In this document: positions 1 through 64,000 of the stretch, piece after piece
How the letters are laid out: each line of letters starts with the position of its first letter
Position numbering within the stretch: position 1 is the first letter of the stretch
From: a virus
DNA length: 64,000 nt
Virus record (IMG/VR): IMGVR_UViG_3300034111_001103
Location: 104,935 to 168,934 of that record
Direction: 5' to 3' (one strand)
Notes under the pieces: model-generated
Told to the model about the DNA's origin: nothing
The model's database searches: none
Seen by the model: the letters and a program-made list of their open reading frames with translations, nothing else
Made by a program: the position numbers and the translations under genes

Positions 1-155
1 TTACTAAAGAAGAGTATAAAAAAGTAGAAAAAGAAATAACTGAAGGTCAAATAGCTATTAAAATAGTTAGTAAGATAAAAGAGATATTAGGGGATGGTTA
101 TAGATTATTTAATAAATCTGATTTATTAGATAAAATTATAAATTTAACAAAATAA
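1..155 (+). CDS. C-terminal end of an unknown protein (partial)
   Basis: The third frame is open from the left edge to a TAA at 153-155, giving the last 50 residues of a protein whose start lies outside the window. The other two + frames are closed by early stops. The visible part is lysine- and glutamate-rich and probably helical, ending in SDLLDKIINLTK. No family is recognised. Its direction and codon use match the following replication genes, so it is probably the tail of the preceding gene in the same block. Confidence 0.6.
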   Translation, partial: TKEEYKKVEKEITEGQIAIKIVSKIKEILGDGYRLFNKSDLLDKIINLTK

Positions 156-157
156 AA

Positions 158-188
158 TTTTTATATTCACTATATTATATTATATTTA
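158..188 (+). promoter_or_regulatory. Weak Bacteroidetes-type promoter candidate
   Basis: TTTT (158-161), 19 bases, then TATATTTA (181-188). This is one mismatch in each box from the Bacteroidetes pattern TTTG-N19-TAnnTTTG. It lies in the 70-base gap after the partial first gene and about 38 bases before the ATG at 226. The gap is almost pure A/T, so chance matches are likely. Confidence 0.3.
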
Positions 189-225
189 CACATTATTAAA
201 CAAAAAAAAATTAAATTAAAAAAGT

Positions 226-1209
226 ATGAATTTACCACAAAGAGAACAGACAAACACAGAAAAGAAATTATATGTAGGGTATGGAGAATCTACATTAGTA
301 GGAATTAATCCTACAAAAGAAGAACTTATGACATTATTAGGCATAGATAATGAAGAAACTATTGCTAAATTTAAAGATCCTGAATATACAGGAGAAACTA
401 CAGAAGGAGATAAATACTTCAGATTAGCTTTTTATGTTAGAAATACAAGAACAGAACAAATAGATCAATTGAGTTTTCAAGTAACAGACAAAGAAAGAGT
501 ATCTAAAGAAGGTAAACCAGAATGGGTTAATCAATTGGGAGCTAATCAATGGGCTATAACAGAAGATGAATTATGGGATAATTTTAAATCTTTTAGTAAA
601 GTATTAAGTTGGAAAAATGTAGATGGTAGTGTTACAGAAAAATATAATGCTGGAGCTAAACCAGAAAAAGTAGATAATTTAGGAGATAAAGTATTTAGAA
701 AAGCTTTAGAAGGAGAAGTTGCTGTATATAGCTTTATGATTAATATGTTTAATTTAGATATATATAGTCAAGATTTAAATCTTTTATTAGATATACCTAC
801 TATGCTAAAAGGAAACTTTAAATCACTAAGAAAGACTCTAATGGACATCAGATTTGATGTTAGTGGAAATGAAAAAACTGTAGTATGTTCTTATGGAGTT
901 AAGTTGAAAGATGATGGAACTCCTGTACAAACTGTTTATAACAGAGCATTTTTACCTGGATATATGTTTAAAAATGTAAAAGCTTATAATCTAGACCCTA
1001 CTAAATTAGCTTCTTTAGTACAAGTTAAAGAAGCTAAATCTAGAAAAATTACTCCAGTAGAAACATTTTTAATAGACACTATGGATGAAATAAATGGATT
1101 TAGAAAAAGTAGCTATTTCTTACCACAGGAAATAGATATTTATGACTCTTCAAAAAACTTTTTAGCTTCTGGAGCAGTTGTAGCTAGTAGTACAAGTGAT
1201 GATTATTAG
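226..1209 (+). CDS. Putative ssDNA-binding/replication protein (327 aa)
   Basis: This is a soluble protein of mixed sequence without a motif that fixes its family. It ends in a serine-rich linker and an acidic-aromatic tip (SSTSDDY), a kind of tail seen in phage and bacterial single-stranded DNA-binding proteins, where it recruits other replication proteins. It is the first complete gene of a block containing a DnaB-like helicase, a 5'-3' exonuclease and RecA, so an ssDNA-binding role fits the context. The ATG is preceded by an A-rich stretch, as elsewhere in this genome. A strong hairpin terminator follows immediately, so it may be made at a higher level than its neighbours, as expected for a binding protein. 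The role is inferred from tail and context only. Confidence 0.45.
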   Translation: MNLPQREQTNTEKKLYVGYGESTLVGINPTKEELMTLLGIDNEETIAKFKDPEYTGETTEGDKYFRLAFYVRNTRTEQIDQLSFQVTDKERVSKEGKPEWVNQLGANQWAITEDELWDNFKSFSKVLSWKNVDGSVTEKYNAGAKPEKVDNLGDKVFRKALEGEVAVYSFMINMFNLDIYSQDLNLLLDIPTMLKGNFKSLRKTLMDIRFDVSGNEKTVVCSYGVKLKDDGTPVQTVYNRAFLPGYMFKNVKAYNLDPTKLASLVQVKEAKSRKITPVETFLIDTMDEINGFRKSSYFLPQEIDIYDSSKNFLASGAVVASSTSDDY

Positions 1210-1233
1210 TAAATAAATTATATTAAGTCTTAG

Positions 1234-1272
1234 ACCCTCTTATATAATTTAAAAAGTATAAGAGGGTTTTTT
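1234..1272 (+). terminator. Rho-independent terminator after the 327-aa gene
   Basis: An 11-bp perfect stem (1234-1244 with 1257-1267, arms ACCCTCTTATA and TATAAGAGGGT) with a 12-base loop runs into a six-T tract at 1267-1272. It sits 24 bases after the stop at 1209 and before the ATG at 1302. It is one of the few places in the + block where genes are separated by more than 60 bases. Confidence 0.8.
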
Positions 1273-1301
1273 AATAATTATAATTAAAAAAAAACAAAAC
1301 T

Positions 1302-1895
1302 ATGTACAACTTAGAAACTTTATTAAAAATAAAAGAACTAGGTTTATCTGTAAGGTATTATCTTCTATTAAAATTAGTAGAAGATAATGCTCTTTTTAAC
1401 TTTAGAGAAGAATATTTAGATATTATAGTAGGTATGAAAACTGAAGGTTTTCTAACAAATACTGAAGAATTAACTACTAAAGGTTATGAAATTTTAAAGG
1501 AAATAGAAGGTAAAAATGATACAAAAGGTATTAATTATCCTCTTTTACATAAAAAACTTCAAGATGAATTGTTTAAACTTACAGGAGAAAGACAATATAG
1601 AGTAGATGGTAAATATTCTTTTTTTCCAAATTTAAAAGATTTCACAGATAAACTTAAAAAAGTAGTTCTAAAATATAAACTAAAAGACTACAATAAAATA
1701 GAAACTATACTCTTAAATCACATAAGAAAAGCTGTAAAAGCTAATTTTAAATATATTCCTCTCTTAGGATACTATATAAGTAAAGATAGTAAGAGTATGT
1801 TAGTAGATGATTATGAGAATTATGATGGAAAAGAAAATACAACTATTCAAGCTAATCACAATACAAGTACACCAATAAACACATTTGATATATAA
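1302..1895 (+). CDS. Winged-helix-like replication-associated protein (197 aa)
   Basis: The first 70 residues resemble a winged-helix fold: helices, then a turn reading GFLTNTEELTTKGYEIL, close to the 'wing' of DnaD/MarR-like domains. The middle (about 115-160) is a lysine-rich helical segment, KKVVLKYKLKDYNKIETILL, and the C-terminus is a disordered, asparagine/threonine-rich tail. Its stop overlaps the start of the DnaB-like ATPase by one base, so the two are translationally coupled. A helicase loader or primosome-type partner of that ATPase would fit both fold and position, but this is inference; no loader signature is visible. Confidence 0.45.
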   Translation: MYNLETLLKIKELGLSVRYYLLLKLVEDNALFNFREEYLDIIVGMKTEGFLTNTEELTTKGYEILKEIEGKNDTKGINYPLLHKKLQDELFKLTGERQYRVDGKYSFFPNLKDFTDKLKKVVLKYKLKDYNKIETILLNHIRKAVKANFKYIPLLGYYISKDSKSMLVDDYENYDGKENTTIQANHNTSTPINTFDI

Positions 1896-3028
1896 TGATA
1901 GATTATTTTGATGATTTAGAGAAAGAAATAACAGAAGGATTAAATAAAGAACTTATTTCAATGGGTTTTGATAGATTAAATTATCATATAGGGTTAAGAA
2001 AAGCTACTTATTACCTAATAGGAGGTTTTACAGGTTCAGGAAAAACTACATTTTTAGATGATGCTTTTGTATTAAATCCTTATGAGTTTGTTTTATCTCC
2101 TAAAAATACTAAAGGATTGAAGTTAAAAATCTTCTATTTTTCTATGGAAAGAAGAAAAAACTACAAAATAGCTAAATGGATAAGTAGAAAAATATTTACT
2201 GATACAGGTCAAATTATATCTGTAAATAAGATTTTAGGTTGGGTTTCTAAAGAAAATAAATTAACTGCTGAAGAACTAGAAATAGTAAAATCTTACAAAG
2301 ATTATATAAATACTATGTTAAATAATGTAGTTACTATTATAGAAAATCCTCAAAATCCTATGGGTATTAAAAAAACTATAGATGCTTATGCTGAAGCTAA
2401 TGGTAAAAAAGTAAAAATAGATGAACATAATTATAAATATATCCCTAATGACCCTAATGAGCATGTTATAGTAATTTATGACCATATTGGTTTACAAAAG
2501 AAAGAAACCAGAAGTTATCCTAATGGAGATAAAGTTAGATTATCCTCTAAAAAAGAAATTATAGATCAATCTTCAGAAGATGCTAGAAAATTTAGAGATG
2601 TTTATGGTTATACTATAGTAAAAATATCTCAATTTAACAGAGATATATCTAACCCTATAAGATTAAAAAATGGAGATGTAGAACCTATGTTAGAGGACTT
2701 TAAAGATTCTGCATCAACACAAGAAGATAGTGAGGTATGTATAGCTTTATTTGATCCAATGAGATATAAAATACCTGACCCTATTGGTTATAATTTAGAA
2801 AAATTAAGAAACTCTTATGGTAATAAAATGTATAGAAGTATTAAAATATTAAAGAATAGTTATGGCTCAGATGATGTCAGAATTGGACTTGCCTTTAATC
2901 CAGTAGTGGGAATCTTCAAAGAAATGCCTAAAGTTCAAGATACTACTGAAGAAACTTATAAATCTATTATAGATAATACTTACTTTACACAAAGAAAATT
3001 AACACCTTTAAAAGAATTAAAACTATAA
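1895..3028 (+). CDS. DnaB/RecA-fold replicative helicase-like ATPase (377 aa)
   Basis: A Walker A motif GGFTGSGKTT lies at residues 43-52, followed by FYFSMERRK (about 83-91), the form seen in DnaB helicases where 'SLEM' follows a strand. A Walker B-like strand, HVIVIYDHIG, lies near residue 190. Later come KISQFNRDIS and DFKDSASTQEDSEV (about 243-285), matching the DnaB 'SQLnR' and 'dlr-sG-ieqdaD' regions. There is no N-terminal DnaB domain and the length is below a full DnaB (about 450), so this is a core ATPase of phage type. It probably unwinds the replication fork in the cytoplasm. It starts one base inside the previous gene and its stop overlaps the next start by one base. Confidence 0.75.
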   Translation: MIDYFDDLEKEITEGLNKELISMGFDRLNYHIGLRKATYYLIGGFTGSGKTTFLDDAFVLNPYEFVLSPKNTKGLKLKIFYFSMERRKNYKIAKWISRKIFTDTGQIISVNKILGWVSKENKLTAEELEIVKSYKDYINTMLNNVVTIIENPQNPMGIKKTIDAYAEANGKKVKIDEHNYKYIPNDPNEHVIVIYDHIGLQKKETRSYPNGDKVRLSSKKEIIDQSSEDARKFRDVYGYTIVKISQFNRDISNPIRLKNGDVEPMLEDFKDSASTQEDSEVCIALFDPMRYKIPDPIGYNLEKLRNSYGNKMYRSIKILKNSYGSDDVRIGLAFNPVVGIFKEMPKVQDTTEETYKSIIDNTYFTQRKLTPLKELKL

Positions 3029-3897
3029 TGCAATTAGAACTTAAATATCAAAAGACTAAAACTCTTAATATTAAAGAGAATGGTAGGTCATCTGACTGGG
3101 TAACCCCCAATTTTATTATGGGATGCAATGCTGGATGTTCTAATAGTTATTGTTATACTAGAAGATTTGGAAGAAAATATATTTATATTAATACTAATGT
3201 AGATGAAATATTAGAATCAATAAGACAACATTCTTTAAAATTAGGTACTAAAATCCCTAATCAAACAGATTTAAAGTATTGGACTTTTGATGTGGGATGT
3301 GATGTAGATCTTAATTATCATTGGAAAGATTATAATTGGGATAAAGTATTAAAGTTTTTTACAGAAACTCCTAATATTAAAGCTACTTTTGCTACTAAAT
3401 TTGTTAATAATCAATTACTACCTTATGGTAATGAAAAACTAAGAATTAGATATAGTTTAATGCCTCAACATATGTCTGATATTTTAGAACCTAAAACTTT
3501 TAAAATAGAGAAAAGGATTGAAGCTATTAATAAATTTATAGAGCATGGTTGGGATGTACATATTAATTTTAGTCCTATTGTATATACTAATACTTGGAAA
3601 AAAGATTATGAAGAATTATTTAAACTAATAGATCAGAAAGTATTATATAAAGATAAAGTAGCTTGTGAAGTTATATTTTTAACTCATAATCAAAACTTAC
3701 ATAATATTAATTTAGAACAAAATGCTATAGAAATAGAAAACCTACTTTGGAAACCAGAAATACAAGAAACTAAAATATCTCAATATGGAGGAGAAAATAT
3801 TAGGTATCAATGGGAGTTTAAAAATCAATTAATTAATGAATTTAAAGAATTACATAATAATATCATACCTTGGTGTAATATTAGGTATATTTTTTAA
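3028..3897 (+). CDS. Radical SAM, spore photoproduct lyase-like protein (289 aa)
   Basis: The cluster motif is C33-x3-C37-x4-C42 within MGCNAGCSNSYCYTRR. It is followed by SPL-type segments: YWTFDVGCDVDL, IRYSLMPQHMSDILEP with RIEAINKFIEHGWDVHINFSPIV shortly after, and a C-terminal EVIFLTHN. In spore photoproduct lyase the three cysteines bind a 4Fe-4S cluster that cleaves SAM to repair thymine dimers. Phage relatives are generally of unknown substrate. The spacing here is CX3CX4C rather than the usual CX3CX2C. The gene is fused by one-base overlap to the helicase gene and lies just upstream of a Rieske-motif gene. Possible roles are DNA lesion repair or nucleotide modification; the superfamily call is firmer than the function. 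Confidence 0.7.
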   Translation: MQLELKYQKTKTLNIKENGRSSDWVTPNFIMGCNAGCSNSYCYTRRFGRKYIYINTNVDEILESIRQHSLKLGTKIPNQTDLKYWTFDVGCDVDLNYHWKDYNWDKVLKFFTETPNIKATFATKFVNNQLLPYGNEKLRIRYSLMPQHMSDILEPKTFKIEKRIEAINKFIEHGWDVHINFSPIVYTNTWKKDYEELFKLIDQKVLYKDKVACEVIFLTHNQNLHNINLEQNAIEIENLLWKPEIQETKISQYGGENIRYQWEFKNQLINEFKELHNNIIPWCNIRYIF

Positions 3898-3918
3898 AAT
3901 AAAAACATAAAAACTATT

Positions 3919-4218
3919 ATGATACAAACAACAGATCAATTATTTAACTATTATAAAGAACATGTTGCTTTAACAGAAGGACATTACGCTTATTTAATAG
4001 ATAAAGAAGATTTTAAAGAAGCATTAAAAAAATTTGCTACTTTACATGTTGAAAAAGCATTAGAACAAGCATTTTTAAATAGTGAAATGAGAGTTTCAGA
4101 AAATGATACAAATGAAACACCTGGTTTTACTAATAATTATGATGATGGTTATGTAACTATTACAGTAAGTAAAGATTCTATTTTAAATGCTTATAATATA
4201 GAAGAAAATATAAAATAA
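3919..4218 (+). CDS. Hypothetical protein (99 aa)
   Basis: A small acidic, mostly helical protein with no recognised motif. The N-terminal half (TDQLFNYYKEHVALTEGHYAYL) looks amphipathic. The C-terminal half has the strand-like segment DDGYVTITVSKDSIL. It sits 21 bases after the radical SAM gene, and its stop overlaps the start of the Rieske-motif gene by one base, so it is likely co-translated with them. Confidence 0.6.
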   Translation: MIQTTDQLFNYYKEHVALTEGHYAYLIDKEDFKEALKKFATLHVEKALEQAFLNSEMRVSENDTNETPGFTNNYDDGYVTITVSKDSILNAYNIEENIK

Positions 4219-4748
4219 TGAAAGATAAATATACAATAGGTAATTATTATAAAATCCCTTGTATAGAATATAAAGAAGTTTATAATAGATTAGAGCAAGT
4301 AAAGTTATATGAGTTAAATATAGGTTATCCTACATATAAAAAATTTGAATATATTTATTATTTACCTGTTACTTCAGAAAAACCTCATAGTGATAGAGAA
4401 AATGGACAAAATTACTTACATTATCATGTAGATTATAGATTTGAATTTGGAGAAAAAAGTAAACATTATTTATTTGAAGATAGTAATATTAGATTAGAAC
4501 ATACTAAAAATACTAAAATAGTCTATATGATGATGAAATGTATAAAAAAATCTAATGAATTTACCACTCCTGTAAGTTATATAAAAAACTCTAAACTAAA
4601 ACATAAATGTATAATAAAAGGTAAATGTCCTCACAGAGGTCAAAACTTAACTTTAGAACCTGATATTAATGGAGTAATAACTTGTCCTAATCATGGTTTA
4701 CAATTTGATGCTATAACTAAACAATTAATAACAAATAATGATAAATAA
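4218..4748 (+). CDS. Rieske [2Fe-2S] motif protein (176 aa)
   Basis: The C-terminal part contains both halves of a Rieske cluster site: C137-P-H139-R-G and C156-P-N-H159-G, separated by 16 residues, the standard CxH...CxxH arrangement. The first 110 residues are rich in tyrosine and histidine (for example YLHYHVDYRFEF) and match no oxygenase domain I recognise. No mononuclear iron site or membrane anchor is evident, so it is more like a soluble Rieske ferredoxin with an unknown N-terminal domain than a full oxygenase. It lies two genes after a radical SAM enzyme, which needs an electron donor; supplying it is a possible role but not shown. The start overlaps the preceding stop by one base. 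Confidence 0.7.
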   Translation: MKDKYTIGNYYKIPCIEYKEVYNRLEQVKLYELNIGYPTYKKFEYIYYLPVTSEKPHSDRENGQNYLHYHVDYRFEFGEKSKHYLFEDSNIRLEHTKNTKIVYMMMKCIKKSNEFTTPVSYIKNSKLKHKCIIKGKCPHRGQNLTLEPDINGVITCPNHGLQFDAITKQLITNNDK

Positions 4749-4956
4749 CAAAGATTTACCAGGAACAAATAGTGAAACTTTTAAAATTAGATTTACTGAA
4801 GATTGGTTTCAAAAAAGTGAAACAGGTATATACAATACTCATAAATTACTAATACTAGAAATACCTCATAAAAAATGGTATAAACAATTATTACAATTTA
4901 TTAGTTTTGGACTATATGAAGCTCCTATTCAATACAAAGTAATACAAATTAAATAA
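4738..4956 (+). CDS. Hypothetical protein (72 aa)
   Basis: A short protein that overlaps the Rieske-motif gene by 11 bases and precedes the exonuclease gene by 7 bases. It reads as a beta-rich N-terminus (ETFKIRFTEDWFQKS) and a tryptophan/phenylalanine-rich middle (KKWYKQLLQFISFGLYEAP) that could be a weak membrane-surface helix. No family is recognised. Confidence 0.55.
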   Translation: MINNKDLPGTNSETFKIRFTEDWFQKSETGIYNTHKLLILEIPHKKWYKQLLQFISFGLYEAPIQYKVIQIK

Positions 4957-4963
4957 AATAAAA

Positions 4964-5803
4964 ATGAATTTAGTAACAAAAAGTAATAATGATTATATAG
5001 AACCTATTCCACATGACAATAATATTAATAGTATTATAAGTGATTTTAATGTGAAAGAGGAAAAAGTAGTTGTATTTGATGCTGATAGCTTACCTTTTAT
5101 TTGTAGTTATCAGCCTAAAAATGATGAATTTGGTAATCCTACAGAATATTATACTAAAAAAAATGGGGGTTTTGATATAGCTGAAGGTATTTTAAATGAG
5201 AAATTATTAGGAATTTTTAACAAAATAGAAGAATATTTTACTATAAAAACCATTTATTTATGTGTAAAAGGTAATAATAATCCTAGAAAACAATGGTTAA
5301 GTTCTTATAAAACTCATAGACCAGAAACTCCAGAAATAGTTAACTATTTGCACAATATTCTTATAGAAAAACATAATGCTTTTATAGCTCCTATAGGAGA
5401 AGCTGATGATGCAATTAAAACATTAGTAGATACTTTAGGAGATAATGCTTTAATTTGTGGAATAGACAAAGATTTATTAACTATTTCTGGATACCATTAC
5501 AACTATTCTAAAGATTTTTATCAATATATTGATGAAAAAACAGCTAATTATAACTTTTGGACCCAAGTATTGATAGGAGATAGTACAGATTTTGAAAATC
5601 TAAGCCCAAAAATAGGTAAAAAATATGCAGAAAAAGTATTAGATATAGATATGACTGAAGAAGAATATAAAGAAGCTGTATATAATGGGTTTTTAAAAGC
5701 TTGGAAAGGAAATGTTGATTTAGCTAAAGAAAAGATGGAATTATCTTATAAATTAGTTAAATTATGGAATTTTAAAGAATTAGAAAATGTTGAAAATAAA
5801 TAA
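4964..5803 (+). CDS. 5'-3' exonuclease, FEN/T5-D15-like (279 aa)
   Basis: The PIN/FEN metal-site pattern is visible: VVVFDADSL (D39, D41), the arginine-rich substrate stretch NNPRKQWLSSYKTHRPE, the acidic pair in GEADDAI (about 146-149), and CGIDKDLLTI (about 166-175). These are followed by a helix-3-turn-helix-like region (LSPKIGKKYAEKVL) that holds DNA in this family. It should remove RNA primers and flaps during phage DNA replication. Its place between the helicase and recA genes agrees. The first 33 residues precede the conserved fold. Length is normal for a phage stand-alone exonuclease. Confidence 0.85.
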   Translation: MNLVTKSNNDYIEPIPHDNNINSIISDFNVKEEKVVVFDADSLPFICSYQPKNDEFGNPTEYYTKKNGGFDIAEGILNEKLLGIFNKIEEYFTIKTIYLCVKGNNNPRKQWLSSYKTHRPETPEIVNYLHNILIEKHNAFIAPIGEADDAIKTLVDTLGDNALICGIDKDLLTISGYHYNYSKDFYQYIDEKTANYNFWTQVLIGDSTDFENLSPKIGKKYAEKVLDIDMTEEEYKEAVYNGFLKAWKGNVDLAKEKMELSYKLVKLWNFKELENVENK

Positions 5804-5806
5804 AAT

Positions 5807-6103
5807 ATGGAAAAACAAGAGCAAATAGATGTAATAATTGCACATCACATGGAGCTAATTAATAAATTAGAACATGAAAAAGCTTTACTAGATTATAATA
5901 TTATTAAGTCATTTAAAACAATGAATCAAGATAATATAGCCTTAATTTCTTATGAATTTTATGATTATATGGATAAACAAATGAAAATATGTGATAAAAT
6001 TAATGAAAAATATAAATATATGACAAAAGAAGTATATGAGCTGAATGAAGTTGATTTAAGATTAATGAATAAAAATATTGATAATTATAATAAAAGTAAA
6101 TAA
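5807..6103 (+). CDS. Hypothetical helical protein (98 aa)
   Basis: A short, highly charged protein dominated by heptad-like helices (AHHMELINKLEHEKALLDYN and IDNYNKSK at the end). It probably forms a coiled coil. It starts three bases after the exonuclease stop. No known family or catalytic motif is seen. Confidence 0.55.
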   Translation: MEKQEQIDVIIAHHMELINKLEHEKALLDYNIIKSFKTMNQDNIALISYEFYDYMDKQMKICDKINEKYKYMTKEVYELNEVDLRLMNKNIDNYNKSK

Positions 6104-6106
6104 AAT

Positions 6107-6553
6107 ATGAAATTAAGTAAAAAACCTACAGATTGGATTATAGCTACAGCAAATAATAATGATGATTACTTTGTAAGTGACTTTATTATAATAAATGCAA
6201 AACAATGTATAGACTTTAAAGAAAGAATTATACCTATACTAGAAAATAATGGATTAAAAGGAGAATATTCTGAGCATGGAGTAATTATGTTTGAATTCTT
6301 TGACTCTAGTAATGAATATTACCCTATCATAAATGATTTTTTAGAAAATAATGAAGAAGGTTGGTCTTATATAGAATTAACAGATAAAGAATTTGAAGAA
6401 ATACAAGAAAATTGTGTTATACTAGATAGTTGTGAAAATGAACTTAGAGTAGATTGTACTATTACTGGTATAGATAGAAGTGGATTTTCTTTTAAATCTT
6501 ATGGAAAGTATTGTGGTACAGAACTTTATGCAAATTTACCTTTAAATATATAA
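6107..6553 (+). CDS. Hypothetical protein (148 aa)
   Basis: An acidic protein of alternating strands and helices. Segments such as DWIIATANNNDDYFVSDFIII and KERIIPILENNGLKGEYSEH look like a compact alpha/beta fold. It carries four cysteines (CIDF, NCVILDSCEN, DCTI) that are not in a zinc-finger spacing. It is the last gene before a hairpin and a promoter-like site, so it probably closes the first sub-operon. Confidence 0.55.
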   Translation: MKLSKKPTDWIIATANNNDDYFVSDFIIINAKQCIDFKERIIPILENNGLKGEYSEHGVIMFEFFDSSNEYYPIINDFLENNEEGWSYIELTDKEFEEIQENCVILDSCENELRVDCTITGIDRSGFSFKSYGKYCGTELYANLPLNI

Positions 6554-6569
6554 AATAATATTAGATAAG

Positions 6570-6596
6570 AACCTTATAATTTGGAATTATAAGGTT
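6570..6596 (+). terminator. Hairpin at sub-operon boundary, possible terminator
   Basis: A perfect 12-bp stem, AACCTTATAATT (6570-6581) with AATTATAAGGTT (6585-6596), and a three-base loop TGG. A further short pairing (ATAAGA with TCTTAT, 6601-6606) extends it. There is no clean T tract, so termination is uncertain and an mRNA-processing or stability hairpin is possible. It lies 17 bases after the 148-aa gene and overlaps the upstream box of a promoter candidate. Confidence 0.55.
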
Positions 6597-6611
6597 TAAG
6601 TCTTATATTTG
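6581..6611 (+). promoter_or_regulatory. Bacteroidetes-type promoter
   Basis: TTGG (6581-6584), exactly 19 bases, then TATATTTG (6604-6611), a full match to the TAnnTTTG -7 box. It lies 22 bases before the ATG at 6633. The same TTGG-N19-TATATTTG arrangement recurs on the other strand at 45072-45102, which makes chance less likely. It would start the sub-operon leading into recA. Confidence 0.6.
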
Positions 6612-6632
6612 AAACTTAATTAAAAGAAAAAT

Positions 6633-6986
6633 ATGGAAGAAAAAATTAATTATTATTTAGTTTTAGAACAACAAACTCATTTTAATGGACATGGAGAACC
6701 TGAAGAAGGAAAACTCACTAAATTTATAACTACTAATAAATTATATGAGCAATTAATTGGTAAAGAAGGTGTTATGTTTTATGAAAATCCTGTAGAATCT
6801 TTTATAGAAGATTCTGTTTTTGTAAATATAGATAAACATTTTAGAAGTTTATTTGCTTTTCCTGAAGATAAACAAGCTCAAGATAGTTACCATTGCATTA
6901 TGTATAGTTATGAAGTTAGTATTGTTTCTAAAGAAATGGCTGAAAAATTAACAGAAATTATTAAATCTTATAAGAATATTAATTAA
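6633..6986 (+). CDS. Hypothetical protein (117 aa)
   Basis: The first gene after the promoter-like site at 6581-6611. It has an alpha/beta composition (NYYLVLEQQTHFNGHGEPEEGKL at the N-terminus and a helical C-terminus, SKEMAEKLTEIIKSYK). No recognised family. It is two bases upstream of a 58-residue gene. Confidence 0.6.
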   Translation: MEEKINYYLVLEQQTHFNGHGEPEEGKLTKFITTNKLYEQLIGKEGVMFYENPVESFIEDSVFVNIDKHFRSLFAFPEDKQAQDSYHCIMYSYEVSIVSKEMAEKLTEIIKSYKNIN

Positions 6987-6988
6987 AT

Positions 6989-7165
6989 ATGAATCAAAAT
7001 CTAGAAGTAGGAAACTTAGAGTTAATAAAGTGGAAAGATAAACATGATATCCTTTTAGAAGAAATATCTAATCTTTGGAAAGATATAAAAGATGCTATAG
7101 AAAGTAAAAACTTAAGGTTATTAGAAGAAAAGTTGAAGGATAGTGTAGAATTTATAAAAGAATAA
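6989..7165 (+). CDS. Small hypothetical protein (58 aa)
   Basis: An ATG at 6989 opens a 58-codon frame ending in TAA at 7163-7165. It exactly fills the gap between the 117-aa gene and recA, leaving 2 and 15 bases. The product is helical and charged, with a heptad-like stretch (LEEISNLWKDIKDAIESKN). Codon use matches its neighbours, and the preceding TTAAATATG context is like other starts here. Function unknown. Confidence 0.6.
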   Translation: MNQNLEVGNLELIKWKDKHDILLEEISNLWKDIKDAIESKNLRLLEEKLKDSVEFIKE

Positions 7166-7180
7166 ATTAAATAAAAAAAT

Positions 7181-8218
7181 ATGGCAAAAGAAGTAAAAAA
7201 AGAACAAAATATTGATGGTTTTCAATCAGAAATTGAAAAATTATTTGGGAAAGGAAGTATTATAACAGCAAATGAAGAAATTCCTCCTGGAGATATTATT
7301 CCTTTAACCAGTTTAACATTATGTAATGCTTTGGGTAAAGGAGGATTTGCTAAAAATAAAATTATAGAAATTATTGGTTGGGAAAGTGCAGGAAAAAGTA
7401 CTCTATCTTGTGATGCTATAGCAAATGATCAAAAAACATATGGAGATAATTGTCTTTTAATAGATAAAGAAAATAGTTTTGATAAATTTTATGCTGAAAG
7501 ATTAGGAGTAAATTTAGATAAACTACAATTAGCCTATCCTAATTCTTTAGAAGATTGTTATAGTTTAATAGAAAAAGCACTAGACTCTAGACTTTTTGGT
7601 TTAATTGTAGTAGATTCTTTAACTTCTTTTCAACCTCAAGCAAGTTTAGATAATCCTGGAGGTGCTATGGGTAAAGAAGCTAGAATTAATTCTGATAGAA
7701 TGAGAATGGTTAATGATAAAGTTAGAAACTCTAATTGTTGTGTAGTATTTATTAATCAAATTAGAGAGAAGATAGGGATATTATTTGGAAGTCCAGAAAC
7801 TACATCAGGAGGTAACGCATTAAAATTTTATGCTCATGTTAGAATTATGATTAGAAGAAAAGAAATAAAAGCTGAAAATCAAACTAATACTATGCACTTT
7901 AAAATCATTAAAAATAAATTAGCTCCTCCTATGAAAGAAGCAGAAACTACTATTATTTGGGGTAAAGGTTTTGATAAAGAAAGTGAAATATTTTATTTAG
8001 CTAAAGATTTTGAAATTATTAAAAAACATGGTAAAAAAGTTACTTATAATGGGGAAATATTTGAATTAAGTGATAAAGATGCTATGGATGAATATTATGC
8101 CTATTTAGATGAAAATCCTGACATTAAAAAAGAAATAGTAGATAAAGTGTTAGATAGATTAAATAACCCAATAACAACAGAAGAAAATGGACAAATTAGT
8201 GAGGAAAAAGTACTTTAA
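7181..8218 (+). CDS. recA: RecA recombinase (345 aa)
   Basis: This aligns by eye along its length with bacterial RecA. Walker A is GWESAGKST (66-74). CLLIDKENSFDKFYAERLGV corresponds to RecA's DAEHALDP-YA-LGV. LIVVDSLTSF is Walker B. VVFINQIREKIGILFGSPET followed by TSGGNALKFYAHVR corresponds to the L2 DNA-binding loop and the nucleotide-sensing region. It should form filaments on ssDNA for strand exchange, repair and recombination-dependent replication. The N-terminal oligomerisation segment is divergent and the C-terminus ends in an acidic EENGQISEEKVL tail. The last 32 bases may overlap a small downstream gene. Confidence 0.92.
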   Translation: MAKEVKKEQNIDGFQSEIEKLFGKGSIITANEEIPPGDIIPLTSLTLCNALGKGGFAKNKIIEIIGWESAGKSTLSCDAIANDQKTYGDNCLLIDKENSFDKFYAERLGVNLDKLQLAYPNSLEDCYSLIEKALDSRLFGLIVVDSLTSFQPQASLDNPGGAMGKEARINSDRMRMVNDKVRNSNCCVVFINQIREKIGILFGSPETTSGGNALKFYAHVRIMIRRKEIKAENQTNTMHFKIIKNKLAPPMKEAETTIIWGKGFDKESEIFYLAKDFEIIKKHGKKVTYNGEIFELSDKDAMDEYYAYLDENPDIKKEIVDKVLDRLNNPITTEENGQISEEKVL

Positions 8219-8426
8219 TGACTTAATAAATTTAAATGGTTCTAAAAATATGTTTAATTTTGGTTACTTTAAAAATATAAGTTATAATGATAATGAATTT
8301 AGAAGATTATGCAACTATGTTAATCAAAAGTTTAGAGATATAGGAACTTTTTTAGATAAAGAAGATGTTAATGATATAGAATTATTAAAAGAATCTAGAG
8401 AACAGGGATTAGAAAAAGAAGATTAG
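8187..8426 (+). CDS. Hypothetical protein (up to 79 aa)
   Basis: A small charged protein immediately after recA. The longest reading starts at 8187 and overlaps recA by 32 bases. An internal ATG at 8250, preceded by an A-rich stretch, gives a 58-residue alternative that leaves a 31-base gap. Neither start is decided by sequence alone. The C-terminus is helical and acidic (DKEDVNDIELLKESREQGL). No family is recognised. Confidence 0.5.
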   Translation: MDKLVRKKYFNDLINLNGSKNMFNFGYFKNISYNDNEFRRLCNYVNQKFRDIGTFLDKEDVNDIELLKESREQGLEKED

Positions 8427-8433
8427 AAAATAT

Positions 8434-9039
8434 ATGATAGAAGAAAGAAAAAAAGTAAATTTACATAGTCTTAGATATAATCTGGCTACTAAATACTTGA
8501 TAAATACCTTAGATATTAATTCTAAAGGGGTTACTTTTAAGTTATTGAAAGAATTAGGATTTGTTAATGCTTATCTTATAGATGTTGGATATGATCATAA
8601 AGTATCTGATACTTTAACTTTAATATTTTCTATTCCTAACTCTTTCAAAGATAATTTCTTTAACTTTATTAAAGAGTTAGAAAAAGATGTACCTAATTAT
8701 CTTTTACATTATGAAATAGATATTAATACTTATGGGGTTCTTTTTAAAATATCTGAAAAATATAAATATATAATACCTTTATTTTTAGAGGGTAAATATT
8801 CTAAATTTGGTAAAGGATATGCTGATTTTTTTAAAGAAGTTAGTGGAGGAAAAGTTAACTATTTATCACAATATAAGATTATCCTAAAAGACAAGGATTA
8901 TCAATATGCTTTAGAAAATAAAATAGGAGCAGATATAGGAGAACTAGATGATAGAGAATTAGATAGTTCTCCTGATGAAAAAGATTATATATTTGATTAT
9001 GAACAACTTATAAAAGAACAAGAAAATGCAAGTAGATAA
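8434..9039 (+). CDS. Hypothetical protein (201 aa)
   Basis: The product starts with a basic helix (MIEERKKVNLHSLRYNLATKYL), has a central alternating strand/helix region (YDHKVSDTLTLIFSIPNSFKD), and ends in a strongly acidic tail (GELDDRELDSSPDEKDYIF) that could contact basic partners. No enzyme motif is visible. It lies between recA and a nucleotide-hydrolase gene and overlaps the latter by 14 bases, so a DNA-metabolism role is plausible but unproven. Confidence 0.6.
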   Translation: MIEERKKVNLHSLRYNLATKYLINTLDINSKGVTFKLLKELGFVNAYLIDVGYDHKVSDTLTLIFSIPNSFKDNFFNFIKELEKDVPNYLLHYEIDINTYGVLFKISEKYKYIIPLFLEGKYSKFGKGYADFFKEVSGGKVNYLSQYKIILKDKDYQYALENKIGADIGELDDRELDSSPDEKDYIFDYEQLIKEQENASR

Positions 9040-9697
9040 CAAAGAAAACTTAATACTAAACATTAATAATAAGACACAACTATATTCTGAACAAGAAGTT
9101 AAAAAAGCTTTAGAAGAATATGAAAAAAACAAAATAGCTACTAGTCAGGTTAGTTTTTGTGCTAATCATGATAGAGATACTCAAGAAGCTATTAATGAAT
9201 ATTATAAAGCTCCTGAACAAGTAGTTTGGGATGCTAGACCTGGTATTAAAATGAGTAATGCTTACTTTCCAACAGCAATTCCAACAGCAAATTGGATAAC
9301 TACACATACAGCAGAAAGAATTAAAACAGACCCTGTTGTAGAAGCTGTAAAACATGACAAAGATAAAGTTAAAATGGAATTGTTACCTCCTTATAGTTTA
9401 GAAAAGATTGCTAAAGTATTTACTTTTGGAGCTAATAAATATGAAGATTGGAATTATCTTAAAGGAGATGGGTTAAAATTAAGTAGAGTTTATGGTTCTT
9501 GTTTAAGACATTTAAATTCCTGGTATAAAGGAGAAGAATTAGATCCTGAAACAGGAGAAAATCATTTAATTCATGCAGGATGTTGTATTATTATGCTCAT
9601 AGAACTAATAAATGCTAAAAACAATGATGATAGACCTAAACATTATGTAAAAGATAATAAAATAAGTAATTTATTAAATGTACATGAAATGGATTAA
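9026..9697 (+). CDS. dATP/dGTP diphosphohydrolase-like protein (DUF5664 type, 223 aa)
   Basis: Residues about 108-205 match the dATP/dGTP diphosphohydrolase N-terminal family (formerly DUF5664): KHDKDKVKMELLPPYSLEKI, KVFTFGANKYEDWNYLKG, SRVYGSCLRHLNSWYKGEE, and DPETGENHLIHAGCCIIMLI. This all-alpha, MazG-related fold hydrolyses purine dNTPs; in some phages it supplies precursors for base-modified DNA or drains a nucleotide pool. The first 100 residues are unrelated and weakly conserved-looking. It sits with dUTPase and ribonucleotide reductase in a nucleotide cluster. No purZ-like gene is in the window, so a modified genome is not shown. The family call is good; substrate is inferred. Confidence 0.75.
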   Translation: MQVDNKENLILNINNKTQLYSEQEVKKALEEYEKNKIATSQVSFCANHDRDTQEAINEYYKAPEQVVWDARPGIKMSNAYFPTAIPTANWITTHTAERIKTDPVVEAVKHDKDKVKMELLPPYSLEKIAKVFTFGANKYEDWNYLKGDGLKLSRVYGSCLRHLNSWYKGEELDPETGENHLIHAGCCIIMLIELINAKNNDDRPKHYVKDNKISNLLNVHEMD

Positions 9698-9700
9698 AAA

Positions 9701-10381
9701 ATGGAAAAAATACAAGTTATAAGTGATACACATGGATTTCACAATCAAGTATTTATACAAGATAATGTAGATTGTATTATACATTGTGGAGATAGTACTA
9801 ATTATTATGATATTTATCATAATCAACCAGAATTTGATGATTTTATTAGTTGGTATTCTACTATAAATGTAGAACATAAAATTTTAATACCAGGCAATCA
9901 TGATTCATGGAGTATGAAAAAATATAATATTGATAAAGTAAAAAGTTTAGGTATTATCTATTTAGAACATGAATATTATAAATTAGAAGGTTTAAAGATA
10001 TTTGGTTCTCCTTATACTCCTACATTTGGAAATTGGCATCATATGAAAGATAGAGCTAAATTATTTAGATATTGGGAAGAATTAGAAGAAAATATAGATA
10101 TTCTTATAACTCATGGACCTCCTTATGGTATTTTAGATTTATCAGAAAACAGAGATGGTCAATTAGAAAATTGTGGAGATAAAGCTCTTTTTAAGAAAAT
10201 ATTAAAAGTACAACCTAAATATCATTGCTTTGGTCATATTCACAACAATAATAATTGTTATAATCAAGGTACTAGAACTATTCAAGGTTGTAAAACTACT
10301 TTTATAAATTGTTCTATGGTAGAAGATGGTAAATTTAGTAAAGGTTTAATAAATAATGGATTAATAATTAATTTAAAATAG
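9701..10381 (+). CDS. Calcineurin-like metallophosphoesterase (226 aa)
   Basis: The five metal-site blocks of the family are in order: QVISDTHG (D, H), IIHCGDST (GD), ILIPGNHDSW (GNHD), ILITHGPPYG (H) and HCFGHIHNN (GHxH). It probably hydrolyses a phosphodiester or phosphomonoester using two metal ions. Small phage members include nucleic-acid end-processing and cyclic-nucleotide phosphodiesterases; the target cannot be read from sequence. It is three bases after the purine hydrolase gene and three before dUTPase. A second phosphoesterase gene of different architecture lies at 57532-58806. Confidence 0.85.
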   Translation: MEKIQVISDTHGFHNQVFIQDNVDCIIHCGDSTNYYDIYHNQPEFDDFISWYSTINVEHKILIPGNHDSWSMKKYNIDKVKSLGIIYLEHEYYKLEGLKIFGSPYTPTFGNWHHMKDRAKLFRYWEELEENIDILITHGPPYGILDLSENRDGQLENCGDKALFKKILKVQPKYHCFGHIHNNNNCYNQGTRTIQGCKTTFINCSMVEDGKFSKGLINNGLIINLK

Positions 10382-10384
10382 AAT

Positions 10385-10843
10385 ATGAAAGTAAAAATAA
10401 AGAAACTACACAAAGATGCAGTAATACCTAAATATGCTAAACCTGGAGATGCTGGAATGGATTTAACTGCTATAGAAATTAGTTATGATAATAATGGAAA
10501 TATAGTTTATAGAACAGGATTATCTTTTGAAATACCTGCTGGGTTTTTTATGATGCTTGTACCAAGAAGCTCTAATTCTAAAACAAATTTAATGCTCACT
10601 AATCATTGTGGAATAGTTGATTCTGGATATAGAGGAGAAGTAATGTTTAAATATAAACCTTATAAATGGAATGATAATTCCCAAGAATCTTTTTTAGAAA
10701 TGGTAAAATTTGAAACTTATAAAATAGGGGATAGAGTAGGTCAAGGAATTATACTTCCTTATCCTCAAATAGAATTTGAAGAAGTAGAAGAATTATCTGT
10801 AACTGAAAGAAACACAGGAGGGTATGGTAGCAGTGGTGCTTAG
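10385..10843 (+). CDS. dut: dUTPase (152 aa)
   Basis: All trimeric dUTPase motifs are present: GDAGMDLTA (motif 1), PRSSNSK (motif 2), HCGIVDSGYRGEV (motif 3), GDRVGQGIILP (motif 4) and the C-terminal RNTGGYGSSG arm (motif 5). It converts dUTP to dUMP and pyrophosphate, keeping uracil out of an AT-rich genome and feeding dTMP synthesis. Length is typical. It is part of a run with the purine hydrolase and the ribonucleotide reductase. Confidence 0.93.
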   Translation: MKVKIKKLHKDAVIPKYAKPGDAGMDLTAIEISYDNNGNIVYRTGLSFEIPAGFFMMLVPRSSNSKTNLMLTNHCGIVDSGYRGEVMFKYKPYKWNDNSQESFLEMVKFETYKIGDRVGQGIILPYPQIEFEEVEELSVTERNTGGYGSSGA

Positions 10844-10961
10844 TTACATAAAACAATTATTACCTAAAAAAGTAATAATTACAAATCAAAATTTAAAAAA
10901 ATTAGAAATATTATATAACAAAGAAATAAATAAATTAAGGTATGGTAAAAAAAGTATTTAG
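10824..10961 (+). CDS. Possible small protein overlapping dut and the reductase gene (45 aa)
   Basis: A 45-codon frame opens at an ATG inside the end of dut and closes 20 bases inside the reductase gene. It fills an otherwise odd 98-base gap in a block where genes are nearly touching. The product is short, basic and helical (KQLLPKKVIITNQNLKKLEI). A purine-rich AGGAGGG precedes the ATG, but that stretch also encodes the dUTPase motif 5. Coding is plausible, not proven. Confidence 0.3.
   Translation: MVAVVLSYIKQLLPKKVIITNQNLKKLEILYNKEINKLRYGKKSI
10855..10880. repeat. Inverted repeat in the dut-reductase gap
   Basis: AATTATTAC (10855-10863) and GTAATAATT (10872-10880) form a perfect 9-bp palindrome around an eight-base A-rich spacer. 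There is no T tract, so it is not a standard terminator. An operator or mRNA hairpin before the reductase gene is possible. Confidence 0.4.
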
Positions 10962-12684
10962 GACAGATTTTAGTGAAAGTATATTCAATTTTAAGTATAA
11001 GCATGAAAATGCTGAAACTTGGGAAGAATTAAGTAGAACTTTAATAGAAGATGTTTGTAGAGAATATTTATCTAAAGAAGAAAAAGAAGAACTTATAGAA
11101 ATGCATAGCAATATGGAATTTATTGCTGGAGGTAGATACTTATATTATGCAGGAAGAATTAATAAATTTTTTAATAATTGTTATCTATTAAAAAGTTTAG
11201 AAGATTCTAGAGAAGATTGGGCTGATTTATCTTGGAGAGCTGAAAGCTGTTTAATGACTGGAGGAGGTATAGGTAATGATTATTCTATTTATAGAAGTAA
11301 AAATACACCTATTAAAAGAACAGGAGGTAAAGCTTCAGGTCCTATTTCTAAAATGAAAATGATTAATGAAATAGGAAGAGAAGTAATGCAAGGGGGTAGT
11401 AGAAGAAGTGCTATATATGCTTCTTTAAACTGGAAACATAGTGATGCTGGGGAATTTTTACATTGTAAAGATTGGAAATCTATTCCTGTAGCAGGAGCTT
11501 TTGATGAAAATGGAAATCAATTATCTGTAGGAGACTTAAAAGAAAAAGATTTTAATTATCCTGCTCCTTTAGATATGACTAACATATCTTTAAATTATGA
11601 TAATAAATTCTTAGAAGAAATATATGATAAAACTTTTGAAGAATTATTACAAATTTATAAAGAAGGAGGTAAAAATGCTATTTTTAATTTACCTATTATT
11701 AAAATTCCTATTACTTTTTTAGAAAATTGTAGACAAGCTTTAAAAACAGGGGAACCTGGAATGAGTTTTAATTTTTTTGAAAAAGTATTAGAGACCCTCA
11801 GAAATGCATGTTGTGAAGTAACAAGTGAAGATGATAGTGATGTTTGTAATTTAGCTAGTATTAATATGTCTAGAATAACTACTAAAGAAAGATTTGAAAG
11901 AGTTTGTTATTTAGTAGGTAAATTTTTACTTTGTGGTACTATGGTAGCAGAATTACCTTATCAAAAAGTAATAGATGTTAGAGAAAAAAATAGAAGATTA
12001 GGTATGGGATTAATGGGTGTACATGAATGGTTACTACAAAGAAATAGTGGATATGAAGTAACTCCAGAATTACATAGTTGGTTAACTGTTTATAAAGAAC
12101 AATCAGAAGTTGGAGCTAATGAATTAGCTATTAAATTAAATATAAATAAACCTGTTGCTTATAGAGCTATTGCTCCTACTGGGACTATAGGTATTATGGC
12201 AGGAACTACTACAGGTATTGAACCTTTATTTGCTGTAGCTTATAAAAGAAGATATTTAAAAGGACAAAAAGAATGGCATTATCAATATGTAATAGATGGT
12301 ACAGCTAAACTTTTAATTAAAGAATATGGAATAGATCCTTATAAAATAGAAACAGCTTTAAGTCTAGCTAATGATTATGAAAGAAGAATTAAATTTCAAG
12401 CTGATATTCAAGATTATGTAGATATGGCAATTTCATCTACAATTAATCTCCCTAAATGGGGTACTTCATTAAATAATGATACTAAAGTAGATGATTTTGC
12501 TCATGTACTAGCTAAATATGCAATTAGATTAAGAGGTTTTACTTGTTATCCTGATGGAAGTAGAGGTGGTCAACCTTTAACTATTGTAGATTATAAAGAA
12601 GCTATTTCTCAAGAAGGGCAAGAATTTAAAGAAGAATTCTTTGATGTCTGTGACCTGACTAAAGGGGGAACTTGTGGTATTTAA
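10942..12684 (+). CDS. nrdJ: Class II (B12-dependent) ribonucleotide reductase (580 aa)
   Basis: The protein shows the ten-stranded-barrel reductase pattern: NNCYLL (first redox cysteine), GGGIGNDYS, EVMQGGSRRSA, then NACCEVTSEDDSDVCNLASINM (thiyl cysteine, partner Glu two residues on, second redox cysteine), RLGMGLMGVHEW and APTGTIGIMAGTTTGIEP. It ends with cysteines in DVCDLTKGGTCGI, the C-terminal redox relay. No small-subunit gene is nearby, and the layout resembles monomeric adenosylcobalamin-dependent NTP/NDP reductases. At 580 residues it is shorter than the Lactobacillus enzyme (739), so the N-terminal regulatory part is reduced. It makes deoxynucleotides for phage replication. Confidence 0.85.
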   Translation: MVKKVFRTDFSESIFNFKYKHENAETWEELSRTLIEDVCREYLSKEEKEELIEMHSNMEFIAGGRYLYYAGRINKFFNNCYLLKSLEDSREDWADLSWRAESCLMTGGGIGNDYSIYRSKNTPIKRTGGKASGPISKMKMINEIGREVMQGGSRRSAIYASLNWKHSDAGEFLHCKDWKSIPVAGAFDENGNQLSVGDLKEKDFNYPAPLDMTNISLNYDNKFLEEIYDKTFEELLQIYKEGGKNAIFNLPIIKIPITFLENCRQALKTGEPGMSFNFFEKVLETLRNACCEVTSEDDSDVCNLASINMSRITTKERFERVCYLVGKFLLCGTMVAELPYQKVIDVREKNRRLGMGLMGVHEWLLQRNSGYEVTPELHSWLTVYKEQSEVGANELAIKLNINKPVAYRAIAPTGTIGIMAGTTTGIEPLFAVAYKRRYLKGQKEWHYQYVIDGTAKLLIKEYGIDPYKIETALSLANDYERRIKFQADIQDYVDMAISSTINLPKWGTSLNNDTKVDDFAHVLAKYAIRLRGFTCYPDGSRGGQPLTIVDYKEAISQEGQEFKEEFFDVCDLTKGGTCGI

Positions 12685-12702
12685 ATTAAATAAATAAATA
12701 TA

Positions 12703-13008
12703 GTGATATTAACAGAAAAAGAAATAAGAGATCTTTTATCTAAAGATTTTAAACAAGTAAAGAAAACTTCTTCAGGAGAAATATTTAATCAATATACTTA
12801 TGATGAAAAAGAATGTTTAAATCTTATAGAGAGTTATATTTATGAAAGAAAAGGTCAGAAGATAGGGGATATTCAATCCCCTTCTTTTGCTCTTAAACAA
12901 CATGGACAATTAGGAGGATTAGTTGCTCAACAAAGATATAACAAAATGGAAATAGCTTTTGATAAAGCTTTACAATTTTATAATGAAAAATATAATAAAT
13001 ATGGCTAA
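12703..13008 (+). CDS. Hypothetical protein (101 aa, GTG start)
   Basis: The frame appears to start at a GTG 18 bases after the reductase stop; there is no in-frame ATG near it. The product has a helical N-terminus (LTEKEIRDLLSKDFKQVKK) and a glutamine/glycine-rich middle (FALKQHGQLGGLVAQQRYNK). No family is recognised. It overlaps the next gene by eight bases (ATGGCTAA). Confidence 0.55.
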   Translation: MILTEKEIRDLLSKDFKQVKKTSSGEIFNQYTYDEKECLNLIESYIYERKGQKIGDIQSPSFALKQHGQLGGLVAQQRYNKMEIAFDKALQFYNEKYNKYG

Positions 13009-13198
13009 AAAAAATCAATTAGAAGTAAAAGTATATACTATTTTAGAGGAATGTGTAGAAAGTGGTATTAATTGGGGTTTCTTGAAAGCTTTTAAACATG
13101 ATGATGATCCTTCTGAAGATAAAATAAAAGAAGAAATATTAAGGGCTATTATGTTATCTATTAGTGAAAAGTTTAATTTTCCTGAATTTAATGATTAG
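13001..13198 (+). CDS. Hypothetical protein (65 aa)
   Basis: The chosen ATG at 13001 overlaps the preceding stop by eight bases, a junction used repeatedly in this genome. A longer reading from 12959 would overlap by 50 bases and is less likely. The product is acidic and helical (KHDDDPSEDKIKEEILRAIM). No known family. Confidence 0.55.
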   Translation: MAKKNQLEVKVYTILEECVESGINWGFLKAFKHDDDPSEDKIKEEILRAIMLSISEKFNFPEFND

Positions 13199-13649
13199 GA
13201 AAAAAAAGACCTGTTTATCTTGTAATACTGAACAATTTATTTTTTCTAAAAATAGGTGCAAATCATGTGCTTCTAAAGAAGATAGTAAACCTATTAAAAA
13301 AGTATCTACTAAACAAACAGAAAAGAATAAAGATAAAGCTTTAAAAACTAAAGAGTTACATTCTTGGTTTTTAACTTTATTTGATAAACTGAAAGAAAAA
13401 GATGATAAAGGTTATTTTGTAAGATGTTTTGAAACAAGTTTTAAAATGTATGAAGATAATTATAAATTTAACAGTTGTATATATTCACATTATTTACCTA
13501 AAAGTACATACCCACAATATGCTTTAGAAGAATGGAATATAGAATTAGTTACTCCAGATACACACAGTCAATGGGAGCAAGATCATACAAAATGCCCTAA
13601 AATGTATAAGAAATACTTGGAATTAAAAGAAAAAGTATTATATTTGTAA
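13191..13649 (+). CDS. Zinc-ribbon/NinG-like protein (152 aa)
   Basis: The N-terminus has a four-cysteine zinc ribbon, C-x2-C (CLSC) and C-x2-C (CKSC) about 14 residues apart, after the basic leader MIRKKK. A lysine-rich linker leads to a C-terminal domain with CIYSHYLPKSTYPQYALEEW and DTHSQWEQDHTKCP, a histidine/cysteine arrangement reminiscent of NinG/Rap and some HNH-like nucleases. NinG-type proteins act in phage recombination, which would suit the neighbourhood, but the resemblance is weak. The ATG at 13191 overlaps the previous stop by eight bases and was preferred to an upstream ATG at 13164. Confidence 0.5.
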   Translation: MIRKKKTCLSCNTEQFIFSKNRCKSCASKEDSKPIKKVSTKQTEKNKDKALKTKELHSWFLTLFDKLKEKDDKGYFVRCFETSFKMYEDNYKFNSCIYSHYLPKSTYPQYALEEWNIELVTPDTHSQWEQDHTKCPKMYKKYLELKEKVLYL

Positions 13650-13660
13650 ATAAATAATAT

Positions 13661-13867
13661 ATGGTAACAAGTCAAATTAAATATAAAAACTTTGTAAAAG
13701 GTAGTAAAAATACTTTAGCAGGTAAAGAAATGGAAGCTAAAATAGTAGATAAAATAGAAATAGAAGGTACTACTCATTATTTAGTACAAAATAATAAAGG
13801 AGAATTAATTATTATTCTACCTAATCAATTAACTAAAATAGTAAATACAAAAAATGTTAACACCTAA
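13661..13867 (+). CDS. Hypothetical protein (68 aa)
   Basis: A small beta-rich protein. The central stretch (GKEMEAKIVDKIEIEGTTHYL) followed by NNKGELIIILPNQLTK reads like a small barrel of SH3 or 'KOW' kind. No specific family is recognised. It overlaps the next small gene by 14 bases. Confidence 0.55.
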   Translation: MVTSQIKYKNFVKGSKNTLAGKEMEAKIVDKIEIEGTTHYLVQNNKGELIIILPNQLTKIVNTKNVNT

Positions 13868-14024
13868 GAAACAAGCAGAAGAATTAGTAAGAGATTTTGG
13901 TAATATAGGTTTAGCTTTATTGTGTGTTAGATATATATTAAGATCTACTGGAATAACTCATGTTTATGATTATTGGATAGAAATAAGAGAAGAATTATTA
14001 AAATTAAAAAAAGATAATGAATAA
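13854..14024 (+). CDS. Small conserved phage-type protein (56 aa)
   Basis: A 56-codon frame linking two genes: it overlaps the previous stop by 14 bases and the glycosyltransferase start by eight (ATGAATAA). It reads MLTPKKQAEELVRDFG, then ALLCVRYILRS and YDYWIEIREELLKLKKD. I know this pattern ('TPKqkAeeLv..f' + 'ALicVdeI' + 'YWieVkqEi') as a very common small protein of unknown function in phages and prophages of Bacteroidetes. It probably forms a helical bundle. Confidence 0.7.
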   Translation: MLTPKKQAEELVRDFGNIGLALLCVRYILRSTGITHVYDYWIEIREELLKLKKDNE

Positions 14025-15729
14025 AATAAAAATATTAGCTATAATGGGAGATAATAATCTAAGTGCTTCTAAGTATCATAGATTATATCTTCCTTTAACA
14101 GCCTTAGAAGGTAAAGTAATCAAAGTAGAAGAAGAAGATAAAGAGATAAATGTAGATTTTATAGATACTTTTAATCCTCCTTTAGAAATATTAGAAAAGT
14201 ATAATATTATTTGGAATAATTTTTCTTGTAATATTCCTAATACTATTATAGGACTTTTACAAAGTAAAGGTATTATCTTTATAGAAGATGTAGATGATTA
14301 TTGGGAATTACCTAAAAAGAGCATAATGGTTCCTATAGTAGGTAGAAGTTATGATAATGTACCTATTCTTTCTAGTTTAAGTGATGTTACTATTTGTGCT
14401 ACTGGTACTTTAGGAGTTAGTGTTATTCCTTATAGTAACAATATTTCTATATCCAACAATGATTTACCTATAGGAGAAGGACAATTTACTGTAAGAGATA
14501 ATATTAAAGAAGGAGAAAAGATAGTCATAGGAGTAATAGGTTCTGTATCACATCTTCCTGATTATCAAAGTATTGCTAATGTTATTAAAAGGATTACTTT
14601 AAATAAAGAGATAAAAGAAAAATGTAAATTTGTTATAGCTGGATATGTAGAAAAAGATAAAAATTGGGATAAAATTGTAGCTATCTTTAGTCAAAATGGA
14701 TTTGAAGTAGAATTAAGAAATTCTTTACCTTTAGAGAATTATATGGAAGCTTATAAAGGAATTAATATTGTGTTAGCTCCTTTAAGTGATGTAGAATTTA
14801 ATAGGAAAAAATCGGCTTTAAAGGCTCTTGAGTGCTCTTTATGGAACATTCCTATGATAAGTAACCTAATGTATGCTGATAAAGAATTTAATGGTGTTAT
14901 AGTAGCTAAAACTGATAAATCTTGGATAGAAACTATTAGATACCTAATACAAGATGATAACTATGTAGAAATAGGTAAAAGATTAGGAGAAGTTAACAGA
15001 AACTTATCTAATTTTGAAGGTAGAATAGAAAACTTAAGATTATTGGTAGAAGCTAGTATGAATAAAAAACTAGTATCTGATTTAGAAACTTTAGATATGT
15101 ATTCTATTAAATATAGGGAAGATCAAAATACTGAATATCAAAGTTATTTAAATCAAAATAAAGAGACTTCTTGGAGGTTTGAGTATAATCCCTTGATGAA
15201 TATAGTACCTAAAGTAGAAAAAGAATATGTAGGAGTATTAAGTTGGAGATTTCTTCAGAAAACAGGTTTAGCTAAGAATTTACTTTATAATATGATTAAA
15301 CCTTCTTTAAAAGAAGGCAATGTAGATATGATTAATTTATCTCCTAGAAAATGGTTAAGTGGTAAAGAATATATGGAGTTTAGTGAAAAACAACATCCTG
15401 GACTTGAAAACTTATTAAAATTAATATGTTTAAAATTAGGAGTTATTTATAACCCTAATCCTAAAAATATAGTTTACTCTAATTTTTTCATTCTAAAAAC
15501 TTCTATTTACAAAGAATATGTAGAAGAATGGATTAAACCTGCTTTAGCTTGTTTAGAAGGGGAATATTGGACTTTAGCCAACAAAGATGCTAATTATATA
15601 GGAGGATTATCTAAAGAAGATTTAAAACTACATACAGGCTTAGATTATTACAATATGATTACTTTTGTATTAGAAAGATTAATTCTTCAATTTATAGAAA
15701 CTAAAAAATTAAAAGTAAAAAATGTCTAA
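14017..15729 (+). CDS. GT-B-type glycosyltransferase with extra C-terminal domain (570 aa)
   Basis: Residues 1 to about 350 resemble a glycosyltransferase of GT-B fold: a start with substrate-loop ASKYHRLYLPLTAL, IFIEDVDDYWELP, then IVIGVIGSVSHLPDYQSI with CKFVIAGYVEKDKNW shortly after, and a donor-site-like NIVLAPLSDVEFNRKKSALKALE. The last 200 residues (about 370-570), with GVLSWRFLQKTGLAKNLLY, form a second domain I cannot name. It probably transfers a sugar to DNA, a virion protein or a host surface glycan; the acceptor is unknown. It opens a run of sugar/methyl-transfer genes extending to 19148. Confidence 0.7.
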   Translation: MNKIKILAIMGDNNLSASKYHRLYLPLTALEGKVIKVEEEDKEINVDFIDTFNPPLEILEKYNIIWNNFSCNIPNTIIGLLQSKGIIFIEDVDDYWELPKKSIMVPIVGRSYDNVPILSSLSDVTICATGTLGVSVIPYSNNISISNNDLPIGEGQFTVRDNIKEGEKIVIGVIGSVSHLPDYQSIANVIKRITLNKEIKEKCKFVIAGYVEKDKNWDKIVAIFSQNGFEVELRNSLPLENYMEAYKGINIVLAPLSDVEFNRKKSALKALECSLWNIPMISNLMYADKEFNGVIVAKTDKSWIETIRYLIQDDNYVEIGKRLGEVNRNLSNFEGRIENLRLLVEASMNKKLVSDLETLDMYSIKYREDQNTEYQSYLNQNKETSWRFEYNPLMNIVPKVEKEYVGVLSWRFLQKTGLAKNLLYNMIKPSLKEGNVDMINLSPRKWLSGKEYMEFSEKQHPGLENLLKLICLKLGVIYNPNPKNIVYSNFFILKTSIYKEYVEEWIKPALACLEGEYWTLANKDANYIGGLSKEDLKLHTGLDYYNMITFVLERLILQFIETKKLKVKNV

Positions 15730-16162
15730 ACCATTAAGTAGGGAATTTTTGTTGGAAAGAGGTAAATGTTGCAAAAATTCTTGTAAAAATTGCCCCTGGG
15801 GTTTTGGTAAAAGATTAATAGATCGAATAACAAATTTACAATTAGAGCAAAATTTACTTATGTCAAAAGTAGATGATTTAATAAATAAAACTAAAAATAT
15901 GAATAAAAAAAAATATAATTACTCTAGTTATTGTTTAGGGAGTTCAATATCAATAAACAATAAGAAGTTAAATCATTTAGATTCTTCTCAAGATAACTCA
16001 TTATTACTACAAGAAACTGAAAAATTATTTAATAAATTACTATTAAAACATGGTTCATTTGAACTTTATAAAACATTATTACAAGCATATGGAGAATATG
16101 AATCTACAGAAGTCTGTGAACAATGTGGTAATTATGATGAAATTATTAATTTAGAAATATAA
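15722..16162 (+). CDS. DUF5522-like cysteine motif protein (146 aa)
   Basis: The N-terminus, SREFLLERGKCCKNSCKNCP followed by WGFGK, matches the short cysteine motif CCxxxCxxCP(Y/W) of the DUF5522 family of small bacterial proteins, where it probably holds zinc or an iron-sulphur centre. The rest is extra: a charged helix, a serine-rich linker and a terminal CEQCGNYDE, which adds another CxxC. It overlaps the glycosyltransferase gene by eight bases. Function unknown. Confidence 0.55.
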   Translation: MSKPLSREFLLERGKCCKNSCKNCPWGFGKRLIDRITNLQLEQNLLMSKVDDLINKTKNMNKKKYNYSSYCLGSSISINNKKLNHLDSSQDNSLLLQETEKLFNKLLLKHGSFELYKTLLQAYGEYESTEVCEQCGNYDEIINLEI

Positions 16163-16168
16163 TAAAAT

Positions 16169-16624
16169 ATGAATACAGAAGAAAAATACTATGTACCTGA
16201 TAGAGAAGATTTTAAAGAAGGTTTTGAATATGAAAAACTTTATAATACATACAGTCCTCCAGATTTTAAATTAACATCTAGTAATTGGCTTAAAGAGACT
16301 TTTGATGATTTTACTTCAGAAGAAAATTATCTTTTCAATAGACAACTTATGGATAATAATATAAGAGTACCTTTTCTAACAAAAGAAGATATTGAAAAAG
16401 AAGGTTGGGTATATAATGGTAAATCTATAGATTTATGGTTTTATAAAGAAGGAGAATTTGAAAGAACTTCTTATACTGTTTATAAAGTGACATTACATTA
16501 TAATTTAGAAGATAAATGGTTACTTATTTATTTAAAAGATAATGGAGAAGATGTATTAATATTTCAAGGTAAGTGTAGATGTATAAATGATTTTAAAACT
16601 GTTTGTAAACTATTAAATATATAA
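16169..16624 (+). CDS. Hypothetical protein (151 aa)
   Basis: An acidic protein of mixed fold. The C-terminal half (WVYNGKSIDLWFYKEG, then YTVYKVTLHYNLEDKWLLIY) is a run of beta strands, suggesting a small beta-sheet domain. The N-terminal half is aromatic and probably disordered (FEYEKLYNTYSPPDFKL). No family is recognised. Seven bases separate it from the gene before and three from the GT2 gene after. Confidence 0.55.
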   Translation: MNTEEKYYVPDREDFKEGFEYEKLYNTYSPPDFKLTSSNWLKETFDDFTSEENYLFNRQLMDNNIRVPFLTKEDIEKEGWVYNGKSIDLWFYKEGEFERTSYTVYKVTLHYNLEDKWLLIYLKDNGEDVLIFQGKCRCINDFKTVCKLLNI

Positions 16625-16627
16625 AAT

Positions 16628-17320
16628 ATGAATAATATACAAATTTTTGTTATCACATATAACGAGGAATATATGTTACCTTTCTTTATAAAATGGTATA
16701 GAGATAGATTTCCTGATTGTAAAATAGTTGTCTATGATAATATGTCAACAGATAACACAGTACAAATAGCTAAAGATAATAATTGTGAAGTGATACTTTA
16801 TGATACTAATAATCAACTTTCAGACAGTAAATACTTAGAAATAAAGAATAATTGTTGGAAAAATGCTACAACAGATTGGGTATTAGTGTGTGATGTAGAT
16901 GAACTATTAGACATTAAACCAGAAGATTTAAATACAGATCAAACATTATTTAAATCTAAAGGTTATAATATGTGTAATGTAAATAATGTTGAAGATATAT
17001 TAACTATTAAACATGGAATAGAAGCTGTACAATATGATAAAATATTATGTTTTAATAAATTATACATTAAGGAGATAAACTATACTCCAGGTTGTCATTC
17101 TTGTAATCCTATAGGGGATGTTATATATACTTCTAAAAGACCTAAACTATTACATATGAAGTTTATGAATGAAGATTTGTTGGTAGAAAAATATAAATCT
17201 TATGCTAGTAGACTTTCAGAAGAAAATTTAAAGCAAAATTGGGGTTATCATTACAAATCTGAAGAAGAAAATATCAAAAGAGATTATCAAAATCACCTTA
17301 AACAAGCAAAATTAATATGA
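16628..17320 (+). CDS. GT2-like (GT-A fold) glycosyltransferase (230 aa)
   Basis: The GT-A nucleotide-sugar site is clear: IFVITYNEEYMLPFFIKWY at the start, KIVVYDNMSTDNTVQIAKDN, and DWVLVCDVDELL containing the metal-binding DxD. A His-containing acceptor region (PGCHSCNP, PKLLHMKF) follows. This form resembles the 'glycosyltransferase family 2/92' proteins found in capsule and lipopolysaccharide clusters. It probably acts in the cytoplasm on an acceptor prepared by the neighbouring enzymes. It overlaps the methyltransferase gene by four bases. Confidence 0.8.
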   Translation: MNNIQIFVITYNEEYMLPFFIKWYRDRFPDCKIVVYDNMSTDNTVQIAKDNNCEVILYDTNNQLSDSKYLEIKNNCWKNATTDWVLVCDVDELLDIKPEDLNTDQTLFKSKGYNMCNVNNVEDILTIKHGIEAVQYDKILCFNKLYIKEINYTPGCHSCNPIGDVIYTSKRPKLLHMKFMNEDLLVEKYKSYASRLSEENLKQNWGYHYKSEEENIKRDYQNHLKQAKLI

Positions 17321-17889
17321 TAAAACATAACTATAAAGAAATAGAAGGTTGGTTTAATATGGAAGACCAATACTTAGAATTATTAGAAAATACTCCAGAA
17401 GGAGGAATATTTGTAGAATTAGGAGCTTATAAAGGAAAAAGTACTTCTTTTATAGTAACTGAAATGGTTAATAGAGGTAAAGACATAAAATTTTTTACAA
17501 TAGATACTTTTTTAGGAGATAGTGGTTCTACAGATCAAAAAGAAATAGAAGCTTATAAACAAGTAAACATTTCTAAAATGTATGAAGAATTTAAAGAAAA
17601 TACTGAACATTTAGAAGATAAATTTACAGTAATTAAAGACTATTCTTGGGAAGCTGCTAGATTATTTGAAGATAATAGTATAGATGTTTGTTTTTTAGAT
17701 GCCAGTCATGCAGAAAATTCAGTTTTTTTAGATCTTCAAGTATGGTATCCAAAAATTAAAAATAATGGTATTTTAGCTGGACATGATTATTATGCTTGGA
17801 CAGGCGTTCAAAATGCTTTTAAAAAATATTTTAAAAAAAATCCAGACAAAATTGAAAACGATTGCTGGTTTATTAAAATAATTAAATAA
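17317..17889 (+). CDS. Class I SAM-dependent methyltransferase (190 aa)
   Basis: The SAM site GIFVELGAYKGKST (about 29-42) follows the glycine-rich motif I pattern. FFTIDTFLGD gives the acidic residue of motif II, and DVCFLDASHAENSVFLDLQ with LAGHDY further on has the His/Asp arrangement of the class that methylates sugars and small molecules (Methyltransf_24-like). Its place between a GT2 enzyme and another methyltransferase suggests sugar O-methylation. It overlaps the GT2 gene by four bases. Confidence 0.75.
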   Translation: MIKHNYKEIEGWFNMEDQYLELLENTPEGGIFVELGAYKGKSTSFIVTEMVNRGKDIKFFTIDTFLGDSGSTDQKEIEAYKQVNISKMYEEFKENTEHLEDKFTVIKDYSWEAARLFEDNSIDVCFLDASHAENSVFLDLQVWYPKIKNNGILAGHDYYAWTGVQNAFKKYFKKNPDKIENDCWFIKIIK

Positions 17890-17900
17890 TAAGTTAATTC

Positions 17901-19148
17901 ATGGATAAAATTTGTGGAATTTATAAAATAACTAGTCCTTCTAATAGAGTATATATTGGACAATCTAGAAATTACAATAAAAGAATAAATGGATATAAAA
18001 AATATAATTGTAAGGGACAACCAAAATTATATAATTCTTTAAAAAAATATGGTTTTAAAAATCATATAGTTGAATTAGTTCATGAATTAACTTTAGATAT
18101 TGATCAAAAAGATTTAAATTATTGGGAACTTTTTTATTATAATAAATATAAAAATGAAGGTTTTCATTTATTAAATTTAAGAGAATGTGGTGCTAATGGT
18201 AAATTTTCAGAAGAATCTCGATTAAAAATGAGCATTTCTGGTAAAAATAAAATAATAACAGAAGAACATAAAAGAAATATGGGGTTAGCTCAAAAAGGCA
18301 GAAAACATACTGAAGAAACTAAAAAGAAAATGAGTGCCTGGCAAAAAGGAACTATTTTAGGTACAGGTAAACCTATTTTAAAACTTGATTTAAATATGAA
18401 TTTAATAAAAGAATATGCTTCTGTAACTCATGCTCAAAGAGAAGAAAATATACCAAAACAAAATATAACAGAATGTTGTAAGAAAAATTTACAAAAATTA
18501 AAAACAAAAATTAGAAATAAAACAAATAAATTTACATGTAGAGGGTTTATTTGGGAATATAAAAACAAAGATAATATGAAAGAAATAAGTGAAACAGGTT
18601 ATTGGAATGGAGAAACAGCTCATATTCATCATGTACATTGTAAAGAACTAAGTAAATGGATATGTGAGTTTTTAGAAGAAAATGTAGGTCTAGATTGTCC
18701 TATAAGAGATCTGGCATGTGGATTGGGGAATTATCTTAGAGATTTAGATAATGAAGGTTTTATAAATTTAGCAGGATTTGAAGCTGATCTTCCAAAACAT
18801 AAAGTATTTGATAATATTTTACAACAAGATTTAACTATACCTTTTACTATATCTCCTAAAGGAGTAGTTATAAGTCTTGAATGTGGAGAACATATTAATC
18901 AAATATATATGGATAAATATATAGACAATATATGTAATAATTGTAATAATTATCTTATTATGTCTTGGGCTATAAGAGGGCAAGAAGGATTTGGTCATGT
19001 TAATTGTCTTGACAATCATGAAGTTATACCATTAATAGAAGAAAAGGGTTTTAAATTAATGGAAAAAGAAACAGAGGAAGTTAGAAATATAGATCTTTCA
19101 GAAGCTCCTTGGTTTAAGAATACATTATTAATATTTAAAAAAGTATAG
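17901..19148 (+). CDS. GIY-YIG homing endonuclease fused to a methyltransferase (415 aa)
   Basis: Residues 1-90 are a GIY-YIG nuclease: CGIYKI and VYIGQSRNYNKR, then a conserved Glu in YWELFYYNKY. Residues about 110-225 are NUMOD3/IENR-type DNA-binding repeats (MSISGKNK, MGLAQKGRKHTEETKKKMS) ending in the typical GFIWEYKNK. The frame continues without a stop into Met226 (18576) and a SAM methyltransferase whose motif I is DLACGLGN (270-277), with GEHIN further on. Normally such endonucleases are separate mobile genes. Here the reading frame joins the two. Translation may also restart at Met226, giving a stand-alone methyltransferase of 190 residues. Confidence 0.75.
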   Translation: MDKICGIYKITSPSNRVYIGQSRNYNKRINGYKKYNCKGQPKLYNSLKKYGFKNHIVELVHELTLDIDQKDLNYWELFYYNKYKNEGFHLLNLRECGANGKFSEESRLKMSISGKNKIITEEHKRNMGLAQKGRKHTEETKKKMSAWQKGTILGTGKPILKLDLNMNLIKEYASVTHAQREENIPKQNITECCKKNLQKLKTKIRNKTNKFTCRGFIWEYKNKDNMKEISETGYWNGETAHIHHVHCKELSKWICEFLEENVGLDCPIRDLACGLGNYLRDLDNEGFINLAGFEADLPKHKVFDNILQQDLTIPFTISPKGVVISLECGEHINQIYMDKYIDNICNNCNNYLIMSWAIRGQEGFGHVNCLDNHEVIPLIEEKGFKLMEKETEEVRNIDLSEAPWFKNTLLIFKKV

Positions 19149-19150
19149 AT

Positions 19151-19363
19151 ATGAAAGAAAATATAGTTTTAAAAATAACATTTAAAGAAGATTTATTAAA
19201 ACAAAATGATTATGAAATAATGTACACTAAGGGTAATATTGATAAACTTAAATTACCTAAACTTGATAAAACAATGGTATATTATTTAAAAGATATGTCA
19301 GAATTTCCTGAAGTTATAGGTTATTTTAACTTAGATGAAATAGAAAGTATTCAATTTAAATAA
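19151..19363 (+). CDS. Hypothetical protein (70 aa)
   Basis: The last gene of the + block, two bases after the methyltransferase fusion. It starts with a beta-like segment (NIVLKITFKEDLLKQNDYEI) and contains LPKLDKTMVYYLKDMSEFPE. No family is recognised. A strong terminator follows within 15 bases. Confidence 0.55.
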   Translation: MKENIVLKITFKEDLLKQNDYEIMYTKGNIDKLKLPKLDKTMVYYLKDMSEFPEVIGYFNLDEIESIQFK

Positions 19364-19374
19364 TACAAAAAAAC

Positions 19375-19410
19375 AAAAGACCTACTAAATTAATAGTAGG
19401 TCTTTTTTTT
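19375..19410. terminator. Strong hairpin terminator between convergent blocks
   Basis: A perfect stem AAAAGACCTACTA / TAGTAGGTCTTTT (19375-19387 and 19394-19406) with a six-base loop is followed by T's to 19410. The A tract on the left gives a matching T run on the other strand, so it can stop transcription from both directions. It lies between the ends of the 70-aa (+) and 98-aa (-) genes. The rest of the 100-base gap holds nothing else I can identify. Confidence 0.85.
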
Positions 19411-19463
19411 CATTAACATTAAAATTACAGCAAAACATGAAAAGTATTAAAACAAAAAAGTTA

Positions 19464-19760
19464 TTATTTCTGAATATTATTTCTAGTGAAGAATTCTTCT
19501 TTTAGGGTTTTATCTTCGTTAAGATCTGAAGCAGTATAGAGTAATAGATTTTTCTCTTCTATATTTCTATCTTTTATAGCATTTATGATAGCTACTGGTT
19601 CTTCAAATATTTGAAGAAAGTGTTGTAAAGCCATAAATTCTCTAGGTTGTAATGTGATTAGTTTATCTGTAGTTACATATCCTATTGGAGCTTCATTTAA
19701 GATTTGTGGTATATCTTGTATGTCATTTGTTAAAATATCAGGATTATCTGTTGGTGTCAT
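19464..19760 (-). CDS. Hypothetical protein (98 aa), last gene of the - block
   Basis: A soluble, acidic, helical protein (LQPREFMALQHFLQIFEEPV, then AIINAIKDRNIEEKN). No family is recognised. It follows the giant polyvalent gene with a 69-base gap that carries a promoter-like site, so it may be expressed separately from the giant genes. Confidence 0.55.
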   Translation of the reverse strand: MTPTDNPDILTNDIQDIPQILNEAPIGYVTTDKLITLQPREFMALQHFLQIFEEPVAIINAIKDRNIEEKNLLLYTASDLNEDKTLKEEFFTRNNIQK

Positions 19761-19791
19761 ATATTTTTTGTTTTAATTGTTTAATAATTTG

Positions 19792-19822
19792 TAAAAGTAA
19801 TAATAAAAATTGATATAACCAA
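19792..19822 (-). promoter_or_regulatory. Bacteroidetes-type promoter candidate
   Basis: On the - strand TTGG (19819-19822), 19 bases, then TACTTTTA (19792-19799), fitting TTGG-N19-TAnnTTTR with one change in the last base. It lies 31 bases upstream of the ATG at 19760. The TTGG box and spacing are the same as at 6581-6611 and 45072-45102. Confidence 0.45.
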
Positions 19823-19829
19823 ATTTATT

Positions 19830-22800
19830 TTATTGTATTTTTGGTCTACGAGCATCTAATAGTTTTCTATAACTAGGAGATATTTGTTTTACTATTTTAT
19901 TTATACCTTTTGCTGGAGTAGCATTTAATTGTTTATCTATAACTCTATTTGTTTTTAAAGCTTCATCATCTCCTGTTAAAGTAAAATATGTTTCTTTTAG
20001 AGGAGCATATATATAAGAATCTATTAAATTCCAGGCAGTTCCTATGGTTGGAATAGGTCCTTGTAAAAGCATTATTTTTAATTGTTCAGGGTTAAACACA
20101 AAAGATTGCTCTCTAAGGGATCTTGTAAGAACTACTATTACTATATCTAAAGTAGTACGATAGGTATCTTTTTCTTTGTTATCATCATCATCTCCTCCTA
20201 CTATAAAAGGTAATATAAATTTAGCTAGTAAAAATAGAGTTAAAAGAGACTTTGCTTCTTTTAAAGAATTTTCATATTGTCTAACATAAAATCTAATAAA
20301 TTCAGCTTCAGTTACTTTAAGATTTTTAGATGTTTTTTTGAAAAACTCTACTTGCATTACTTTATATCTTTCTTTAGCTATATCTTCTAAGGTTATAGTA
20401 TTGTTTTTATTGACACTTTTTCTAACTATTTCTGGTAATACGGAACTCATATTATGAAATACTAGGAAAGGTATATGTTTTCCATAACTAGCAAATAATA
20501 AATCAAGGGATAATCTCATTCTACCCCATTCTAATAAATTAGTGTTTTTGTTAACATTAAAAGGTTCTAACCTTGTAGCTATAGTCTCTCCTAACCATTT
20601 TTTATGTTGAGTTACAAACTTAGCCCACCATTTAGTCATAAAAGTATTAATATCTTGTTCACTGTAGTTACCTAGAGTTTTAGCTATAGTATCTTCTATG
20701 ATGGAAGTTAGGAGGATATTATTTTTAGCATCTAAATTTAAAGAGTTAGTACTCACTAAATTATAAAGACTATTTGTTTTTTTATACTCTTTTATTTCTT
20801 TATCTATCTTTTTAGCTAATTTAATTCTTTCTTCTTTAGGTAAATTATACCTATCTGGGTATTTATTGTTTATAAAATCTTCTACAGAGATAATATTATT
20901 ATTTTCATCTACAGTAGTACCATAGTATATACTAGCTATAATTTTACTTTGTATAATATGATCTCCAGCAGAATAAAGGAATAAAGAAGCTTTTGTTACA
21001 TTTATATATCTTTTTTCAGTAGTTTTATACTTATTAGTGGTATATACTTGATCAGACATTTCTACAAAAGGATTAAACATTTTATTCAGTTTTGTAAAGT
21101 TTTTTACATTTACAGCTGTGTTTTTATCTTTTATAGCAGGTAATATGCTATTTTGAAAATCACTACTATTATAATAAGTATTATTTGTTAAGGTAGAGTT
21201 AGTTAAACCTGCCACTAAATTGGTTAGAGGAGCTGTGTAAGTAAAACCTAAGTTAACTTGAGTAGTTAAACTATACAACCAATTAACAATATTTATTAAT
21301 GCCCCTTTAGGAGCTAATTTATCATTATATAAATAATAATCAATATGTCTATTTAAGTCTCTAAGAGTACCTTTATCTCCTTCAGTTATACCTAATTTTT
21401 TATTATCATCATAATAAGGCATACCACTATCATCTAAAGGTAAAGTAATATTTCCTTTAGAATTATCTGTGTTTATCTCTTTTGTTTTGTTGTTTTCTAC
21501 TATAGAAAGTAATTGAAATCTAGATTCATATTCTTTTAGTATTTTATACTCAATTACATGATGACCAAATACTGAGAATATATAAAATAAATCTTTGGAA
21601 AGACTCATATCATATAATACTTTTTCTTTGTTATATCTTTCTTGATATGCTTCTGGAGATTCTAAAGGTTTTCTCTTAAGGAAAAAAGTATTGTTATATT
21701 TACTTCTAATTTTCTTTTTATCTTTGTTAGTAAAAGGATCTGATATATTTTGAGAAGAATAAGTATTAGTTAAAAATCTATCATAAAAAGCATAGAATTT
21801 ACTTAAAATATAGTTTTTAAATAAACCAGCTTTTAGGTAAGTAAATATTTTAAAAGAATCATTTTTAACTTCTGGAAGATTGTTTAAAGATTCTATCATA
21901 CCTGAATCTTTAGCATCTGTTAAAATATCTTGTAATTGATTGTAAAAATCAAAAACTTCTTTATTTTCAGGTTTTAATAATTCTCTATATTCATCACTTA
22001 TCCATTTATCTTCATTAATTGTTTGAAATAATAATTCATTTTTATTAAAACCAGATGTTTGTAATGCTTTTGGATTAGTAAAAATATTATGTCTATATTC
22101 CCATTCTTCTAGTTTTTTTGCTTGTATATCTGCATTTTCAAAAGGATCTGCATCAAAAATATAATTATCTACTACTTCTTTATAAGCTTTGTAAGCTTCT
22201 TCATAAAGTTGAACATATTTTTTAATATCATAATTTTCTTTGATAAAGGGAGTTATATAAGCTCTATATTCTTTTGAAATTTGAGTTATTCTTTCTTTAG
22301 AACTTAATTGAATAGATACACCTTTAATAATATCTCTATGTTTTTTAATAGCTTCTTCTTTCTTATCAAAAAGAGTTTGAAAATATTCTTTTTTATATTT
22401 ATAGATTAGTCTTCTATTTACTTTATCATATACTTTAGAATAAACACCTTCTAAGTTAGTTTTATTGGTTTTTACCCAAGATTGTAAACCAACCATTAAT
22501 TTTTCCATTTTACTATCAAAAGATTGTACTTCTTGCTCTTTTAAATAGTTAATCATTTTTTGTAATCTAGTAAACATTTGTAAAGATAATTCTGGTCTAG
22601 AATATAAACTATAAGAATTAATCATTGTAGAAGATTTTACATCTATATCAGAAACATTATCATCCATTCCTAATATTGTACCTACTTGATTCATAGTTTT
22701 AGTAACAGCTACTGTTAATTTTTCTTCACTTATAGTAATTTTAGCTTTTACACTATTTATACTTTTAACCAATTCAGGAGACATATCTTTATGAATAGTT

Positions 22801-25800
22801 TCTAATTCTCCTAATGTAGGAAAAACTTTTAAGAAAGAACTTAAGAAATTATGATTTTCATACATTTTATCAAAATATAACCTAAGTTCTTGTTGTTGTT
22901 CTGGAATTAAATCTGATAAATTTTTATTATCTTTTAAGAAAGAAAAAGTTTTTTTAGATAATTCATTTATATTAAATAATTCATCTTCAAATACAGTTAT
23001 TAGTAGATTAGTAGTTTTTTTACTTCTTAATTCTTGTATTGTTTTATCAGTTCTTTGAATTTGATCTAGAAGTCTATCTCTATCTAAAGTAGTTGATTGT
23101 GCTCTTTGTTCTAAAGAGTGAGCTTTATAAGCCTCTAGTTTCTCTATTAAAGTATTTAGAAAAGAAATAGGTTTACCTGTAATGTCATCAAAAACTTCTT
23201 CATTTGAAGTAGATATTGGTAGTAAATAAGATTTAGCTTCTTTGTTAGGGTCAACATTTCCTATTTCTAGAGAAGTTAACCTAATGACTAAGTTTTTAGG
23301 GTCTTCAAAAGATTTACTTTTATTTATTTTTTTAGTAGTATTTTCTACTATAATAGGTATAGTTCGAGTTTGTCTAAAGTTTTTAACACCTACACTTAAT
23401 AATGCTTGTTTATATAAAGCTAATTGTTGTCTATGTACTTGTTTAGTTAAAGCATGAACATCTTCTCTTTTCATAGATTTACCTCCTATATTATAAGATA
23501 AATCCATTGATTTCCAATCTAATATATCTACTTGACCTGTAGGTAATATTGCTAAGAAATCTATAGTTCCTGCATATCCATATACTTCATTAACTATTTT
23601 AGTTTCTACCATAAATCTAGTATCTTTTGGATAAGATATTAGTCTTTCTTTTAGATGTTTTTCTAATATATTATAGTATTTTTCAGGAATAGCAATATTT
23701 TGGGGTCTATCTTCAGGAGTTACTTTTAAAAATCCTGTTTCTTTATCAATATGTCTTCCTATAATTTCTTCTATAGTAGAGTGAATTTCAGTACCTTTTT
23801 TCATTTTTTCTTCTTTAATGAAGGCAGTTATCTCTGTTTCATCTATAGTTTTATAGTTACCTATATTAGTTTTTATTTCATTTAGCACAGTACTAACTCT
23901 TTTTTTCATACCTGTACCAGTAACATAATAAGTAACTTCCTCTTCTTTACCTGTTTCAGGATTAATTTCTCTAGCTACTACAAGAGAAGTTTCTTCATTT
24001 ATTTTCTTTAGAAGATCAAAAATCTCTTTAGAGTCTTTTAGAGAAGGTATAATAAGATGATAATCTTCTACAGAGGCTACTCCAAATGCTTTCTTAGTTT
24101 TAGCCATAGTACTAGAAAATATATTTGCTTTACTCATTTTTTTAGAGTAAAAAACACCATCACCTAATTTATCTACATCTTCTTTATTAATAAGATTATC
24201 TTTAGTAACTATATCATTAGCAAATTCTTCAAAAAGATCTCTTTGATATGCAGGTATTTTAGAAAATAAGTTTGTAATAAAATCACTTACTTTATCCCAT
24301 AAAGCTCCAAATATATTTTTAGTATCATTTATATTAGTGTTATCTACTAGTTTTGCTACTAAAAGTTTTACCACAGCTTCTTTTTTAAGCTTAGCTATAT
24401 CAGGTTTACCTTCTTTAGTTTGATACTCAGGATCATCTTTATAGTTATCTAAAACTTCTTTGTAAATACCAAATTTCCATATCTCTGAAATCATTTTATC
24501 ATATAGAGTAGGATCTTTTTGTTCTATAATATTAATAATTAAGTGGATAACTTCTTCTGTAAAATTGTCCTCTGTTAATTCTCCTTTAGAGAAAGATATT
24601 AACTTTTGTAACATATCTACTTTAGCTAGAGTATCTTTAGGTAGATCAGCATCTCTTTCAATAGTAATACCTAAGATTTTTAGTATTTCTTGTAGTTTCT
24701 TTTTTACTTCAGATTCTTTAATTTCTACTAAGTCATCTGTAGTATTATCTTTTGAAGAAGTAACTTCTTGTTCTATTACTATAGGAGTATTTAATATTTT
24801 TCTTACTTCAGTATCAGTACTAGTATCAGTATTATTTTCATTATTTTGATTACTACCTTTATTAACAAAATCTTTAAATCTTTCTATGTCTTGTTTAGAA
24901 CCTAATATATGTATTTGTTCTGGTTCAAATACTATATAGTCTTTATATAAATCATAATCTGCAATAACAGAATCAATATTTCTATCAGTATATCCTTTAG
25001 CTTTTTCATAGGTCATATCAGAAAGAACTCTTGCTCTATCGTTGCTTATGTTTTTAAACCCTAAAAATTCTTTAACATTTAAAATAGCGTTTATTTTATT
25101 TTTACCATAATCTTTTATACGACTTAGATCGTTACTGAAAAAATAAGCATTAGCTGTGTTAGATATTTCCCTGTTAGGTATTTTTTCAATATTTTTAGAA
25201 AATGATTCAAATATTTTATCAGTACCATGATAAACAATATTTTTTACAACTGAATTTGGGAATATTTGATCTAAGTATTGAGAGTATTGTTGTAAAGCTT
25301 GTTGTTTTTGTTGTGGTGTTATTTGGGCAATGCTATTAACTTCATATAAATTAGTATTGTTAAATACAATAAAATCGCTTTTACCCCCTGTTACAAATGA
25401 TGGAGGTAATATTTCTATAGCATCGTACTGATTATAAACTTCTTTTAATTTTAATTGATTTTTAGAATACTCATCATAAGAAATAGTTTTTACATTTTTA
25501 ACATTTGCAAAAACAGTTAAAATTTTAGAAGAAGTTGCCACATGTGTTGTACTTTTATCTTGAGATAAATATATACCTTGATATTGAGGTTCTTGGTAAG
25601 GATGCTTATTATTAACCAATGATTTTCTTTTATCTCCTACATAAAGTGGTTGCTGTATTGCAGAATTAATAAAAGGATTTATTAAATTATTAGTATTAGC
25701 ATCTTTTACTTCTAATAATTTTTTATCTGCTTTTATTTTTTCTCCTAAAATTTCAAAATTATCAGTTTTTAAATTTGATAATAATACATTTAAACTAATT

Positions 25801-28800
25801 TTTTGTTTAGGAGAACCATATTCTATATCAAAATACGCATTACCTAATTCTTCTGGAGTTTTATAAAATTCTCCTGCATCATCTTCACTTTTAAAATATT
25901 CTCCATCAAAAATAAAAGTATAGTCTCCTATTTTTATAATGTCATTTTTTTTAGCCTGATATATTTTATTTAAAGCTACTTTATCAATTTCTAAAATAAG
26001 TTTTTTTAATTCATTTTCTTGCTCATTAATTTTTTTATTACTTTGAAACCCTAAAGCTTCATATACTTCATTAGCAAGATTACTATCACTTTCAAATAAT
26101 TCTTCTACTCCTAGTTTGATATTAGCTTCTTCTTGACTAAATAAACTATCTTGTTGATTAGTATTGTTTGTTGTATTGTTATTATTTGATTTTGTACCAT
26201 ATTTAACAAATCCACCTATAAGTTCATTTACTTCTTTTTCATTTAATATTTTACCTGTAAATTTAGTAATCCAAGTTTGAATTGAAGTTAAGAATTCTTT
26301 CCACCAAGAAGGTTTTGGTTTATCTATTAATGTTTCAGCCCATCTAGCTGCTAATTCCATTAATAATTTTATTTTACCTTCTTCACTTTGATTGGTAAAA
26401 CCATAATCCAACATTAAATTTTCTAAAGAAGTATGTCCTGTTCTTTTTAAAAGTTCAGGTAATTTTTCCATTAATTGTTTTTCAGCAGAAAATAAAACTT
26501 TTCCTAATTCTTGTACTCCTCCTAATTCTTTAGCCATTCTAATCATACCTCTATGAGCTACTTCATGTATACCTACTTTTGATGCTTCTTCTATAGGTGT
26601 ATTAGAAGCTACTACTACTACTTTGTCTGCTTTTGCATCATAATATCCTTGTATTTGATTAGTATTAGTTTTAGAAAATGGTAATTCATCTAGATCAAAA
26701 CCATCATAATCCATTTTATTTAAAATTTGTGCTAAAGTAAATGTAGGATTTTCTACTTTATATTTTTCTAGTATTGTTTGATTATATTTTACACTTCTTT
26801 CAAGTGCAGTAGCTTCTTGCTCTGCTTGTTTTTTTAATAATTTTTCTTCAGTTTCTTTATCTCTTTTTATAATATTATCTTCATATATTTTTTTTAAATC
26901 TATTCTCTCTTCTTTTATATTATGAGGTAAATATGAAAACACATCAGGTGTTTTTGTTACAGCCATTGTAACAAGCTCATTATAAAATGGTAAATTTTCA
27001 TCTATATGAGTTATATTATAAGGGGAAGATTCCACACCTATTCTTGCAATTTCTTCGTTATTTCTTAATTCAGGTTTTAATAGTTCAAAAAATTCTAAAT
27101 AATCAGGATTTTGTAAAACTTCTTCTACAGTATTTAAATTTTCAACTGCTGTGCTTCTTCTTTCTAAATCTTCTTCAAACAATCTTTCATTTTCTTCTCT
27201 TTCTCTTCTATATTCTCCTTCTATATCATCTCTATCATCATCTGGATAAAAATCAGCTGGATCCCAATCATAACCATATATATCAAAAACTTTTTCATCA
27301 GCATCAACCTTACCTGCTTCTTTAGCTTTTTTAGCCCTATTTAAAGAATCATTATTAGTATCTAAATTATGCTTTTCAAAGAAAGCTAATATATCATCAT
27401 AATGATCTATTGAAGAAGTTCCATTATTAGCTCTTGATGTGACTTCTTTTACTTTTCTTAATTCAGATTCTTCTAATAGGTTTTGTATTTTAATTTTTAA
27501 ATACTTTAATTCTGTTTGTAAATCTTCATTTATTCTTTTAATAGTGTTTTCTTCTTTGTTAAGAATTTCTTCTCTACTGTTTGCTGAAAGTTGATACTTA
27601 ACCCCCATAAATGGTTTTATAGTAGTAGTGAAAGTAGATGGTTGCCCTTTAATTCTATTTCTATCTACTATTGTATAAGACTCATTATTTTCTAAATCTT
27701 TAATTTTATTTTCAAGGTCTTGTATTTTTTCAGAATTATCTACTCCTGGATAAGCTTCAATTCCAGCAACAGTAACACCATCAACAATTAATAAATAGTT
27801 ATCATAATTCTCTACATAATGAGAAGCCATACCTGATGCTGTGCACCAAGTTGAAGGAGATAGTTTTCTAAGTAGTTCTACATTTACTTTAAATTGAGAA
27901 TTATTTTTCCAATTTTCTGGTTCTACATCCTCAAGTTCTTTTTTAAATTTTTCTATCTTGTAGTCTTCATTATGAGGATTTTTATCAACAGATACATTTT
28001 TTTTGTCCATAGAAAAAACTATAGCCTCATTTTCTGTTTTAAATCTTTGAATAATAGGTCCCATTACAACACTAACTGTCCAAGGATTATTTTTTATTTC
28101 TTCCCATTCAGCAATTTGTTTCTCTCTATTTTCTTTAAAATCTTCATAACTACTAAATCCTAAATAATTTGAGGAACTAGTTCTAGGAATATGCACCCAA
28201 TATCCTTTACCACTTGCAGAAGGTTCATGACCAACTGCATCAGATACTGTTTTTAATACTTCAGAATCATATAATTTACCTATTCTATTAAGTTCATGTG
28301 GTTTATTTACAGCTATACCATAAGTTTGTTGTAGTGCTACTGCTGATAATTGTAAAACAAACTTAGATCTTCTTTCAGGATTTCTTAAATGTTTAATAGC
28401 ATGTTTTAACATTAAATCTTTAAAAACAACAGGATAATTTTCTAATGCTTTTACCCATTTATCAAAACTTTTTTTAATGTCTTTATTTTTTAAAATAGGG
28501 TCTTCTAACTTTAATAGTTTGTTATAACTATCATTAGCCATTTTCTCTATTTGAGCTTCAGAAGTAATGCTTTTAATAATTTGACCTCTTGATGTATTAG
28601 CAGATAAGTTTATACCAAACCAATTAATTAGAAACGGATTTGTTATTCCTTTTTCTTCTAGTACATCTTTCATAGAAAGAAATAAGTCTTGTCTACCTAA
28701 TATATCTAAAGGCACATCTTGTACTACTGTAACAGCATTAGCTATTTCTTTAGGTAATTGATTTTTAATAACATTAGTTATTTCTTCTGTTGTAGAAATT

Positions 28801-29261
28801 TTAATATTAGTAGAAGTTCTTGTAAAAGGTTCATCATTCTCAAAATACTCTCTATTTTCTTGTATTTCTTGACTAAGAGTTTCTTTTGGTTTTGCTTCTT
28901 CTTTTTGTTTTGCTTCCTCTTTTACTTGTTTTTGAAGTTCGTATATTTCTTTAGAATCATCTGTTGCATTTATAAGATTTAATTGATTATTAGTAGGTTC
29001 TATTTTAACCATACCTCTACCAGTAGCATCAAATCCAAGATAAGCTACTTTTCCTATATCTTTATAACCATCATTAATAACAGTATTAATTGCATCAGCT
29101 ACTGTTTTAGCCACTCCTGTTGAGGTTTTTAAGTTTATTTTTTTAGAGGGACTATCTAAAATACTAATAAGACCAAAATTACCATCTTTTTTATAAAAAA
29201 ACCAAGGCTTATTATCTAATATTCCTTCAACTACTTTGTGTAATCCAATTGAACAACTCAT
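19830..29261 (-). CDS. Giant polyvalent virion-type protein (3143 aa)
   Basis: A multidomain protein. Near residue 472 is a STWCTASGMASHYVENYDNY segment. GYYDAKADKVVVVASN and H899-E-V-A-H903 form a zincin peptidase of the type seen in phage 'polyvalent' proteins. About 1200-1310 looks like a divergent ADP-ribosyltransferase-like domain (YQGIYLSQDKS...YDAIEILPP); a second, with VVYHGTDKIF (H1345), follows. About 1880-1945 is a RecB/Cas4-type PD-(D/E)XK nuclease (GTID1901, D1915-W-K1917, QxxxY). Long coiled coils lie at about 2020-2330, and hydrophobic segments near 3007-3025 (LLTLFLLAKFILPFIVGG). Such proteins are thought to be injected with phage DNA. It follows the RNA polymerase gene by 17 bases. 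Confidence 0.75.
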   Translation of the reverse strand: MSCSIGLHKVVEGILDNKPWFFYKKDGNFGLISILDSPSKKINLKTSTGVAKTVADAINTVINDGYKDIGKVAYLGFDATGRGMVKIEPTNNQLNLINATDDSKEIYELQKQVKEEAKQKEEAKPKETLSQEIQENREYFENDEPFTRTSTNIKISTTEEITNVIKNQLPKEIANAVTVVQDVPLDILGRQDLFLSMKDVLEEKGITNPFLINWFGINLSANTSRGQIIKSITSEAQIEKMANDSYNKLLKLEDPILKNKDIKKSFDKWVKALENYPVVFKDLMLKHAIKHLRNPERRSKFVLQLSAVALQQTYGIAVNKPHELNRIGKLYDSEVLKTVSDAVGHEPSASGKGYWVHIPRTSSSNYLGFSSYEDFKENREKQIAEWEEIKNNPWTVSVVMGPIIQRFKTENEAIVFSMDKKNVSVDKNPHNEDYKIEKFKKELEDVEPENWKNNSQFKVNVELLRKLSPSTWCTASGMASHYVENYDNYLLIVDGVTVAGIEAYPGVDNSEKIQDLENKIKDLENNESYTIVDRNRIKGQPSTFTTTIKPFMGVKYQLSANSREEILNKEENTIKRINEDLQTELKYLKIKIQNLLEESELRKVKEVTSRANNGTSSIDHYDDILAFFEKHNLDTNNDSLNRAKKAKEAGKVDADEKVFDIYGYDWDPADFYPDDDRDDIEGEYRREREENERLFEEDLERRSTAVENLNTVEEVLQNPDYLEFFELLKPELRNNEEIARIGVESSPYNITHIDENLPFYNELVTMAVTKTPDVFSYLPHNIKEERIDLKKIYEDNIIKRDKETEEKLLKKQAEQEATALERSVKYNQTILEKYKVENPTFTLAQILNKMDYDGFDLDELPFSKTNTNQIQGYYDAKADKVVVVASNTPIEEASKVGIHEVAHRGMIRMAKELGGVQELGKVLFSAEKQLMEKLPELLKRTGHTSLENLMLDYGFTNQSEEGKIKLLMELAARWAETLIDKPKPSWWKEFLTSIQTWITKFTGKILNEKEVNELIGGFVKYGTKSNNNNTTNNTNQQDSLFSQEEANIKLGVEELFESDSNLANEVYEALGFQSNKKINEQENELKKLILEIDKVALNKIYQAKKNDIIKIGDYTFIFDGEYFKSEDDAGEFYKTPEELGNAYFDIEYGSPKQKISLNVLLSNLKTDNFEILGEKIKADKKLLEVKDANTNNLINPFINSAIQQPLYVGDKRKSLVNNKHPYQEPQYQGIYLSQDKSTTHVATSSKILTVFANVKNVKTISYDEYSKNQLKLKEVYNQYDAIEILPPSFVTGGKSDFIVFNNTNLYEVNSIAQITPQQKQQALQQYSQYLDQIFPNSVVKNIVYHGTDKIFESFSKNIEKIPNREISNTANAYFFSNDLSRIKDYGKNKINAILNVKEFLGFKNISNDRARVLSDMTYEKAKGYTDRNIDSVIADYDLYKDYIVFEPEQIHILGSKQDIERFKDFVNKGSNQNNENNTDTSTDTEVRKILNTPIVIEQEVTSSKDNTTDDLVEIKESEVKKKLQEILKILGITIERDADLPKDTLAKVDMLQKLISFSKGELTEDNFTEEVIHLIINIIEQKDPTLYDKMISEIWKFGIYKEVLDNYKDDPEYQTKEGKPDIAKLKKEAVVKLLVAKLVDNTNINDTKNIFGALWDKVSDFITNLFSKIPAYQRDLFEEFANDIVTKDNLINKEDVDKLGDGVFYSKKMSKANIFSSTMAKTKKAFGVASVEDYHLIIPSLKDSKEIFDLLKKINEETSLVVAREINPETGKEEEVTYYVTGTGMKKRVSTVLNEIKTNIGNYKTIDETEITAFIKEEKMKKGTEIHSTIEEIIGRHIDKETGFLKVTPEDRPQNIAIPEKYYNILEKHLKERLISYPKDTRFMVETKIVNEVYGYAGTIDFLAILPTGQVDILDWKSMDLSYNIGGKSMKREDVHALTKQVHRQQLALYKQALLSVGVKNFRQTRTIPIIVENTTKKINKSKSFEDPKNLVIRLTSLEIGNVDPNKEAKSYLLPISTSNEEVFDDITGKPISFLNTLIEKLEAYKAHSLEQRAQSTTLDRDRLLDQIQRTDKTIQELRSKKTTNLLITVFEDELFNINELSKKTFSFLKDNKNLSDLIPEQQQELRLYFDKMYENHNFLSSFLKVFPTLGELETIHKDMSPELVKSINSVKAKITISEEKLTVAVTKTMNQVGTILGMDDNVSDIDVKSSTMINSYSLYSRPELSLQMFTRLQKMINYLKEQEVQSFDSKMEKLMVGLQSWVKTNKTNLEGVYSKVYDKVNRRLIYKYKKEYFQTLFDKKEEAIKKHRDIIKGVSIQLSSKERITQISKEYRAYITPFIKENYDIKKYVQLYEEAYKAYKEVVDNYIFDADPFENADIQAKKLEEWEYRHNIFTNPKALQTSGFNKNELLFQTINEDKWISDEYRELLKPENKEVFDFYNQLQDILTDAKDSGMIESLNNLPEVKNDSFKIFTYLKAGLFKNYILSKFYAFYDRFLTNTYSSQNISDPFTNKDKKKIRSKYNNTFFLKRKPLESPEAYQERYNKEKVLYDMSLSKDLFYIFSVFGHHVIEYKILKEYESRFQLLSIVENNKTKEINTDNSKGNITLPLDDSGMPYYDDNKKLGITEGDKGTLRDLNRHIDYYLYNDKLAPKGALINIVNWLYSLTTQVNLGFTYTAPLTNLVAGLTNSTLTNNTYYNSSDFQNSILPAIKDKNTAVNVKNFTKLNKMFNPFVEMSDQVYTTNKYKTTEKRYINVTKASLFLYSAGDHIIQSKIIASIYYGTTVDENNNIISVEDFINNKYPDRYNLPKEERIKLAKKIDKEIKEYKKTNSLYNLVSTNSLNLDAKNNILLTSIIEDTIAKTLGNYSEQDINTFMTKWWAKFVTQHKKWLGETIATRLEPFNVNKNTNLLEWGRMRLSLDLLFASYGKHIPFLVFHNMSSVLPEIVRKSVNKNNTITLEDIAKERYKVMQVEFFKKTSKNLKVTEAEFIRFYVRQYENSLKEAKSLLTLFLLAKFILPFIVGGDDDDNKEKDTYRTTLDIVIVVLTRSLREQSFVFNPEQLKIMLLQGPIPTIGTAWNLIDSYIYAPLKETYFTLTGDDEALKTNRVIDKQLNATPAKGINKIVKQISPSYRKLLDARRPKIQ

Positions 29262-29278
29262 TTATATTATATTATTTT

Positions 29279-32200
29279 TTATTGTAAACATTTAGCATCT
29301 TTTTGAGATAAATTTGTATTTAAGCCTAACTCTTCAGAAGTTATATTACTTTCTTGTGATTGAGTAGGTTGGTTTTGAGTAAAAGGTAATTTTTGTTGAT
29401 TATTTAGTTTATCTAACATATTTTGTAAAGATACTAAAAAATCTTGAGATTTAAAAGAATATCTTGATTTTAATTCAGAATCCCAATATATTGGCATAGT
29501 ATCCTTCATATTTCTTAGAAGGTTTTCATTCATATTAGGTCTTAATGTTTGAACACTTTCATTGTTTATGTAAGAAGGTTTGTAATCTGTATTTGAGTTG
29601 TAATATTCAGATGTTTCTCTGTTTCCATATTTTCTTACAGGAAAATAAGTAACTAGGAAACCTTTGTTATCTTTAGTTGCTACTAAAGGAACATCTTTTT
29701 CTTGAGTTATTGGATTAGGAACTTCTAATCTTTTATATAATACAATTTCATTAAAAGAAAAATCTTTTCTTTTAACCATAGCATCTTTTTCAACTTTAGT
29801 GTAATACTTACCAGTTTTAGGATTTATAGCTTGTTTCTTTACTTTAATGTAAGGTTTTTGTGTTATTTCTTTAGATGAAGCTATTTGTATGATATTTACT
29901 GTTGCTTCTAAATCACCTTTTGTAACTTTTTGTTGTCTATAGATATTTTTAGTTCTATTTTCATAAACAGGAGCTTGATATATAGGAACTAATTTGTTAT
30001 CATACCATTTACTTTGATAATAATTATTAACAAAGTCTTCTATATATTGTTGTTGTAGTTCTGGAGATAGTTTTTCTCTAAATTGAGTTAACACCTGAGC
30101 CATTATATTTTCTATAGCATCTGCTGGAATTAATGTATTGTAAGAATTAGGAGTATTTGTTACACCATTTTGTGCTATAACCCCTATTATTATACTTTTA
30201 GCTAAGTTTTCTGTAGTTGCTTTTTTAGAAAGATTGTAAAGATCAGCAGTCATTTGATTAGACTCATTACTATCTTCAGGTTTTCTTAAAAGTCTTGATT
30301 GGAAATGTTTGTCATCTTTGTTTAGATAAACAGGATTTACACCAATAATATTAGAAAGAAACATAGAACTACCTTTATAGGTTTCTTGAGCTTGTCTTAT
30401 AGTATTAGCTATGTTTGTGTCTTTATTTAAGAAAAGAGTAGGATAATAACTTGATATTGTTTGATCTACAAGGGGACCATAAGTTATTGGTAATGTATGT
30501 AATAGATAAGTAACAAGATCTTTTCTTATATTTTTTAGTTCTTTTTCTATATCATCAATACTTTTTTTAGACTGTAATACACTATTCATTAATTTGTTTA
30601 GAAAAGGTCTTATTACAGGATTTTCAGATAAATACAATTCAGAAAAAGATTTAAGAATAGTATTTTTAATTTCATATAAATTACCTATATGGGTAGTTTT
30701 ATATAATTCAAACATTGTTTTACCTAAAGAAGATTCTAATGCATCTTTTAGTTTACTAAGTTTTACTCTAGTGGAATCAAAAGATCTATCTAAAGTAGTA
30801 TCTACATTTACACCTTGTGAGAGAGTTAAAATATCTTGAGCTACTTGTTCTAATTGTCTAAATTGTACTAGTAGTGTAGCTTGATTTATTGCAAAATCAG
30901 GATTTTTATCACTAAGAATAAATTCTTCTAATTCTTGATCTGTGTAGTTTTCTCTATCTAATGTTATCATTCTACCTTCTTTATCTGTAGGTAGTTTATA
31001 TTTGACTATTAATTGCTCTTGTATTTCTTTTTTACTTTTAGGGTTTCTTTTGTTAAGTCTAACAAGTGCTCCTTGATTTTGTATTAAAAGGTTAACATAA
31101 TCTATTATAATAGGTTGATTAAAGAATCTTACTAAAGTAGAAAGAGGAATACCTAGTCTTACTCCAGCTATATAAGTACCAGCAGTAGTTAAGTTACCAT
31201 TAGCATCAAAGATATAAGGTTTGTTAGCTATATCTACAAAAGCATCTAGAAACATAGATATTAAGTCACTTATTCTTTCACCTTTAGAATTTAATTCTTG
31301 TGATAAAGAATAAATAGTGTTAGCATCATTTACAGGAACATTAGTATTGAAAAGAAAAGGAAATTCTACAGGTATATTAGAAACAATAGTTTGAGATATA
31401 GCATTTAATGTTTGATTAGAAGCAGCAATACCAACACCCTCTTTCCCTACTAAGAAAGAATATCTTTTTACTATATTATGTAATCTAGATAATATACTTG
31501 TATGATAAGCTTTTTTCTTTTGGTTTCTTTCTTTCAGTTCTTTGATTTTATTAGCTTCATTCTCAAGAGGATCTGCACTGTTGGGTTTAACTAATTGTTT
31601 AAAGTTTTCTTCTAATTGTACTATTTCTCTTAGATTATCTATATAATAATTATCTAAAGCTTTTTTAGAGTTTTGTTCATAAATAGATAATTTTTTAAAT
31701 TCTTCAAAAGTTGGTATAGATTTTTTTTCTTCTTCAGAATTTTGTTTAGCAATTTCTAGATTTTCATCATAAGATTTTGTTAAATCTATTCTTGAATCTG
31801 AAAGATCTTCTCCAAATATATCAGAAATAAGTTTAGTCGAATCTGTATCTAAGGAAGCTTTAAAATAATTATAACCTTCTTTACTATTTAAAAACTCATA
31901 AAAGGTTTGAGCTTTTTGTAATTTTTTATATCTTTCTTCTACAGTACTATTAGTATTGTTTAAGAAATTGATTTTTTCTAACTTTCCTGTTTGTTTGTTG
32001 AATTTATGATTATAAAGATAAAGATTAAGTTTATCAATATCAAAATCCGAACCTGCTTTACCTACTATTTCTGAAGGAACCATTATAGCATCTCCATAAG
32101 AAGGGTCTAAAAACCCTACTATTTCAAAATGTTCTACAGAATTGAGAGCTTGAGTAGGAATCCTAAAACCTATACCTTTTAAAAGTTCTTTATCTATTTT

Positions 32201-35200
32201 AGAAAAGTCAAAATTTTCTAATCCTAATAATTCTTTATATCTCCAAGGTAGTTTTACTTGACAAATTCTTTTACCATCTTCATTTTTGTAGAATTTAAGT
32301 TCTCCAGAATATAATTTTTTAGTTTTAGAGTCTTTCTTTCTAGGGTTTCTTTCAAAAAGAGTAGAAGCTATTTGAGGAAATTGTCCTCCAAATATCTTAG
32401 GAGTAAGAATAGCTTTATTTATAATAGAGTTTATGATATTTTCTACTGTATCTGTTCCAGATATAATAGTATCAAAGGGTAATATAAATTGTCCTTGATC
32501 ATTAGTTCTTATAAGAGATTTAACATTTAAAGGTTTATCTCTGTTGACTAATTCTTGTTGAATTTTTTCTTCAAACTTTTTATAATTGTTAAAAGTTAAT
32601 ACTTTTCTATTTGTATTAGGATCTATAGTTACTTCTCCCCCAAAGTCTTTGTAGAATTGATTTATAGCTTTAGTTTCCATAGCAGCAAGAATCTCAAAAT
32701 TCTTTCTAACTAGATTATAATGATTAGAAGCAGTTCTTTTTTCTTCTTCTGAAAGAGAATCCCATTCAGTTTTTAAATCTTCTTCTGATAGATGTGAGTT
32801 TGTTTTCCTAAAATCTTTAGGAACTCCATTAGACATTAAGTTTAATATACCTAATTTTGTTAACTGAGTACCTAGAGTAGTAGACATTTTTTGTGTTATA
32901 GTTTCTACTTGAATACCAAACCATTCCCAACTTAATACTTTATGTTTAATATTTAAATTAGGTGTACCATTAGGTTTATATAACTCTTCAGTATCTTTAG
33001 TTTGACCTACTTTGTTAGCAGATTCAAAAGTTATATAAGTTGTTTGATTTGTATAATGTTTTATGTAGAAATCTTTAGCATTAGAGAATTTTACTTCTCC
33101 TGTTGCTTCATCTATATATCTTATATGACTCCATATTAAAGGAGCTACTGAATATTTATGTTGTTCAAAAGTACCATCAGATTTTAAACCATTATAAGCA
33201 GGTTTTAATATATTCATATTTGGAAGAGGTAAAGGGTTTAATCCTTGTTCTTCTCTTACTTTATTTATAGCTTGTATTGTAAAGAAAGGATTACCTTTAG
33301 CTATTATTTTTTTATCTAAAGCTCTCAGGGCATCAGCTCTTTTTTTGTCTTTTTTAGCTTTAGGGTATAAATCCATATCACTTCTACATAAAGCATCATC
33401 ATATTGTTTGAAGGCTTCATCTACTTCAGTCCAAGAGTTAGCTCTTCTTTTTATTTGAGAATATCCCCCTAAAAAAGCTAGTGCTTGGGCATCAGGTTCT
33501 TTAAGTTCTGAGTAAGGTTTAGCTTCTTCTTCTCCTAAAATTTCTTTTAATGCTTCATATTCTTCAGACACTACTACAGGATCTATATATACTTGTACAT
33601 TAAATTCCTCTTGATGATTAACATATCCTAAATCTCCAGGAAATAATTCTACAGATTCTGTAGATTCTTGTCCTATGGTATCTTCTTCTATAAAAGCTAC
33701 ATTACTATTTTTATTATGATAATCATTAAAATATTGTGCAGAATATACTACTTTTTGAGAACCTGAAGTAGTTTGTTTTATTCTCTTAAAAGGATCTTTC
33801 CATTCATTCGGGTTTAAAAAGAATAAGTTAAATTGTTCAAATATATTTATCATATATTTAACTTCTTCTTCATAAACAATACTAGCTATTTGCTCTTTAG
33901 AAATATTTTTAAATTTATTAAAAGTACCTTCTACAGTTTTTTCTTCTTTTCCTTCTGGAGTAAGTAATATTCTGTATTCATCTTTTTTACCTTCTATAGG
34001 AACTATAAGATTATTTATCCATAGTCTATTTTCTGTTTCTTTAGCTCTTTCTTTGAAGAAAGTTAAAAGGTCTTTTTCTATATCTTCTTTATTTTTTAAA
34101 AGAATAGTTTCTATACCTTCTGAAAGATCTATATTAGATAAAGTCTTTTCTGAAAGTATTTCTTTAAAGAGACCTAATTGGTTTGTGTTTTGTTTTAAAT
34201 TAGACTCTCTTTGAGCTTTTGCTACTTCAGCTTTAAAGTAATTAATAAATATAGGTAAGTAATAAATTTTATCACTAGCAGAACTTAAAACACTTTTAGG
34301 ATAAGTAATTACCCATTCATTCTTAGTATCTGCTGGTACTATAATAGAATATATATTATTTATACCATTAGCAAAATCTAGAGCTAATCTTCCTGATAAA
34401 GATAATTTATTTGAAGCATCAGTATTATCAGATTGTCTCTCTTCTATACCTTCAGTTACACCTACAGTTATATTACCTTTTTTTGTACCTGAAGGACTAA
34501 ATAATTCAGAATGCAACATAGTTTGAGCATAATGAGGTAGTCTATCTATTAATTCTCCTTTAGTAGATATTGAATTAAATATCTTATTAATACTTGTAAT
34601 ATATGAAGGTAAAGTTATATTTTGAACCATTTCCCCCTCTATATTTTTATGTTGAGTAGTTTCATATATAGGGTTGTATTTATTATAAAGCTGAGCTAAT
34701 TTATCAAACTTACCTTTAAATTCTCTAGAATCTGTTATTATATTATCAATATTGCCTTCTTTTTCACTTAAAGTATAATTTACTATACTACTTAGTAATT
34801 TTAAAATTTCATCTTCTTCTGTAGAAGTGTATTTTGTATACTTTAATCTTATATCTATACCTAATTCATCTTTTGCAAATTGTGCATATTGATCTAATGT
34901 TTTAAGTGTAGGTATTGGTTTTCCTAAATTAAATACATAATGTCCTTGACTAACAGATACTTTTTTATTAGATTTTAGTTTTTCATACCACTCATTTTTA
35001 AGTTTGTTAATACCATCTTTTTCATTTATAACAAAATTAACAGAAGAACCATCTTCATTAACTATTAGTTTGTAGTAAGTATTTTTAAAATTACTAAAGG
35101 CTATAAAGAAATCATTTCTTAATTCTACAGTAGCTTTATCTACTACTTCTTCATCTAGTTTTAATTTATTTATTAATGGTAAAAATTTAGCATCAACTTT

Positions 35201-38200
35201 AGTAAGATCATACAACATATCCATCATTTCAGTATAATTTGTAGCAGGAGCTAAAGCATACATAAGTTGAACAAATGTTTTATTATAATCTACTAAAGTA
35301 GGTAGGAAAAGAGAATTAGGTCTAGTTATAACTCTTCTAGTAACAGGGGAATAATATTGATCTTTTAGTGTAGCTACTAAAAGTTTTATTTTTAGATTTG
35401 CATTAAGTTTTCTATTAATAGTTAATGTATTTACAAATTGATCATTCTTATCTTTGTTTTCTTTATTTGGGTTATTTTCTTCTAATTCCTCATCTTCAAA
35501 TTCTATTTTATATTTACCTAAGTATTTCTTATTAGCTTTAACAAAATAATCCCAATTATCTAGAATATAAAGCATAGAAGTTTGAACATCATGAAATTTT
35601 TCATTAGTTTCTTCTAAGGTTGCATTATGTACAGCAGTATAATATTTACCAGGTTCTTTAAAGAAATTTCTTCTTTCTTCAGGACTAGACATAATATGTT
35701 CAAAAAAAGCACGAACTTCATCATAATAATTGTCTATATTAATGTCAGACTTTAACAAATTTCCTAAAGAATCTCCTTTATCTGTTATAAATTGAAACAA
35801 TAAAGCAGTAATAGATTTCATTGAATCATTATAAAACAAAGGGTTTGTTAGTTCTATATCAGCAAGTTTATTTTCTTTTGTAAGAGAATTAAGATTATAT
35901 TTTAATCTTAGCTTTCTATATTTCCCAGAAGATAGGTTTTTAAAAGTACTTTCTATATTACCTAAAAATAAATCAAGTATTATGTTATATAATTGTTTAA
36001 ACCAAGAATTTTTATAATATTCTCCATCCCACTTTAACTTACCTTTAGATAAATGGTATCTCATATATTCATCAGCAAGTTCTTCTTTAATTTGAAAATC
36101 AGTAGCTTCTGAATATTTAACAGATTTTTTAGTTTGATAATCTATAAAAGAACCTTTTCTATTTCTAAATTCTTCTCTTAATCTTTCAATTCTTTTAGGA
36201 GATAAAAAGTGTTTTTGTAAAGCTTCATAAGCTTCATGTTGAATAGTACCTCTTTTAGCTAAAGTAGAAAGTAAAATAGCTTTATCTTTTAATTGTCCCC
36301 AAGCAACATTATCTATTAAACCTTCTACAGATTGTAAAGGTATTTGAGGTAAAACATTATCTAAATATTCTTCAGCTTTCTCTATATCTTCTACTTCATA
36401 ATCAGTTTCTTCAGAATCAACTAATTTAAAATCTTTTATATTTTCTGAAGTTGTAGATATATCACTTTCATTAAAACCTATATTATTAGAGTTTGTTTCT
36501 TCTACTTTTTCTTCAGAAACTACAGGTTCTTTTTCTACTATAGGTTCTATTTTCTTAAAACTATAACTTTCTTTTGCAAAAACACCTAATTCAATAATAT
36601 TTGATTTTATTAACTCTTTAATTACTTCATTAGATAATTTAGAATTAAATGTTTTATCAATAGTTACAGTTTTTTCTTCCCCAACAGTTTTAATAGTATA
36701 ATTTACTATTAAGTCTTTATTTGTAAGTTGATAAGAACCATCTTCACTTGAAAAAGGTATATCTTCATTAGCAGATTCAAAAGATTCTGTATCAACATAA
36801 GCATATTTAGTATCATCTTTAAATACCATCATTCTTCCAAACTTATTAGGGGTAGTTTCAGAAGAAGGATTTAGTTTTATTTTTAAAGGTATTTCATCAT
36901 TACTTCTTTTATTACCATTAGGAAGGATATCAGAAATAAGATAATCTTGATAAGTAGCCCATTTTCTTTCTAATAACTTTCCTTTTTCTAGATAATATTC
37001 TATAAACTCATTCATCATACCATTAGAGTCTATATTATGAAATATCATTCTATTATTTAACTCATTTTTTATTTTTGGTAAACCTTTAGTGTTAAGGGGT
37101 AATAAAGATGTTTTTGGTATCTGAATACTAAATGATGGTGAAGTTTTAAAAAATATTTGATTGTTACCTAAAGGAGTTTCTTGTTTTACAGTTTCACCAT
37201 TTTTATCAGTATATTCAGGATTTCTGATATATAGAATTTTAGATAAAAAGTCAAATAATTTTTTATTTTCTTTTGAAGTTTCTATCTTTTCTTCTTTATC
37301 TTGAGATAATGATAGTTTTTTGTTTTCTCCTATTTTTGTAAGAACAGCCATCACAACATCTATGTCTTCTGGAGATATTCTTCTATTTTCTAGAAATTCT
37401 AAATGTGTACCTACTTTTACAAAAGGTCTTCCTTTAGGGAAACTTTTTTCTTGTTTGTTATGTACTATTACAAAATTACCTTCTTTATTTTTTTCAGGAA
37501 ATATAACTATTTGAGTATTAGGTTCTTTAATATCTAAACTTTGAGTAATAGGAAAAGATTTTTTAGCATCTTCTACAGGTCTTCCTCTAGTAACATAAAG
37601 AATAGGAAAAGTGATATTTTTTTTCTTACCTTTTTTTATAGTTTCAATAATATTATTTCTTCTTGCAATATGTTCATTTTGAAAATTTTCTGGAGTTTTT
37701 TCTGTACTATTAGAATTTTCATGATAGTTTTCCTCACCATTATTCCAAGTAAGTTTAGGTAATCTCATAGAAGTATAAATAACTGTATCAGGGTTTATAT
37801 CTTTAAGATATTTACCATCTACACCTATAAATTTTATTTGACCATTTCCTAATTTTTTTACTACTACTAGTTTAATATCTTTACTTTCTTTTGAAGGAAA
37901 TATTATACCACTTAAACCATAATTTGAAGCATTATCTTCAGTTAGTGCTAAAAGTTCATATTGTCTAATATCTTCTACATTATTTAAAAATGTTTGTAGT
38001 CTAGTAACTTGAGGGTTATCTTTTAAACTTTCTTTTCCAGTTTGTCCAATAGTATGTCCACTTGTTGTAGTAATAAATAATTGTTCTATACCTAATTTAT
38101 CATCCTCAGATTCAATTCTTTTAATATCTTTTGTAGGATCATCTGTTTCTTCAGAAGATTCTGTAATTTCTATTATAGGGGTTTCTTGAGTAGTAGATGT

Positions 38201-41200
38201 AGGTTGTTCTTTAGATAGTAGGGATTGTATTTGATTTTTAAAATTACTTATTTGATTATTATATCTGTTTTCTACTTCTGATATTTTTTTGTTTACTTCT
38301 GCTAATTGTTGTTTTAGTTGGTCAAGTTTTGTGTTTTCTGATTTAGAATAGTAAACACCTTCAGAAACAAATCCTTCTGCCACATAGTCAATAGGATTTT
38401 CAATCATGTTTTTTAAAATACCTAAAGCCTCATCATAAGCATTTGTAGATATTCCTAAAATATCTAAAATATAATCAAAAAACCTTTCTACAAAATTTAA
38501 TTCTTTGTTTTTTAAAGCATCTGTAAAACCATCATGTGTAAGTTCAGCAAGTATTTCATGTTCATTTTTTGAACCATAAAAATCTTTTGTGTTAGAATCA
38601 CTCTGTAACTCTCTCAATAAATTAGAAAGTTTTTTAGCAGCATTAATTTGTTTTGGGGTAAGTTTATTTAAAACTTCTGTTTTGTTGTATTTAACAGCAT
38701 CTATTATGTAACTTGTAACACCGTGCACTAACTCATGTACAATAGTCCTTGCTGCTACATCAGGACTTGTTAATAAACTTGCACGATTAGCTACTTGCCC
38801 ATTAGAATATTCACCTTGATGTTCTTTTGCAATATTGTTACCTTTACCCTCAAGAAGAAATTTTGTAGGTATTTTTAATTTTTCTGCGACATTTTTTATT
38901 AAATTCCATATAAACTTAGTTTGTTTACTACCATGTTTTTGCACAAAAGCATCTAACTCATTTGCATAATAAACTTTATCTAAGTCTATCCCTAGTTCTT
39001 CAGCAGATAATTTACTACGTTCATTTATACTTTCATCTACTGCTTCCTGATTTTCATTTAGTTTATCTACTCTTGTACTGTTATCTTCAAAATATTCTAA
39101 TTCAGAAGGTCTTTTGTAAGTAGTGCTATTTCTTTTTTCTAATTCTTGTATTATTTCTTCAAATGTAAAATCAGTAGTTTCTACAAAACGGTTTAATACC
39201 CTTATATCTTTATCTGATAAATTGTTTAATTGTGAAAAACTATCAACTAATGCTACAATTTGGTTTTTAAAACTTTTTTGTAAAAATCTTATCTTTTTAT
39301 TAAGTTTATTAAACAAGGATATTTTATTGTCAGGAATAGAACCATCTTCATTTCTAAGATTTACAATTTCTTTTTTTGCATCTTCAATTTCTTGCGTACT
39401 AGTTTCCGAACCTTTAGTATCTTTCTCAATTTCAGCAATCTCATTTTCTAATCTTTCTTTTTCTTCAATTAAAGGTTGTAGCTCTTTTGCTTTAGCTTTT
39501 TCTGCTTTTTCTATTTGTTTTTCTAATTCTTGTCTTCTTCTTTCTATATCAGCTTCTTTAGTTTCTATAGTATTATCTACCTGATCAGTAGTAGTTTCTT
39601 CTTGTTCTATTCCTAAATCTAATAATATATCTTCATCAGAAGTTAAGACTTTTTCAGATACTAAAGAAGAGTTTATTTTAGTTTGTTTAGGAGTATTATC
39701 TTTTACTAGATCTTTGAGTTTTTTTAACCTAGAGTTTTTATTATTGTTTTGGTAACTTTCTAAATCGGATAAAAGAACTTGTTGATCTTTAAGTTTTCCG
39801 TCTTCTTTATATCTAAACATTACAAATCCTTTACCATCTTTAGGTCTGTACACTAATCTACCTTTAACAACTGTTTCCTTTCCCTTAATATCTACAGGAA
39901 AAGTAAAAATAGTATTTTTGTGATCATAAACAAATCCTTTAGGATGGTTTAATTCTCTGTATTTTTTTAGAGAAGATTTTGGTGTAAATCTTTTATTATC
40001 AAAGTAATTAGCTGGTACTTCTTTTTCTATATTATCTTCTAGTATTTTTAATTTACCATTAGGTAATTGTTCTAAGATAGTAACATCTTTAGTTTCAAAT
40101 ACTTTAGCTTTTTCTTTAGATTTAACAAAATTATAGACATGTAAAACTTCTCCTTTGTTATAAAGTTTGTTTTTTATTTGAATTTTATCTTCAGGAACAG
40201 GTTCTATATTATCTATAGCTTGAGCTTCAGTATTTATATTAGTTATTCTTTCTTGAAGTTTAGATTTTAATTCATCTATTCTTTTTATATCATCAGTATA
40301 AAGTTTTCTATCAGGATTCTTTTCAGAAGAAAACATTTCATTTGTAAACTCAAATTGTTTTTTGTATTCATCTAATTTTTTAATAACACCTTCCAACACA
40401 GGAATATTTATTGATTCTGTATCTAGTAATGCAAAAAATTCTGGTAAATGTTTAGAAAGAGCTTTAGTGGGATCTGCTTGAAATTCATCTCTAAATGTAA
40501 GAGCTTTCTTTTTAAGAACATCTCTTTCTTCATTTAACTGATTTATTCTATCAAAAGTTTCTTCTGAAGGAGTACTTACTTGAGATAGTTTAAATAATTG
40601 ATGAGTTAAGTTATAAAATTCATCTTCTTCTTTAGGATTTAATAAATATGGAGTATAAGGAAGAGAATCTTTTCTAGTCATTTTAACATCTGAATAATAA
40701 TCTTCTACTTTATCTACTACTTCTTTTCTATTTTTAGCTTCAGGAAATAGTTTTAATAAAGTTTTATCATCTACAGTATTTAAATATTGTCTAGCTAATA
40801 GTAGATATTGTTCAGGATTTTGATAAATTTCTGAAGTAAAGTTTGCTAAACCACTTTTAGCAGTATGAGATAAACCTCTATAACCACCCATACCCATTGT
40901 AGGTAACATAGCTAAAGTAGTATTCATTATGGTACTTAGAGTTTCTTCATAAGTTAGTCTATCATCTGCTTTGAATTTTAAATTATTTCTCTCTACACTT
41001 TTATCAAAAGGGGTATTGGCAACATTTCCTACTAATTCTTCTATACTTTCTTCCATAGGAACTTTTACTAAAGAACTAAATAAAGTTTCTACAGTAGATT
41101 TCATTACAGGAGAAATCATAGATTTACCTAATGATTGTCTTAGAAATTGTTTTAATACAAAATCTTTTATAGGTTGTTTTGAAAGAGATTTAAATAAATC

Positions 41201-43432
41201 ATATTCAGGAGTCCACCACATTTCTGTACCTGTTTCTATAAGTTTCTCTCTTTCTGTTTTAGTTAATGCAGCATTAAGACTATCTAAATCACCACTAAGG
41301 TAACTTTCAAAGTTTTGTTTAAATATTTCATCGTGCATTAATAATTGTCCAGCAGGTAACCTACCTACTTTATCTGCAAAGTATCTTACTAAACCCAATT
41401 GACTTTTAGACAGCAAAGCTTCTATTCCTGTAGCTGCACCTATTTCTGCTCCTGCTGCTGCTAACATAGCACTTTCTATAAAACTAGAAATACCTTCTCT
41501 AAATGCAGCTCTAGGGTTTATAGATTTAGACCATTTTATAGAACCATCTTTTCCTCTTACTATAGTAAAAGCTTGTACATCCTTAATTGCTTTAGGAACA
41601 TACATATTTATATTGTTTGCATCATTTTTAAATTGTGCATATGTTTTTAATACTTGTTCATCTTTAGAAAGAACACCTGTTGCATTTCCCCCAATAAGAG
41701 CATAATTATGAACAGCATTAACTACACCTACCATTCCACCTACAGTAGGTTTGGTGAAAGGTTGTACTATATCAAATTGTACAGAAAATTCTTTAGCTTT
41801 TCTTTCATATTGTTCTGTGGTTTCTTTAAAGTTTTTAAAGTCTTTAAAGTTTTCTAGTTCTATTTGATCTATTTTTTCTTTGACTTTATCCTGTTGATTA
41901 GCTAAAGTGTTATATTTTTGTATTTGATTGTCAATCTCTTGTAAACTTTTAGGATCTATTTGTTGTCCTTTTGCTTTAAATTCAGCAATAGATTCTTGTT
42001 TATATTTAGATAATTCTCCAGCATACTTAGTATACATTTTTTTATTACCTTCAGTAAGAGCCTTTAAAGTTTCTAATCCTGAAAGAGTTTTTTCTTGAAA
42101 GTCCACTACATTTATATCATAAAGATTTCTTAACCCACTTTTAGCTATAGCAGATTTAGCTCTTGAGTCTCCTAAAATAGAGTTCTCTTTCAAATATTCT
42201 TCTAAAGTTTGCCCATTATTACCTCCAATAAATGTTCCTTTTTTAGTAAACATAGAGTTTAAGGCAGATTTTAGTTCTGGATTGGTTAAAGCACTTGATT
42301 CATATCCTAATTTACTTGCTTTAAAAAGAATATCGTTATTGTTTTGAGCTAAAAATTTTTCTGGAGCTTCTCTTATTACTTTAGCTTCAGTATTATTTAT
42401 TATATAAGGTATAGAAGCTTTTTGATCTAAAGAAATTATTCTATTATTAAGATCTTCTTTTTTTCTTTCTAAAAAATGGATAGTTTTATCATACTTAAAT
42501 ATTCTATCTAGAGTATCTTCATACTCTTGTATTTTAACACTATTATCTTTACAACCTTCACCAACACAATCTTTGTATCTTCCTAAAGTTTGCTTTAATA
42601 AGTTTTGATTAATTTTACTTTTTTCTAGGTAGTCTTCAAGTTTATTTTTTTCTTCTAAAAAACCTTCTTTTATAGGAGCAGTAAGTTTAGTTATTCCTTC
42701 ACTTATTTCTTCTGTAGTTTTATTAGGGTCAAATAAAGTATCATAAAGTTCTTTTTTAACTTGATCTCCTTGTTTAAGAGCCATCATATACATCTCTTTA
42801 TTAGAAGGATTATTTAAATCTATATTAACTAAATTTTGTTTATCATCTACATAACCAGATTTTATATCATAAGTACCAAACATTTGTTTAAAAGCTTGAC
42901 CATAAAATAACTCTTCTACAGACATAGGTTCCTTTCCTTCAACAGAAGGGGGTAAATCACCTTTTAATCTTTTTTCTTCTCCTTGTCCAAATAATACACT
43001 TGTTTTAGTAGGTTCTATTGGAGCTTTAACATTTAAAGGATTAGGAATAATTTCATCATACATACTAGCATATTTCTCTACAGATCTATTTAGATTTCCT
43101 TGAGCTATAGTTTTTTGAACATTAGTACTTAAGGGTTTAATTATAGGAGAAATAGGTTTAGTAGTATCATTTAGATTTACATTACTAGCTTTAGTTTGTA
43201 AAGTCTTAATGTTACTATCTAGTTCTGTTTTTGGGTCTGTAGTAGATTCATAATACCTAGATTTAAAAGTATTTATATCTGGTAATTTTATGTCACCTTT
43301 TTGTAATTTACCATATAAACTATCTAAACCTTCTGGTGTAGAATATTTTGTTTTAAATGTATTATAGTCAGGAACTTTTATATTTCCTGCGTCTAATTTG
43401 TCATAAAGTATTTTTAATTTATCTTCTGGCAT
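29279..43432 (-). CDS. Giant virion RNA polymerase protein of crAss-like type (4717 aa)
   Basis: The core is RIPTQALNSVEHFEIVGFL followed by GDAIMVPSEIVGKAGSDFDI, with the triple-Asp motif D3796-F-D3798-I-D3800. This is the DxDxD catalytic loop of two-barrel RNA polymerases related to YonO and to the crAss-like phage enzyme carried in the virion. Upstream are an N-terminal tandem repeat (residues 6-62), a helical region, a hydrophobic patch near 650, a long coiled coil at about 1280-1340, a zincin site H1566-E-L-V-H1570, and HEAYE at 2399. It should transcribe early genes after injection. At 4717 residues it is far larger than the phi14:2 enzyme (about 2180), so fused subunits or cargo domains are likely. 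Confidence 0.85.
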   Translation of the reverse strand: MPEDKLKILYDKLDAGNIKVPDYNTFKTKYSTPEGLDSLYGKLQKGDIKLPDINTFKSRYYESTTDPKTELDSNIKTLQTKASNVNLNDTTKPISPIIKPLSTNVQKTIAQGNLNRSVEKYASMYDEIIPNPLNVKAPIEPTKTSVLFGQGEEKRLKGDLPPSVEGKEPMSVEELFYGQAFKQMFGTYDIKSGYVDDKQNLVNIDLNNPSNKEMYMMALKQGDQVKKELYDTLFDPNKTTEEISEGITKLTAPIKEGFLEEKNKLEDYLEKSKINQNLLKQTLGRYKDCVGEGCKDNSVKIQEYEDTLDRIFKYDKTIHFLERKKEDLNNRIISLDQKASIPYIINNTEAKVIREAPEKFLAQNNNDILFKASKLGYESSALTNPELKSALNSMFTKKGTFIGGNNGQTLEEYLKENSILGDSRAKSAIAKSGLRNLYDINVVDFQEKTLSGLETLKALTEGNKKMYTKYAGELSKYKQESIAEFKAKGQQIDPKSLQEIDNQIQKYNTLANQQDKVKEKIDQIELENFKDFKNFKETTEQYERKAKEFSVQFDIVQPFTKPTVGGMVGVVNAVHNYALIGGNATGVLSKDEQVLKTYAQFKNDANNINMYVPKAIKDVQAFTIVRGKDGSIKWSKSINPRAAFREGISSFIESAMLAAAGAEIGAATGIEALLSKSQLGLVRYFADKVGRLPAGQLLMHDEIFKQNFESYLSGDLDSLNAALTKTEREKLIETGTEMWWTPEYDLFKSLSKQPIKDFVLKQFLRQSLGKSMISPVMKSTVETLFSSLVKVPMEESIEELVGNVANTPFDKSVERNNLKFKADDRLTYEETLSTIMNTTLAMLPTMGMGGYRGLSHTAKSGLANFTSEIYQNPEQYLLLARQYLNTVDDKTLLKLFPEAKNRKEVVDKVEDYYSDVKMTRKDSLPYTPYLLNPKEEDEFYNLTHQLFKLSQVSTPSEETFDRINQLNEERDVLKKKALTFRDEFQADPTKALSKHLPEFFALLDTESINIPVLEGVIKKLDEYKKQFEFTNEMFSSEKNPDRKLYTDDIKRIDELKSKLQERITNINTEAQAIDNIEPVPEDKIQIKNKLYNKGEVLHVYNFVKSKEKAKVFETKDVTILEQLPNGKLKILEDNIEKEVPANYFDNKRFTPKSSLKKYRELNHPKGFVYDHKNTIFTFPVDIKGKETVVKGRLVYRPKDGKGFVMFRYKEDGKLKDQQVLLSDLESYQNNNKNSRLKKLKDLVKDNTPKQTKINSSLVSEKVLTSDEDILLDLGIEQEETTTDQVDNTIETKEADIERRRQELEKQIEKAEKAKAKELQPLIEEKERLENEIAEIEKDTKGSETSTQEIEDAKKEIVNLRNEDGSIPDNKISLFNKLNKKIRFLQKSFKNQIVALVDSFSQLNNLSDKDIRVLNRFVETTDFTFEEIIQELEKRNSTTYKRPSELEYFEDNSTRVDKLNENQEAVDESINERSKLSAEELGIDLDKVYYANELDAFVQKHGSKQTKFIWNLIKNVAEKLKIPTKFLLEGKGNNIAKEHQGEYSNGQVANRASLLTSPDVAARTIVHELVHGVTSYIIDAVKYNKTEVLNKLTPKQINAAKKLSNLLRELQSDSNTKDFYGSKNEHEILAELTHDGFTDALKNKELNFVERFFDYILDILGISTNAYDEALGILKNMIENPIDYVAEGFVSEGVYYSKSENTKLDQLKQQLAEVNKKISEVENRYNNQISNFKNQIQSLLSKEQPTSTTQETPIIEITESSEETDDPTKDIKRIESEDDKLGIEQLFITTTSGHTIGQTGKESLKDNPQVTRLQTFLNNVEDIRQYELLALTEDNASNYGLSGIIFPSKESKDIKLVVVKKLGNGQIKFIGVDGKYLKDINPDTVIYTSMRLPKLTWNNGEENYHENSNSTEKTPENFQNEHIARRNNIIETIKKGKKKNITFPILYVTRGRPVEDAKKSFPITQSLDIKEPNTQIVIFPEKNKEGNFVIVHNKQEKSFPKGRPFVKVGTHLEFLENRRISPEDIDVVMAVLTKIGENKKLSLSQDKEEKIETSKENKKLFDFLSKILYIRNPEYTDKNGETVKQETPLGNNQIFFKTSPSFSIQIPKTSLLPLNTKGLPKIKNELNNRMIFHNIDSNGMMNEFIEYYLEKGKLLERKWATYQDYLISDILPNGNKRSNDEIPLKIKLNPSSETTPNKFGRMMVFKDDTKYAYVDTESFESANEDIPFSSEDGSYQLTNKDLIVNYTIKTVGEEKTVTIDKTFNSKLSNEVIKELIKSNIIELGVFAKESYSFKKIEPIVEKEPVVSEEKVEETNSNNIGFNESDISTTSENIKDFKLVDSEETDYEVEDIEKAEEYLDNVLPQIPLQSVEGLIDNVAWGQLKDKAILLSTLAKRGTIQHEAYEALQKHFLSPKRIERLREEFRNRKGSFIDYQTKKSVKYSEATDFQIKEELADEYMRYHLSKGKLKWDGEYYKNSWFKQLYNIILDLFLGNIESTFKNLSSGKYRKLRLKYNLNSLTKENKLADIELTNPLFYNDSMKSITALLFQFITDKGDSLGNLLKSDINIDNYYDEVRAFFEHIMSSPEERRNFFKEPGKYYTAVHNATLEETNEKFHDVQTSMLYILDNWDYFVKANKKYLGKYKIEFEDEELEENNPNKENKDKNDQFVNTLTINRKLNANLKIKLLVATLKDQYYSPVTRRVITRPNSLFLPTLVDYNKTFVQLMYALAPATNYTEMMDMLYDLTKVDAKFLPLINKLKLDEEVVDKATVELRNDFFIAFSNFKNTYYKLIVNEDGSSVNFVINEKDGINKLKNEWYEKLKSNKKVSVSQGHYVFNLGKPIPTLKTLDQYAQFAKDELGIDIRLKYTKYTSTEEDEILKLLSSIVNYTLSEKEGNIDNIITDSREFKGKFDKLAQLYNKYNPIYETTQHKNIEGEMVQNITLPSYITSINKIFNSISTKGELIDRLPHYAQTMLHSELFSPSGTKKGNITVGVTEGIEERQSDNTDASNKLSLSGRLALDFANGINNIYSIIVPADTKNEWVITYPKSVLSSASDKIYYLPIFINYFKAEVAKAQRESNLKQNTNQLGLFKEILSEKTLSNIDLSEGIETILLKNKEDIEKDLLTFFKERAKETENRLWINNLIVPIEGKKDEYRILLTPEGKEEKTVEGTFNKFKNISKEQIASIVYEEEVKYMINIFEQFNLFFLNPNEWKDPFKRIKQTTSGSQKVVYSAQYFNDYHNKNSNVAFIEEDTIGQESTESVELFPGDLGYVNHQEEFNVQVYIDPVVVSEEYEALKEILGEEEAKPYSELKEPDAQALAFLGGYSQIKRRANSWTEVDEAFKQYDDALCRSDMDLYPKAKKDKKRADALRALDKKIIAKGNPFFTIQAINKVREEQGLNPLPLPNMNILKPAYNGLKSDGTFEQHKYSVAPLIWSHIRYIDEATGEVKFSNAKDFYIKHYTNQTTYITFESANKVGQTKDTEELYKPNGTPNLNIKHKVLSWEWFGIQVETITQKMSTTLGTQLTKLGILNLMSNGVPKDFRKTNSHLSEEDLKTEWDSLSEEEKRTASNHYNLVRKNFEILAAMETKAINQFYKDFGGEVTIDPNTNRKVLTFNNYKKFEEKIQQELVNRDKPLNVKSLIRTNDQGQFILPFDTIISGTDTVENIINSIINKAILTPKIFGGQFPQIASTLFERNPRKKDSKTKKLYSGELKFYKNEDGKRICQVKLPWRYKELLGLENFDFSKIDKELLKGIGFRIPTQALNSVEHFEIVGFLDPSYGDAIMVPSEIVGKAGSDFDIDKLNLYLYNHKFNKQTGKLEKINFLNNTNSTVEERYKKLQKAQTFYEFLNSKEGYNYFKASLDTDSTKLISDIFGEDLSDSRIDLTKSYDENLEIAKQNSEEEKKSIPTFEEFKKLSIYEQNSKKALDNYYIDNLREIVQLEENFKQLVKPNSADPLENEANKIKELKERNQKKKAYHTSILSRLHNIVKRYSFLVGKEGVGIAASNQTLNAISQTIVSNIPVEFPFLFNTNVPVNDANTIYSLSQELNSKGERISDLISMFLDAFVDIANKPYIFDANGNLTTAGTYIAGVRLGIPLSTLVRFFNQPIIIDYVNLLIQNQGALVRLNKRNPKSKKEIQEQLIVKYKLPTDKEGRMITLDRENYTDQELEEFILSDKNPDFAINQATLLVQFRQLEQVAQDILTLSQGVNVDTTLDRSFDSTRVKLSKLKDALESSLGKTMFELYKTTHIGNLYEIKNTILKSFSELYLSENPVIRPFLNKLMNSVLQSKKSIDDIEKELKNIRKDLVTYLLHTLPITYGPLVDQTISSYYPTLFLNKDTNIANTIRQAQETYKGSSMFLSNIIGVNPVYLNKDDKHFQSRLLRKPEDSNESNQMTADLYNLSKKATTENLAKSIIIGVIAQNGVTNTPNSYNTLIPADAIENIMAQVLTQFREKLSPELQQQYIEDFVNNYYQSKWYDNKLVPIYQAPVYENRTKNIYRQQKVTKGDLEATVNIIQIASSKEITQKPYIKVKKQAINPKTGKYYTKVEKDAMVKRKDFSFNEIVLYKRLEVPNPITQEKDVPLVATKDNKGFLVTYFPVRKYGNRETSEYYNSNTDYKPSYINNESVQTLRPNMNENLLRNMKDTMPIYWDSELKSRYSFKSQDFLVSLQNMLDKLNNQQKLPFTQNQPTQSQESNITSEELGLNTNLSQKDAKCLQ

Positions 43433-43443
43433 TTTATTGTTTT

Positions 43444-45015
43444 TTAAACCCCTAAATCTTTTTTTTCAGAAGTTGAATTCCCATGAGATGTTGGAAAAGC
43501 TTTTTCTACTCCTTTTACAATATCATCTACAGGATATTCAACTGTTTTATTAAACCTATTAGGTATTTCTATTTCTACTGTATAACTTCTTTTTAAAGGA
43601 TTGTATTTAGCTTTAACTACATCATGTTCATTACCCATTATATCATGATAAGAATTCAATAAGTCAATAACAGAAGATTCATCCCCTCCAGTTATTGCAT
43701 CTTTAACAGAATACAAATCTGTTTTAATTTTTACTTTTTCATCTCCTTTCTGTGTTTCTAAATTCACAACTGTTTTCTTTTCAGACTCATCTTTTTGACT
43801 TGTACCTATTTTACCTTTTAAATCATTTTCTACATCAACAAGATTTCTTCTTGTACCATAAGCATCTAAAATAGGTATACCGAGTTTACTAGCTCTTTCA
43901 TAAATACTTCTTGCTATTGGATCTTTAATAGTAGATACAAATTCTGAATCTACTTTAGCTTTATAAGCATATACTTCTTTTTCTTTAGCACCTTGAGCAG
44001 CAATAATGGCTTTTTGGTTTTGTAGTTGTCTATACATTTCTTCTTGTTTAGACATATCAAATCCTCCAAAAGAATGAGAATTTTGAATATTCATTAAATC
44101 TTCTTTAAAATCATTCATAAATTCTTCTTTACGTAAAGACTTTAGTATTTCCCCATTTACTCCAGGATTATTTATAGCAGAACTATATTTAGATATATAA
44201 CCTTCAACTTCATACAAAGCTTGTTTAGCCATTACATTATTTGGGTCTTTATTAAGTATTTGTAATGCTTCATTTTTATAAGCAGATAAAGCATTTAATT
44301 TTTCTGTAGCATCTTGTAAACCTTCTGTTCCCCAATCTCTATCTGCAAATTGTTCTTCAAATTCATAATCTTTTAAAGCTCTTACATTAGGATCAGACAT
44401 CATATTATTAGTAATTAAACTTATTTCATTTGGGTCATAGAATTCATCTACTCTTCCTGTTTTAGGATCAAAACTTTTAATTTTTTTTAATTTACCTATT
44501 TCTTCTGTAAGTCTTTTTCCTATCTTAGGATCTAAAAAACCTTGACCAGTAAATTTAGTATCTCTTATGTAAAGTCCTTGGTTTATATATCTTTCTGCTT
44601 GTTTGAGGATACGAGAATAATATGTTTCTCCTTTAGCTAAAGCATCAGCTTGTTTTTTAGCTTCTATTTCTGTTACAGTACCTCTTTCAGCAATACCCAT
44701 AAAATCAGGATTACTTGTTACTTGTGAAATATATCCTTTTAATTGATTTAGAGTAGAAGGATTTCTAAAGTCATTATGAGAAATTTTAGATACTTGTTGT
44801 AATACTCCATCTATTATTTCTTGTTTCTTTTTAGTATCTTCTCCAGGAAGAGAAGGGATACTATACAGTTTGTCTAAAAGGAGATCATCTGCTTTTTGAA
44901 TATTATCTTGGATATTTTTATCTGTAAATAAAGCTCCTTTCAAAAGTAAATCTTCTGAAACTGGCGGCTTCCATTCTACTGGTTCGACTGGGGTGCTATA
45001 AGGGGTGAATGCCAT
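43444..45015 (-). CDS. Presumed virion cargo protein (523 aa)
   Basis: A mostly helical, highly charged protein with no enzyme motif. Segments such as NIQKADDLLLDKLYSIPSLP and EIEAKKQADALAKGETYYSR suggest long helices. It ends with a beta-rich domain (KIKTDLYSVKDAITGGDESS, then RSYTVEIEIPNRFNK). It lies directly upstream of the RNA polymerase gene (11-base gap), the place where crAss-like genomes have proteins found inside the capsid and tail. Its own promoter candidate precedes it. The cargo role comes from gene order only. Confidence 0.5.
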   Translation of the reverse strand: MAFTPYSTPVEPVEWKPPVSEDLLLKGALFTDKNIQDNIQKADDLLLDKLYSIPSLPGEDTKKKQEIIDGVLQQVSKISHNDFRNPSTLNQLKGYISQVTSNPDFMGIAERGTVTEIEAKKQADALAKGETYYSRILKQAERYINQGLYIRDTKFTGQGFLDPKIGKRLTEEIGKLKKIKSFDPKTGRVDEFYDPNEISLITNNMMSDPNVRALKDYEFEEQFADRDWGTEGLQDATEKLNALSAYKNEALQILNKDPNNVMAKQALYEVEGYISKYSSAINNPGVNGEILKSLRKEEFMNDFKEDLMNIQNSHSFGGFDMSKQEEMYRQLQNQKAIIAAQGAKEKEVYAYKAKVDSEFVSTIKDPIARSIYERASKLGIPILDAYGTRRNLVDVENDLKGKIGTSQKDESEKKTVVNLETQKGDEKVKIKTDLYSVKDAITGGDESSVIDLLNSYHDIMGNEHDVVKAKYNPLKRSYTVEIEIPNRFNKTVEYPVDDIVKGVEKAFPTSHGNSTSEKKDLGV

Positions 45016-45049
45016 TTTTGTTTAATGTTTATTTATTAATATAAATAAA

Positions 45050-45100
45050 AAAGGTTTTTAATATTATCCTACAAATATAAGTAAAATAAGATTAAAAACC
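45050..45100 (-). terminator. Terminator-like hairpin after the 808-aa gene
   Basis: On the - strand GGTTTTTAAT pairs with ATTAAAAACC (45091-45100 and 45053-45062), with a 28-base loop, followed by TTTTTTATT. It ends the 808-aa gene's unit. The loop contains the -7 box of a promoter candidate reading the same way, so terminator and promoter overlap. The long loop weakens the terminator call. Confidence 0.5.
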
Positions 45101-45102
45101 AA
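45072..45102 (-). promoter_or_regulatory. Bacteroidetes-type promoter before cargo and RNA polymerase genes
   Basis: On the - strand TTGG (45099-45102), exactly 19 bases, then TATATTTG (45072-45079), identical in boxes and spacing to 6581-6611. It precedes the 523-aa gene start by 57 bases and would drive the injected-protein genes. Host RNA polymerase is expected to recognise it. Confidence 0.6.
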
Positions 45103-45120
45103 TTTTAGTTTTAAGATAAC

Positions 45121-47547
45121 TTATTTTAGTTTTTTCTTTAAATTTAATTTAATTTTACCTCCATGTTTTCCTTGAGGTTTATCTTTTTCTTTATCTTTTT
45201 CTTTCTCTTTTTCTTTTTGGGGTTGACTCCCACTATAAGAAGGATTCCAAGGTTCATCAGTAGCATTAGGCATAAAAGTAGAGTTAATGTAATGTTTAGC
45301 TAGAGCATAGTCTCTTCTTAGCATATCATTTTTTAAAGCTTGATTACTATCCTTTCTCATTTGAATATCTAAAGCTCCATCTCTTCTATATATTTTGTCA
45401 GTAAAATTATTTAATTCAGCTTGATTTAATTGGTCTATTCTCATATTAGCTTGAGCATTAAATTGTTGTGCTTGACTATCTTGTCCTCTATCATAGTTAT
45501 ATTTTTGACCATATATTTGTTCATTCTGATTGTAGGCATTTGTTTGAGCTTGTAAAAGATTAGCTACATCTGCTGAAGTTCTAGAACCTAGATTAGATTT
45601 GAAAGCATTATAACCTCTTTGTACTTGATTTAATTGAGGTTGTATATTTAAATACCTAGGGTCTATATATTCTGGAGTTAAAGAAGAAGTAGATATAGGT
45701 GCTTTAGCATAGTTTCCTGGGATATTAAAACCTCCCATTAAGTCCATATAATTAGGATTTTGTCCTTGTGTAGCTTTTCTGTAGTCAAATTCTGTTTCTG
45801 GACCTAATTGATCTCCTTGTCTTTGTGCAGGAGGAGAAGTTCTGGGTTGAGTAGAGTTTTGAGTAGTTGATGCAGGTGTTTGTCTAGGAAAAAACATTCT
45901 TTTACCTCTATAATTATCTATAAAATTACCTCTTAAATCTTTTAATTGTTGATCTGATAAATTATTAACATCATAATCTTTATATCTAGCTTCATTTTTA
46001 TTAGTAACTCCCCATTGTTTATACATATCCCTAATTAAAGAAGGATCATTGTCTAAAGCCCAATCATAAGCAAATTCTTGCAAATCTTCAGTTTTTTCAA
46101 ATCTATCTTTAGCTCCTAATGCTCCAGCTTCTCTAGCTTTTTGTTCCCACATTTGTCTAGCACCCTCCCAATTGAACACAGGATTATCATTTAAATTACC
46201 TCCTTTTGGAGTTTCTTGTCCTTGTTTAGTTACAAACTTTTGTTGAGTCCAATTATCTTCTTGACCTCCTCCAGACATTTTAGGTAATTGCCCCCCATTC
46301 TTCATATAACCTTGAGCCATCATAGCTTCTTGTTGTACTTTAGAACCATGAAGACCTGTTAATTTTTGTATTTCTTGTTTTTGAAAAAGCTCATCTAGAT
46401 TTTCATTCTTTAGTTTAATATTTAAATCTGCTGTAGCTTTACCTATTTTATCTGTGAATTTAGATTTAAGATTTTTTACATCTTTTTCTGTAGAATAAAG
46501 TTTTGCCATTTGAGCATAAGATTTTTTAGTTTTAGAGTCTTTTAGTTTTTCAGAAAACACTTTAGTACCTTGAGGAAGTTGCATATCTATTCCTCCTTGA
46601 GAATGTGGTGGTCCATACACAGGTCCTGCAAGTCCATTAGGAATTTGTAACATTTCTTGTCCTTCTACTTCTACATTAGCTCCATTTTCTGCTTTATAGT
46701 TATGCATTCCTATTTCTCCCCCATGAGCACGATAAGCTTGGCTTCTGTTATATTCAAAATCTTGATTAGTAGGGTTTTCTAAAGATTGTCTTTTAGCAAA
46801 AGTTAATGCTTGAGCTTCTTGCCATTGAGTTCTATTATTTCTTATAGAATTACCTGCATTATCTAGGATACCTTTTACTCCATTTATAGAAGCCATAGCA
46901 GCATTACCAAAAGCTGCTGCTCTGTTAAAGTATTTATTGTTAGAAGGTCCAAATATACTATCTAGATTCCATCTACCTTGTTGTCCTTGAGTAGATTGTC
47001 CTTGTTTACTTTCATAGGGTTGATAGAGATCTGTTTTGCCTGAAAGAATATCATTAGAGTTATATCTATCATCTAGTGGAGTATTTCTAAATTGACTTTT
47101 ATTTTCATATAAACCTCTTGTATTATAAGGATTTTCTGGAATATTATATTGAGGTGGTCCCATAGTTCCTGGTGCTTGTGGTCTATTAGCAACTATATTA
47201 GAAAACTTATTAGGGGGAGTATTCCAATTAAATCCTACTCCCATATTACCTCCAGTATTAGGATTAAACCCTTGAGTATTGTCTAGCATTCCTGGATTGT
47301 AAGGTTGATAGTTTTGTTGAGTATTCCAAGCATTGTTTTGGTTTAAATTTAAAGGTTGTCCTAAAGAGTTTTGTAATGTATCATCAGTTATAAGTCCATT
47401 ATCAGCTTTAGGTAGTTTACCTCCATTTTTCATTAATGGTTTTATTAAAGAATCTATATCTTCTCCATTTTGTATAGCTCTTTTTACTTTATTTTGTAAG
47501 TTTTTAGGTATTACTATTTCTATACCTTGTTCATTTCTTATTTTCAT
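45121..47547 (-). CDS. Virion protein with NGG motifs (808 aa)
   Basis: A glutamine/asparagine/proline-rich, low-complexity protein. Near residue 295-345 is VEVEGQEMLQIPNG, GPPHSQGGIDMQLPQGTKVF and SEKLKD, a pattern I associate with a conserved structural or cargo protein of crAss-like phages. Short NGGK/NGGQ/HGGE/HGGK tags recur (about 41, 276, 420 and the C-terminus), and the end carries a (KEKEKDKEKDK) run before GKHGGKIKLNL. It is located between the muzzle-like gene and the polymerase genes. It is likely carried in the virion; precise role unknown. Confidence 0.6.
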   Translation of the reverse strand: MKIRNEQGIEIVIPKNLQNKVKRAIQNGEDIDSLIKPLMKNGGKLPKADNGLITDDTLQNSLGQPLNLNQNNAWNTQQNYQPYNPGMLDNTQGFNPNTGGNMGVGFNWNTPPNKFSNIVANRPQAPGTMGPPQYNIPENPYNTRGLYENKSQFRNTPLDDRYNSNDILSGKTDLYQPYESKQGQSTQGQQGRWNLDSIFGPSNNKYFNRAAAFGNAAMASINGVKGILDNAGNSIRNNRTQWQEAQALTFAKRQSLENPTNQDFEYNRSQAYRAHGGEIGMHNYKAENGANVEVEGQEMLQIPNGLAGPVYGPPHSQGGIDMQLPQGTKVFSEKLKDSKTKKSYAQMAKLYSTEKDVKNLKSKFTDKIGKATADLNIKLKNENLDELFQKQEIQKLTGLHGSKVQQEAMMAQGYMKNGGQLPKMSGGGQEDNWTQQKFVTKQGQETPKGGNLNDNPVFNWEGARQMWEQKAREAGALGAKDRFEKTEDLQEFAYDWALDNDPSLIRDMYKQWGVTNKNEARYKDYDVNNLSDQQLKDLRGNFIDNYRGKRMFFPRQTPASTTQNSTQPRTSPPAQRQGDQLGPETEFDYRKATQGQNPNYMDLMGGFNIPGNYAKAPISTSSLTPEYIDPRYLNIQPQLNQVQRGYNAFKSNLGSRTSADVANLLQAQTNAYNQNEQIYGQKYNYDRGQDSQAQQFNAQANMRIDQLNQAELNNFTDKIYRRDGALDIQMRKDSNQALKNDMLRRDYALAKHYINSTFMPNATDEPWNPSYSGSQPQKEKEKEKDKEKDKPQGKHGGKIKLNLKKKLK
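45181..45220 (-). repeat. Low-complexity Lys/Glu-coding repeat
   Basis: A pyrimidine-rich run on the + strand made of short TTTTTCTTTATC-like units encodes KEKEKEKDKEKDK near the end of the 808-aa protein. Replication slippage could change its length between isolates. The repeat is exact only in parts. Confidence 0.6.
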
Positions 47548-47560
47548 ATTGTTTGATTTT

Positions 47561-48688
47561 TTAATCTATTATTGTCCAATTTGATATTTTACCTCCATTT
47601 CTATATAATCCTGTACTAGCTAATCCAATATTAGCTCTTTCTCTACTATCTGCTGATTTGTCTGCATCTTCTTGATTTGTAAAGTATCCTGTATGATAAC
47701 CATTTTTATAAAATTCATCTATTGCATTATTATTAGGAAACCTAATACCATTAATAACTGTAGGGATATTATAGTAACCTGTTTCATCATCAATACCTAT
47801 TACACTTTCTGTGCTAACATTTCCATTATTATTATCATATAATTTTTTTCTAGGACTTCCATCTGGATTTTGATTTAAAGGTAAAAAAGTTCCTGTATAG
47901 TTTTTACTATATTCTGGTTGAATACTTTCAGGAATAGTTCTACCTCCATTTTTATAAGTTTGTTTAGATGCATTATTAAACAAATCATATTTTTGTTTTA
48001 AAGTAATAATATCTCCAGCATAATTAAAAGGAGCAAAACCTGTTTTTTTACTTTTTATAAAAGATAAAGCATCTGAAGCTACACTTGCTTGATTCAAAGT
48101 ATCTGTTGGGTTTTTATAAAGTTCTACAACATCTTGAGCATTTAAAGCATAATCCAATCCTTGTCTTAATTGAGGGGGAGCAAAATATTTTCCTAATGTT
48201 ATCATTGTAGTGCCTACAGCATCTGCTTTGTTTATAAGGGGGGTATGAGGTAATTGATCTTGATATTTACTTTCTAAATTACCAATTTCTTGTCCTTTAT
48301 CTCTTTGTTTTAACATATCAAAAAAATTAGAAGAACCTAAACCTCCATTTAAAGAACCTATAGAGTCTTGTATTTGTTTTAAATCATTTAATTTTTTTTG
48401 TACATTTACAATATTAACTTTAGGGGTTGTATTTAATTTTATCCCTTGAAAATTTAATTTATCTGTTAATGATGGTTCTATTTTAGTAGCGTCTTGAACT
48501 GGTATAAAATTAGGTTTTGGTATAATAGTAGGTATATTTTTAGTAGAAGTAACAGTTATTTCTGGTAACATAATTGGATTATATATGGATCCAGATTGTT
48601 GTCTTTGGGAGACTATATCTCTAGTAGCTCCTCCATTAGGAAACTTGAATACATCTTCAACAATACTCCATTTTGATTTTTTCTTCAT
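47561..48688 (-). CDS. Virion protein with NGG motifs (375 aa)
   Basis: The chosen ATG at 48688 overlaps the previous stop by one base (TAATG), as elsewhere, and gives KKKSKWSIVEDVFKFPNGG; a longer start at 48724 is less likely. The middle is unremarkable. Near residue 250 comes KNGGRTIPE. The C-terminal region GYYNIPTVINGIRFPNNNAI followed by DEFYKNGYHTGYF is a repeat-like segment found in other phage internal proteins, and the protein ends in YRNGGKISNWTIID. Both ends thus carry an NGG tag next to a Trp-Ser/Thr-Ile segment. A structural or injected role is inferred from position. Confidence 0.55.
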   Translation of the reverse strand: MKKKSKWSIVEDVFKFPNGGATRDIVSQRQQSGSIYNPIMLPEITVTSTKNIPTIIPKPNFIPVQDATKIEPSLTDKLNFQGIKLNTTPKVNIVNVQKKLNDLKQIQDSIGSLNGGLGSSNFFDMLKQRDKGQEIGNLESKYQDQLPHTPLINKADAVGTTMITLGKYFAPPQLRQGLDYALNAQDVVELYKNPTDTLNQASVASDALSFIKSKKTGFAPFNYAGDIITLKQKYDLFNNASKQTYKNGGRTIPESIQPEYSKNYTGTFLPLNQNPDGSPRKKLYDNNNGNVSTESVIGIDDETGYYNIPTVINGIRFPNNNAIDEFYKNGYHTGYFTNQEDADKSADSRERANIGLASTGLYRNGGKISNWTIID

Positions 48689-48906
48689 TATATTGTATCT
48701 ATTAATTTTAGAATTTCTTTCCATTTAAACATTTCATCATATTCTACTTTAATGGTTTGAGTAGATAATGTAAACTCAATACAAAAGAATTTATCTTGTT
48801 CATTATAACTTTGTATTGCTAGTATCTTTTCTTTAAAGGAAAGGTGTAATAAATTATCAATGTAAATTTTTATTTCATCTCCTTTGATGTCTATTTTAGC
48901 TTCCAT
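48688..48906 (-). CDS. Hypothetical protein (72 aa)
   Basis: A small beta-rich protein (DIKGDEIKIYIDNLLHLSFK, FFCIEFTLSTQTIKVEYDEM) that ends in an amphipathic helix. It sits between the Dps-like gene and the NGG-motif gene with one-base overlaps on both sides, so it belongs to the same unit. No known family. Confidence 0.55.
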   Translation of the reverse strand: MEAKIDIKGDEIKIYIDNLLHLSFKEKILAIQSYNEQDKFFCIEFTLSTQTIKVEYDEMFKWKEILKLIDTI

Positions 48907-49325
48907 TAAGAAAGAAACATTAGTTTATAAATCAATTTGTTTAGGTCAGATTTTGTGTTATCTAGTACATTTACTATTTCAGAAAAAGGTATTATTTTTT
49001 GTAAGTCTGTAATCATTGTTTTTAATTCTTTAGCATATTGTATTGCTTCTTCTTTAGTATTTAATACTCTAGGGGCAGAATCTTTGTAGGTTAAAAGTTT
49101 TTCAAAAGCTCCTTGACTTTCCTCTGCTATTGTATCTGAATGGTCTGGAAGAGAATCATAAATTTCATTTAGTGCCAAATGAATTGCAAGTGAACCTGGA
49201 CCTGTTATTTTTAAATGTAACTTATGGAAGGAAGTTGCAGCATTCATTAATTCTGATACACAGTCAGATATTTTAGTTAACTCTATTGTAGGATTATTAA
49301 TTTTTTTAAATTCTATTGATGCCAT
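48906..49325 (-). CDS. Dps/ferritin-like protein (139 aa)
   Basis: The first half matches the Dps mini-ferritin pattern: HKLHLKITGPGSLAIHLALN then EIYDSLPDHSDTIAEESQG. The positions H37, H49 (+12), D64 (+15) and E68 (+4) reproduce the spacing of the Dps ferroxidase ligands (H51, H63, D78, E82 in E. coli). The helical second half (TKEEAIQYAKELKTMITDLQ) fits a four-helix bundle. Dps proteins bind DNA and oxidise iron, protecting DNA from oxidative damage. This one lacks an obvious lysine-rich DNA-binding tail. It lies between muzzle-like and cargo-like genes, so it may be packaged or expressed late. Confidence 0.75.
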   Translation of the reverse strand: MASIEFKKINNPTIELTKISDCVSELMNAATSFHKLHLKITGPGSLAIHLALNEIYDSLPDHSDTIAEESQGAFEKLLTYKDSAPRVLNTKEEAIQYAKELKTMITDLQKIIPFSEIVNVLDNTKSDLNKLIYKLMFLS

Positions 49326-49329
49326 TTGT

Positions 49330-52300
49330 TTATATTATTGATTGATTTGTTTTATTTAATTGAAATTTTAAAAGAAATTGATAGTTAGAAAGTTTATCAT
49401 TCTCTAATCTTATGTTGAAAAAATCAGACCTTAATGGTACAGTTAAGTATTTAGGTGCATAAGAAATTGAAAGAATATTAGACTCTTTATACATTGGATT
49501 AGTTATATATTTAACTAAAGGTTGATTGTTGTTTTGTGATAAGTCTTCAAAAGTATTGAATCTAAAGTTGTTTTCTACATTTTCTGTTAAGATGTCCTTA
49601 GAGTTTAAAGCTATTCTAGGATACTTAGAAGATTGGTAAAAATTATTCTTTTCCTTCACTATAAGATTTAGAATACCAGAAGATTGATTTTGATTATAAA
49701 TAAGAGCTTTGTTAAAAGTTTTATCTTCTATTTTGTAGAAATCGTATTCTGTGGTATATCTTCTTAGATCTGTATTGAAAGAAACAGATTGTAATATTTG
49801 ATTTACATATTTATCCTCAGATTGATATTCAAACATAAAGGTATGTAAATGTCCATAAAATACTTGATAAGATTTAGGTGTTAGGAGGTGAGACCATAAT
49901 CCTTCTTCATGTAAATTGTTAGGTTTATAGTTTACTCCAGAAGAAAAATAATTAAATGCTGGTGAGTAATAATTAGGGAGATAAGTGTAGAAGGAAATAA
50001 TAGTATCGGTTTGAGGATAATATCCTATAGTCCAGCATTGATTTGTAAAGTATATTGTATTGGAAGGTAATATTTCTGTGGAGTCTAAGAAGAACTTATT
50101 ATCTTGTAGGATTATTTTTCCTTTATATTCTTGTTTTAATTGATGATCTCTTTTGGTAATAAGAACTCTTTTAAATCTTTCATCCCAAGTCATTGAGATA
50201 CCAAACCATTTAAAGTTATTGTTGATATTAATAGTAGGAAAATCTTTTAGTATCTTAAAAGGTAAGTTTTCTTTTAACCAATTAGAAGCTAATTTATCTC
50301 CTACAGGTTGTATTTGTCCTTGACCTTGATGATGTATTATAGCTCCTCTTTTAGCATCTACCCAATATTGTCCAAATTCTGTAGATACAAAAGCAGTATG
50401 TTGAGAACCTCCAAAACCTAAATCTGTTTTTTTGTATTGTTGAGGTTGTTGAGCAAATAATTTATTAGTACCTACAAAAGAAGTTCCTAAATCTGTTTGT
50501 AGTTGTACAAAAGAATTGTAGAAAGTAGCTTGATCTTCTTGTAAAACAATAATAGTATTATTATTTGTTCCTCTTATTTGAGTTATTTTACCTCCTGATT
50601 TAGGTATGTCTATGTAGTTGTTAGCTAGATAAATAAGATTTCCATCATAGTTATCATTGTTATCATTATCTTGTAAAGAGTAAATAATTCTGTTATCATT
50701 TATTACTTTACAATCTTCTTTTTCTTTAGAGTAGCTTGGAGAAAGTATGTAACCTAGATTTTCTTTATTTTGTTTAGAGTAGGTAGTATTGTAAGAATAG
50801 TAGTTATCTTCAAATATAGGTACATTAGTTTCTTGAGTCCAAGTATTTGGATCTCCTACATAAGGATAGAAAGACTTTTCTTTAAAGTTTTCTCCATGTC
50901 TTAAATCTAAGTTATAATCACTTTCTACTAAGAAAGAAGGAATACCATAAGAATAAAGAAACATTTTACCTTTTATGAATACAGGGGCTTTTCCAGGTTC
51001 TTGACCTGCAAAGTTTAATCCTGTTAAGATACCAAAAGTAATAGGTATAGAAATAATACCAGCACCTGCTGCCCCTCCAGAAGCTACTGCTCCTAAAGTA
51101 TTTCCTGCTACTGCTAAAGAATTTCCTGTAGAATCTTCACAAGTTAAGTTATAATCTAATCTTTTGTTAGATTTAATACCTACATTAGCAAAAAGAGAAG
51201 AACCTGAATTATCTGAAGAGTCTGCTCCAGTAGGATAATTAAAGAAAAACTTAGGGTAGGCTACATTATATAATTCTGAATAAAATACATCAGCATTATC
51301 TAAGTATGAAGTAGAAGGGTTTATAGAAACTCTTTCTTCTATAAAGAAAGGGTGTTTTATCTTAAGAGAGAATCTATTTATAAAAGTATCTCCTCCAAAT
51401 ATAGGATCACATGATGTATCTTGTTCTAGGTTAGTCCAATCTATTTCTCCATTATATCCTGTATCTAAATATTCTATATGATTTATAGAGCCATATTGAG
51501 AAGGGTTATAATTCTTAAGGGAAGCATAGTAGGAAGATATAGGTCTGTAAAGATTATTTGCATTACAATCTAATGTAGTATTGGTATAATAATCATAACA
51601 ACCTGGAGCCCATCTAGAGTAATCTTTGTTTAGTGTAGAAGTGAAGAACTTATCTATATTTAAATAAGCAGAAGATTCTCTTCTAGCATTGTTAAATTTA
51701 ATAAATTTATCTCCATCTTGCACATTAAATATTCCAGAACCTAAGTAAGAAGTATTTAAAAGTCTTCTTCTAGTGTTACCATCATTAAAATCTTGAGGTA
51801 TAGCACTATTAACATATCTTCCTACAGAGGAATAAGTTTGAGCATAATTTCTAAAAGGTGCAAACTTTTGTAATAATTCTAACCATTCATAGTAGTGATT
51901 TACTATTTCTGAAGGAGCTGATATATTTAAAGCTATTGCAGAAAGAATATAACCTAAAGGTACAGATGTTCCAGAACCTAATACTGTTGTATTTATAGAA
52001 ACATTGGTTTGTAATAAGTTATTAATAGAACTTATAGAAGTTTCTGTGGTTGCAAAACCTAATGCAGCAGCAGATAAACCTGAACCAACTAATTGATATT
52101 CAGCATGTTTATTTACTTTATTATAAGAACCATAAGAAAAACCAAATTGCTCACATTCTAGTTTTAATTCTGTACCTAAAGAAGGTCTGTTAAAATGAGT
52201 GTTAGGAGAATGGAAAGTATATTTGTTATTTTTATAATCTTGACTTCTGTAAGGGTGTAATTGTGAAAAAGTAGTAATATAAGGTTTGTTAGCTAATTCT

Positions 52301-55155
52301 GCTTGATCTGCATTTTTTAAAGGAAGTCTAGATAAAAATATATCTTGGTTAAAATCATTATAAGGATAGTTAGGATAAAGAACCTGTAATCCTGCTTGAG
52401 TAGTATTGTCTACATAATTCCAAACATCATAAAGTAAACCTTTACCTATAATAGATTGATTACCTGCTCTGTTACCTCTTAGGATTCTAAACCCACATAT
52501 AGATAATTTTTCTTGTTCAGAAATTAACCCTAGAGTGACTGCATTATCTAAAGCTTCTTTCACAGTAGTAATGTCTATAGTCACTCCTATAGGGTATATT
52601 TTATTTTTTACTTGATAACTTTCTTGAGAGTTAGGGTCTATTGGAGTATTGTTTCTGTAGAAAGGAGAAATGTTAAAATCAGGAAACTTATAATGTCTTA
52701 TGGGAGTATCTGCTAAAGGTCCCCAAACTTCTTCATTGCAAGGGTATCTTTCTGAAGATTCCCAATATCCAAAGTTTCCTTTTTTGTAAACTACTCCATT
52801 ACAATTATTATCTATTGTTTGAGTAGAATTATATCTTATTTCATAAGTACATTCCAACACATATACAGCTGGAACTGTAATTTCTTCACAAGGAGTTCCA
52901 TCTGGTATAGGAGTATTGATACAAATATCAAAGTAAGAACCAATACCTGCTAAAGCAGGATCTATTGCAAATGTAGGGTCTAAGTTATATACTTTTACTT
53001 TATAATTGTTTCCAATAATAAAAGGAAAACTATTGTTTACAAAATAAAAATTATTAGTATTATTAGCACAACCTAGTAAAGTTGTACAATCATTATCATA
53101 TACCTCTAAGATTAAATCTGTTCCATAAGCTGTAGTATCATATCCTATAGATATAGCATGATTCATTGCTGTAGCAGTAAAATTATACCATACAGCATTA
53201 TCTGAAAAACCTGCTCCTGCACAAGCAGAAGTAGGAGCTATAGAAGGAGAAGCAATATATCTTAAGTAACCATAGAAAGGTAATCCTACTGTTCTATTAC
53301 AAGTATCATTTCCTTGAGGAAAAATAAACATACCTCCTCCACAAGTTATATTTGTGGGTAATATCCAAGCATTAGGTGTAGTAATTGTAGGAGGAACTGC
53401 TGTATCTTGTATTCTTGTATAAGGAGGAATAGGGGCTACTGGAGTTGCAATATCTTCTTCATAATGACATTGTTCATAAGTAAAGGAAGGAGTTACTACT
53501 CTAGGAGTAGAAGATATTAAAGCTGGAGTACCTAAAAGTGGAGGGTATTGTGATAATAAATCATCATAACAATGTTCTTCTTGTAAGTAAGAAGTCCAAC
53601 AATCTGTAGGTACAGGTATAGGGTCTCCTGTAGGAGTAGTTAGTAATCCTCCATATTGATAAGAAGTACATATGAGGGTATCTGTTACTTCTATTTCTGA
53701 AGTTATAGGTACTTCATAACCACAAGGAAATCCTTGGTCTTCTGAAGCCAAATTATATACTTGCCATCTTAGGTCTAAAGGAACATCACAATTATCTACT
53801 TGTATAACATCATTATTGGAAATAATATCATCTGTAGTTAATGGAGATATTTGAGCATTAACTTCAGATTTAGTTGGTCCAGGTATATGAAATCTAGCTG
53901 TAGATTGACCATTAGTTTTAGTAAATTCTACAGCATAAGAATACACTTCATCTCTTAGATTAGATCTATATTTAGAAGCCAAGATAGGATTTTTATAATC
54001 TCCTTCATTTAATTCTACAGTAATCCACTTTAGTCTTAAATTATTAACTACAGGTTGTAAATTAAATATTCTATCTTGTTTTACATTACCCCAAAGCACA
54101 TATCCATTAGATTCTGTTATTAGTTCTGCTTGAGAATAATAAGGATACCTAGCAAATATTTGGTCTATAGATAAATCTTGTATTAAGTTTCTATCTACTC
54201 CTGTATAATTATAAGTTATAACTTGATCTGTTACAGATAAGGTTTGTACTAAGTGAACAGAAGAAGTATTGTTAATAGTCTTGATGACTACTATATTAAA
54301 GTTTTGGAACTCTTGTGATAGGTCATATATAGTTAATTGTATAGTTTGATTTACTATATAATCTGTTTCTACAGTTATTTCTCTATCTGAAAGAGGTATT
54401 GGATTAGTTACATAAAAATAATGTCCTATAGGGTTTCCTAAAGAATCTGAATAAGCTATAGCAAATTGATAAGTACCAGCTTTATTTTCTCCTCCAGCTC
54501 TTACTATTTCTTGTTGTATTTTAGGGTAGCAAGTATCTTTAAATACTTTTATTTTATCACAATCTAATTCATCAGTTTCTACTAAAGGACAATTAGATAT
54601 TGTTTTCTTTTGGTAATCATAATCTATATATCTTAAACCTGTAGGAGTGTTATCTGTAAAATAAACTCTAATATTACAATCATCTACTTTAACCCAAGAC
54701 TGTATAGGACTATCTATAGAAAACCCTAAACAATCAGCATTAACTATTGTTGTATAGTTGCAGTTTTCTTTTTGAGGTAAAGTTTCTAAAGGAGGATCTT
54801 CTGTTGTAGGATTATTACAAGCATCACAAGAATATTGTCTATCTTCTGTAACAGAATAATTGATATAAGATATTTCCCCTATCTCTGAAGATTGAGTAGT
54901 AGGATTTACTAAAAAATATATAGCTTTAGAAAGAGACGGAATATTAGTAACATTTATTACTTTAAATCCATCTTTAAAACCAGTACATAAAATATTACTC
55001 ATTTCATTGGTAATATTAAATATATCTCCTCCTTTATCTTGTATATTTCCATTTATAAGATACCTGTATGAGTTTGGTTTTAATTCTCCTTCTCTGGAGT
55101 TTAAATCCATACCTAATTTAGATACATTTAAATTTATATTTTGATTATCTGCCAC
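49330..55155 (-). CDS. Muzzle-like tail protein (1941 aa)
   Basis: The N-terminus (LNSREGELKPNSYRYLINGN) with many later beta segments resembles the long tail 'muzzle'/stabilisation protein of crAss-like phages, and the gene order ring-ring-ring-muzzle agrees. About 615-750 is a PPC-like beta-sandwich (DNAVWYNFTATAMNHAISIG...GTDLILEVYDNDCTTLLGCA...YKVKVYNLD), a domain common in secreted Bacteroidetes proteins and not expected in every muzzle. Cysteine pairs near 110-130 and 560-640 suggest disulphides or metal sites. The C-terminal third contains FGGSQHTAFVSTEFGQYWVD and long strands. The protein probably forms the distal end of the tail. It starts 18 bases after the preceding ring gene ends. 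Confidence 0.65.
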   Translation of the reverse strand: MADNQNINLNVSKLGMDLNSREGELKPNSYRYLINGNIQDKGGDIFNITNEMSNILCTGFKDGFKVINVTNIPSLSKAIYFLVNPTTQSSEIGEISYINYSVTEDRQYSCDACNNPTTEDPPLETLPQKENCNYTTIVNADCLGFSIDSPIQSWVKVDDCNIRVYFTDNTPTGLRYIDYDYQKKTISNCPLVETDELDCDKIKVFKDTCYPKIQQEIVRAGGENKAGTYQFAIAYSDSLGNPIGHYFYVTNPIPLSDREITVETDYIVNQTIQLTIYDLSQEFQNFNIVVIKTINNTSSVHLVQTLSVTDQVITYNYTGVDRNLIQDLSIDQIFARYPYYSQAELITESNGYVLWGNVKQDRIFNLQPVVNNLRLKWITVELNEGDYKNPILASKYRSNLRDEVYSYAVEFTKTNGQSTARFHIPGPTKSEVNAQISPLTTDDIISNNDVIQVDNCDVPLDLRWQVYNLASEDQGFPCGYEVPITSEIEVTDTLICTSYQYGGLLTTPTGDPIPVPTDCWTSYLQEEHCYDDLLSQYPPLLGTPALISSTPRVVTPSFTYEQCHYEEDIATPVAPIPPYTRIQDTAVPPTITTPNAWILPTNITCGGGMFIFPQGNDTCNRTVGLPFYGYLRYIASPSIAPTSACAGAGFSDNAVWYNFTATAMNHAISIGYDTTAYGTDLILEVYDNDCTTLLGCANNTNNFYFVNNSFPFIIGNNYKVKVYNLDPTFAIDPALAGIGSYFDICINTPIPDGTPCEEITVPAVYVLECTYEIRYNSTQTIDNNCNGVVYKKGNFGYWESSERYPCNEEVWGPLADTPIRHYKFPDFNISPFYRNNTPIDPNSQESYQVKNKIYPIGVTIDITTVKEALDNAVTLGLISEQEKLSICGFRILRGNRAGNQSIIGKGLLYDVWNYVDNTTQAGLQVLYPNYPYNDFNQDIFLSRLPLKNADQAELANKPYITTFSQLHPYRSQDYKNNKYTFHSPNTHFNRPSLGTELKLECEQFGFSYGSYNKVNKHAEYQLVGSGLSAAALGFATTETSISSINNLLQTNVSINTTVLGSGTSVPLGYILSAIALNISAPSEIVNHYYEWLELLQKFAPFRNYAQTYSSVGRYVNSAIPQDFNDGNTRRRLLNTSYLGSGIFNVQDGDKFIKFNNARRESSAYLNIDKFFTSTLNKDYSRWAPGCYDYYTNTTLDCNANNLYRPISSYYASLKNYNPSQYGSINHIEYLDTGYNGEIDWTNLEQDTSCDPIFGGDTFINRFSLKIKHPFFIEERVSINPSTSYLDNADVFYSELYNVAYPKFFFNYPTGADSSDNSGSSLFANVGIKSNKRLDYNLTCEDSTGNSLAVAGNTLGAVASGGAAGAGIISIPITFGILTGLNFAGQEPGKAPVFIKGKMFLYSYGIPSFLVESDYNLDLRHGENFKEKSFYPYVGDPNTWTQETNVPIFEDNYYSYNTTYSKQNKENLGYILSPSYSKEKEDCKVINDNRIIYSLQDNDNNDNYDGNLIYLANNYIDIPKSGGKITQIRGTNNNTIIVLQEDQATFYNSFVQLQTDLGTSFVGTNKLFAQQPQQYKKTDLGFGGSQHTAFVSTEFGQYWVDAKRGAIIHHQGQGQIQPVGDKLASNWLKENLPFKILKDFPTININNNFKWFGISMTWDERFKRVLITKRDHQLKQEYKGKIILQDNKFFLDSTEILPSNTIYFTNQCWTIGYYPQTDTIISFYTYLPNYYSPAFNYFSSGVNYKPNNLHEEGLWSHLLTPKSYQVFYGHLHTFMFEYQSEDKYVNQILQSVSFNTDLRRYTTEYDFYKIEDKTFNKALIYNQNQSSGILNLIVKEKNNFYQSSKYPRIALNSKDILTENVENNFRFNTFEDLSQNNNQPLVKYITNPMYKESNILSISYAPKYLTVPLRSDFFNIRLENDKLSNYQFLLKFQLNKTNQSII

Positions 55156-55173
55156 TTTTGTTTTTTAAACTTT

Positions 55174-56091
55174 TTATAAATGATAGTTCTGGATATTATA
55201 ACTATCCCATCTAGCCCTAGTATTTCTTGTTAATCTTATCATATCCTGGAAGCTTGGGAATTTAGCATATATTTTTGCTTCAGTCAAATATTTATCTTTT
55301 TCTACTTGATAGTATTTTATCTTGTTTTCTATATTAACATCATCTCCATTAACCCAAGAGTTTACTAGGAACCAATGTGTAAGATGCATTTCTAATGCTT
55401 TCTGTATAATAGCATCATTTGGTATTAGAGGTAAACCTGTTTCCATATCCATAGGAAATCTCCAATACTTTAAGTAGATAGTAGCATTTTTTAGATTAGA
55501 TTGTAAGTAATAAGCACCTCCTTGTCTGTTTATAGAGATTTCATAAGGAGAAGAAGAAAATAAATTCTTACAATGTTTGTTACAAATAGTCCCTATACTT
55601 TTTTTATTGTTATATCGCAAGAGGTGAAGATTAGAATATTGAAGTACATTATCTGCACCTGTTACATATTCTGTTATGGTTACTCTGTCTAGTACTTTAT
55701 CTTTTATATCTGTGTTTACACAATATCCTTGAGAAGATGAAGTTGCACAAGTTTGATCATTTAAAATTGTTTCACAAGTTTTTTCTGTAAAGAATACATA
55801 TTTACCTTGGAAATAATTATTTATAGCTGTAGTAGAACTATCACATAACCAAGCACTATCTAACATATAGAAATCACAAGGAAGTTCTACTCTATTTTTT
55901 TCTAAAAGGATAATACCTTCTTTAAACTCAAATACAGCTAATCCCATTTGTTGTATAAACCATTTAATCTCAGGATAAAATCTACTTGAATCAAGTGCTC
56001 CATTATTAACATAGCTAGATAAGTTCTCTTCAATCCTTGCAAATAAACTATCACAACTTACAAGATCAAAATTTGACTCTGGTGTATTCAT
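55174..56091 (-). CDS. Presumed tail ring protein (305 aa)
   Basis: A soluble mixed-fold protein with an N-terminal helical part (DSLFARIEENLSSYVNNGAL) and a middle rich in cysteine and beta strands (CDSSTTAINNYFQGKYVFF). In crAss-like phages a protein of similar size directly precedes the muzzle gene and forms a ring in the tail barrel, and this gene has the same place and size. No domain can be seen that proves it. Its start codon overlaps the stop of the 212-aa gene by one base. Confidence 0.5.
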   Translation of the reverse strand: MNTPESNFDLVSCDSLFARIEENLSSYVNNGALDSSRFYPEIKWFIQQMGLAVFEFKEGIILLEKNRVELPCDFYMLDSAWLCDSSTTAINNYFQGKYVFFTEKTCETILNDQTCATSSSQGYCVNTDIKDKVLDRVTITEYVTGADNVLQYSNLHLLRYNNKKSIGTICNKHCKNLFSSSPYEISINRQGGAYYLQSNLKNATIYLKYWRFPMDMETGLPLIPNDAIIQKALEMHLTHWFLVNSWVNGDDVNIENKIKYYQVEKDKYLTEAKIYAKFPSFQDMIRLTRNTRARWDSYNIQNYHL

Positions 56092-56729
56092 TATTCTGGC
56101 TTTATTTTGTAGTGATAGAAATCATGAAAATTCCATTCATAATAATCTCTATCACCTGATTTAATAATATCATATAATTTGTTTTTATAATCTCTAGATA
56201 TTTCAAATATCCAAGCTCTTGATTTCTTGAAAGAGCAATTTCTATGATTAAACCAAACAAATTTATAAGTATAAAACATAGAATGAGCATTTGTGTGAAT
56301 TTTTAGCTCTCCATTTTTAGCTTTATTTCTATCTTGTCTTCTTTCTATAGAAGTATTGTATCTTTTAAGATACATTTTCTTTCTCCATTCTGGTATCTTG
56401 AGTTTCTCTATATCTTCATAAGTTTCATATTTATCTTCTCTAAACTCTTTAGGCATATGTTTAGATATAGCTAGTACACCATTAAGTTTGTTTCCTACTT
56501 CTAAGTATAAACCTTCAGGATTATCAAAGAGAAACTGAACTAATTTTTCATTACAATGTCTAATTGTATTTTTTATTAGACTATCAGGTAATTGTTTTTT
56601 CTTAAGGTTTAATCTAGTTCTTATTCTTCTAAAGAGGTTTTCAGACTTAAATATATTTTCATTTAAACCTTTAGAGGGTAATCTCATTTTAGCTAGTTTC
56701 TGAGCTAATTCTTTATCTCTATCTGTCAT
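56091..56729 (-). CDS. Presumed tail ring/connector protein (212 aa)
   Basis: A basic, charged protein: LFRRIRTRLNLKKKQLPDSL near the start, and an aromatic C-terminus (YYEWNFHDFYHYKIKPE). An Asn/His-rich strand segment, YKFVWFNHRNCSFKKSRAWI, lies near the end. Its place between two other ring-like genes and the conserved order point to a tail-barrel protein of crAss-like type. No domain is recognised. It overlaps the 241-aa gene by 11 bases. Confidence 0.45.
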   Translation of the reverse strand: MTDRDKELAQKLAKMRLPSKGLNENIFKSENLFRRIRTRLNLKKKQLPDSLIKNTIRHCNEKLVQFLFDNPEGLYLEVGNKLNGVLAISKHMPKEFREDKYETYEDIEKLKIPEWRKKMYLKRYNTSIERRQDRNKAKNGELKIHTNAHSMFYTYKFVWFNHRNCSFKKSRAWIFEISRDYKNKLYDIIKSGDRDYYEWNFHDFYHYKIKPE

Positions 56730-57444
56730 TGTTAATATCTCTCTGATTATTTTTATCCTGACTCATATTAGGATAGTCATCTAAAGGTATTTGTAAATAA
56801 ACTTGTCTAAGTTGATTATACATTTCTCTAGATACATCATTTCTCAAGTTTTCAGGGATAGGCATTTCATATTCTAGAGGGTTTATACATATCTTTTTAG
56901 AGTCAGACTTAGCATTTAGTTCATCAGCTTTCCAAGGTTCTATAAACCATCCTTCTAATCTTATAGATTCAGGAGTTCCTATTTCTCCTACAGGAATAGG
57001 AATATAAATATAATTATTTATAATCCAATAGAATTTTTTAGATTTATCTTTATACTCTCTTTTTTGTATAGCTTTCCATATTCTAGGAGTTGTAGGGTCA
57101 TAAAAAGATCCTAAATTATTAGAAGATACATATTTAATAACATTACCAAACATAGAAGTAAAAGTATTTGGAATAGGATATTTAGATTTCATAAGTTTTT
57201 GACATATCCTAGTATCTATCTCACAACATTCAGTAACAGGTACTTCTACCATTTCTAGACAATCAATAGACTTCCAACCTTCTTGTAATTTATATAATCT
57301 TCTAGAACTATTATTAGATTTAGCTACAAAATCTGAAGCTATATCTATAGATTTAAAATATATGAATTTAGGGGATAAGTAAGTATCTCCTTCATATGCT
57401 TTAAAGTCATTGGTTATATTAGAAACATATTGTTTAATAATCAT
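56719..57444 (-). CDS. Presumed tail ring protein (241 aa)
   Basis: It has a beta-rich N-terminus (NDFKAYEGDTYLSPKFIYF), a cysteine cluster (DCLEMVEVPVTECCEIDTRI and CQKLMKSKYP) and a strand-rich middle (KFYWIINNYIYIPIPVGEIG). The ECC/C pattern followed by SKYPIPN resembles a conserved structural protein of crAss-like genomes, where it forms a ring between portal and tail. The name is given by order and resemblance only. A promoter candidate overlapping a terminator precedes it. Confidence 0.5.
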   Translation of the reverse strand: MIIKQYVSNITNDFKAYEGDTYLSPKFIYFKSIDIASDFVAKSNNSSRRLYKLQEGWKSIDCLEMVEVPVTECCEIDTRICQKLMKSKYPIPNTFTSMFGNVIKYVSSNNLGSFYDPTTPRIWKAIQKREYKDKSKKFYWIINNYIYIPIPVGEIGTPESIRLEGWFIEPWKADELNAKSDSKKICINPLEYEMPIPENLRNDVSREMYNQLRQVYLQIPLDDYPNMSQDKNNQRDINNDR

Positions 57445-57466
57445 TTTTTAATCTTAAATTGAGTTA

Positions 57467-57496
57467 TAAATATAAACAAAAAATTCCACTTACAAA
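57467..57496 (-). promoter_or_regulatory. Promoter candidate before the ring genes
   Basis: On the - strand TTTG (57493-57496), 18 bases, then TATATTTA (57467-57474). Spacing is one base short of the other sites here and the last base of the -7 box differs. It is 22 bases upstream of the ATG at 57444 and its -33 box lies in a terminator loop. Confidence 0.35.
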
Positions 57497-57512
57497 AATA
57501 TATAAGTGGAAT
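57478..57512 (-). terminator. Terminator after the 424-aa phosphoesterase gene
   Basis: On the - strand the stem ATTCCACTTA / TAAGTGGAAT (57503-57512 and 57483-57492) with a ten-base loop is followed by TTTTTTG. It lies 20 bases beyond the stop at 57532 and before the ring-protein gene, separating two units of the late block. Confidence 0.75.
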
Positions 57513-57531
57513 CAGTTATGTGGGTTTTTAG

Positions 57532-58806
57532 TTATTTAATTACCTTTCTTAATATATTAGATAATCCATCTTGTTCAAATAAGAAAGTCACTAATTCTGC
57601 TTTAGAACATAAATGACCTTTTTTATCATCCCAAGAAGACTTAGCTGTTGATAATTGAGGTACTTGATATGTTCTTACTCCATTATAATCATAAGCTTGT
57701 TCGTGGTGGCGATCTCCTGTAATAACGAAATAGTTATCAAAACTAGACCATTTATCTTTAGCTATAATAGGAAACTTAGTAGCTAAATCTTTAGGTTTCA
57801 TTTCATCTCCATGATTCATAAGTATTAGGTTAGTGGAGTATTCTAATATTTTTGTATTTTTCAAATCAGAATCTATAGTGATAGAATCGTTTTTAAAGAA
57901 TACTTGCTCTAGTAAGTGAGCTAAATGCCAAGATACATTATGATCATGATTACCATTTAAAAGAACAACTTCTACTTTAGGAGTATAAAATCTTAAAAGT
58001 TTTATCAGTTCTATAGTATAGTTAGATATTCTTTTAAAACCTTCTTGATAAGAAACTATATTTGATTGTATTGTCCCTTTTGTTGTTGCTCCTGTCCATT
58101 CAGAGTTAAATTCATCTGACCCTACTATATAGATTATTTTTTCTAGACTATTGGTTAATTGTACTTTTTCTAGTTGAGAAAGTAGAGATTTAGTAAATGT
58201 TTCAAATCTTTTTTCCATATCATTATTACCATCAACATCTCTTTTATCCCAATGTACATCTTGTTTAGGTATCAAGAGACAAGCTTTTTCTTTATTATTT
58301 ACTATAGTTTTAGGTAAAAGAGGTAAAGGTTTAATTTGGTTAATAGCTTCTATAAAAGCTTCATCTAAGTTAATAGTTTGATTACCAACCTTAGCTCTCT
58401 GATTAACAGTTATAGCATACTTACCTCCAAAAGAAGTTTTGTGATATATTTGAGATATAGTCCACTTAGTAATATCAATATTGAAGTGAGAAATAATTTC
58501 TTCTTCAGATGGAATATTATCTGCTGTAAAGCTAAATTCTTTAGTTCCTTGATTTTTATCTTCTTTAGAGTTTAGAAAAGGGTATTTATCTGTGGAGTTT
58601 AATACTTTTATAGGAGAAGATTGTTTTTGTCTTAGTTGTAGGAATTTTCTCCTTAGTGATTCTGAGTCTGAAGTTATTTTAGTTTGTTTGTATAATTGGT
58701 TTGCTATAGTAGACCATCTAAAGTCTTTATCTGTAGTTCTTGAAGATTCTATAGAATCAAAGTTTGTTGAGAGATAGTTTTCTATTTGTTCTTTAATACT
58801 AATCAT
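57532..58806 (-). CDS. Metallophosphoesterase with N-terminal helical domain (424 aa)
   Basis: The C-terminal part has the calcineurin-like metal blocks: LIPKQDVHWDKRDV (D, H), IYIVGSDEFNSE (GD position altered to GSDEF), VEVVLLNGNHDHNVSW (GNHD), LILMNHGDEM (H) and VITGDRHHEQ (GxxHH). The first 110 residues are helical and basic, resembling a helix-turn-helix part (ESLRRKFLQLRQKQ). It may process DNA or RNA ends and bind nucleic acid with its N-terminal part. It sits in the structural block with its own promoter-like site and terminator, so it may be expressed separately. The first metal block differs from the short phosphoesterase at 9701. Confidence 0.75.
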   Translation of the reverse strand: MISIKEQIENYLSTNFDSIESSRTTDKDFRWSTIANQLYKQTKITSDSESLRRKFLQLRQKQSSPIKVLNSTDKYPFLNSKEDKNQGTKEFSFTADNIPSEEEIISHFNIDITKWTISQIYHKTSFGGKYAITVNQRAKVGNQTINLDEAFIEAINQIKPLPLLPKTIVNNKEKACLLIPKQDVHWDKRDVDGNNDMEKRFETFTKSLLSQLEKVQLTNSLEKIIYIVGSDEFNSEWTGATTKGTIQSNIVSYQEGFKRISNYTIELIKLLRFYTPKVEVVLLNGNHDHNVSWHLAHLLEQVFFKNDSITIDSDLKNTKILEYSTNLILMNHGDEMKPKDLATKFPIIAKDKWSSFDNYFVITGDRHHEQAYDYNGVRTYQVPQLSTAKSSWDDKKGHLCSKAELVTFLFEQDGLSNILRKVIK

Positions 58807-58837
58807 TGGTTTTTTTATTTTGTTAAAAATTATTTGC

Positions 58838-58845
58838 CAAAGTTA
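58838..58845 (-). promoter_or_regulatory. -7 box candidate before the phosphoesterase gene
   Basis: On the - strand TAACTTTG fits the TAnnTTTG -7 box and lies 32 bases before the ATG at 58806. No TTG box is found 18-20 bases upstream, so the match is half of a promoter only. Confidence 0.35.
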
Positions 58846-58886
58846 CAGACTTTTTTTGACATTTAGTATGTTTTTTGAAATATTTA

Positions 58887-58908
58887 TTTTTTAGGTAAGC
58901 CTAAAAAA
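58887..58908. repeat. Inverted repeat between fibre and phosphoesterase genes
   Basis: TTTTTTAGG and CCTAAAAAA flank a four-base TAAG loop, and a further TTTAGG (58911-58916) allows an alternative stem on the - strand. There is no T tract placed as in a terminator. Possibly an mRNA-end structure of the 754-aa fibre gene. The remaining gap (58807-58926) holds only the -7 box candidate. Confidence 0.4.
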
Positions 58909-58926
58909 AGTTTAGGTGTGTCTAAA

Positions 58927-61191
58927 TTATGGTTTTAATTTTAAGAAAACACCCCATGCACTATCACCACTATTTGCTAGTGTTATTGAAACTACCAAAT
59001 ATTTATTTGTTGTAAAATCTGGTGTAATTGTAACAGGAGCTGTAGTAGATGCAACACCTACATCTATTAGTGATGTAGAACTTGTTGGCAATATTCTAGT
59101 ACCTGCACCTGTCCCATCTTTCTTTTTAATATTAATATATCTTTGAGCAGTTGCATTTCTAGTTGTAACGCCTAATGAAGCACTTTGAAAGACTAATATT
59201 GGACTACCTGATAAATTAGCAGTAGAATTTATATACATTTTTAATGTTACAGTTCCTGCACTACCTGTTTTTTCTATTTTAAAACTTGCATCCAAACTTA
59301 AATCATCTTTAATTAAGGAGCTTGATATTAGTTCTGCATAAGTAACAGTTTCAGCTGTTGTGCCTGTTACTATTGTGCCATCTGCACCTTGATTAATAAT
59401 AGGTAATAAATAATCTAATCCTAAATTTGTTCTAGCAGTTGTAGCACTTGCTAAATCACTTAGATTATTGGTAGGGTTTAGAGGAATATATCCTAATGCA
59501 CTTTGTTTTCCATTAAATGTAGTCCAATCTGTTGAACTTAATACACCTCTATTAGTAGCAGATGCAGTAGGTAAATTTAATGTATGAGTAGTTCCAACAG
59601 AACTAACTGCAAAGTCAGTTCCACTTGTACCTGTAACTATTGTTTGTGATGCACCCGTAAGAGAATTAATAGCAGTTATACCTGTTCCTGCCATAATTCC
59701 TGACTGTTGGGTAACTGTCATAATAACTGATGCAGCAGAAGGTGGAGGAGAACCTGCTGCATAGAACTCCATAGTTACATTAGTGTGGTTGTTTGTACTC
59801 CAAACTAATTCATAATATTGTCCTGCTACAACACTTAGTACATAATTCCAACTTGTTATTACATGTCCTTCATTTCCTACACCTGCTGCTCTTCTTTTTG
59901 GAATTTGAACAAATCCTGATGACCCTGTTACATCTGTTCCATTTAGCCTCAACCAAATAGTTACGTTATGTTCTGCATTATCAATATTTTGAAACTGAGA
60001 ACTAAACTGTATGTTATATATACCTGTATTTGCAAATGTTATTCTTGTAGGATCACCACTTCCATTATTAACAATTGATATACCATTTGGAGTAATATCA
60101 GCTATTTCAAATCTCATAGGGTATCCCACATTACTAGCAGCAGCAGTTTGTGTTGCATCTGTCTGCCAAGCTCCATAATATCCTAATGGTGTAGGAGTAG
60201 TTGCATTACTAAGTGTTCCTCCTGTTAAAGTTAATCCTGAGCCAACAGTTATTTCTTCCATTATACCTGTACCAGCAGAACTTCTCCCTACTAACTTATT
60301 AGTGTTTATAGAAGTAGTAATTGTACCTGCACTAGTAATAGGTCCACCTGAAATTAATCCTGTAGTTCCTACAGAGGTAACTGTTCCTGTACCGTAAGTT
60401 GGAGTAAAATACTCTAATGCTGTTTCTCCTGAATTAACTCTAGCTAATTTTAAAGAATTGCCTGTAAGAGAATCTAAAGGAGCTAATTTACTATTTAAAG
60501 ATAATGTTCCTGAAGAAGTAATAGTTCCTCCTGTCAATCCTGTTCCTGTAGCAACTGATGTAACTGTTCCTGTATATTGATCTGCTGAAGATATAGTAAA
60601 ATTAGGATAAGTGCCTGTAATAGTAGTAGTACCCCCCTGAGTAAGAACTACAGTTTGGTCAGGAAGTGTATTTGTTATAACTCCTGTTAAATTATTATAA
60701 GATATTCCTGTACCAGATGATAAATCTGTTAATTTTATATACCCTGAATCATTATTAAAAATAGATATATTTTGTCCTGTTAAAGCTGTGATAGCTCTAG
60801 GAGAAGTAAAGTATAAATTAGAACCTTCTGTTAAATCTGTAGTTGTTTTAGTAGAAAACGCTGTGTTAAATCTAGTAGATGTATAATAAAGATTAGTTCC
60901 TTCAGGAAGATTTGTTGTAGAACAAGTAGATAATTGAGAACAATTAAAAGATCCTCCTCCTCCAGTGCTATTAATAGTAATAGAATTATTAGTAGGAACT
61001 AAAGTAATATTATCCCCTGCTATAAGAGATTTAAATTGAAATATATTATACTTGTTCTTTTTATAAAATACCCCTTCTCCTAATCCTATATTAGCACCAT
61101 TAGTAGATGCACAACAACATTCTACTTTATCTAGTCTATCATAGATTTTTTTAAGTACACTATCAAATTGATATAAATTATATTCTGGCAT
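58927..61191 (-). CDS. Tail/head fibre, probable receptor-binding protein (754 aa)
   Basis: A repetitive, glycine/threonine/serine-rich protein. The N-terminus has a heptad helix (FDSVLKKIYDRLDKVE). Repeats of the fibre type follow: LPEGTNLYYTSTRFNTAF, LTEGSNLYFTSPRAI and many GTGLTGGT/TGTVTSV segments. About 340-500 is a jelly-roll-like segment (FANTGIYNIQFSSQFQNID, then VTIWLRLNGTDVTGSSG) of the C1q/TNF kind. Later come the common linker NRGVLSSTDWTTFNGKQSAL and a distinct beta C-terminus. Such genes are often the most variable part of Bacteroidetes phages. It overlaps the nuclease gene at its start by 14 bases. Confidence 0.8.
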   Translation of the reverse strand: MPEYNLYQFDSVLKKIYDRLDKVECCCASTNGANIGLGEGVFYKKNKYNIFQFKSLIAGDNITLVPTNNSITINSTGGGGSFNCSQLSTCSTTNLPEGTNLYYTSTRFNTAFSTKTTTDLTEGSNLYFTSPRAITALTGQNISIFNNDSGYIKLTDLSSGTGISYNNLTGVITNTLPDQTVVLTQGGTTTITGTYPNFTISSADQYTGTVTSVATGTGLTGGTITSSGTLSLNSKLAPLDSLTGNSLKLARVNSGETALEYFTPTYGTGTVTSVGTTGLISGGPITSAGTITTSINTNKLVGRSSAGTGIMEEITVGSGLTLTGGTLSNATTPTPLGYYGAWQTDATQTAAASNVGYPMRFEIADITPNGISIVNNGSGDPTRITFANTGIYNIQFSSQFQNIDNAEHNVTIWLRLNGTDVTGSSGFVQIPKRRAAGVGNEGHVITSWNYVLSVVAGQYYELVWSTNNHTNVTMEFYAAGSPPPSAASVIMTVTQQSGIMAGTGITAINSLTGASQTIVTGTSGTDFAVSSVGTTHTLNLPTASATNRGVLSSTDWTTFNGKQSALGYIPLNPTNNLSDLASATTARTNLGLDYLLPIINQGADGTIVTGTTAETVTYAELISSSLIKDDLSLDASFKIEKTGSAGTVTLKMYINSTANLSGSPILVFQSASLGVTTRNATAQRYINIKKKDGTGAGTRILPTSSTSLIDVGVASTTAPVTITPDFTTNKYLVVSITLANSGDSAWGVFLKLKP

Positions 61192-61588
61192 TGATAAATA
61201 TTTGTAATATTTGGTTTAATGATTTTTCTGTATAGTAATTAACTTGTCTGTTAGTTAATCTTCTTACTATTATACCTTCTTTTTTTAATCTTCTAGTTCT
61301 TAGATTATCTTTCTTTTTTTGTTCTGGAGTAGTATGGTATTGTGCTCCATCTATTTCTAAAGCTATATTAGTCTTAGGAAAGTAAAAGTCTAGTATATAA
61401 AGTTTCTTTTTGTTACATATTATGGGATGTTGGAATATATATTCTGCTCCTAGAGTATCTAACATACTTTTAATTTTAAGTTCCCATTTAGTTGCATTGT
61501 GGATAAGCTTTTTAGAATAAAAAACCCCAGCTCTTTCAAGAAGTTCTAGGGTTATTTGTTGTTTAGACTTTTTCTTTTTAAGAGCCAT
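61178..61588 (-). CDS. Vsr/DUF559-like PD-(D/E)XK endonuclease (136 aa)
   Basis: The nuclease core is in LDFYFPKTNIALEIDGAQYH: D67, E78-x-D80 and H85, followed by DNLRTRRLKKEGIIVRRLTN, the pattern of the very-short-patch-repair and DUF559 families. The N-terminal KKKKSKQQ segment is strongly basic. It could nick at mismatches or act as a small homing or packaging nuclease. It is placed between endolysin and fibre genes rather than with replication genes. It overlaps the fibre gene by 14 bases and the endolysin gene by one. Confidence 0.75.
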   Translation of the reverse strand: MALKKKKSKQQITLELLERAGVFYSKKLIHNATKWELKIKSMLDTLGAEYIFQHPIICNKKKLYILDFYFPKTNIALEIDGAQYHTTPEQKKKDNLRTRRLKKEGIIVRRLTNRQVNYYTEKSLNQILQIFINARI

Positions 61589-62079
61589 TATATATTTACA
61601 TAAGTAGTTCCAGGGATAAAATCTTTTTTATTATATTTTGCTAATAATTGTTGCCAAGTATATCCAAAAGTTTTTTCTAAATGTGGAAAATCTTTTATAG
61701 ATTTGAAGTTTCCTCCCCAACCATAACCTGCTTTAAGAAATATTTTTACTACTTCTAACCAATCGGCTATTTTATCTCCATCCCAATCTTTAGCAGTATC
61801 CCAAGATATTTCTTTTCCATCTATTAGGAAAGCAAAGTCTATGGCTAAACCATAATTATGGTATGAACTACCTCCCTTAGCTTTAGTTACTATTTTACCT
61901 GGAGCAGTTCTTCCTTGAGCATATAGAGCATCTTGTTCTGTAATGGTTCTTAATCCTTGTACTATTCTTATAGTTAATTTAGAAGAAATAGCAGAGTTAG
62001 CTTCTATTACTAATTTTTTTACTTCTTCTCTTATTTTTGGGTGTAAAAGTGCTATCCTTTGTTCTGTTATTTTATCCAT
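61588..62079 (-). CDS. M15-family endolysin peptidase (163 aa)
   Basis: The metal site is SSYHNYGLAIDFAF (H74 and D81 of HxxGxAxD) with DFPHLEKT (catalytic D130, ligand H133). The N-terminal region VQGLRTITEQDALYAQGR is typical of L-alanyl-D-glutamate or D-Ala-D-Ala peptidases of the VanY/T5-endolysin group. It cuts peptidoglycan stem peptides at the end of infection. No signal peptide is present, so it needs a holin. It is two bases downstream of a candidate spanin gene. Confidence 0.9.
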   Translation of the reverse strand: MDKITEQRIALLHPKIREEVKKLVIEANSAISSKLTIRIVQGLRTITEQDALYAQGRTAPGKIVTKAKGGSSYHNYGLAIDFAFLIDGKEISWDTAKDWDGDKIADWLEVVKIFLKAGYGWGGNFKSIKDFPHLEKTFGYTWQQLLAKYNKKDFIPGTTYVNI

Positions 62080-62081
62080 AA

Positions 62082-62675
62082 TTATTTAAATATTCCTATT
62101 AATAATCCAGTTCCCAATCCTACTGCTGTACCCAATATAGTATAACCTATAGTTTTACCTGTAGATACTCTTTTTTGTTTCTTAAGAGATTTATTTAAGA
62201 AAAAAATATCTTCTTTCATTTTAAAAGCTTTATACTCTTGAGTGTTTATGATGCTATCAAGAACTTCTATTTTAGAAGTTTGTATCTTTATAATAGTATC
62301 ATTTATTTTACTTAAAGAATCACAATTAGCAAAAGCTTGGTCTAAAGTTTCTATTAAAGTAATAGTATCTATTTTATTATCAGCTAAGTCTTGTTTAACT
62401 TTTACTATTTTAGTTTTATATTCTGTATGTTTTAAGTATACAGTATCTTTTATAATTTGTGTTTTTTGAAGAGATTTATTTATAACTAAAAGTGAATCTT
62501 CATAAAGTTTTATCTTTTGTTCAAATTCTCTTAGCTTTAAATCTTTTTGTGTTAAAGGTTTAGGAGAGTTACAAGCTTTTAAGAGACTTGCAATTATAAT
62601 TATTAAAATTATTATTCCTAAAAACCCTAATATCATTTTACCTTTTTTAGTTTTTAATATATTATTTATTTCCAT
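62082..62675 (-). CDS. Candidate unimolecular spanin (197 aa)
   Basis: The N-terminus has a basic stretch (KTKKGKM), a hydrophobic segment (ILGFLGIIILIIIIASLLKA) and a cysteine at the place of a lipoprotein cysteine. A long coiled coil with many Asp/Lys/Gln residues follows, and a second hydrophobic segment (IGYTILGTAVGLGTGLLIG) ends the protein. A lipid-anchored N-terminus plus C-terminal membrane segment is the layout of a one-gene spanin like that of phage T1, which fuses the inner and outer membranes. The lipobox is imperfect (LKAC). It lies directly before the endolysin gene in transcription order. Confidence 0.6.
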   Translation of the reverse strand: MEINNILKTKKGKMILGFLGIIILIIIIASLLKACNSPKPLTQKDLKLREFEQKIKLYEDSLLVINKSLQKTQIIKDTVYLKHTEYKTKIVKVKQDLADNKIDTITLIETLDQAFANCDSLSKINDTIIKIQTSKIEVLDSIINTQEYKAFKMKEDIFFLNKSLKKQKRVSTGKTIGYTILGTAVGLGTGLLIGIFK

Positions 62676-62678
62676 TTT

Positions 62679-63116
62679 TTATATTTTGTGAGTTCCTAGT
62701 ATAATGTAAGGTTCATTGTTTTTATATAAAGGTGTACCACTACACTCTACATTTAAAATACTACCATCTTTTTTAGTATGTGTTATAGTATTTATAAAAC
62801 ATGACTCACTTTTATTTTTTATCAATTCTTCTAACATCTTAAAACCTTTTTCTAATTCTTTATGGTTTGCTGTTTTATAAAAAAAGTCTATTTTTTCTAT
62901 TACTTCATTTCTATTGTAATCAAGTAATTCAAGAAATTTATTTGATAAATATAAATCTTTTGATTCATAACTAAATAACCAAAAACCTCCAGATACAAAT
63001 TCATCAGAACCAGTATTTTGTATAAATTCACCTATTTCTTTTATTGTAGATAAATCTTTACTAGCAAGAGCAACTCCTAGTTTTAATATTATATTATTAT
63101 GTTCTTTAGTTGGCAT
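62679..63116 (-). CDS. PAS-domain protein (145 aa)
   Basis: Residues about 42-145 match a PAS sensor fold: GGFWLFSYESKDLYLSNKFL, the helical FLELLDYNRNEVIEKIDFFY, then INTITHTKKDGSILNVECSG and YIILGTHKI at the end. No kinase, cyclase or DNA-binding domain is attached, and the first 40 residues are helical. It starts one base inside the previous gene and is three bases upstream of the spanin gene. PAS domains bind small ligands or flavin/heme or mediate partner contact. The function in a lysis cassette is unknown. Confidence 0.75.
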   Translation of the reverse strand: MPTKEHNNIILKLGVALASKDLSTIKEIGEFIQNTGSDEFVSGGFWLFSYESKDLYLSNKFLELLDYNRNEVIEKIDFFYKTANHKELEKGFKMLEELIKNKSESCFINTITHTKKDGSILNVECSGTPLYKNNEPYIILGTHKI

Positions 63117-63511
63117 TACGATTCAATATTATTTCTCTTTTTAATCTCAATAGCCATTTCAGTAATAAAAGGATTTGTTCCTTCTGGAAGTGATTTTTCA
63201 AGCCAAGCCAACAAAGTTTTAATGTAGATTGTATTCTCTGCTATATGCTTGTCAAGCCTATATATTTCTAATCTTAGTTTTTCTACTTCTTGTCTCAAAA
63301 GAGCATTTTCTTGTTTAATATCTTCATTTCTTTTTCTTTCTTCTTCTTCTTTTAAAAGTTCATCAGCATCTTCTTTATCTTGTTTTGCTTTTTTATTAGC
63401 AAAAATATAATCCCACCAAGATCTAAGTATGCCACTTTTATCAAAGAAAAAAAGTACTATAGCTCCTAATACTACTGTTATAAATGTTTCATTTGTTACT
63501 ATTTCTTTCAT
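63116..63511 (-). CDS. Holin-like or membrane/coiled-coil protein (131 aa)
   Basis: The chosen ATG at 63511 gives MKEIVTNETFITVVLGAIVL followed by FFFD, an N-terminal membrane helix, then a charged segment and a long coiled coil (LKEEEERKRNEDIKQENALL, LRLEIYRLDKHIAENT). A longer reading from a TTG at 63550 overlaps the preceding gene by 19 bases and is less likely. One N-terminal membrane segment with a coiled coil is typical of inner-membrane proteins near phage lysis genes; either a holin or a spanin partner is possible. Confidence 0.5.
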   Translation of the reverse strand: MKEIVTNETFITVVLGAIVLFFFDKSGILRSWWDYIFANKKAKQDKEDADELLKEEEERKRNEDIKQENALLRQEVEKLRLEIYRLDKHIAENTIYIKTLLAWLEKSLPEGTNPFITEMAIEIKKRNNIES

Positions 63512-63531
63512 ACAAAAATAATAATTATATT

Positions 63532-64000
63532 TTATTTGATTATCCACCAATCTTTGCTATCAGTTACTAATTCTATGCTTTCGTAATCGGTTGTAAAAAC
63601 AAAAGAACTTGCATTGTCTATTAATTCACCTCCAAATGGAAGTATAGTTATTAATCTTAATACATTATATGCATTAGTACTTTTTATTGTTATCCTACCA
63701 GTCATTCCATTAAAGATCATTTCAGAAGAGTCTGGCAAAATTATATCTACACTATAAGACTTATTGTCTACTAATATCACGCTTGTAATATTTGTACTAT
63801 CAAGTGCAGTATTACTATTTATAGTACTTATTGAAGTAGATACAACTCCATTAACTTGTAGTTTAGATAGAGATGTAGTAGTTTCAAAGTTATCTATTCC
63901 AATAGCAGTTTTACCATTTTTAAGGATTGTAAATGCGTCTGATGGATTGCCACTTCCACCATTACCTACTACTAATAATCTATCTGTTGGCTCAAATGAA
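63532..64000 (-). CDS. C-terminal end of a fibre protein (partial)
   Basis: The - strand frame is open from its stop at 63532-63534 to the right edge of the window, about 155 residues. It includes RLLVVGNGGSGNPSDAFTIL and LKNGKTAIGI, the classic end-of-fibre segment of many Bacteroidetes phages ('vGNGts...DAlTILKNGnt.IG'). It ends with a beta-rich terminal domain (SYSVDIILPDSSEMIFNGMT and FGGELIDNASSFVFT). A reading that starts at GTG 63780 would cut this protein in two and is wrong. It probably belongs to a tail or head fibre whose N-terminus lies beyond the edge. Confidence 0.75.
   Translation of the reverse strand, partial: SFEPTDRLLVVGNGGSGNPSDAFTILKNGKTAIGIDNFETTTSLSKLQVNGVVSTSISTINSNTALDSTNITSVILVDNKSYSVDIILPDSSEMIFNGMTGRITIKSTNAYNVLRLITILPFGGELIDNASSFVFTTDYESIELVTDSKDWWIIK

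What the first reader, a model, noticed from the sequence alone, without database searches (positions are those of the whole stretch)
19830..29261. A polyvalent protein that stacks protease, ADP-ribosyltransferase-like and nuclease segments
One 3143-residue gene appears to contain a zincin (H899), two ART-like segments (about 1200-1310 and VVYHGT at 1345), a RecB-type PD-(D/E)XK nuclease (D1901, D1915, K1917), coiled coils and C-terminal membrane segments. Polyvalent proteins are known to be injected and to counter host defence. Together with the polymerase it may be an injected takeover complex. The QxxxY motif after DWK supports an active nuclease that degrades or trims DNA.
Basis: partly seen in the sequence, partly recalled or inferred. 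Interest (0 to 1): 0.75.

Follow-up and report, generated by a model that had tools for sequence, protein, structure and literature searches.

The report
Phage cargo protein with swappable enzymes
A relative of the gut virus crAssphage encodes a giant protein, probably carried in the virus particle and injected with its RNA polymerase, whose rear half is conserved while its front half is a slot where different enzymes are swapped between otherwise near-identical viruses.

Summary
The gene (minus strand, 3143 aa) holds a zincin-type motif domain (H899/H903/E969), an ADP-ribosyltransferase that passes Pfam's ART-PolyVal cut-off when excised and models as a PARP-type fold (H1345), a weaker ART-like copy without the histidine (V1208), and a RecB/Cas4-type PD-(D/E)XK nuclease (H1827, E1886, D1901, D1915, K1917, Q1946, Y1950).

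The zincin-ART half is a cassette. A sister phage 98.6% identical over residues 1470-3143 and 91% over 21-159 has residues 160-1469 replaced by an unrelated 746-aa cassette. In 42 pairs of relatives with 75-99.7% core identity, the N-terminal slot aligns in 8, the last 300 residues in 42. Slots elsewhere hold ART, GNAT or histidine-phosphatase domains.

Best reading: co-injected virion cargo with a conserved chassis and an exchangeable effector slot. Injection of this protein, enzyme activities and counter-defence are inferred. It is a new variant of known kinds (polyvalent proteins, crassvirus cargo).

The parts
19830..29261 (-). whole gene, 3143 aa polyvalent gp49-like cargo protein
   Evidence: open reading frame; residue n starts at window 29261-3(n-1)
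28785..29261 (-). N-terminal leader, residues 1-159, kept in the sister phage; residues 1-150 found directly before the core in L155, L208, L222
24855..28784 (-). exchangeable cassette, residues 160-1469; replaced by an unrelated 746-aa cassette in sister phage L151/L003
27102..28784 (-). cassette part of unknown function, residues 160-720 (WCTA motif at 472); 47-59% identical segments in G005
26913..27059 (-). DUF4116-like stretch, residues 735-783
   Evidence: Pfam PF13475 E 3.2e-5, 23.8 bits, just under the 24.9 cut-off
26007..26705 (-). zincin-like metallopeptidase domain, residues 853-1085 (HEVAH 899-903, E969)
   Evidence: motif conserved 7 of 7; modelled helices around it with pLDDT mostly above 85
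25344..25667 (-). ART1, degenerate ART-like segment, residues 1199-1306, His replaced by V1208
24825..25292 (-). ART2, ART-PolyVal-type ADP-ribosyltransferase, residues 1324-1479, H1345
24177..24719 (-). start of the gp49-like core: conserved EExxH...E domain, residues 1515-1695 (E1569, E1570, H1573, E1628)
23037..23864 (-). RecB/Cas4-type PD-(D/E)XK nuclease, residues 1800-2075
19833..23021 (-). C-terminal part of the gp49-like core, residues 2081-3143
   Evidence: collinear with cr108_1 gp052 and crAss001 gp49
20190..20255 (-). predicted hydrophobic helix followed by an acidic run, residues 3003-3024
   Evidence: hydropathy; similar helix in the last 350 aa of 38 of 53 relatives, shuffled control 199 of 1060
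29279..43432 (-). adjacent giant gene (4717 aa) with the crAss-like virion RNA polymerase; DFDID at residue 3796
49330..57444 (-). crassvirus tail genes (muzzle-like 49330-55155, Ring_1 55174-56091, Ring_2 56719-57444) that identify the virus type

Best explanation
This is the crAss001-gp49-type virion cargo protein of an environmental crassvirus-like phage, fused at its N terminus to an exchangeable cassette of effector enzymes. Steps: (1) the protein is packaged in the capsid with the giant RNA polymerase and ejected ahead of or with the DNA (inferred from gp49 homology and gene order); (2) the gp49 core (EExxH domain, nuclease, helical region with one membrane helix) is the conserved chassis (conservation shown; role inferred); (3) the cassette brings host-facing activities: the zincin cuts this polyprotein or host proteins, ART2 ADP-ribosylates host macromolecules, and cassettes are traded by recombination between phages (trading shown by sequence; activities inferred); (4) the RecB/Cas4-type nuclease processes or degrades DNA in the new host (active-site residues shown, role inferred).
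For: gp49 homology: a profile of 54 cores finds cr108_1 gp052 (E 2.3e-114) and, collinearly in four stretches, crAss001 gp49 (E 1.5e-34) among 31 proteins; gp49 is in crAss001 virions. Polymerase neighbour; 73 of 80 core ORFs of the A3-scan relatives have a DFDxD ORF in the same locus. Cassette: sister phage with 98.6% (1470-3143) and 91% (21-159) identity and a replaced middle; 34 of 42 pairs with 75-99.7% core identity have slots that do not align over 70%, while the C-terminal 300 aa align in 42 of 42; core start at a median of residue 128, ours 1515, in 56 non-redundant cores. Slot contents: ART (L206), GNAT (L214), histidine phosphatase (L153), all above Pfam cut-offs. The same ART sits in RNA polymerase ORFs (20 of 83 ART ORFs with GxD[FY]DxDK, not deduplicated) and in gp49 cores (16 of 83). 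Catalytic motifs.
Against: No proteomics for this phage. The MS-detected block of phi4:1, a cultured relative by the muzzle gene, offers no convincing match: the phi17:2 equivalents were in the set searched and reached at best E 0.16 by BLAST and nothing by profile. The sister's leader lies on only about 400 bases at a contig end, so a chimeric assembly cannot be excluded for that single case. Pairs are not independent (about seven groups of relatives). crAss001 gp49 lacks the nuclease. No fold hit passed Foldseek E 0.001.
Confidence: 0.7

Rival explanations
1. The cassette is a maturation or packaging device, not an effector set: the zincin cuts the precursor during virion assembly and the N-terminal half never enters the host.
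For: Iyer et al. 2017 note that P1 DdrB, with such a metallopeptidase, is processed before packaging (PMC5512222, passages). The zincin lies inside the cassette, before the core.
Against: Only 3 of 56 non-redundant cores have an HExxH before the core, so processing by this domain is not a general need; ART2 keeps its His and a PARP-type fold, which packaging would not need.
Confidence: 0.15
2. The protein acts against rival phages (superinfection exclusion) or against the host chromosome, with nuclease and ART as offensive enzymes, rather than against host defence.
For: RecB/Cas4-type nuclease with complete motifs; high turnover of slot contents also fits phage-phage conflict.
Against: The nuclease is in the conserved core, not in the slot, is missing in crAss001 gp49 and altered at D1915 in three relatives; no direct data either way.
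Confidence: 0.25
3. Slot variation is neutral domain decay and gene-fusion noise in giant proteins; ART1 is a pseudo-domain and ART2 is on the way out.
For: ART1 lacks the His (V1208); 6 of the ART relatives carry R in place of H1345.
Against: H1345 is kept in 70 of 77 non-gap ART sequences; the frame stays open in swapped versions; slots repeatedly hold recognisable enzyme domains.
Confidence: 0.1

Closest known systems
Polyvalent proteins of phages and conjugative elements (Iyer et al. 2017, PMC5512222)
   Same: zincin-like peptidase, ART and other unrelated domains in one giant, probably delivered protein; N4-type vRNAPs fused to zincin and ART are described there (passages)
   Different: here the domains sit in front of the crassvirus gp49 core and beside a crAss-type RNA polymerase; 'crAss' does not occur in that paper's main text; cassette exchange between near-identical phages was measured here
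crAss001 gp49, RNA-polymerase-associated cargo protein (PMC10172136)
   Same: collinear homology over most of the core; place in the cargo block next to the polymerase
   Different: crAss001 gp49 has no nuclease and no zincin-ART cassette
PDDEXK domain in large transcription-block proteins of crAss-like phages (Yutin et al. 2021, PMC7886860)
   Same: a PD-(D/E)XK domain inside one of the large proteins of the block (passages)
   Different: that text does not mention zincin or ADP-ribosyl domains (0 occurrences); figures not seen
ART-PolyVal, Pfam PF18760
   Same: ART2 reaches 36.4 bits against a cut-off of 31.2
   Different: ART1 was not matched by it and lacks the His

Membership tests
crAss001 gp49-like RNA-polymerase-associated cargo | sequence homology over the core | tested here: met
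   profile E 1.5e-34 to crAss001 gp49 and 2.3e-114 to cr108_1 gp052 among 31 proteins, collinear
crAss001 gp49-like RNA-polymerase-associated cargo | gene next to the crAss-like RNA polymerase | tested here: met
   adjacent gene matches 6VR4, E 3.6e-27; crAss001 gp49 and gp50 are adjacent
crAss001 gp49-like RNA-polymerase-associated cargo | present in virions and ejected | not testable with these tools
   presence known for crAss001 gp49 (mass spectrometry), not for this phage
Polyvalent proteins | two or more unrelated enzymatic domains in one polypeptide | tested here: met
   zincin motif domain, ART2, nuclease
Polyvalent proteins | delivery into the host with the DNA | not testable with these tools
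   inferred from gp49 homology only
ART-PolyVal (PF18760) | score above the curated cut-off | tested here: met
   36.4 vs 31.2 bits for the excised segment; 23.7 in the full protein
ART-PolyVal (PF18760) | H-Y-D active site (as described in PMC5512222) | tested here: inconclusive
   H1345 present; the strand-2 column holds F1374 with Y1373 beside it (that column: Y 21, F 9 of 40 rows); the Asp could not be placed with certainty
ART-PolyVal (PF18760), segment ART1 | catalytic histidine | tested here: not met
   V1208 at that column
RecB/Cas4-type PD-(D/E)XK nuclease | H-(E)-D-(D/E)xK-QxxxY motif set | tested here: met
   69-73 of 73 sequences; all present in the window protein
RecB/Cas4-type PD-(D/E)XK nuclease | fold | tested here: met
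   MGME1 Z 10.2 (rmsd 3.8, 178 aligned), AddAB 9.7, Cas4 8.6 among the top rows
Zincin metallopeptidase (residues 853-1085) | HExxH and downstream Glu | tested here: met
   H899, E900, H903, E969 in 7 of 7 sequences
Zincin metallopeptidase (residues 853-1085) | zincin fold | tested here: inconclusive
   the fold search list was filled by the ART domain
Zincin metallopeptidase (EExxH domain, residues 1515-1695) | HExxH | tested here: not met
   EExxH in 80 of 81 sequences, HExxH in 1; profile comparison with the N-terminal zincin gives probability 4.6%

The most novel reading that the evidence does not exclude
The N terminus of the crassvirus gp49 cargo protein is a payload bay: a defined slot between a short leader that begins M-x-C and the conserved core, into which recombination loads and unloads different effector enzymes (ART, GNAT, histidine phosphatase, zincins, unknowns), so that near-identical phages inject different effector sets, much as polymorphic toxins exchange their tips. 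The same ART module also loads into the RNA polymerase proteins.
Probability: 0.5. Interest if true: 0.78.

Novelty: new variant of a known kind. Interest (0 to 1): 0.6.

Why it matters
Crassviruses are among the commonest phages, yet what they inject besides RNA polymerase, and how they cope with host defence in the first minutes, is little known. If the gp49 N terminus is a swappable effector slot, comparing slots between near-identical phages gives a ready list of candidate early effectors, and host or defence differences that follow slot type become directly testable.

Tried and rejected
Nucleotide and protein searches of the phage collection found nothing; only the C-terminal half gave weak hits, to cr108_1 (E 0.03) and to annotated phage exonucleases (E 0.5) over the nuclease. 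Virion evidence was first sought from phi4:1/phi17:2, whose block is MS-detected, but the phi17:2 large proteins show no convincing homology to this one, so that route was dropped in favour of crAss001 gp49. The idea that the EExxH domain is a degenerate zincin rests on the motif, its spacing and one relative with HEISH; profile comparison did not support it, so I do not claim it. ART1 relatives were sought twice without success (83 had no positive control). Comparisons with solved-structure sequences: none for the core, the window protein or crAss001 gp49. PMC10172136 says a homologue of gp49 has a crystal structure; here 6VR4 matched gp50 and gp49 matched nothing. GC content does not mark the cassette as foreign: 0.24-0.28 throughout. 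A first structure alignment, A6, was replaced by A7 because ART leaders were placed at about residue 1050. PADLOC gave one weak hit (DpdI, E 0.0058), NCBIfam none for the window pieces. The paper searches for prior description showed, by listing, no report of ART or zincin in crassvirus cargo; figures, supplements and most subscription papers were not seen.

Rows dropped before counts: relatives under 60% coverage (cz 118 to 117, nuclease 112 to 107, ART 119 to 110 hits), then sequences above 90% identity (81, 73 and 82 left, the window's included). Only 50 of the 80 muzzle loci were searched. The search for related loci kept the best 80 of 200 and 80 of 127 relatives. In one search pairs with a slot under 25 aa were skipped; their number was not printed.

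Full report
What is there. The window belongs to a 168,934-base virus record with crassvirus tail genes: CrAss_Ring_1 and CrAss_Ring_2 above Pfam cut-offs and a muzzle-like protein matching Cellulophaga phi17:2, Leptolyngbya phage Lbo-JY46 and csAssE-Sib. The reported gene is the minus-strand ORF 19830-29261, 3143 aa. Seventeen bases upstream of its start ends a 4717-aa gene with GSDFDIDK, DFDID at residue 3796, which has matches in 139 phage records, crAss001 'putative RNA polymerase' among them, and matches the solved crAss-like RNA polymerase 6VR4 at E 3.6e-27.

The rear half is a known cargo family. BLAST against crassvirus large proteins found residues 1782-2297 similar to cr108_1 gp052 (E 4e-7) with further collinear stretches, and 1522-1686 similar to crAss001 gp49 (E 0.002). 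Searching 50 of 80 related environmental phage records gave core matches in 12 of 50. A profile of 54 cores then found cr108_1 gp052 at E 2.3e-114 and crAss001 gp49 at E 1.5e-34 among 31 proteins, the latter in four collinear stretches that skip the nuclease. crAss001 gp49 is one of three RNA-polymerase-associated proteins detected by mass spectrometry in purified virions (PMC10172136, passages read). This is the main support for delivery, and it is by homology only.

Domains. Nuclease, residues 1800-2075: in 73 non-redundant sequences, the window's included, H1827 is kept in 69, E1886 in 70, D1901 in 73, D1915 in 70, K1917 in 72, Q1946 in 70, Y1950 in 71. The model of residues 1500-2080 has pLDDT above 90 over most of the nuclease; the best solved matches are MGME1 (Z 10.2), AddAB (9.7) and Cas4 (8.6), with AdnAB, RecE, Dna2 and Exo5 below (Foldseek E 6.5e-3 at best). 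Three relatives in the alignment have lost the DxK aspartate. ART2, residues 1324-1479: PF18760 36.4 bits when excised; H1345 kept in 70 of 77 non-gap sequences, R in 6; model closest to tankyrase and PARP (Z 8.1, rmsd 2.3 over 94 residues; Foldseek E 3.5e-3). An anti-CRISPR structure (6kyf; from memory AcrIF11, itself an ART) is also in that Foldseek list at E 0.05. ART1, residues 1199-1306: in register with ART2 (9.1 bits; hhalign probability 94.6%, with 0.1% for a zincin control) but with V1208 in place of the histidine and no relatives found. Zincin, 853-1085: HEVAH and E969 in 7 of 7 sequences. EExxH domain, 1515-1695: E1570, H1573 and E1628 in 81 of 81 and E1569 in 80 of 81 sequences; function unknown. 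One hydrophobic helix 3003-3024 before an acidic run.

The front half is a cassette. A contig 98.6% identical over residues 1470-3143 and 91% over 21-159 carries 746 unrelated residues in place of residues 160-1469, in frame. The replacement includes its own HEPFH and ends in GIEELFEND, the leader that often precedes this ART: 38 of 54 occurrences of that leader are followed by YLDxIF within 80 residues. Conversely G005 keeps segments of residues 155-1101 at 47-59% identity in front of a protein with no match to our core. Leader residues 1-150 occur directly before the core in L155, L208 and L222. In 56 non-redundant cores found without regard to the slot, the window's own contig included, the core begins at a median of residue 128 (range 31-1515; ours is the longest); 5 of 56 carry the ART and 3 of 56 an HExxH before the core. 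In 42 pairs with 75-99.7% core identity the slots align over at least 70% in 8 and fail in 34, while the C-terminal 300 residues align in 42 of 42. These pairs fall into about seven groups, so they are not independent. Named slot contents above Pfam cut-offs: ART-PolyVal in L206, GNAT in L214, histidine phosphatase in L153; of 18 slot sequences scanned, 3 matched ART-PolyVal, 1 His_Phos_1, 1 DUF6782 and 1 YwqH-like at E 0.01. L187 shows the ART signature by eye but not in Pfam at E 0.05. The same ART occurs in 83 ORFs of the ART scan, 16 with the gp49 core and 20 with an RNA-polymerase-type GxD[FY]DxDK (counted by eye, not deduplicated).

How it probably works. Packaged with the polymerase and ejected into the host, the core serves the polymerase or DNA entry, the nuclease acts on DNA, and the cassette supplies host-facing enzymes that are traded under conflict. 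Shown: homology, motifs, folds at moderate confidence, cassette exchange. Inferred: packaging, ejection, activities, targets.

Comparison with what is known. Polyvalent proteins with zincin and ART, including fusions to N4-type polymerases, were described by Iyer et al. 2017 (passages), and virion-packaged ARTs by the 2022 survey PMC9503650 (passages; 'crass' has 0 occurrences there). [quoted passage not shown] 2021 (passages). I found no report of ART or zincin cassettes in crassvirus cargo, nor of slot exchange, in the searches named under Tried and rejected; figures and supplements were not seen. Hence a new variant of a known kind.

Noticed in passing
window 29244-29261 (start of the gene) and L150-L309: 68 of 69 non-redundant 5'-complete core proteins have a cysteine in residues 2-7 (M-x-C type start), and so do 37 of 49 ART-bearing ORFs without the core, against 65 of 273 other ORFs of at least 150 aa without one tail family. 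It may be a cargo tag; unexplained.
   Followed up: partly
window 24177-24719: An EExxH...E pattern is kept in 80-81 of 81 sequences; one relative (G037) has HEISH. Function unknown.
   Followed up: partly
L153:7083-7982: A histidine phosphatase domain (Pfam His_Phos_1, 105.4 bits) sits in the N-terminal slot of a gp49-like protein.
   Followed up: no
   Followed up: partly
L004:17907-19058 and L004:302-880: phi17:2 carries separate genes annotated poly(ADP-ribose) polymerase and macro domain, another NAD/ADP-ribose pair in a related phage.
   Followed up: no
window 29279-43432: The polymerase gene is unusually long (4717 aa) and has its own HELVH motif (read by eye); its rear part corresponds to two separate genes in cr108_1 (2967 and 798 aa).
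   Followed up: no

Follow-up and report, generated by a model that had tools for sequence, protein, structure and literature searches.

A 4,717-residue reading frame in a crAss-like phage combines a gp47-type cargo region, a zincin-like domain and a predicted gp66-type virion RNA polymerase

The giant gene and its surroundings

The window analyzed here is a 64,000-nucleotide stretch corresponding to positions 104935-168934 of the 168,934-base IMG/VR record IMGVR_UViG_3300034111_001103. It carries, on the minus strand, one open frame of 4,717 codons devoid of internal stop, lying within a set of cargo genes ordered as muzzle, C1-like, C2-like, giant gene and a 3,143-aa gene. The features of this locus are the following (window positions; residues are those of the giant protein).

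29279..43432, minus: whole frame, 4,717 aa, gp47-type cargo and predicted gp66-type virion RNA polymerase
43250..43408, minus: two-copy N-terminal repeat, residues 9-61
40223..42796, minus: gp47-type N-terminal region, residues 213-1070 (profile matches)
38183..40135, minus: lineage-specific insert, residues 1100-1750, with a coiled-coil-like stretch and zincin-like site 1
38723..38737, minus: zincin-like site 1, HELVH, residues 1566-1570
36935..38011, minus: conserved middle region, residues 1808-2166 (profile match to cr108_606, 910-1254)
35909..36400, minus: zincin-like domain 2, residues 2345-2508, counterpart of the C-terminal zincin of crAss001 gp47 (P 98.9-99.3)
36224..36238, minus: HEAYE, residues 2399-2403; the downstream near-invariant acid is E2450
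35600..35908, minus: fusion junction zone, residues 2509-2611, the gap separating gp47-type and gp66-type profile matches
29975..35599, minus: predicted gp66-type RNA polymerase, residues 2612-4486 (sequence, profile, predicted fold)
33011..33205, minus: invariant lysines K3410, K3426 and K3474 (phi14:2 K1012, K1027 and K1065; 14 aligned polymerases)
32033..32047, minus: catalytic DFDID motif, residues 3796-3800
19830..29261, minus: next cargo gene, gp65/gp49-type RNAP-associated, 3,143 aa (HEVAH at 899, EEVIH at 1569, ART-PolyVal-like stretch)
43444..45015, minus: C2 cargo position (crAss001 gp46, 534 aa), 523 aa, assigned by size and gene order
45121..47547, minus: C1 cargo position (crAss001 gp45), 808 aa (size, gene order; phrog_15413, E=2e-11)
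49330..55155, minus: muzzle / tail stabilisation protein, 1,941 aa (phrog_37948, virion structural protein, E=6e-185; order as in crAss001)

The length of the frame, the DFDID motif near residue 3796 and the N-terminal repeat, which an earlier note had read from this DNA, were all located, and the phi14:2 enzyme, put there at about 2180 residues, indeed has 2,180. RIPTQ lies at residue 3757, and a charged, heptad-like stretch resembling a coiled coil begins around residue 1295. The two copies of the repeat start at residue 9 (LYDKLDAGNIKVPDYNTF) and residue 39 (LYGKLQKGDIKLPDINTF), and they were absent from the other ORFs of at least 100 aa in this genome and from the N-termini of relatives. 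Pfam and PHROG searches with the giant protein gave no usable match, Rfam detected no group I intron in the gene, and no near-identical DNA was found among phages.

Membership of the Crassvirales is indicated by a TerL (phrog_6681, E=1.5e-63), MCP-like matches (phrog_35737 and phrog_11589), the muzzle and the cargo order. The TerL gene, at positions 58523-60628 of the genome, is closest among named phages to that of Leptolyngbya phage Lbo-JY46 (38%), followed by the epsilon crAss-like csAssE-Sib (34%) and Cellulophaga phi4:1/phi17:2 (29%). Two further assemblies of the same phage were found, one of 66.7 kb with an identical TerL (L095) and one covering the RNAP end (L002, 99.87% identical). 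A second terminase-large-subunit-like gene was observed at genome positions 17441-18730 (L089; Terminase_3, 429 aa, E=1e-31), with no GC break. In the cyanophage Lbo-JY46 (L097, PP438436, 62354-75260), the nearest by TerL, the cargo position is occupied by proteins of 2,748 and 1,552 aa; a pattern search of seven of its proteins gave no DFDID.

Regarding the neighboring genes, the EEVIH of the 3,143-aa protein falls in a stretch aligned with unfused gp65-type proteins. This protein also displays an ADP-ribosyltransferase-like ART-PolyVal stretch (residues 1342-1450, E=9e-5, under the curated cut-off) and a DUF4116 stretch (735-783). The 523-aa protein in the C2 position had no family match. 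In the interval separating the muzzle from the cargo genes, a 139-aa ORF (48906-49325) resembles Dps, a starvation-inducible DNA-binding protein (phrog_858, E=7e-17).

A polymerase region and a cargo region in one frame

When the giant protein was compared with the PDB by phmmer, a single match was obtained, the phi14:2 gp66 structure 6VR4 (residues 3619-4125, E=1.3e-25), far beyond chance. Profile alignment with 24 relatives placed gp66 residues 166-2017 collinearly on residues 2612-4486. The AlphaFold model of residues 3400-4560 (pLDDT 77, pTM 0.78) had 6vr4_A as its sole significant PDB fold (Foldseek E=9e-25, probability 1.00, TMq 0.62), the individual double-psi barrels being judged through this overall fold match and not atom by atom. 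Besides, the three aspartates of DFDID and the lysines K3410, K3426 and K3474, which presumably sit near the other barrel, show no variation across 14 aligned polymerases, among them those of p-crAssphage and jaberico. Taken together, sequence and modeling identify residues 2612-4486 as a predicted crAss-like two-barrel virion RNA polymerase of the gp66 type. This agrees with the initial reading of the motifs, and the double-psi barrel fold around residue 3796, set beforehand as a check, was answered by the prediction of a gp66-like fold.

The preceding part of the chain, from about residue 200 to 2508, overall resembles the neighboring zincin-bearing cargo protein, i.e., crAss001 gp47. Residues 86-194, 554-624 and 2092-2293 of gp47 aligned by profile with residues 213-409, 880-964 and 2345-2508 of the giant protein, respectively, the last pair with hhalign P=98.9 and E=1.9e-17. 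Both the N-terminal region and residues 2345-2508 also matched Dulem virus 41. In addition, residues 287-662 of the 1,552-aa Leptolyngbya phage protein matched the gp47-type N-terminal region; as a side observation, that protein corresponds to residues 522-1070 of the giant protein. No profile match among reference crAss proteins was obtained for residues 1100-1750, and a single-sequence search with residues 1400-2600 gave no close relative. From these profile matches, the giant gene is read as a gp47-type and a gp66-type gene joined at about residues 2510-2610. Two neighboring virion cargo genes have thus very likely been fused naturally into one translated frame, in line with the earlier proposal that segments split elsewhere had been fused here: cargo and polymerase are encoded separately in crAss001, phi14:2 and Dulem virus 41.

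Distribution of the fusion among crAss-like phages

The core alignment, used to scan IMG/VR, returned 543 relatives, of which 80 were kept. The site-2 domain was found in the same ORF as DFDID in 70 of the 78 DFDID-bearing ORFs among them, whereas seven of the remaining eight were short (1,105-2,097 aa) and mostly cut by the end of the locus. Fused ORFs reach 5,485 aa, and the distance from the site-2 motif to DFDID varies from 1,303 to 1,590 residues (1,397 in the giant protein). In the core tree, the giant protein, cr108_1 and the fused sequences formed one group (SH-aLRT 99). The nearest row, L036, shares 35% identity with the giant protein, whose exact place within this clade is unsure because its branch is long (1.65). 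The same 5,485-aa ORF occurs in L036 and in Chitinophaga sp. YR573 (NZ_FOJF01000001.1, a contig of 4.83 Mb); therefore, a giant fused ORF of this type exists in an isolate assembly. The crAss-like element that carries it lies at about 3.73 Mb of this chromosome contig (L099), possibly a crAss-like prophage with a cultivable host.

These fusions are in line with published accounts: a review describes RNAP genes reaching ~6,000 aa as a crAss hallmark (PMC10136315), and another paper notes that crAss-like and N4-like phages have vRNAPs joined to large proteins whose function is unknown (PMC10770324). Hence, both the fusion and its size are known in kind, and the initial impression that they were exceptional is not sustained, the p-crAssphage fusion itself measuring 4,070 aa. 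Among environmental crAss-like phages, the fusion of zincin cargo with vRNAP is common and clade-wide, and it is ordinary apart from the two-state metal-site motif described below.

Comparison with named systems places these resemblances and differences more precisely. Like the giant protein, phi14:2 gp66 is a single-chain two-barrel RNAP with a DFDID loop, but it is encoded by a separate gene, whereas some 2,500 residues of the neighboring cargo precede the enzyme here. crAss001 shares the N-terminal regions and C-terminal zincin domain in gp47 and the catalytic core in gp50, but these are separate genes on opposite strands and the zincin motif is HEAFH instead of HEAYE. The same order of fusion, gp47-type then gp66-type, is found in cr108_1 (Pipoluvirus rarus, 2,967 + 798 aa), whose site 2 is HESFH and which differs by a group I intron (RF00028, 80 bits, L006:18375-18693, MT774385) inside the DFDID codons; the joined exons are inferred to read DYDID. 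The deposited annotation shows two proteins because of this intron. p-crAssphage (Carjivirus communis, gp44) and Rudgehvirus jaberico (4,098 aa) also encode giant fused RNAPs, but with the catalytic part first, fused to a downstream subunit, and the zincin protein as a separate gene. As the environmental fusion differs from that of p-crAssphage, fusions arose with different partners. The environmental giants (L009-L088, e.g., L036) share the present architecture but have other N-termini, mostly lack site 1, and several carry a different HExxH near the C-terminus. Finally, the N4 virion RNA polymerase (~3,500 aa), compared through its published description, is likewise a giant single-chain RNAP that is ejected and carries an HExxH domain, although of an unrelated T7-like fold (PMC12633501).

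The zincin-like sites and the proposed working of the chain

Two zincin-like sites had been announced in the earlier note. This held for HELVH at residue 1566, which conforms to HExxH in a weakly modeled fold (AlphaFold), and only partly for residue 2399, where HEAYE is an HExxE motif lacking the second histidine of HExxH metallopeptidases. Counterparts of site 1 at a similar offset were found only in L009 and L052, and this site thus appears, at the sequence level, as a rarely shared accessory insert. Since HExxH sites vary among relatives, in the 3,143-aa neighbor and in phi14:2 gp65 (HEIMH at 245), zincin modules come and go in cargo proteins. The AlphaFold model placed the site-2 motif on a confident helix beside a small sheet; the next helix bears the acid. 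A PDB fold search with the model of residues 1500-2565 gave nothing significant, and in a viral structure library its significant hits were only crAss-like or unnamed proteins, one being labeled ‘RNAP associated protein fused to zincin protease’. As no solved structure matched, the case for a zincin fold at site 2 comes from the motif and from homology with crAss proteins annotated as zincins.

At site 2, HE is present in 73 of 73 homologues and the downstream acid is E in 71 of 72. Only two residues occupy the fifth motif position, E in 58 homologues and H in 15. The absence of the second zinc-ligand histidine in those 58 might suggest a decaying pseudo-enzyme without metal. However, random decay should also yield Q, D, K or A, whereas the 69 distinct rows hold only E (54) or H (15) over about 11 changes on the core tree; only one other column, of the Y/F type, among 26 comparably conserved ones is restricted to two residue types. 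A Glu-to-His change takes two base changes, and neither Gln nor Asp intermediates were seen in the 73 homologues. Because only E and H occur, with about 11 switches and intermediates absent, the position looks like one under metal-ligand constraint, and a decaying, metal-free domain is rather doubtful. The domain would most likely bind metal through H2399, E2403 (replacing the usual His) and E2450. An active metalloenzyme with interchangeable HExxE and HExxH sites that would, upon ejection, cut or remodel either the chain or some host target, across a large environmental clade, appears improbable.

Two other explanations bear on whether the two parts form one molecule. An assembly artefact joining two genes could be suspected in a metagenomic record, the more so as the second assembly, L002, runs from the next gene into the C-terminal end but stops short of the junction. 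This error, named beforehand as what might overturn the fusion, was rejected: collinear single ORFs cross the junction in dozens of independent contigs, including the 70 of 78 IMG/VR ORFs, in cr108_1 and in the Chitinophaga isolate chromosome, which leaves an artefact with almost no credibility. Alternatively, the protein could be a self-processing polyprotein, in which one of the zincin domains cuts the chain, probably near residues 2510-2610, during or after packaging, freeing gp47-like and gp66-like proteins like those of unfused relatives. Indeed, domain 2 directly precedes the junction, its HE and downstream E are nearly invariant, unfused relatives function as separate chains, and self-cleavage is known for the CLCA metalloproteases with their HEXXE motif (PMC6851300). 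But domain 2 is also present in the unfused crAss001 gp47 and in Dulem virus 41, which offer no junction for cutting, the counterparts of site 1 are confined to two long relatives, the giant N4 vRNAP with its HExxH was purified and active at full length (PMC12633501), and a literature search gave no cleavage report for crAss RNAPs. Given that site 1 is uncommon and that most of the family has HExxE at site 2, we consider a general self-processing scheme unlikely. The cargo vRNAP probably stays one chain, without obligatory cleavage.

This single chain would most likely perform both the cargo and the polymerase jobs. Its N-terminal ~2,500 residues would constitute a gp47-type RNAP-associated protein ending in the zincin-like domain, and its C-terminal ~2,100 residues a gp66-type RNA polymerase with two barrels and the catalytic DFDID loop. 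Mass spectrometry detected gp47, gp49 and gp50 in crAss001 virions, where the capsid houses them and their ejection is proposed to take place in a partly unfolded state (PMC10172136), and phi14:2 gp66 is described as transcribing early genes (PMC7886860). By analogy with these two phages, the giant protein may be packaged in the capsid, thread through the tail partly unfolded into the host alongside the DNA, refold there and then transcribe early genes. The fusion would hold the cargo part and the enzyme at 1:1 and eject both in order. The E/H position beside the junction offers a precise residue for probing the enzymology of cargo zincins and the processing of giant vRNAPs before or after ejection.

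Follow-up and report, generated by a model that had tools for sequence, protein, structure and literature searches.

The occurrence of a predicted mini-ferritin gene among the virion genes of a phage raises two questions: whether its product is a genuine Dps-type ferroxidase, and whether this product serves the virus particle or the infected cell. We analysed such a gene of a crAss-like phage in a 64,000-base stretch of DNA (the window), which comprises bases 104935-168934 of a 168,934-base IMG/VR virus record. Phage-borne Dps-like proteins are already known, but have been taken for helpers of the infected cell or given the label 'transcriptional regulator'. Here, the ligands prove conserved as far as phage T4, the gene recurs in modules of the tail barrel, the muzzle and the portal, and in one slot Dps is exchanged for a true ferritin with a common tag. 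Our analysis suggests a link between iron handling and the assembly or protection of the virus particle, and provides a concrete, testable case for virions with an iron-oxidising cage, which bears on virion stability, on phage-carried iron and also on the uncharacterised T4 gene rI.-1.

Identity of the Dps-like protein

The gene is located on the minus strand (48906..49325), starts with ATG and encodes a protein of 139 residues that was identified by profile, alignment and model as a Dps-like mini-ferritin (DUF5856/phrog_858). A sequence-only reading of the window had noted the four-ligand Dps pattern in this ORF (H37, H49, D64 and E68). The ORF is real, with the residues at these positions, and they correspond, with identical spacing, to H51, H63, D78 and E82 of E. 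coli Dps. A chance match had been considered unlikely. By itself the spacing is moderately rare, with a single occurrence among the 71 window ORFs against 0.03 expected after shuffling, and it is the family evidence that is decisive. The protein matches PF19174 (DUF5856) with 46.3 bits against a cut-off of 34.6 (E 9e-12) and phrog_858 with an E-value of 7e-17, and sequence searches recover solved Dps proteins with weak but consistent matches (E from 6e-4). All four ligands are invariant in the 61 distinct sequences compared (61/61; the window protein and 60 distinct close relatives) and are among the invariant columns of an alignment of 15 diverse phage members; when the window protein is aligned with those of T4, RB49, Kuttervirus and P19250A and with E. 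coli Dps, no columns other than these four and D122 are invariant. T4 rI.-1, RB49 rI.-1, Det7 gp75 and Sajous1 gp217 share both the DUF5856 (PF19174)/phrog_858 profile and the ligands.

Structure prediction, proposed by the sequence-only reading as a check on the fold, returned a four-helix bundle in the AlphaFold monomer (helices at residues 12-39, 45-74, 91-111 and 115-138; pLDDT 90, pTM 0.82) and thus no contrary fold. The top structural matches in the PDB are Dps proteins (Foldseek E 2e-3, TM 0.74; VIA Z 16.9, 2.0 Å over 127 residues). As that reading expected, homologues keep the H/H/D/E ligands, with a single ligand-dead exception. This homologue, encoded behind a muzzle gene (L182:14890-15333), has lost most of its ferroxidase ligands, yet is a near relative of the window by muzzle sequence; its fold may serve another use.

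Compared with E. coli Dps, S. pyogenes Dpr and M. smegmatis Dps2, the window protein has the four-helix bundle, the H51/H63/D78/E82 spacing and a similar length in common, but shares less than 20% identity with them, and both the protein and its genome record stay below the curated cut-off of Pfam Ferritin (PF00210). Unlike classical Dps, the modelled protein lacks the BC helix between helices B and C, where residues 75-90 are predicted as coil, and the residue behind its first ligand His is Leu, not Trp. Its N-terminal tail is also short and weakly basic (about 11 residues, net charge +1); certain classical Dps proteins are themselves without DNA binding (PDB title, 1o9r). Because the BC helix is missing and PF00210 is not reached, we file the protein as Dps-like DUF5856/phrog_858 and not as classical Dps, and regard this family as a phage branch within the Dps/ferritin world. 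The missed PF00210 cut-off and the low identity to cellular Dps could be taken to mean that a helical structural protein happens to display H/H/D/E. However, profile matches, the invariance of the ligands across many lineages and the Dps-matching fold make such a coincidence negligible in probability, and it is already refuted in practice. On sequence and model together, the product is almost certainly a Dps-like ferroxidase.

Genomic placement in the window and in related phages

In the window, the dps gene is closely packed between virion genes. Upstream of its start, across a gap of 4 nt, is a 1941-residue crAss-type muzzle (tail-tip) protein (49330..55155, minus strand; phrog_37948, E 6e-185), which in tblastn matched structural genes of Cellulophaga phi17:2 and Leptolyngbya phage Lbo-JY46; a sequence search of the PDB returned no matches for this protein or for a 241-residue virion protein of the window. 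The dps stop is overlapped by 1 nt by a 72-residue ORF for which no known family was found (48688..48906), followed by a 387-residue ORF without functional assignment that separates dps from the cargo-like genes (47561..48724). Further downstream, likewise on the minus strand, are ORFs of 808 residues (45121..47547; candidate cargo protein 1), 523 residues (43444..45015; candidate cargo protein 2), 4717 residues (29279..43432; candidate virion RNA polymerase cargo) and 3143 residues (19830..29261; an RNA-polymerase-associated cargo by position, no database family found). The largest of these encodes a DFDID motif at residue 3796, which we take to be the catalytic motif of the crAss virion RNA polymerase, and the 808-residue ORF has a relative in L009 at 34% identity. 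Their order and sizes parallel those of the C1, C2 and RNA-polymerase proteins of crAss001 (PMC10172136). The neighbourhood of muzzle- and cargo-like genes proposed by the sequence-only reading is therefore confirmed for the muzzle by its profile match, whereas the 808- and 523-residue ORFs are cargo candidates by order and size in comparison with crAss001. No terminator-like site was found in positions 47300-50500, and dps, between muzzle and cargo, is probably translated from the late virion-gene message. Within the same virion-gene region, an ORF at 57532-58806 matches a DNA repair exonuclease family (phrog_704, E 1e-40).

In related phages, the gene recurs in three settings. In loci found through dps itself, the genes almost always run portal, g419, major capsid protein, g338, g237, dps, g539 and g188, and nearly all of these loci have the ring-dps-g539 order, a neighbour order that is biased by selection through dps. 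A second sample, chosen by the ring gene g237 independently of dps, comprised 80 loci, 68 of which encode dps behind the ring gene; in some others the slot is empty (e.g. L288, L289 and L300). By its model, g237 matches the crAss001 ring proteins of the tail barrel (E 1e-10 for 7qoj_D), and the capsid protein of these loci is related to those of crAss-like phages and Leptolyngbya phage Lbo-JY46. The ring gene is identified by structure, since profile comparison with the 241-residue virion gene of the window gave nothing, and we do not claim that the two correspond.

For the muzzle, a single-sequence scan found no relatives, and an alignment-based scan recovered 56 loci. L176 (the same as L009), L178, L179, L181, L182, L184, L217 and L218 have a dps-family gene directly at the 3' end of the muzzle gene or close to it, and L220 has one elsewhere. 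In the muzzle tree, the nine sequences with dps at this end (9/9), the window included, fall into two clades, and none of the 39 others (0/39) has dps, in the sense that dps is absent from the fetched stretch, which in some cases is incomplete. The Dps proteins of the window and L009 group with ring-slot Dps, whereas the L178/L184 type is separate, so two Dps subtypes occupy the place behind the muzzle; the nearest relatives of the window protein are ring-slot proteins of crAss-like phages. In three small podoviruses, dps comes immediately behind genes for the portal or the head-tail connector. On one contig (IMGVR_UViG_3300042526_000402; L024 and L075; 135,860 bases), dps occurs twice, both times with a module of head genes; this contig may be chimeric or consist of two genomes joined together.

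Ferritins in the ring slot and the N-terminal tag

Related phages fill the comparable slot with other Dps types or true ferritins. Three ring loci without dps encode a classical ferritin in its place (L297:3705-4238, L299:3702-4325 and L302:3717-4274; PF00210, 1e-21 to 3e-25), which matches bacterial ferritins in the PDB. A scan with these three ferritins yielded 78 ferritin loci (further ring-slot ferritins are in L316-L388), with the ferritin behind the ring gene in 70 of the 78 and dps following the ferritin in five of those 70; such ferritins are nearly absent from records of isolated phages. They are of the bacterial FtnA type (PF00210), longer proteins with an intra-subunit ferroxidase site that belong to a family other than that of the window protein, yet often bear the same N-terminal tag as ring-slot Dps.

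This tag (LKRP / I-x-RP) is alike in the ferritin of L370 (MQKIARPTIFSTKG) and the Dps of L270 (MQKITRPSIFSSS), and in the ferritin of L299 (MEKPRILKRPEIV) and the Dps of L006, which reads YKLKRPASS. A strict form of the pattern matches 96 of 143 distinct Dps proteins and 26 of 53 ferritins, where shuffling expects 1.7 and 0.9, respectively, and none of the ring (0/194), g539 (0/185) or capsid (0/119) proteins; as it was written after the sequences had been seen, these counts measure specificity and are not a blind test. In the ring-slot relatives, the tag probably anchors the cage to a phage partner; alternatively, it could bind DNA or be left over from recombination at a conserved 5' end. 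The N-terminal tail of the window protein (MASIEFKKINNPTIELTK) does not match the strict pattern and is at most a remnant of the tag.

Evidence from virions and competing roles

The sequence-only reading suggested that the protein could be packaged, and published proteomes support this indirectly. A 'starvation-inducible transcriptional regulator' was detected with 26 and 27 spectra in the CsCl-purified Klebsiella phages VMC03 and VMC04, respectively (PMC13119998). This is the label of phrog_858, and the aligned protein of Jiaodavirus LAL003 has all ligands; the VMC03/04 protein is assigned to the family by product name and by the genus it shares with LAL003, and not by its own sequence. In CsCl-purified virions of Salmonella phage Sajous1, the predicted ferritin gp217 was found with 10 spectra, beside a tail completion protein (196 spectra) and two hypothetical proteins (32 and 20 spectra) (PMC10892097); its sequence is that of a DUF5856/phrog_858 member with all four ligands. 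Low counts such as that of gp217 may reflect contaminants. Free iron-filled cages could also co-band with phage in CsCl. Packaging is thus supported by placement in several lineages and by mass spectrometry of family members from phages other than that of the window, and the link to the virion is stronger than the sequence-only reading had it. A literature search lying mostly outside subscription journals found no report linking Dps or ferritin with crAss-like virions.

For the window protein, we favour, with moderate confidence, a ferroxidase that is made with and carried by the particle. The protein would assemble into a cage, probably a dodecamer, because D64 and E68 are too far along helix B to form a same-chain site with H37 and H49. 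The cage would oxidise Fe(II) and store Fe(III), and would be built into, or ride with, the particle, where it could keep iron chemistry from harming DNA and cargo enzymes, a protective role that is plausible. More tentatively, and short of an even chance, the neck/tail module of crAss-like phages might contain an 'iron-cage slot', in which cages without common origin (two Dps subtypes, classical ferritin, or ferritin plus Dps) replace one another and are attached by a short interchangeable N-terminal tag, giving virions an iron-oxidising nanocage, with the window as a muzzle variant. Several observations weigh against a particle-carried ferroxidase, namely that the available virion proteomes cover other family members and no crAss-like one, that iron-filled cages could co-band with phage and the gp217 count is low, that T4-like members are outside the virion operon, that L182 has lost most of the ligands, and that the window protein lacks the strict tag.

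The main competitor, which we consider unlikely though still credible, is a soluble enzyme that lowers free iron and late oxidative damage in the infected cell and is left unpackaged, its placement among virion genes reflecting late expression. A role of this kind in oxidative stress was proposed for DPS-like genes in gut phages, 'Gratiaviridae' among them (PMC8008677), and in Lactobacillus phages (PMC6669764); these genes likewise encode phage-borne Dps types and appear in the accessible parts of these papers as intracellular helpers, with neither virion slot nor tag described there. It would also agree with the increase of host dps and catalase during YerA41 infection (PMC7354516) and with the T4-like members, which are encoded in the rI lysis-inhibition operon, whereas the window gene is placed between muzzle and cargo genes; given the T4-like arrangement, the link to the virion does not extend to every family member. 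However, a soluble enzyme predicts neither a slot-specific tag common to Dps and ferritin nor detection in two virion proteomes. A further idea, the 'Ferrojan horse', holds that iron in the particle helps the phage to attach or enter by way of host iron uptake. Ferritin keeps its core inside the cage and not on display, which speaks against this use. Iron-mediated entry was proposed for Vi01-like phages, in which a virion-held family member lies beside a tail completion protein, but TonB and FeoB mutants of Salmonella were infected as before (PMC10892097), and we regard this as the most improbable of the functional alternatives.

Hardly more probable is an accessory role in lysis timing, as suggested for T4 rI.-1, in which the Dps fold would serve protein contacts and not iron chemistry. 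T4 rI.-1 (MobD.6; L232:1995-2381) is a Dps-like DUF5856 member with all four ferroxidase ligands, and according to a review, lysis inhibition lasts slightly longer when it is over-expressed (PMC6832632). A frameshift in rI.-1 distinguishes the T4-Barr and T4-Rao stocks from T4-Hancock (PMC8573959), so the gene seems dispensable in the laboratory. Against a role in lysis timing, no residues are better conserved than the four metal ligands, and ferritins substitute for Dps in the ring slot. Several unrelated phages have an endolysin or spanin gene next to dps (L009:7335-7880, L184:14892-15404, L166:6357-7427 and L174:3502-3972), an adjacency that is possibly accounted for by the late-gene neighbourhood alone. 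The annotated 'holin' of Methylophilaceae phage P19250A (L082:8390-8827) matches HNH endonuclease families and not holins, which weakens a general link between dps and lysis genes.
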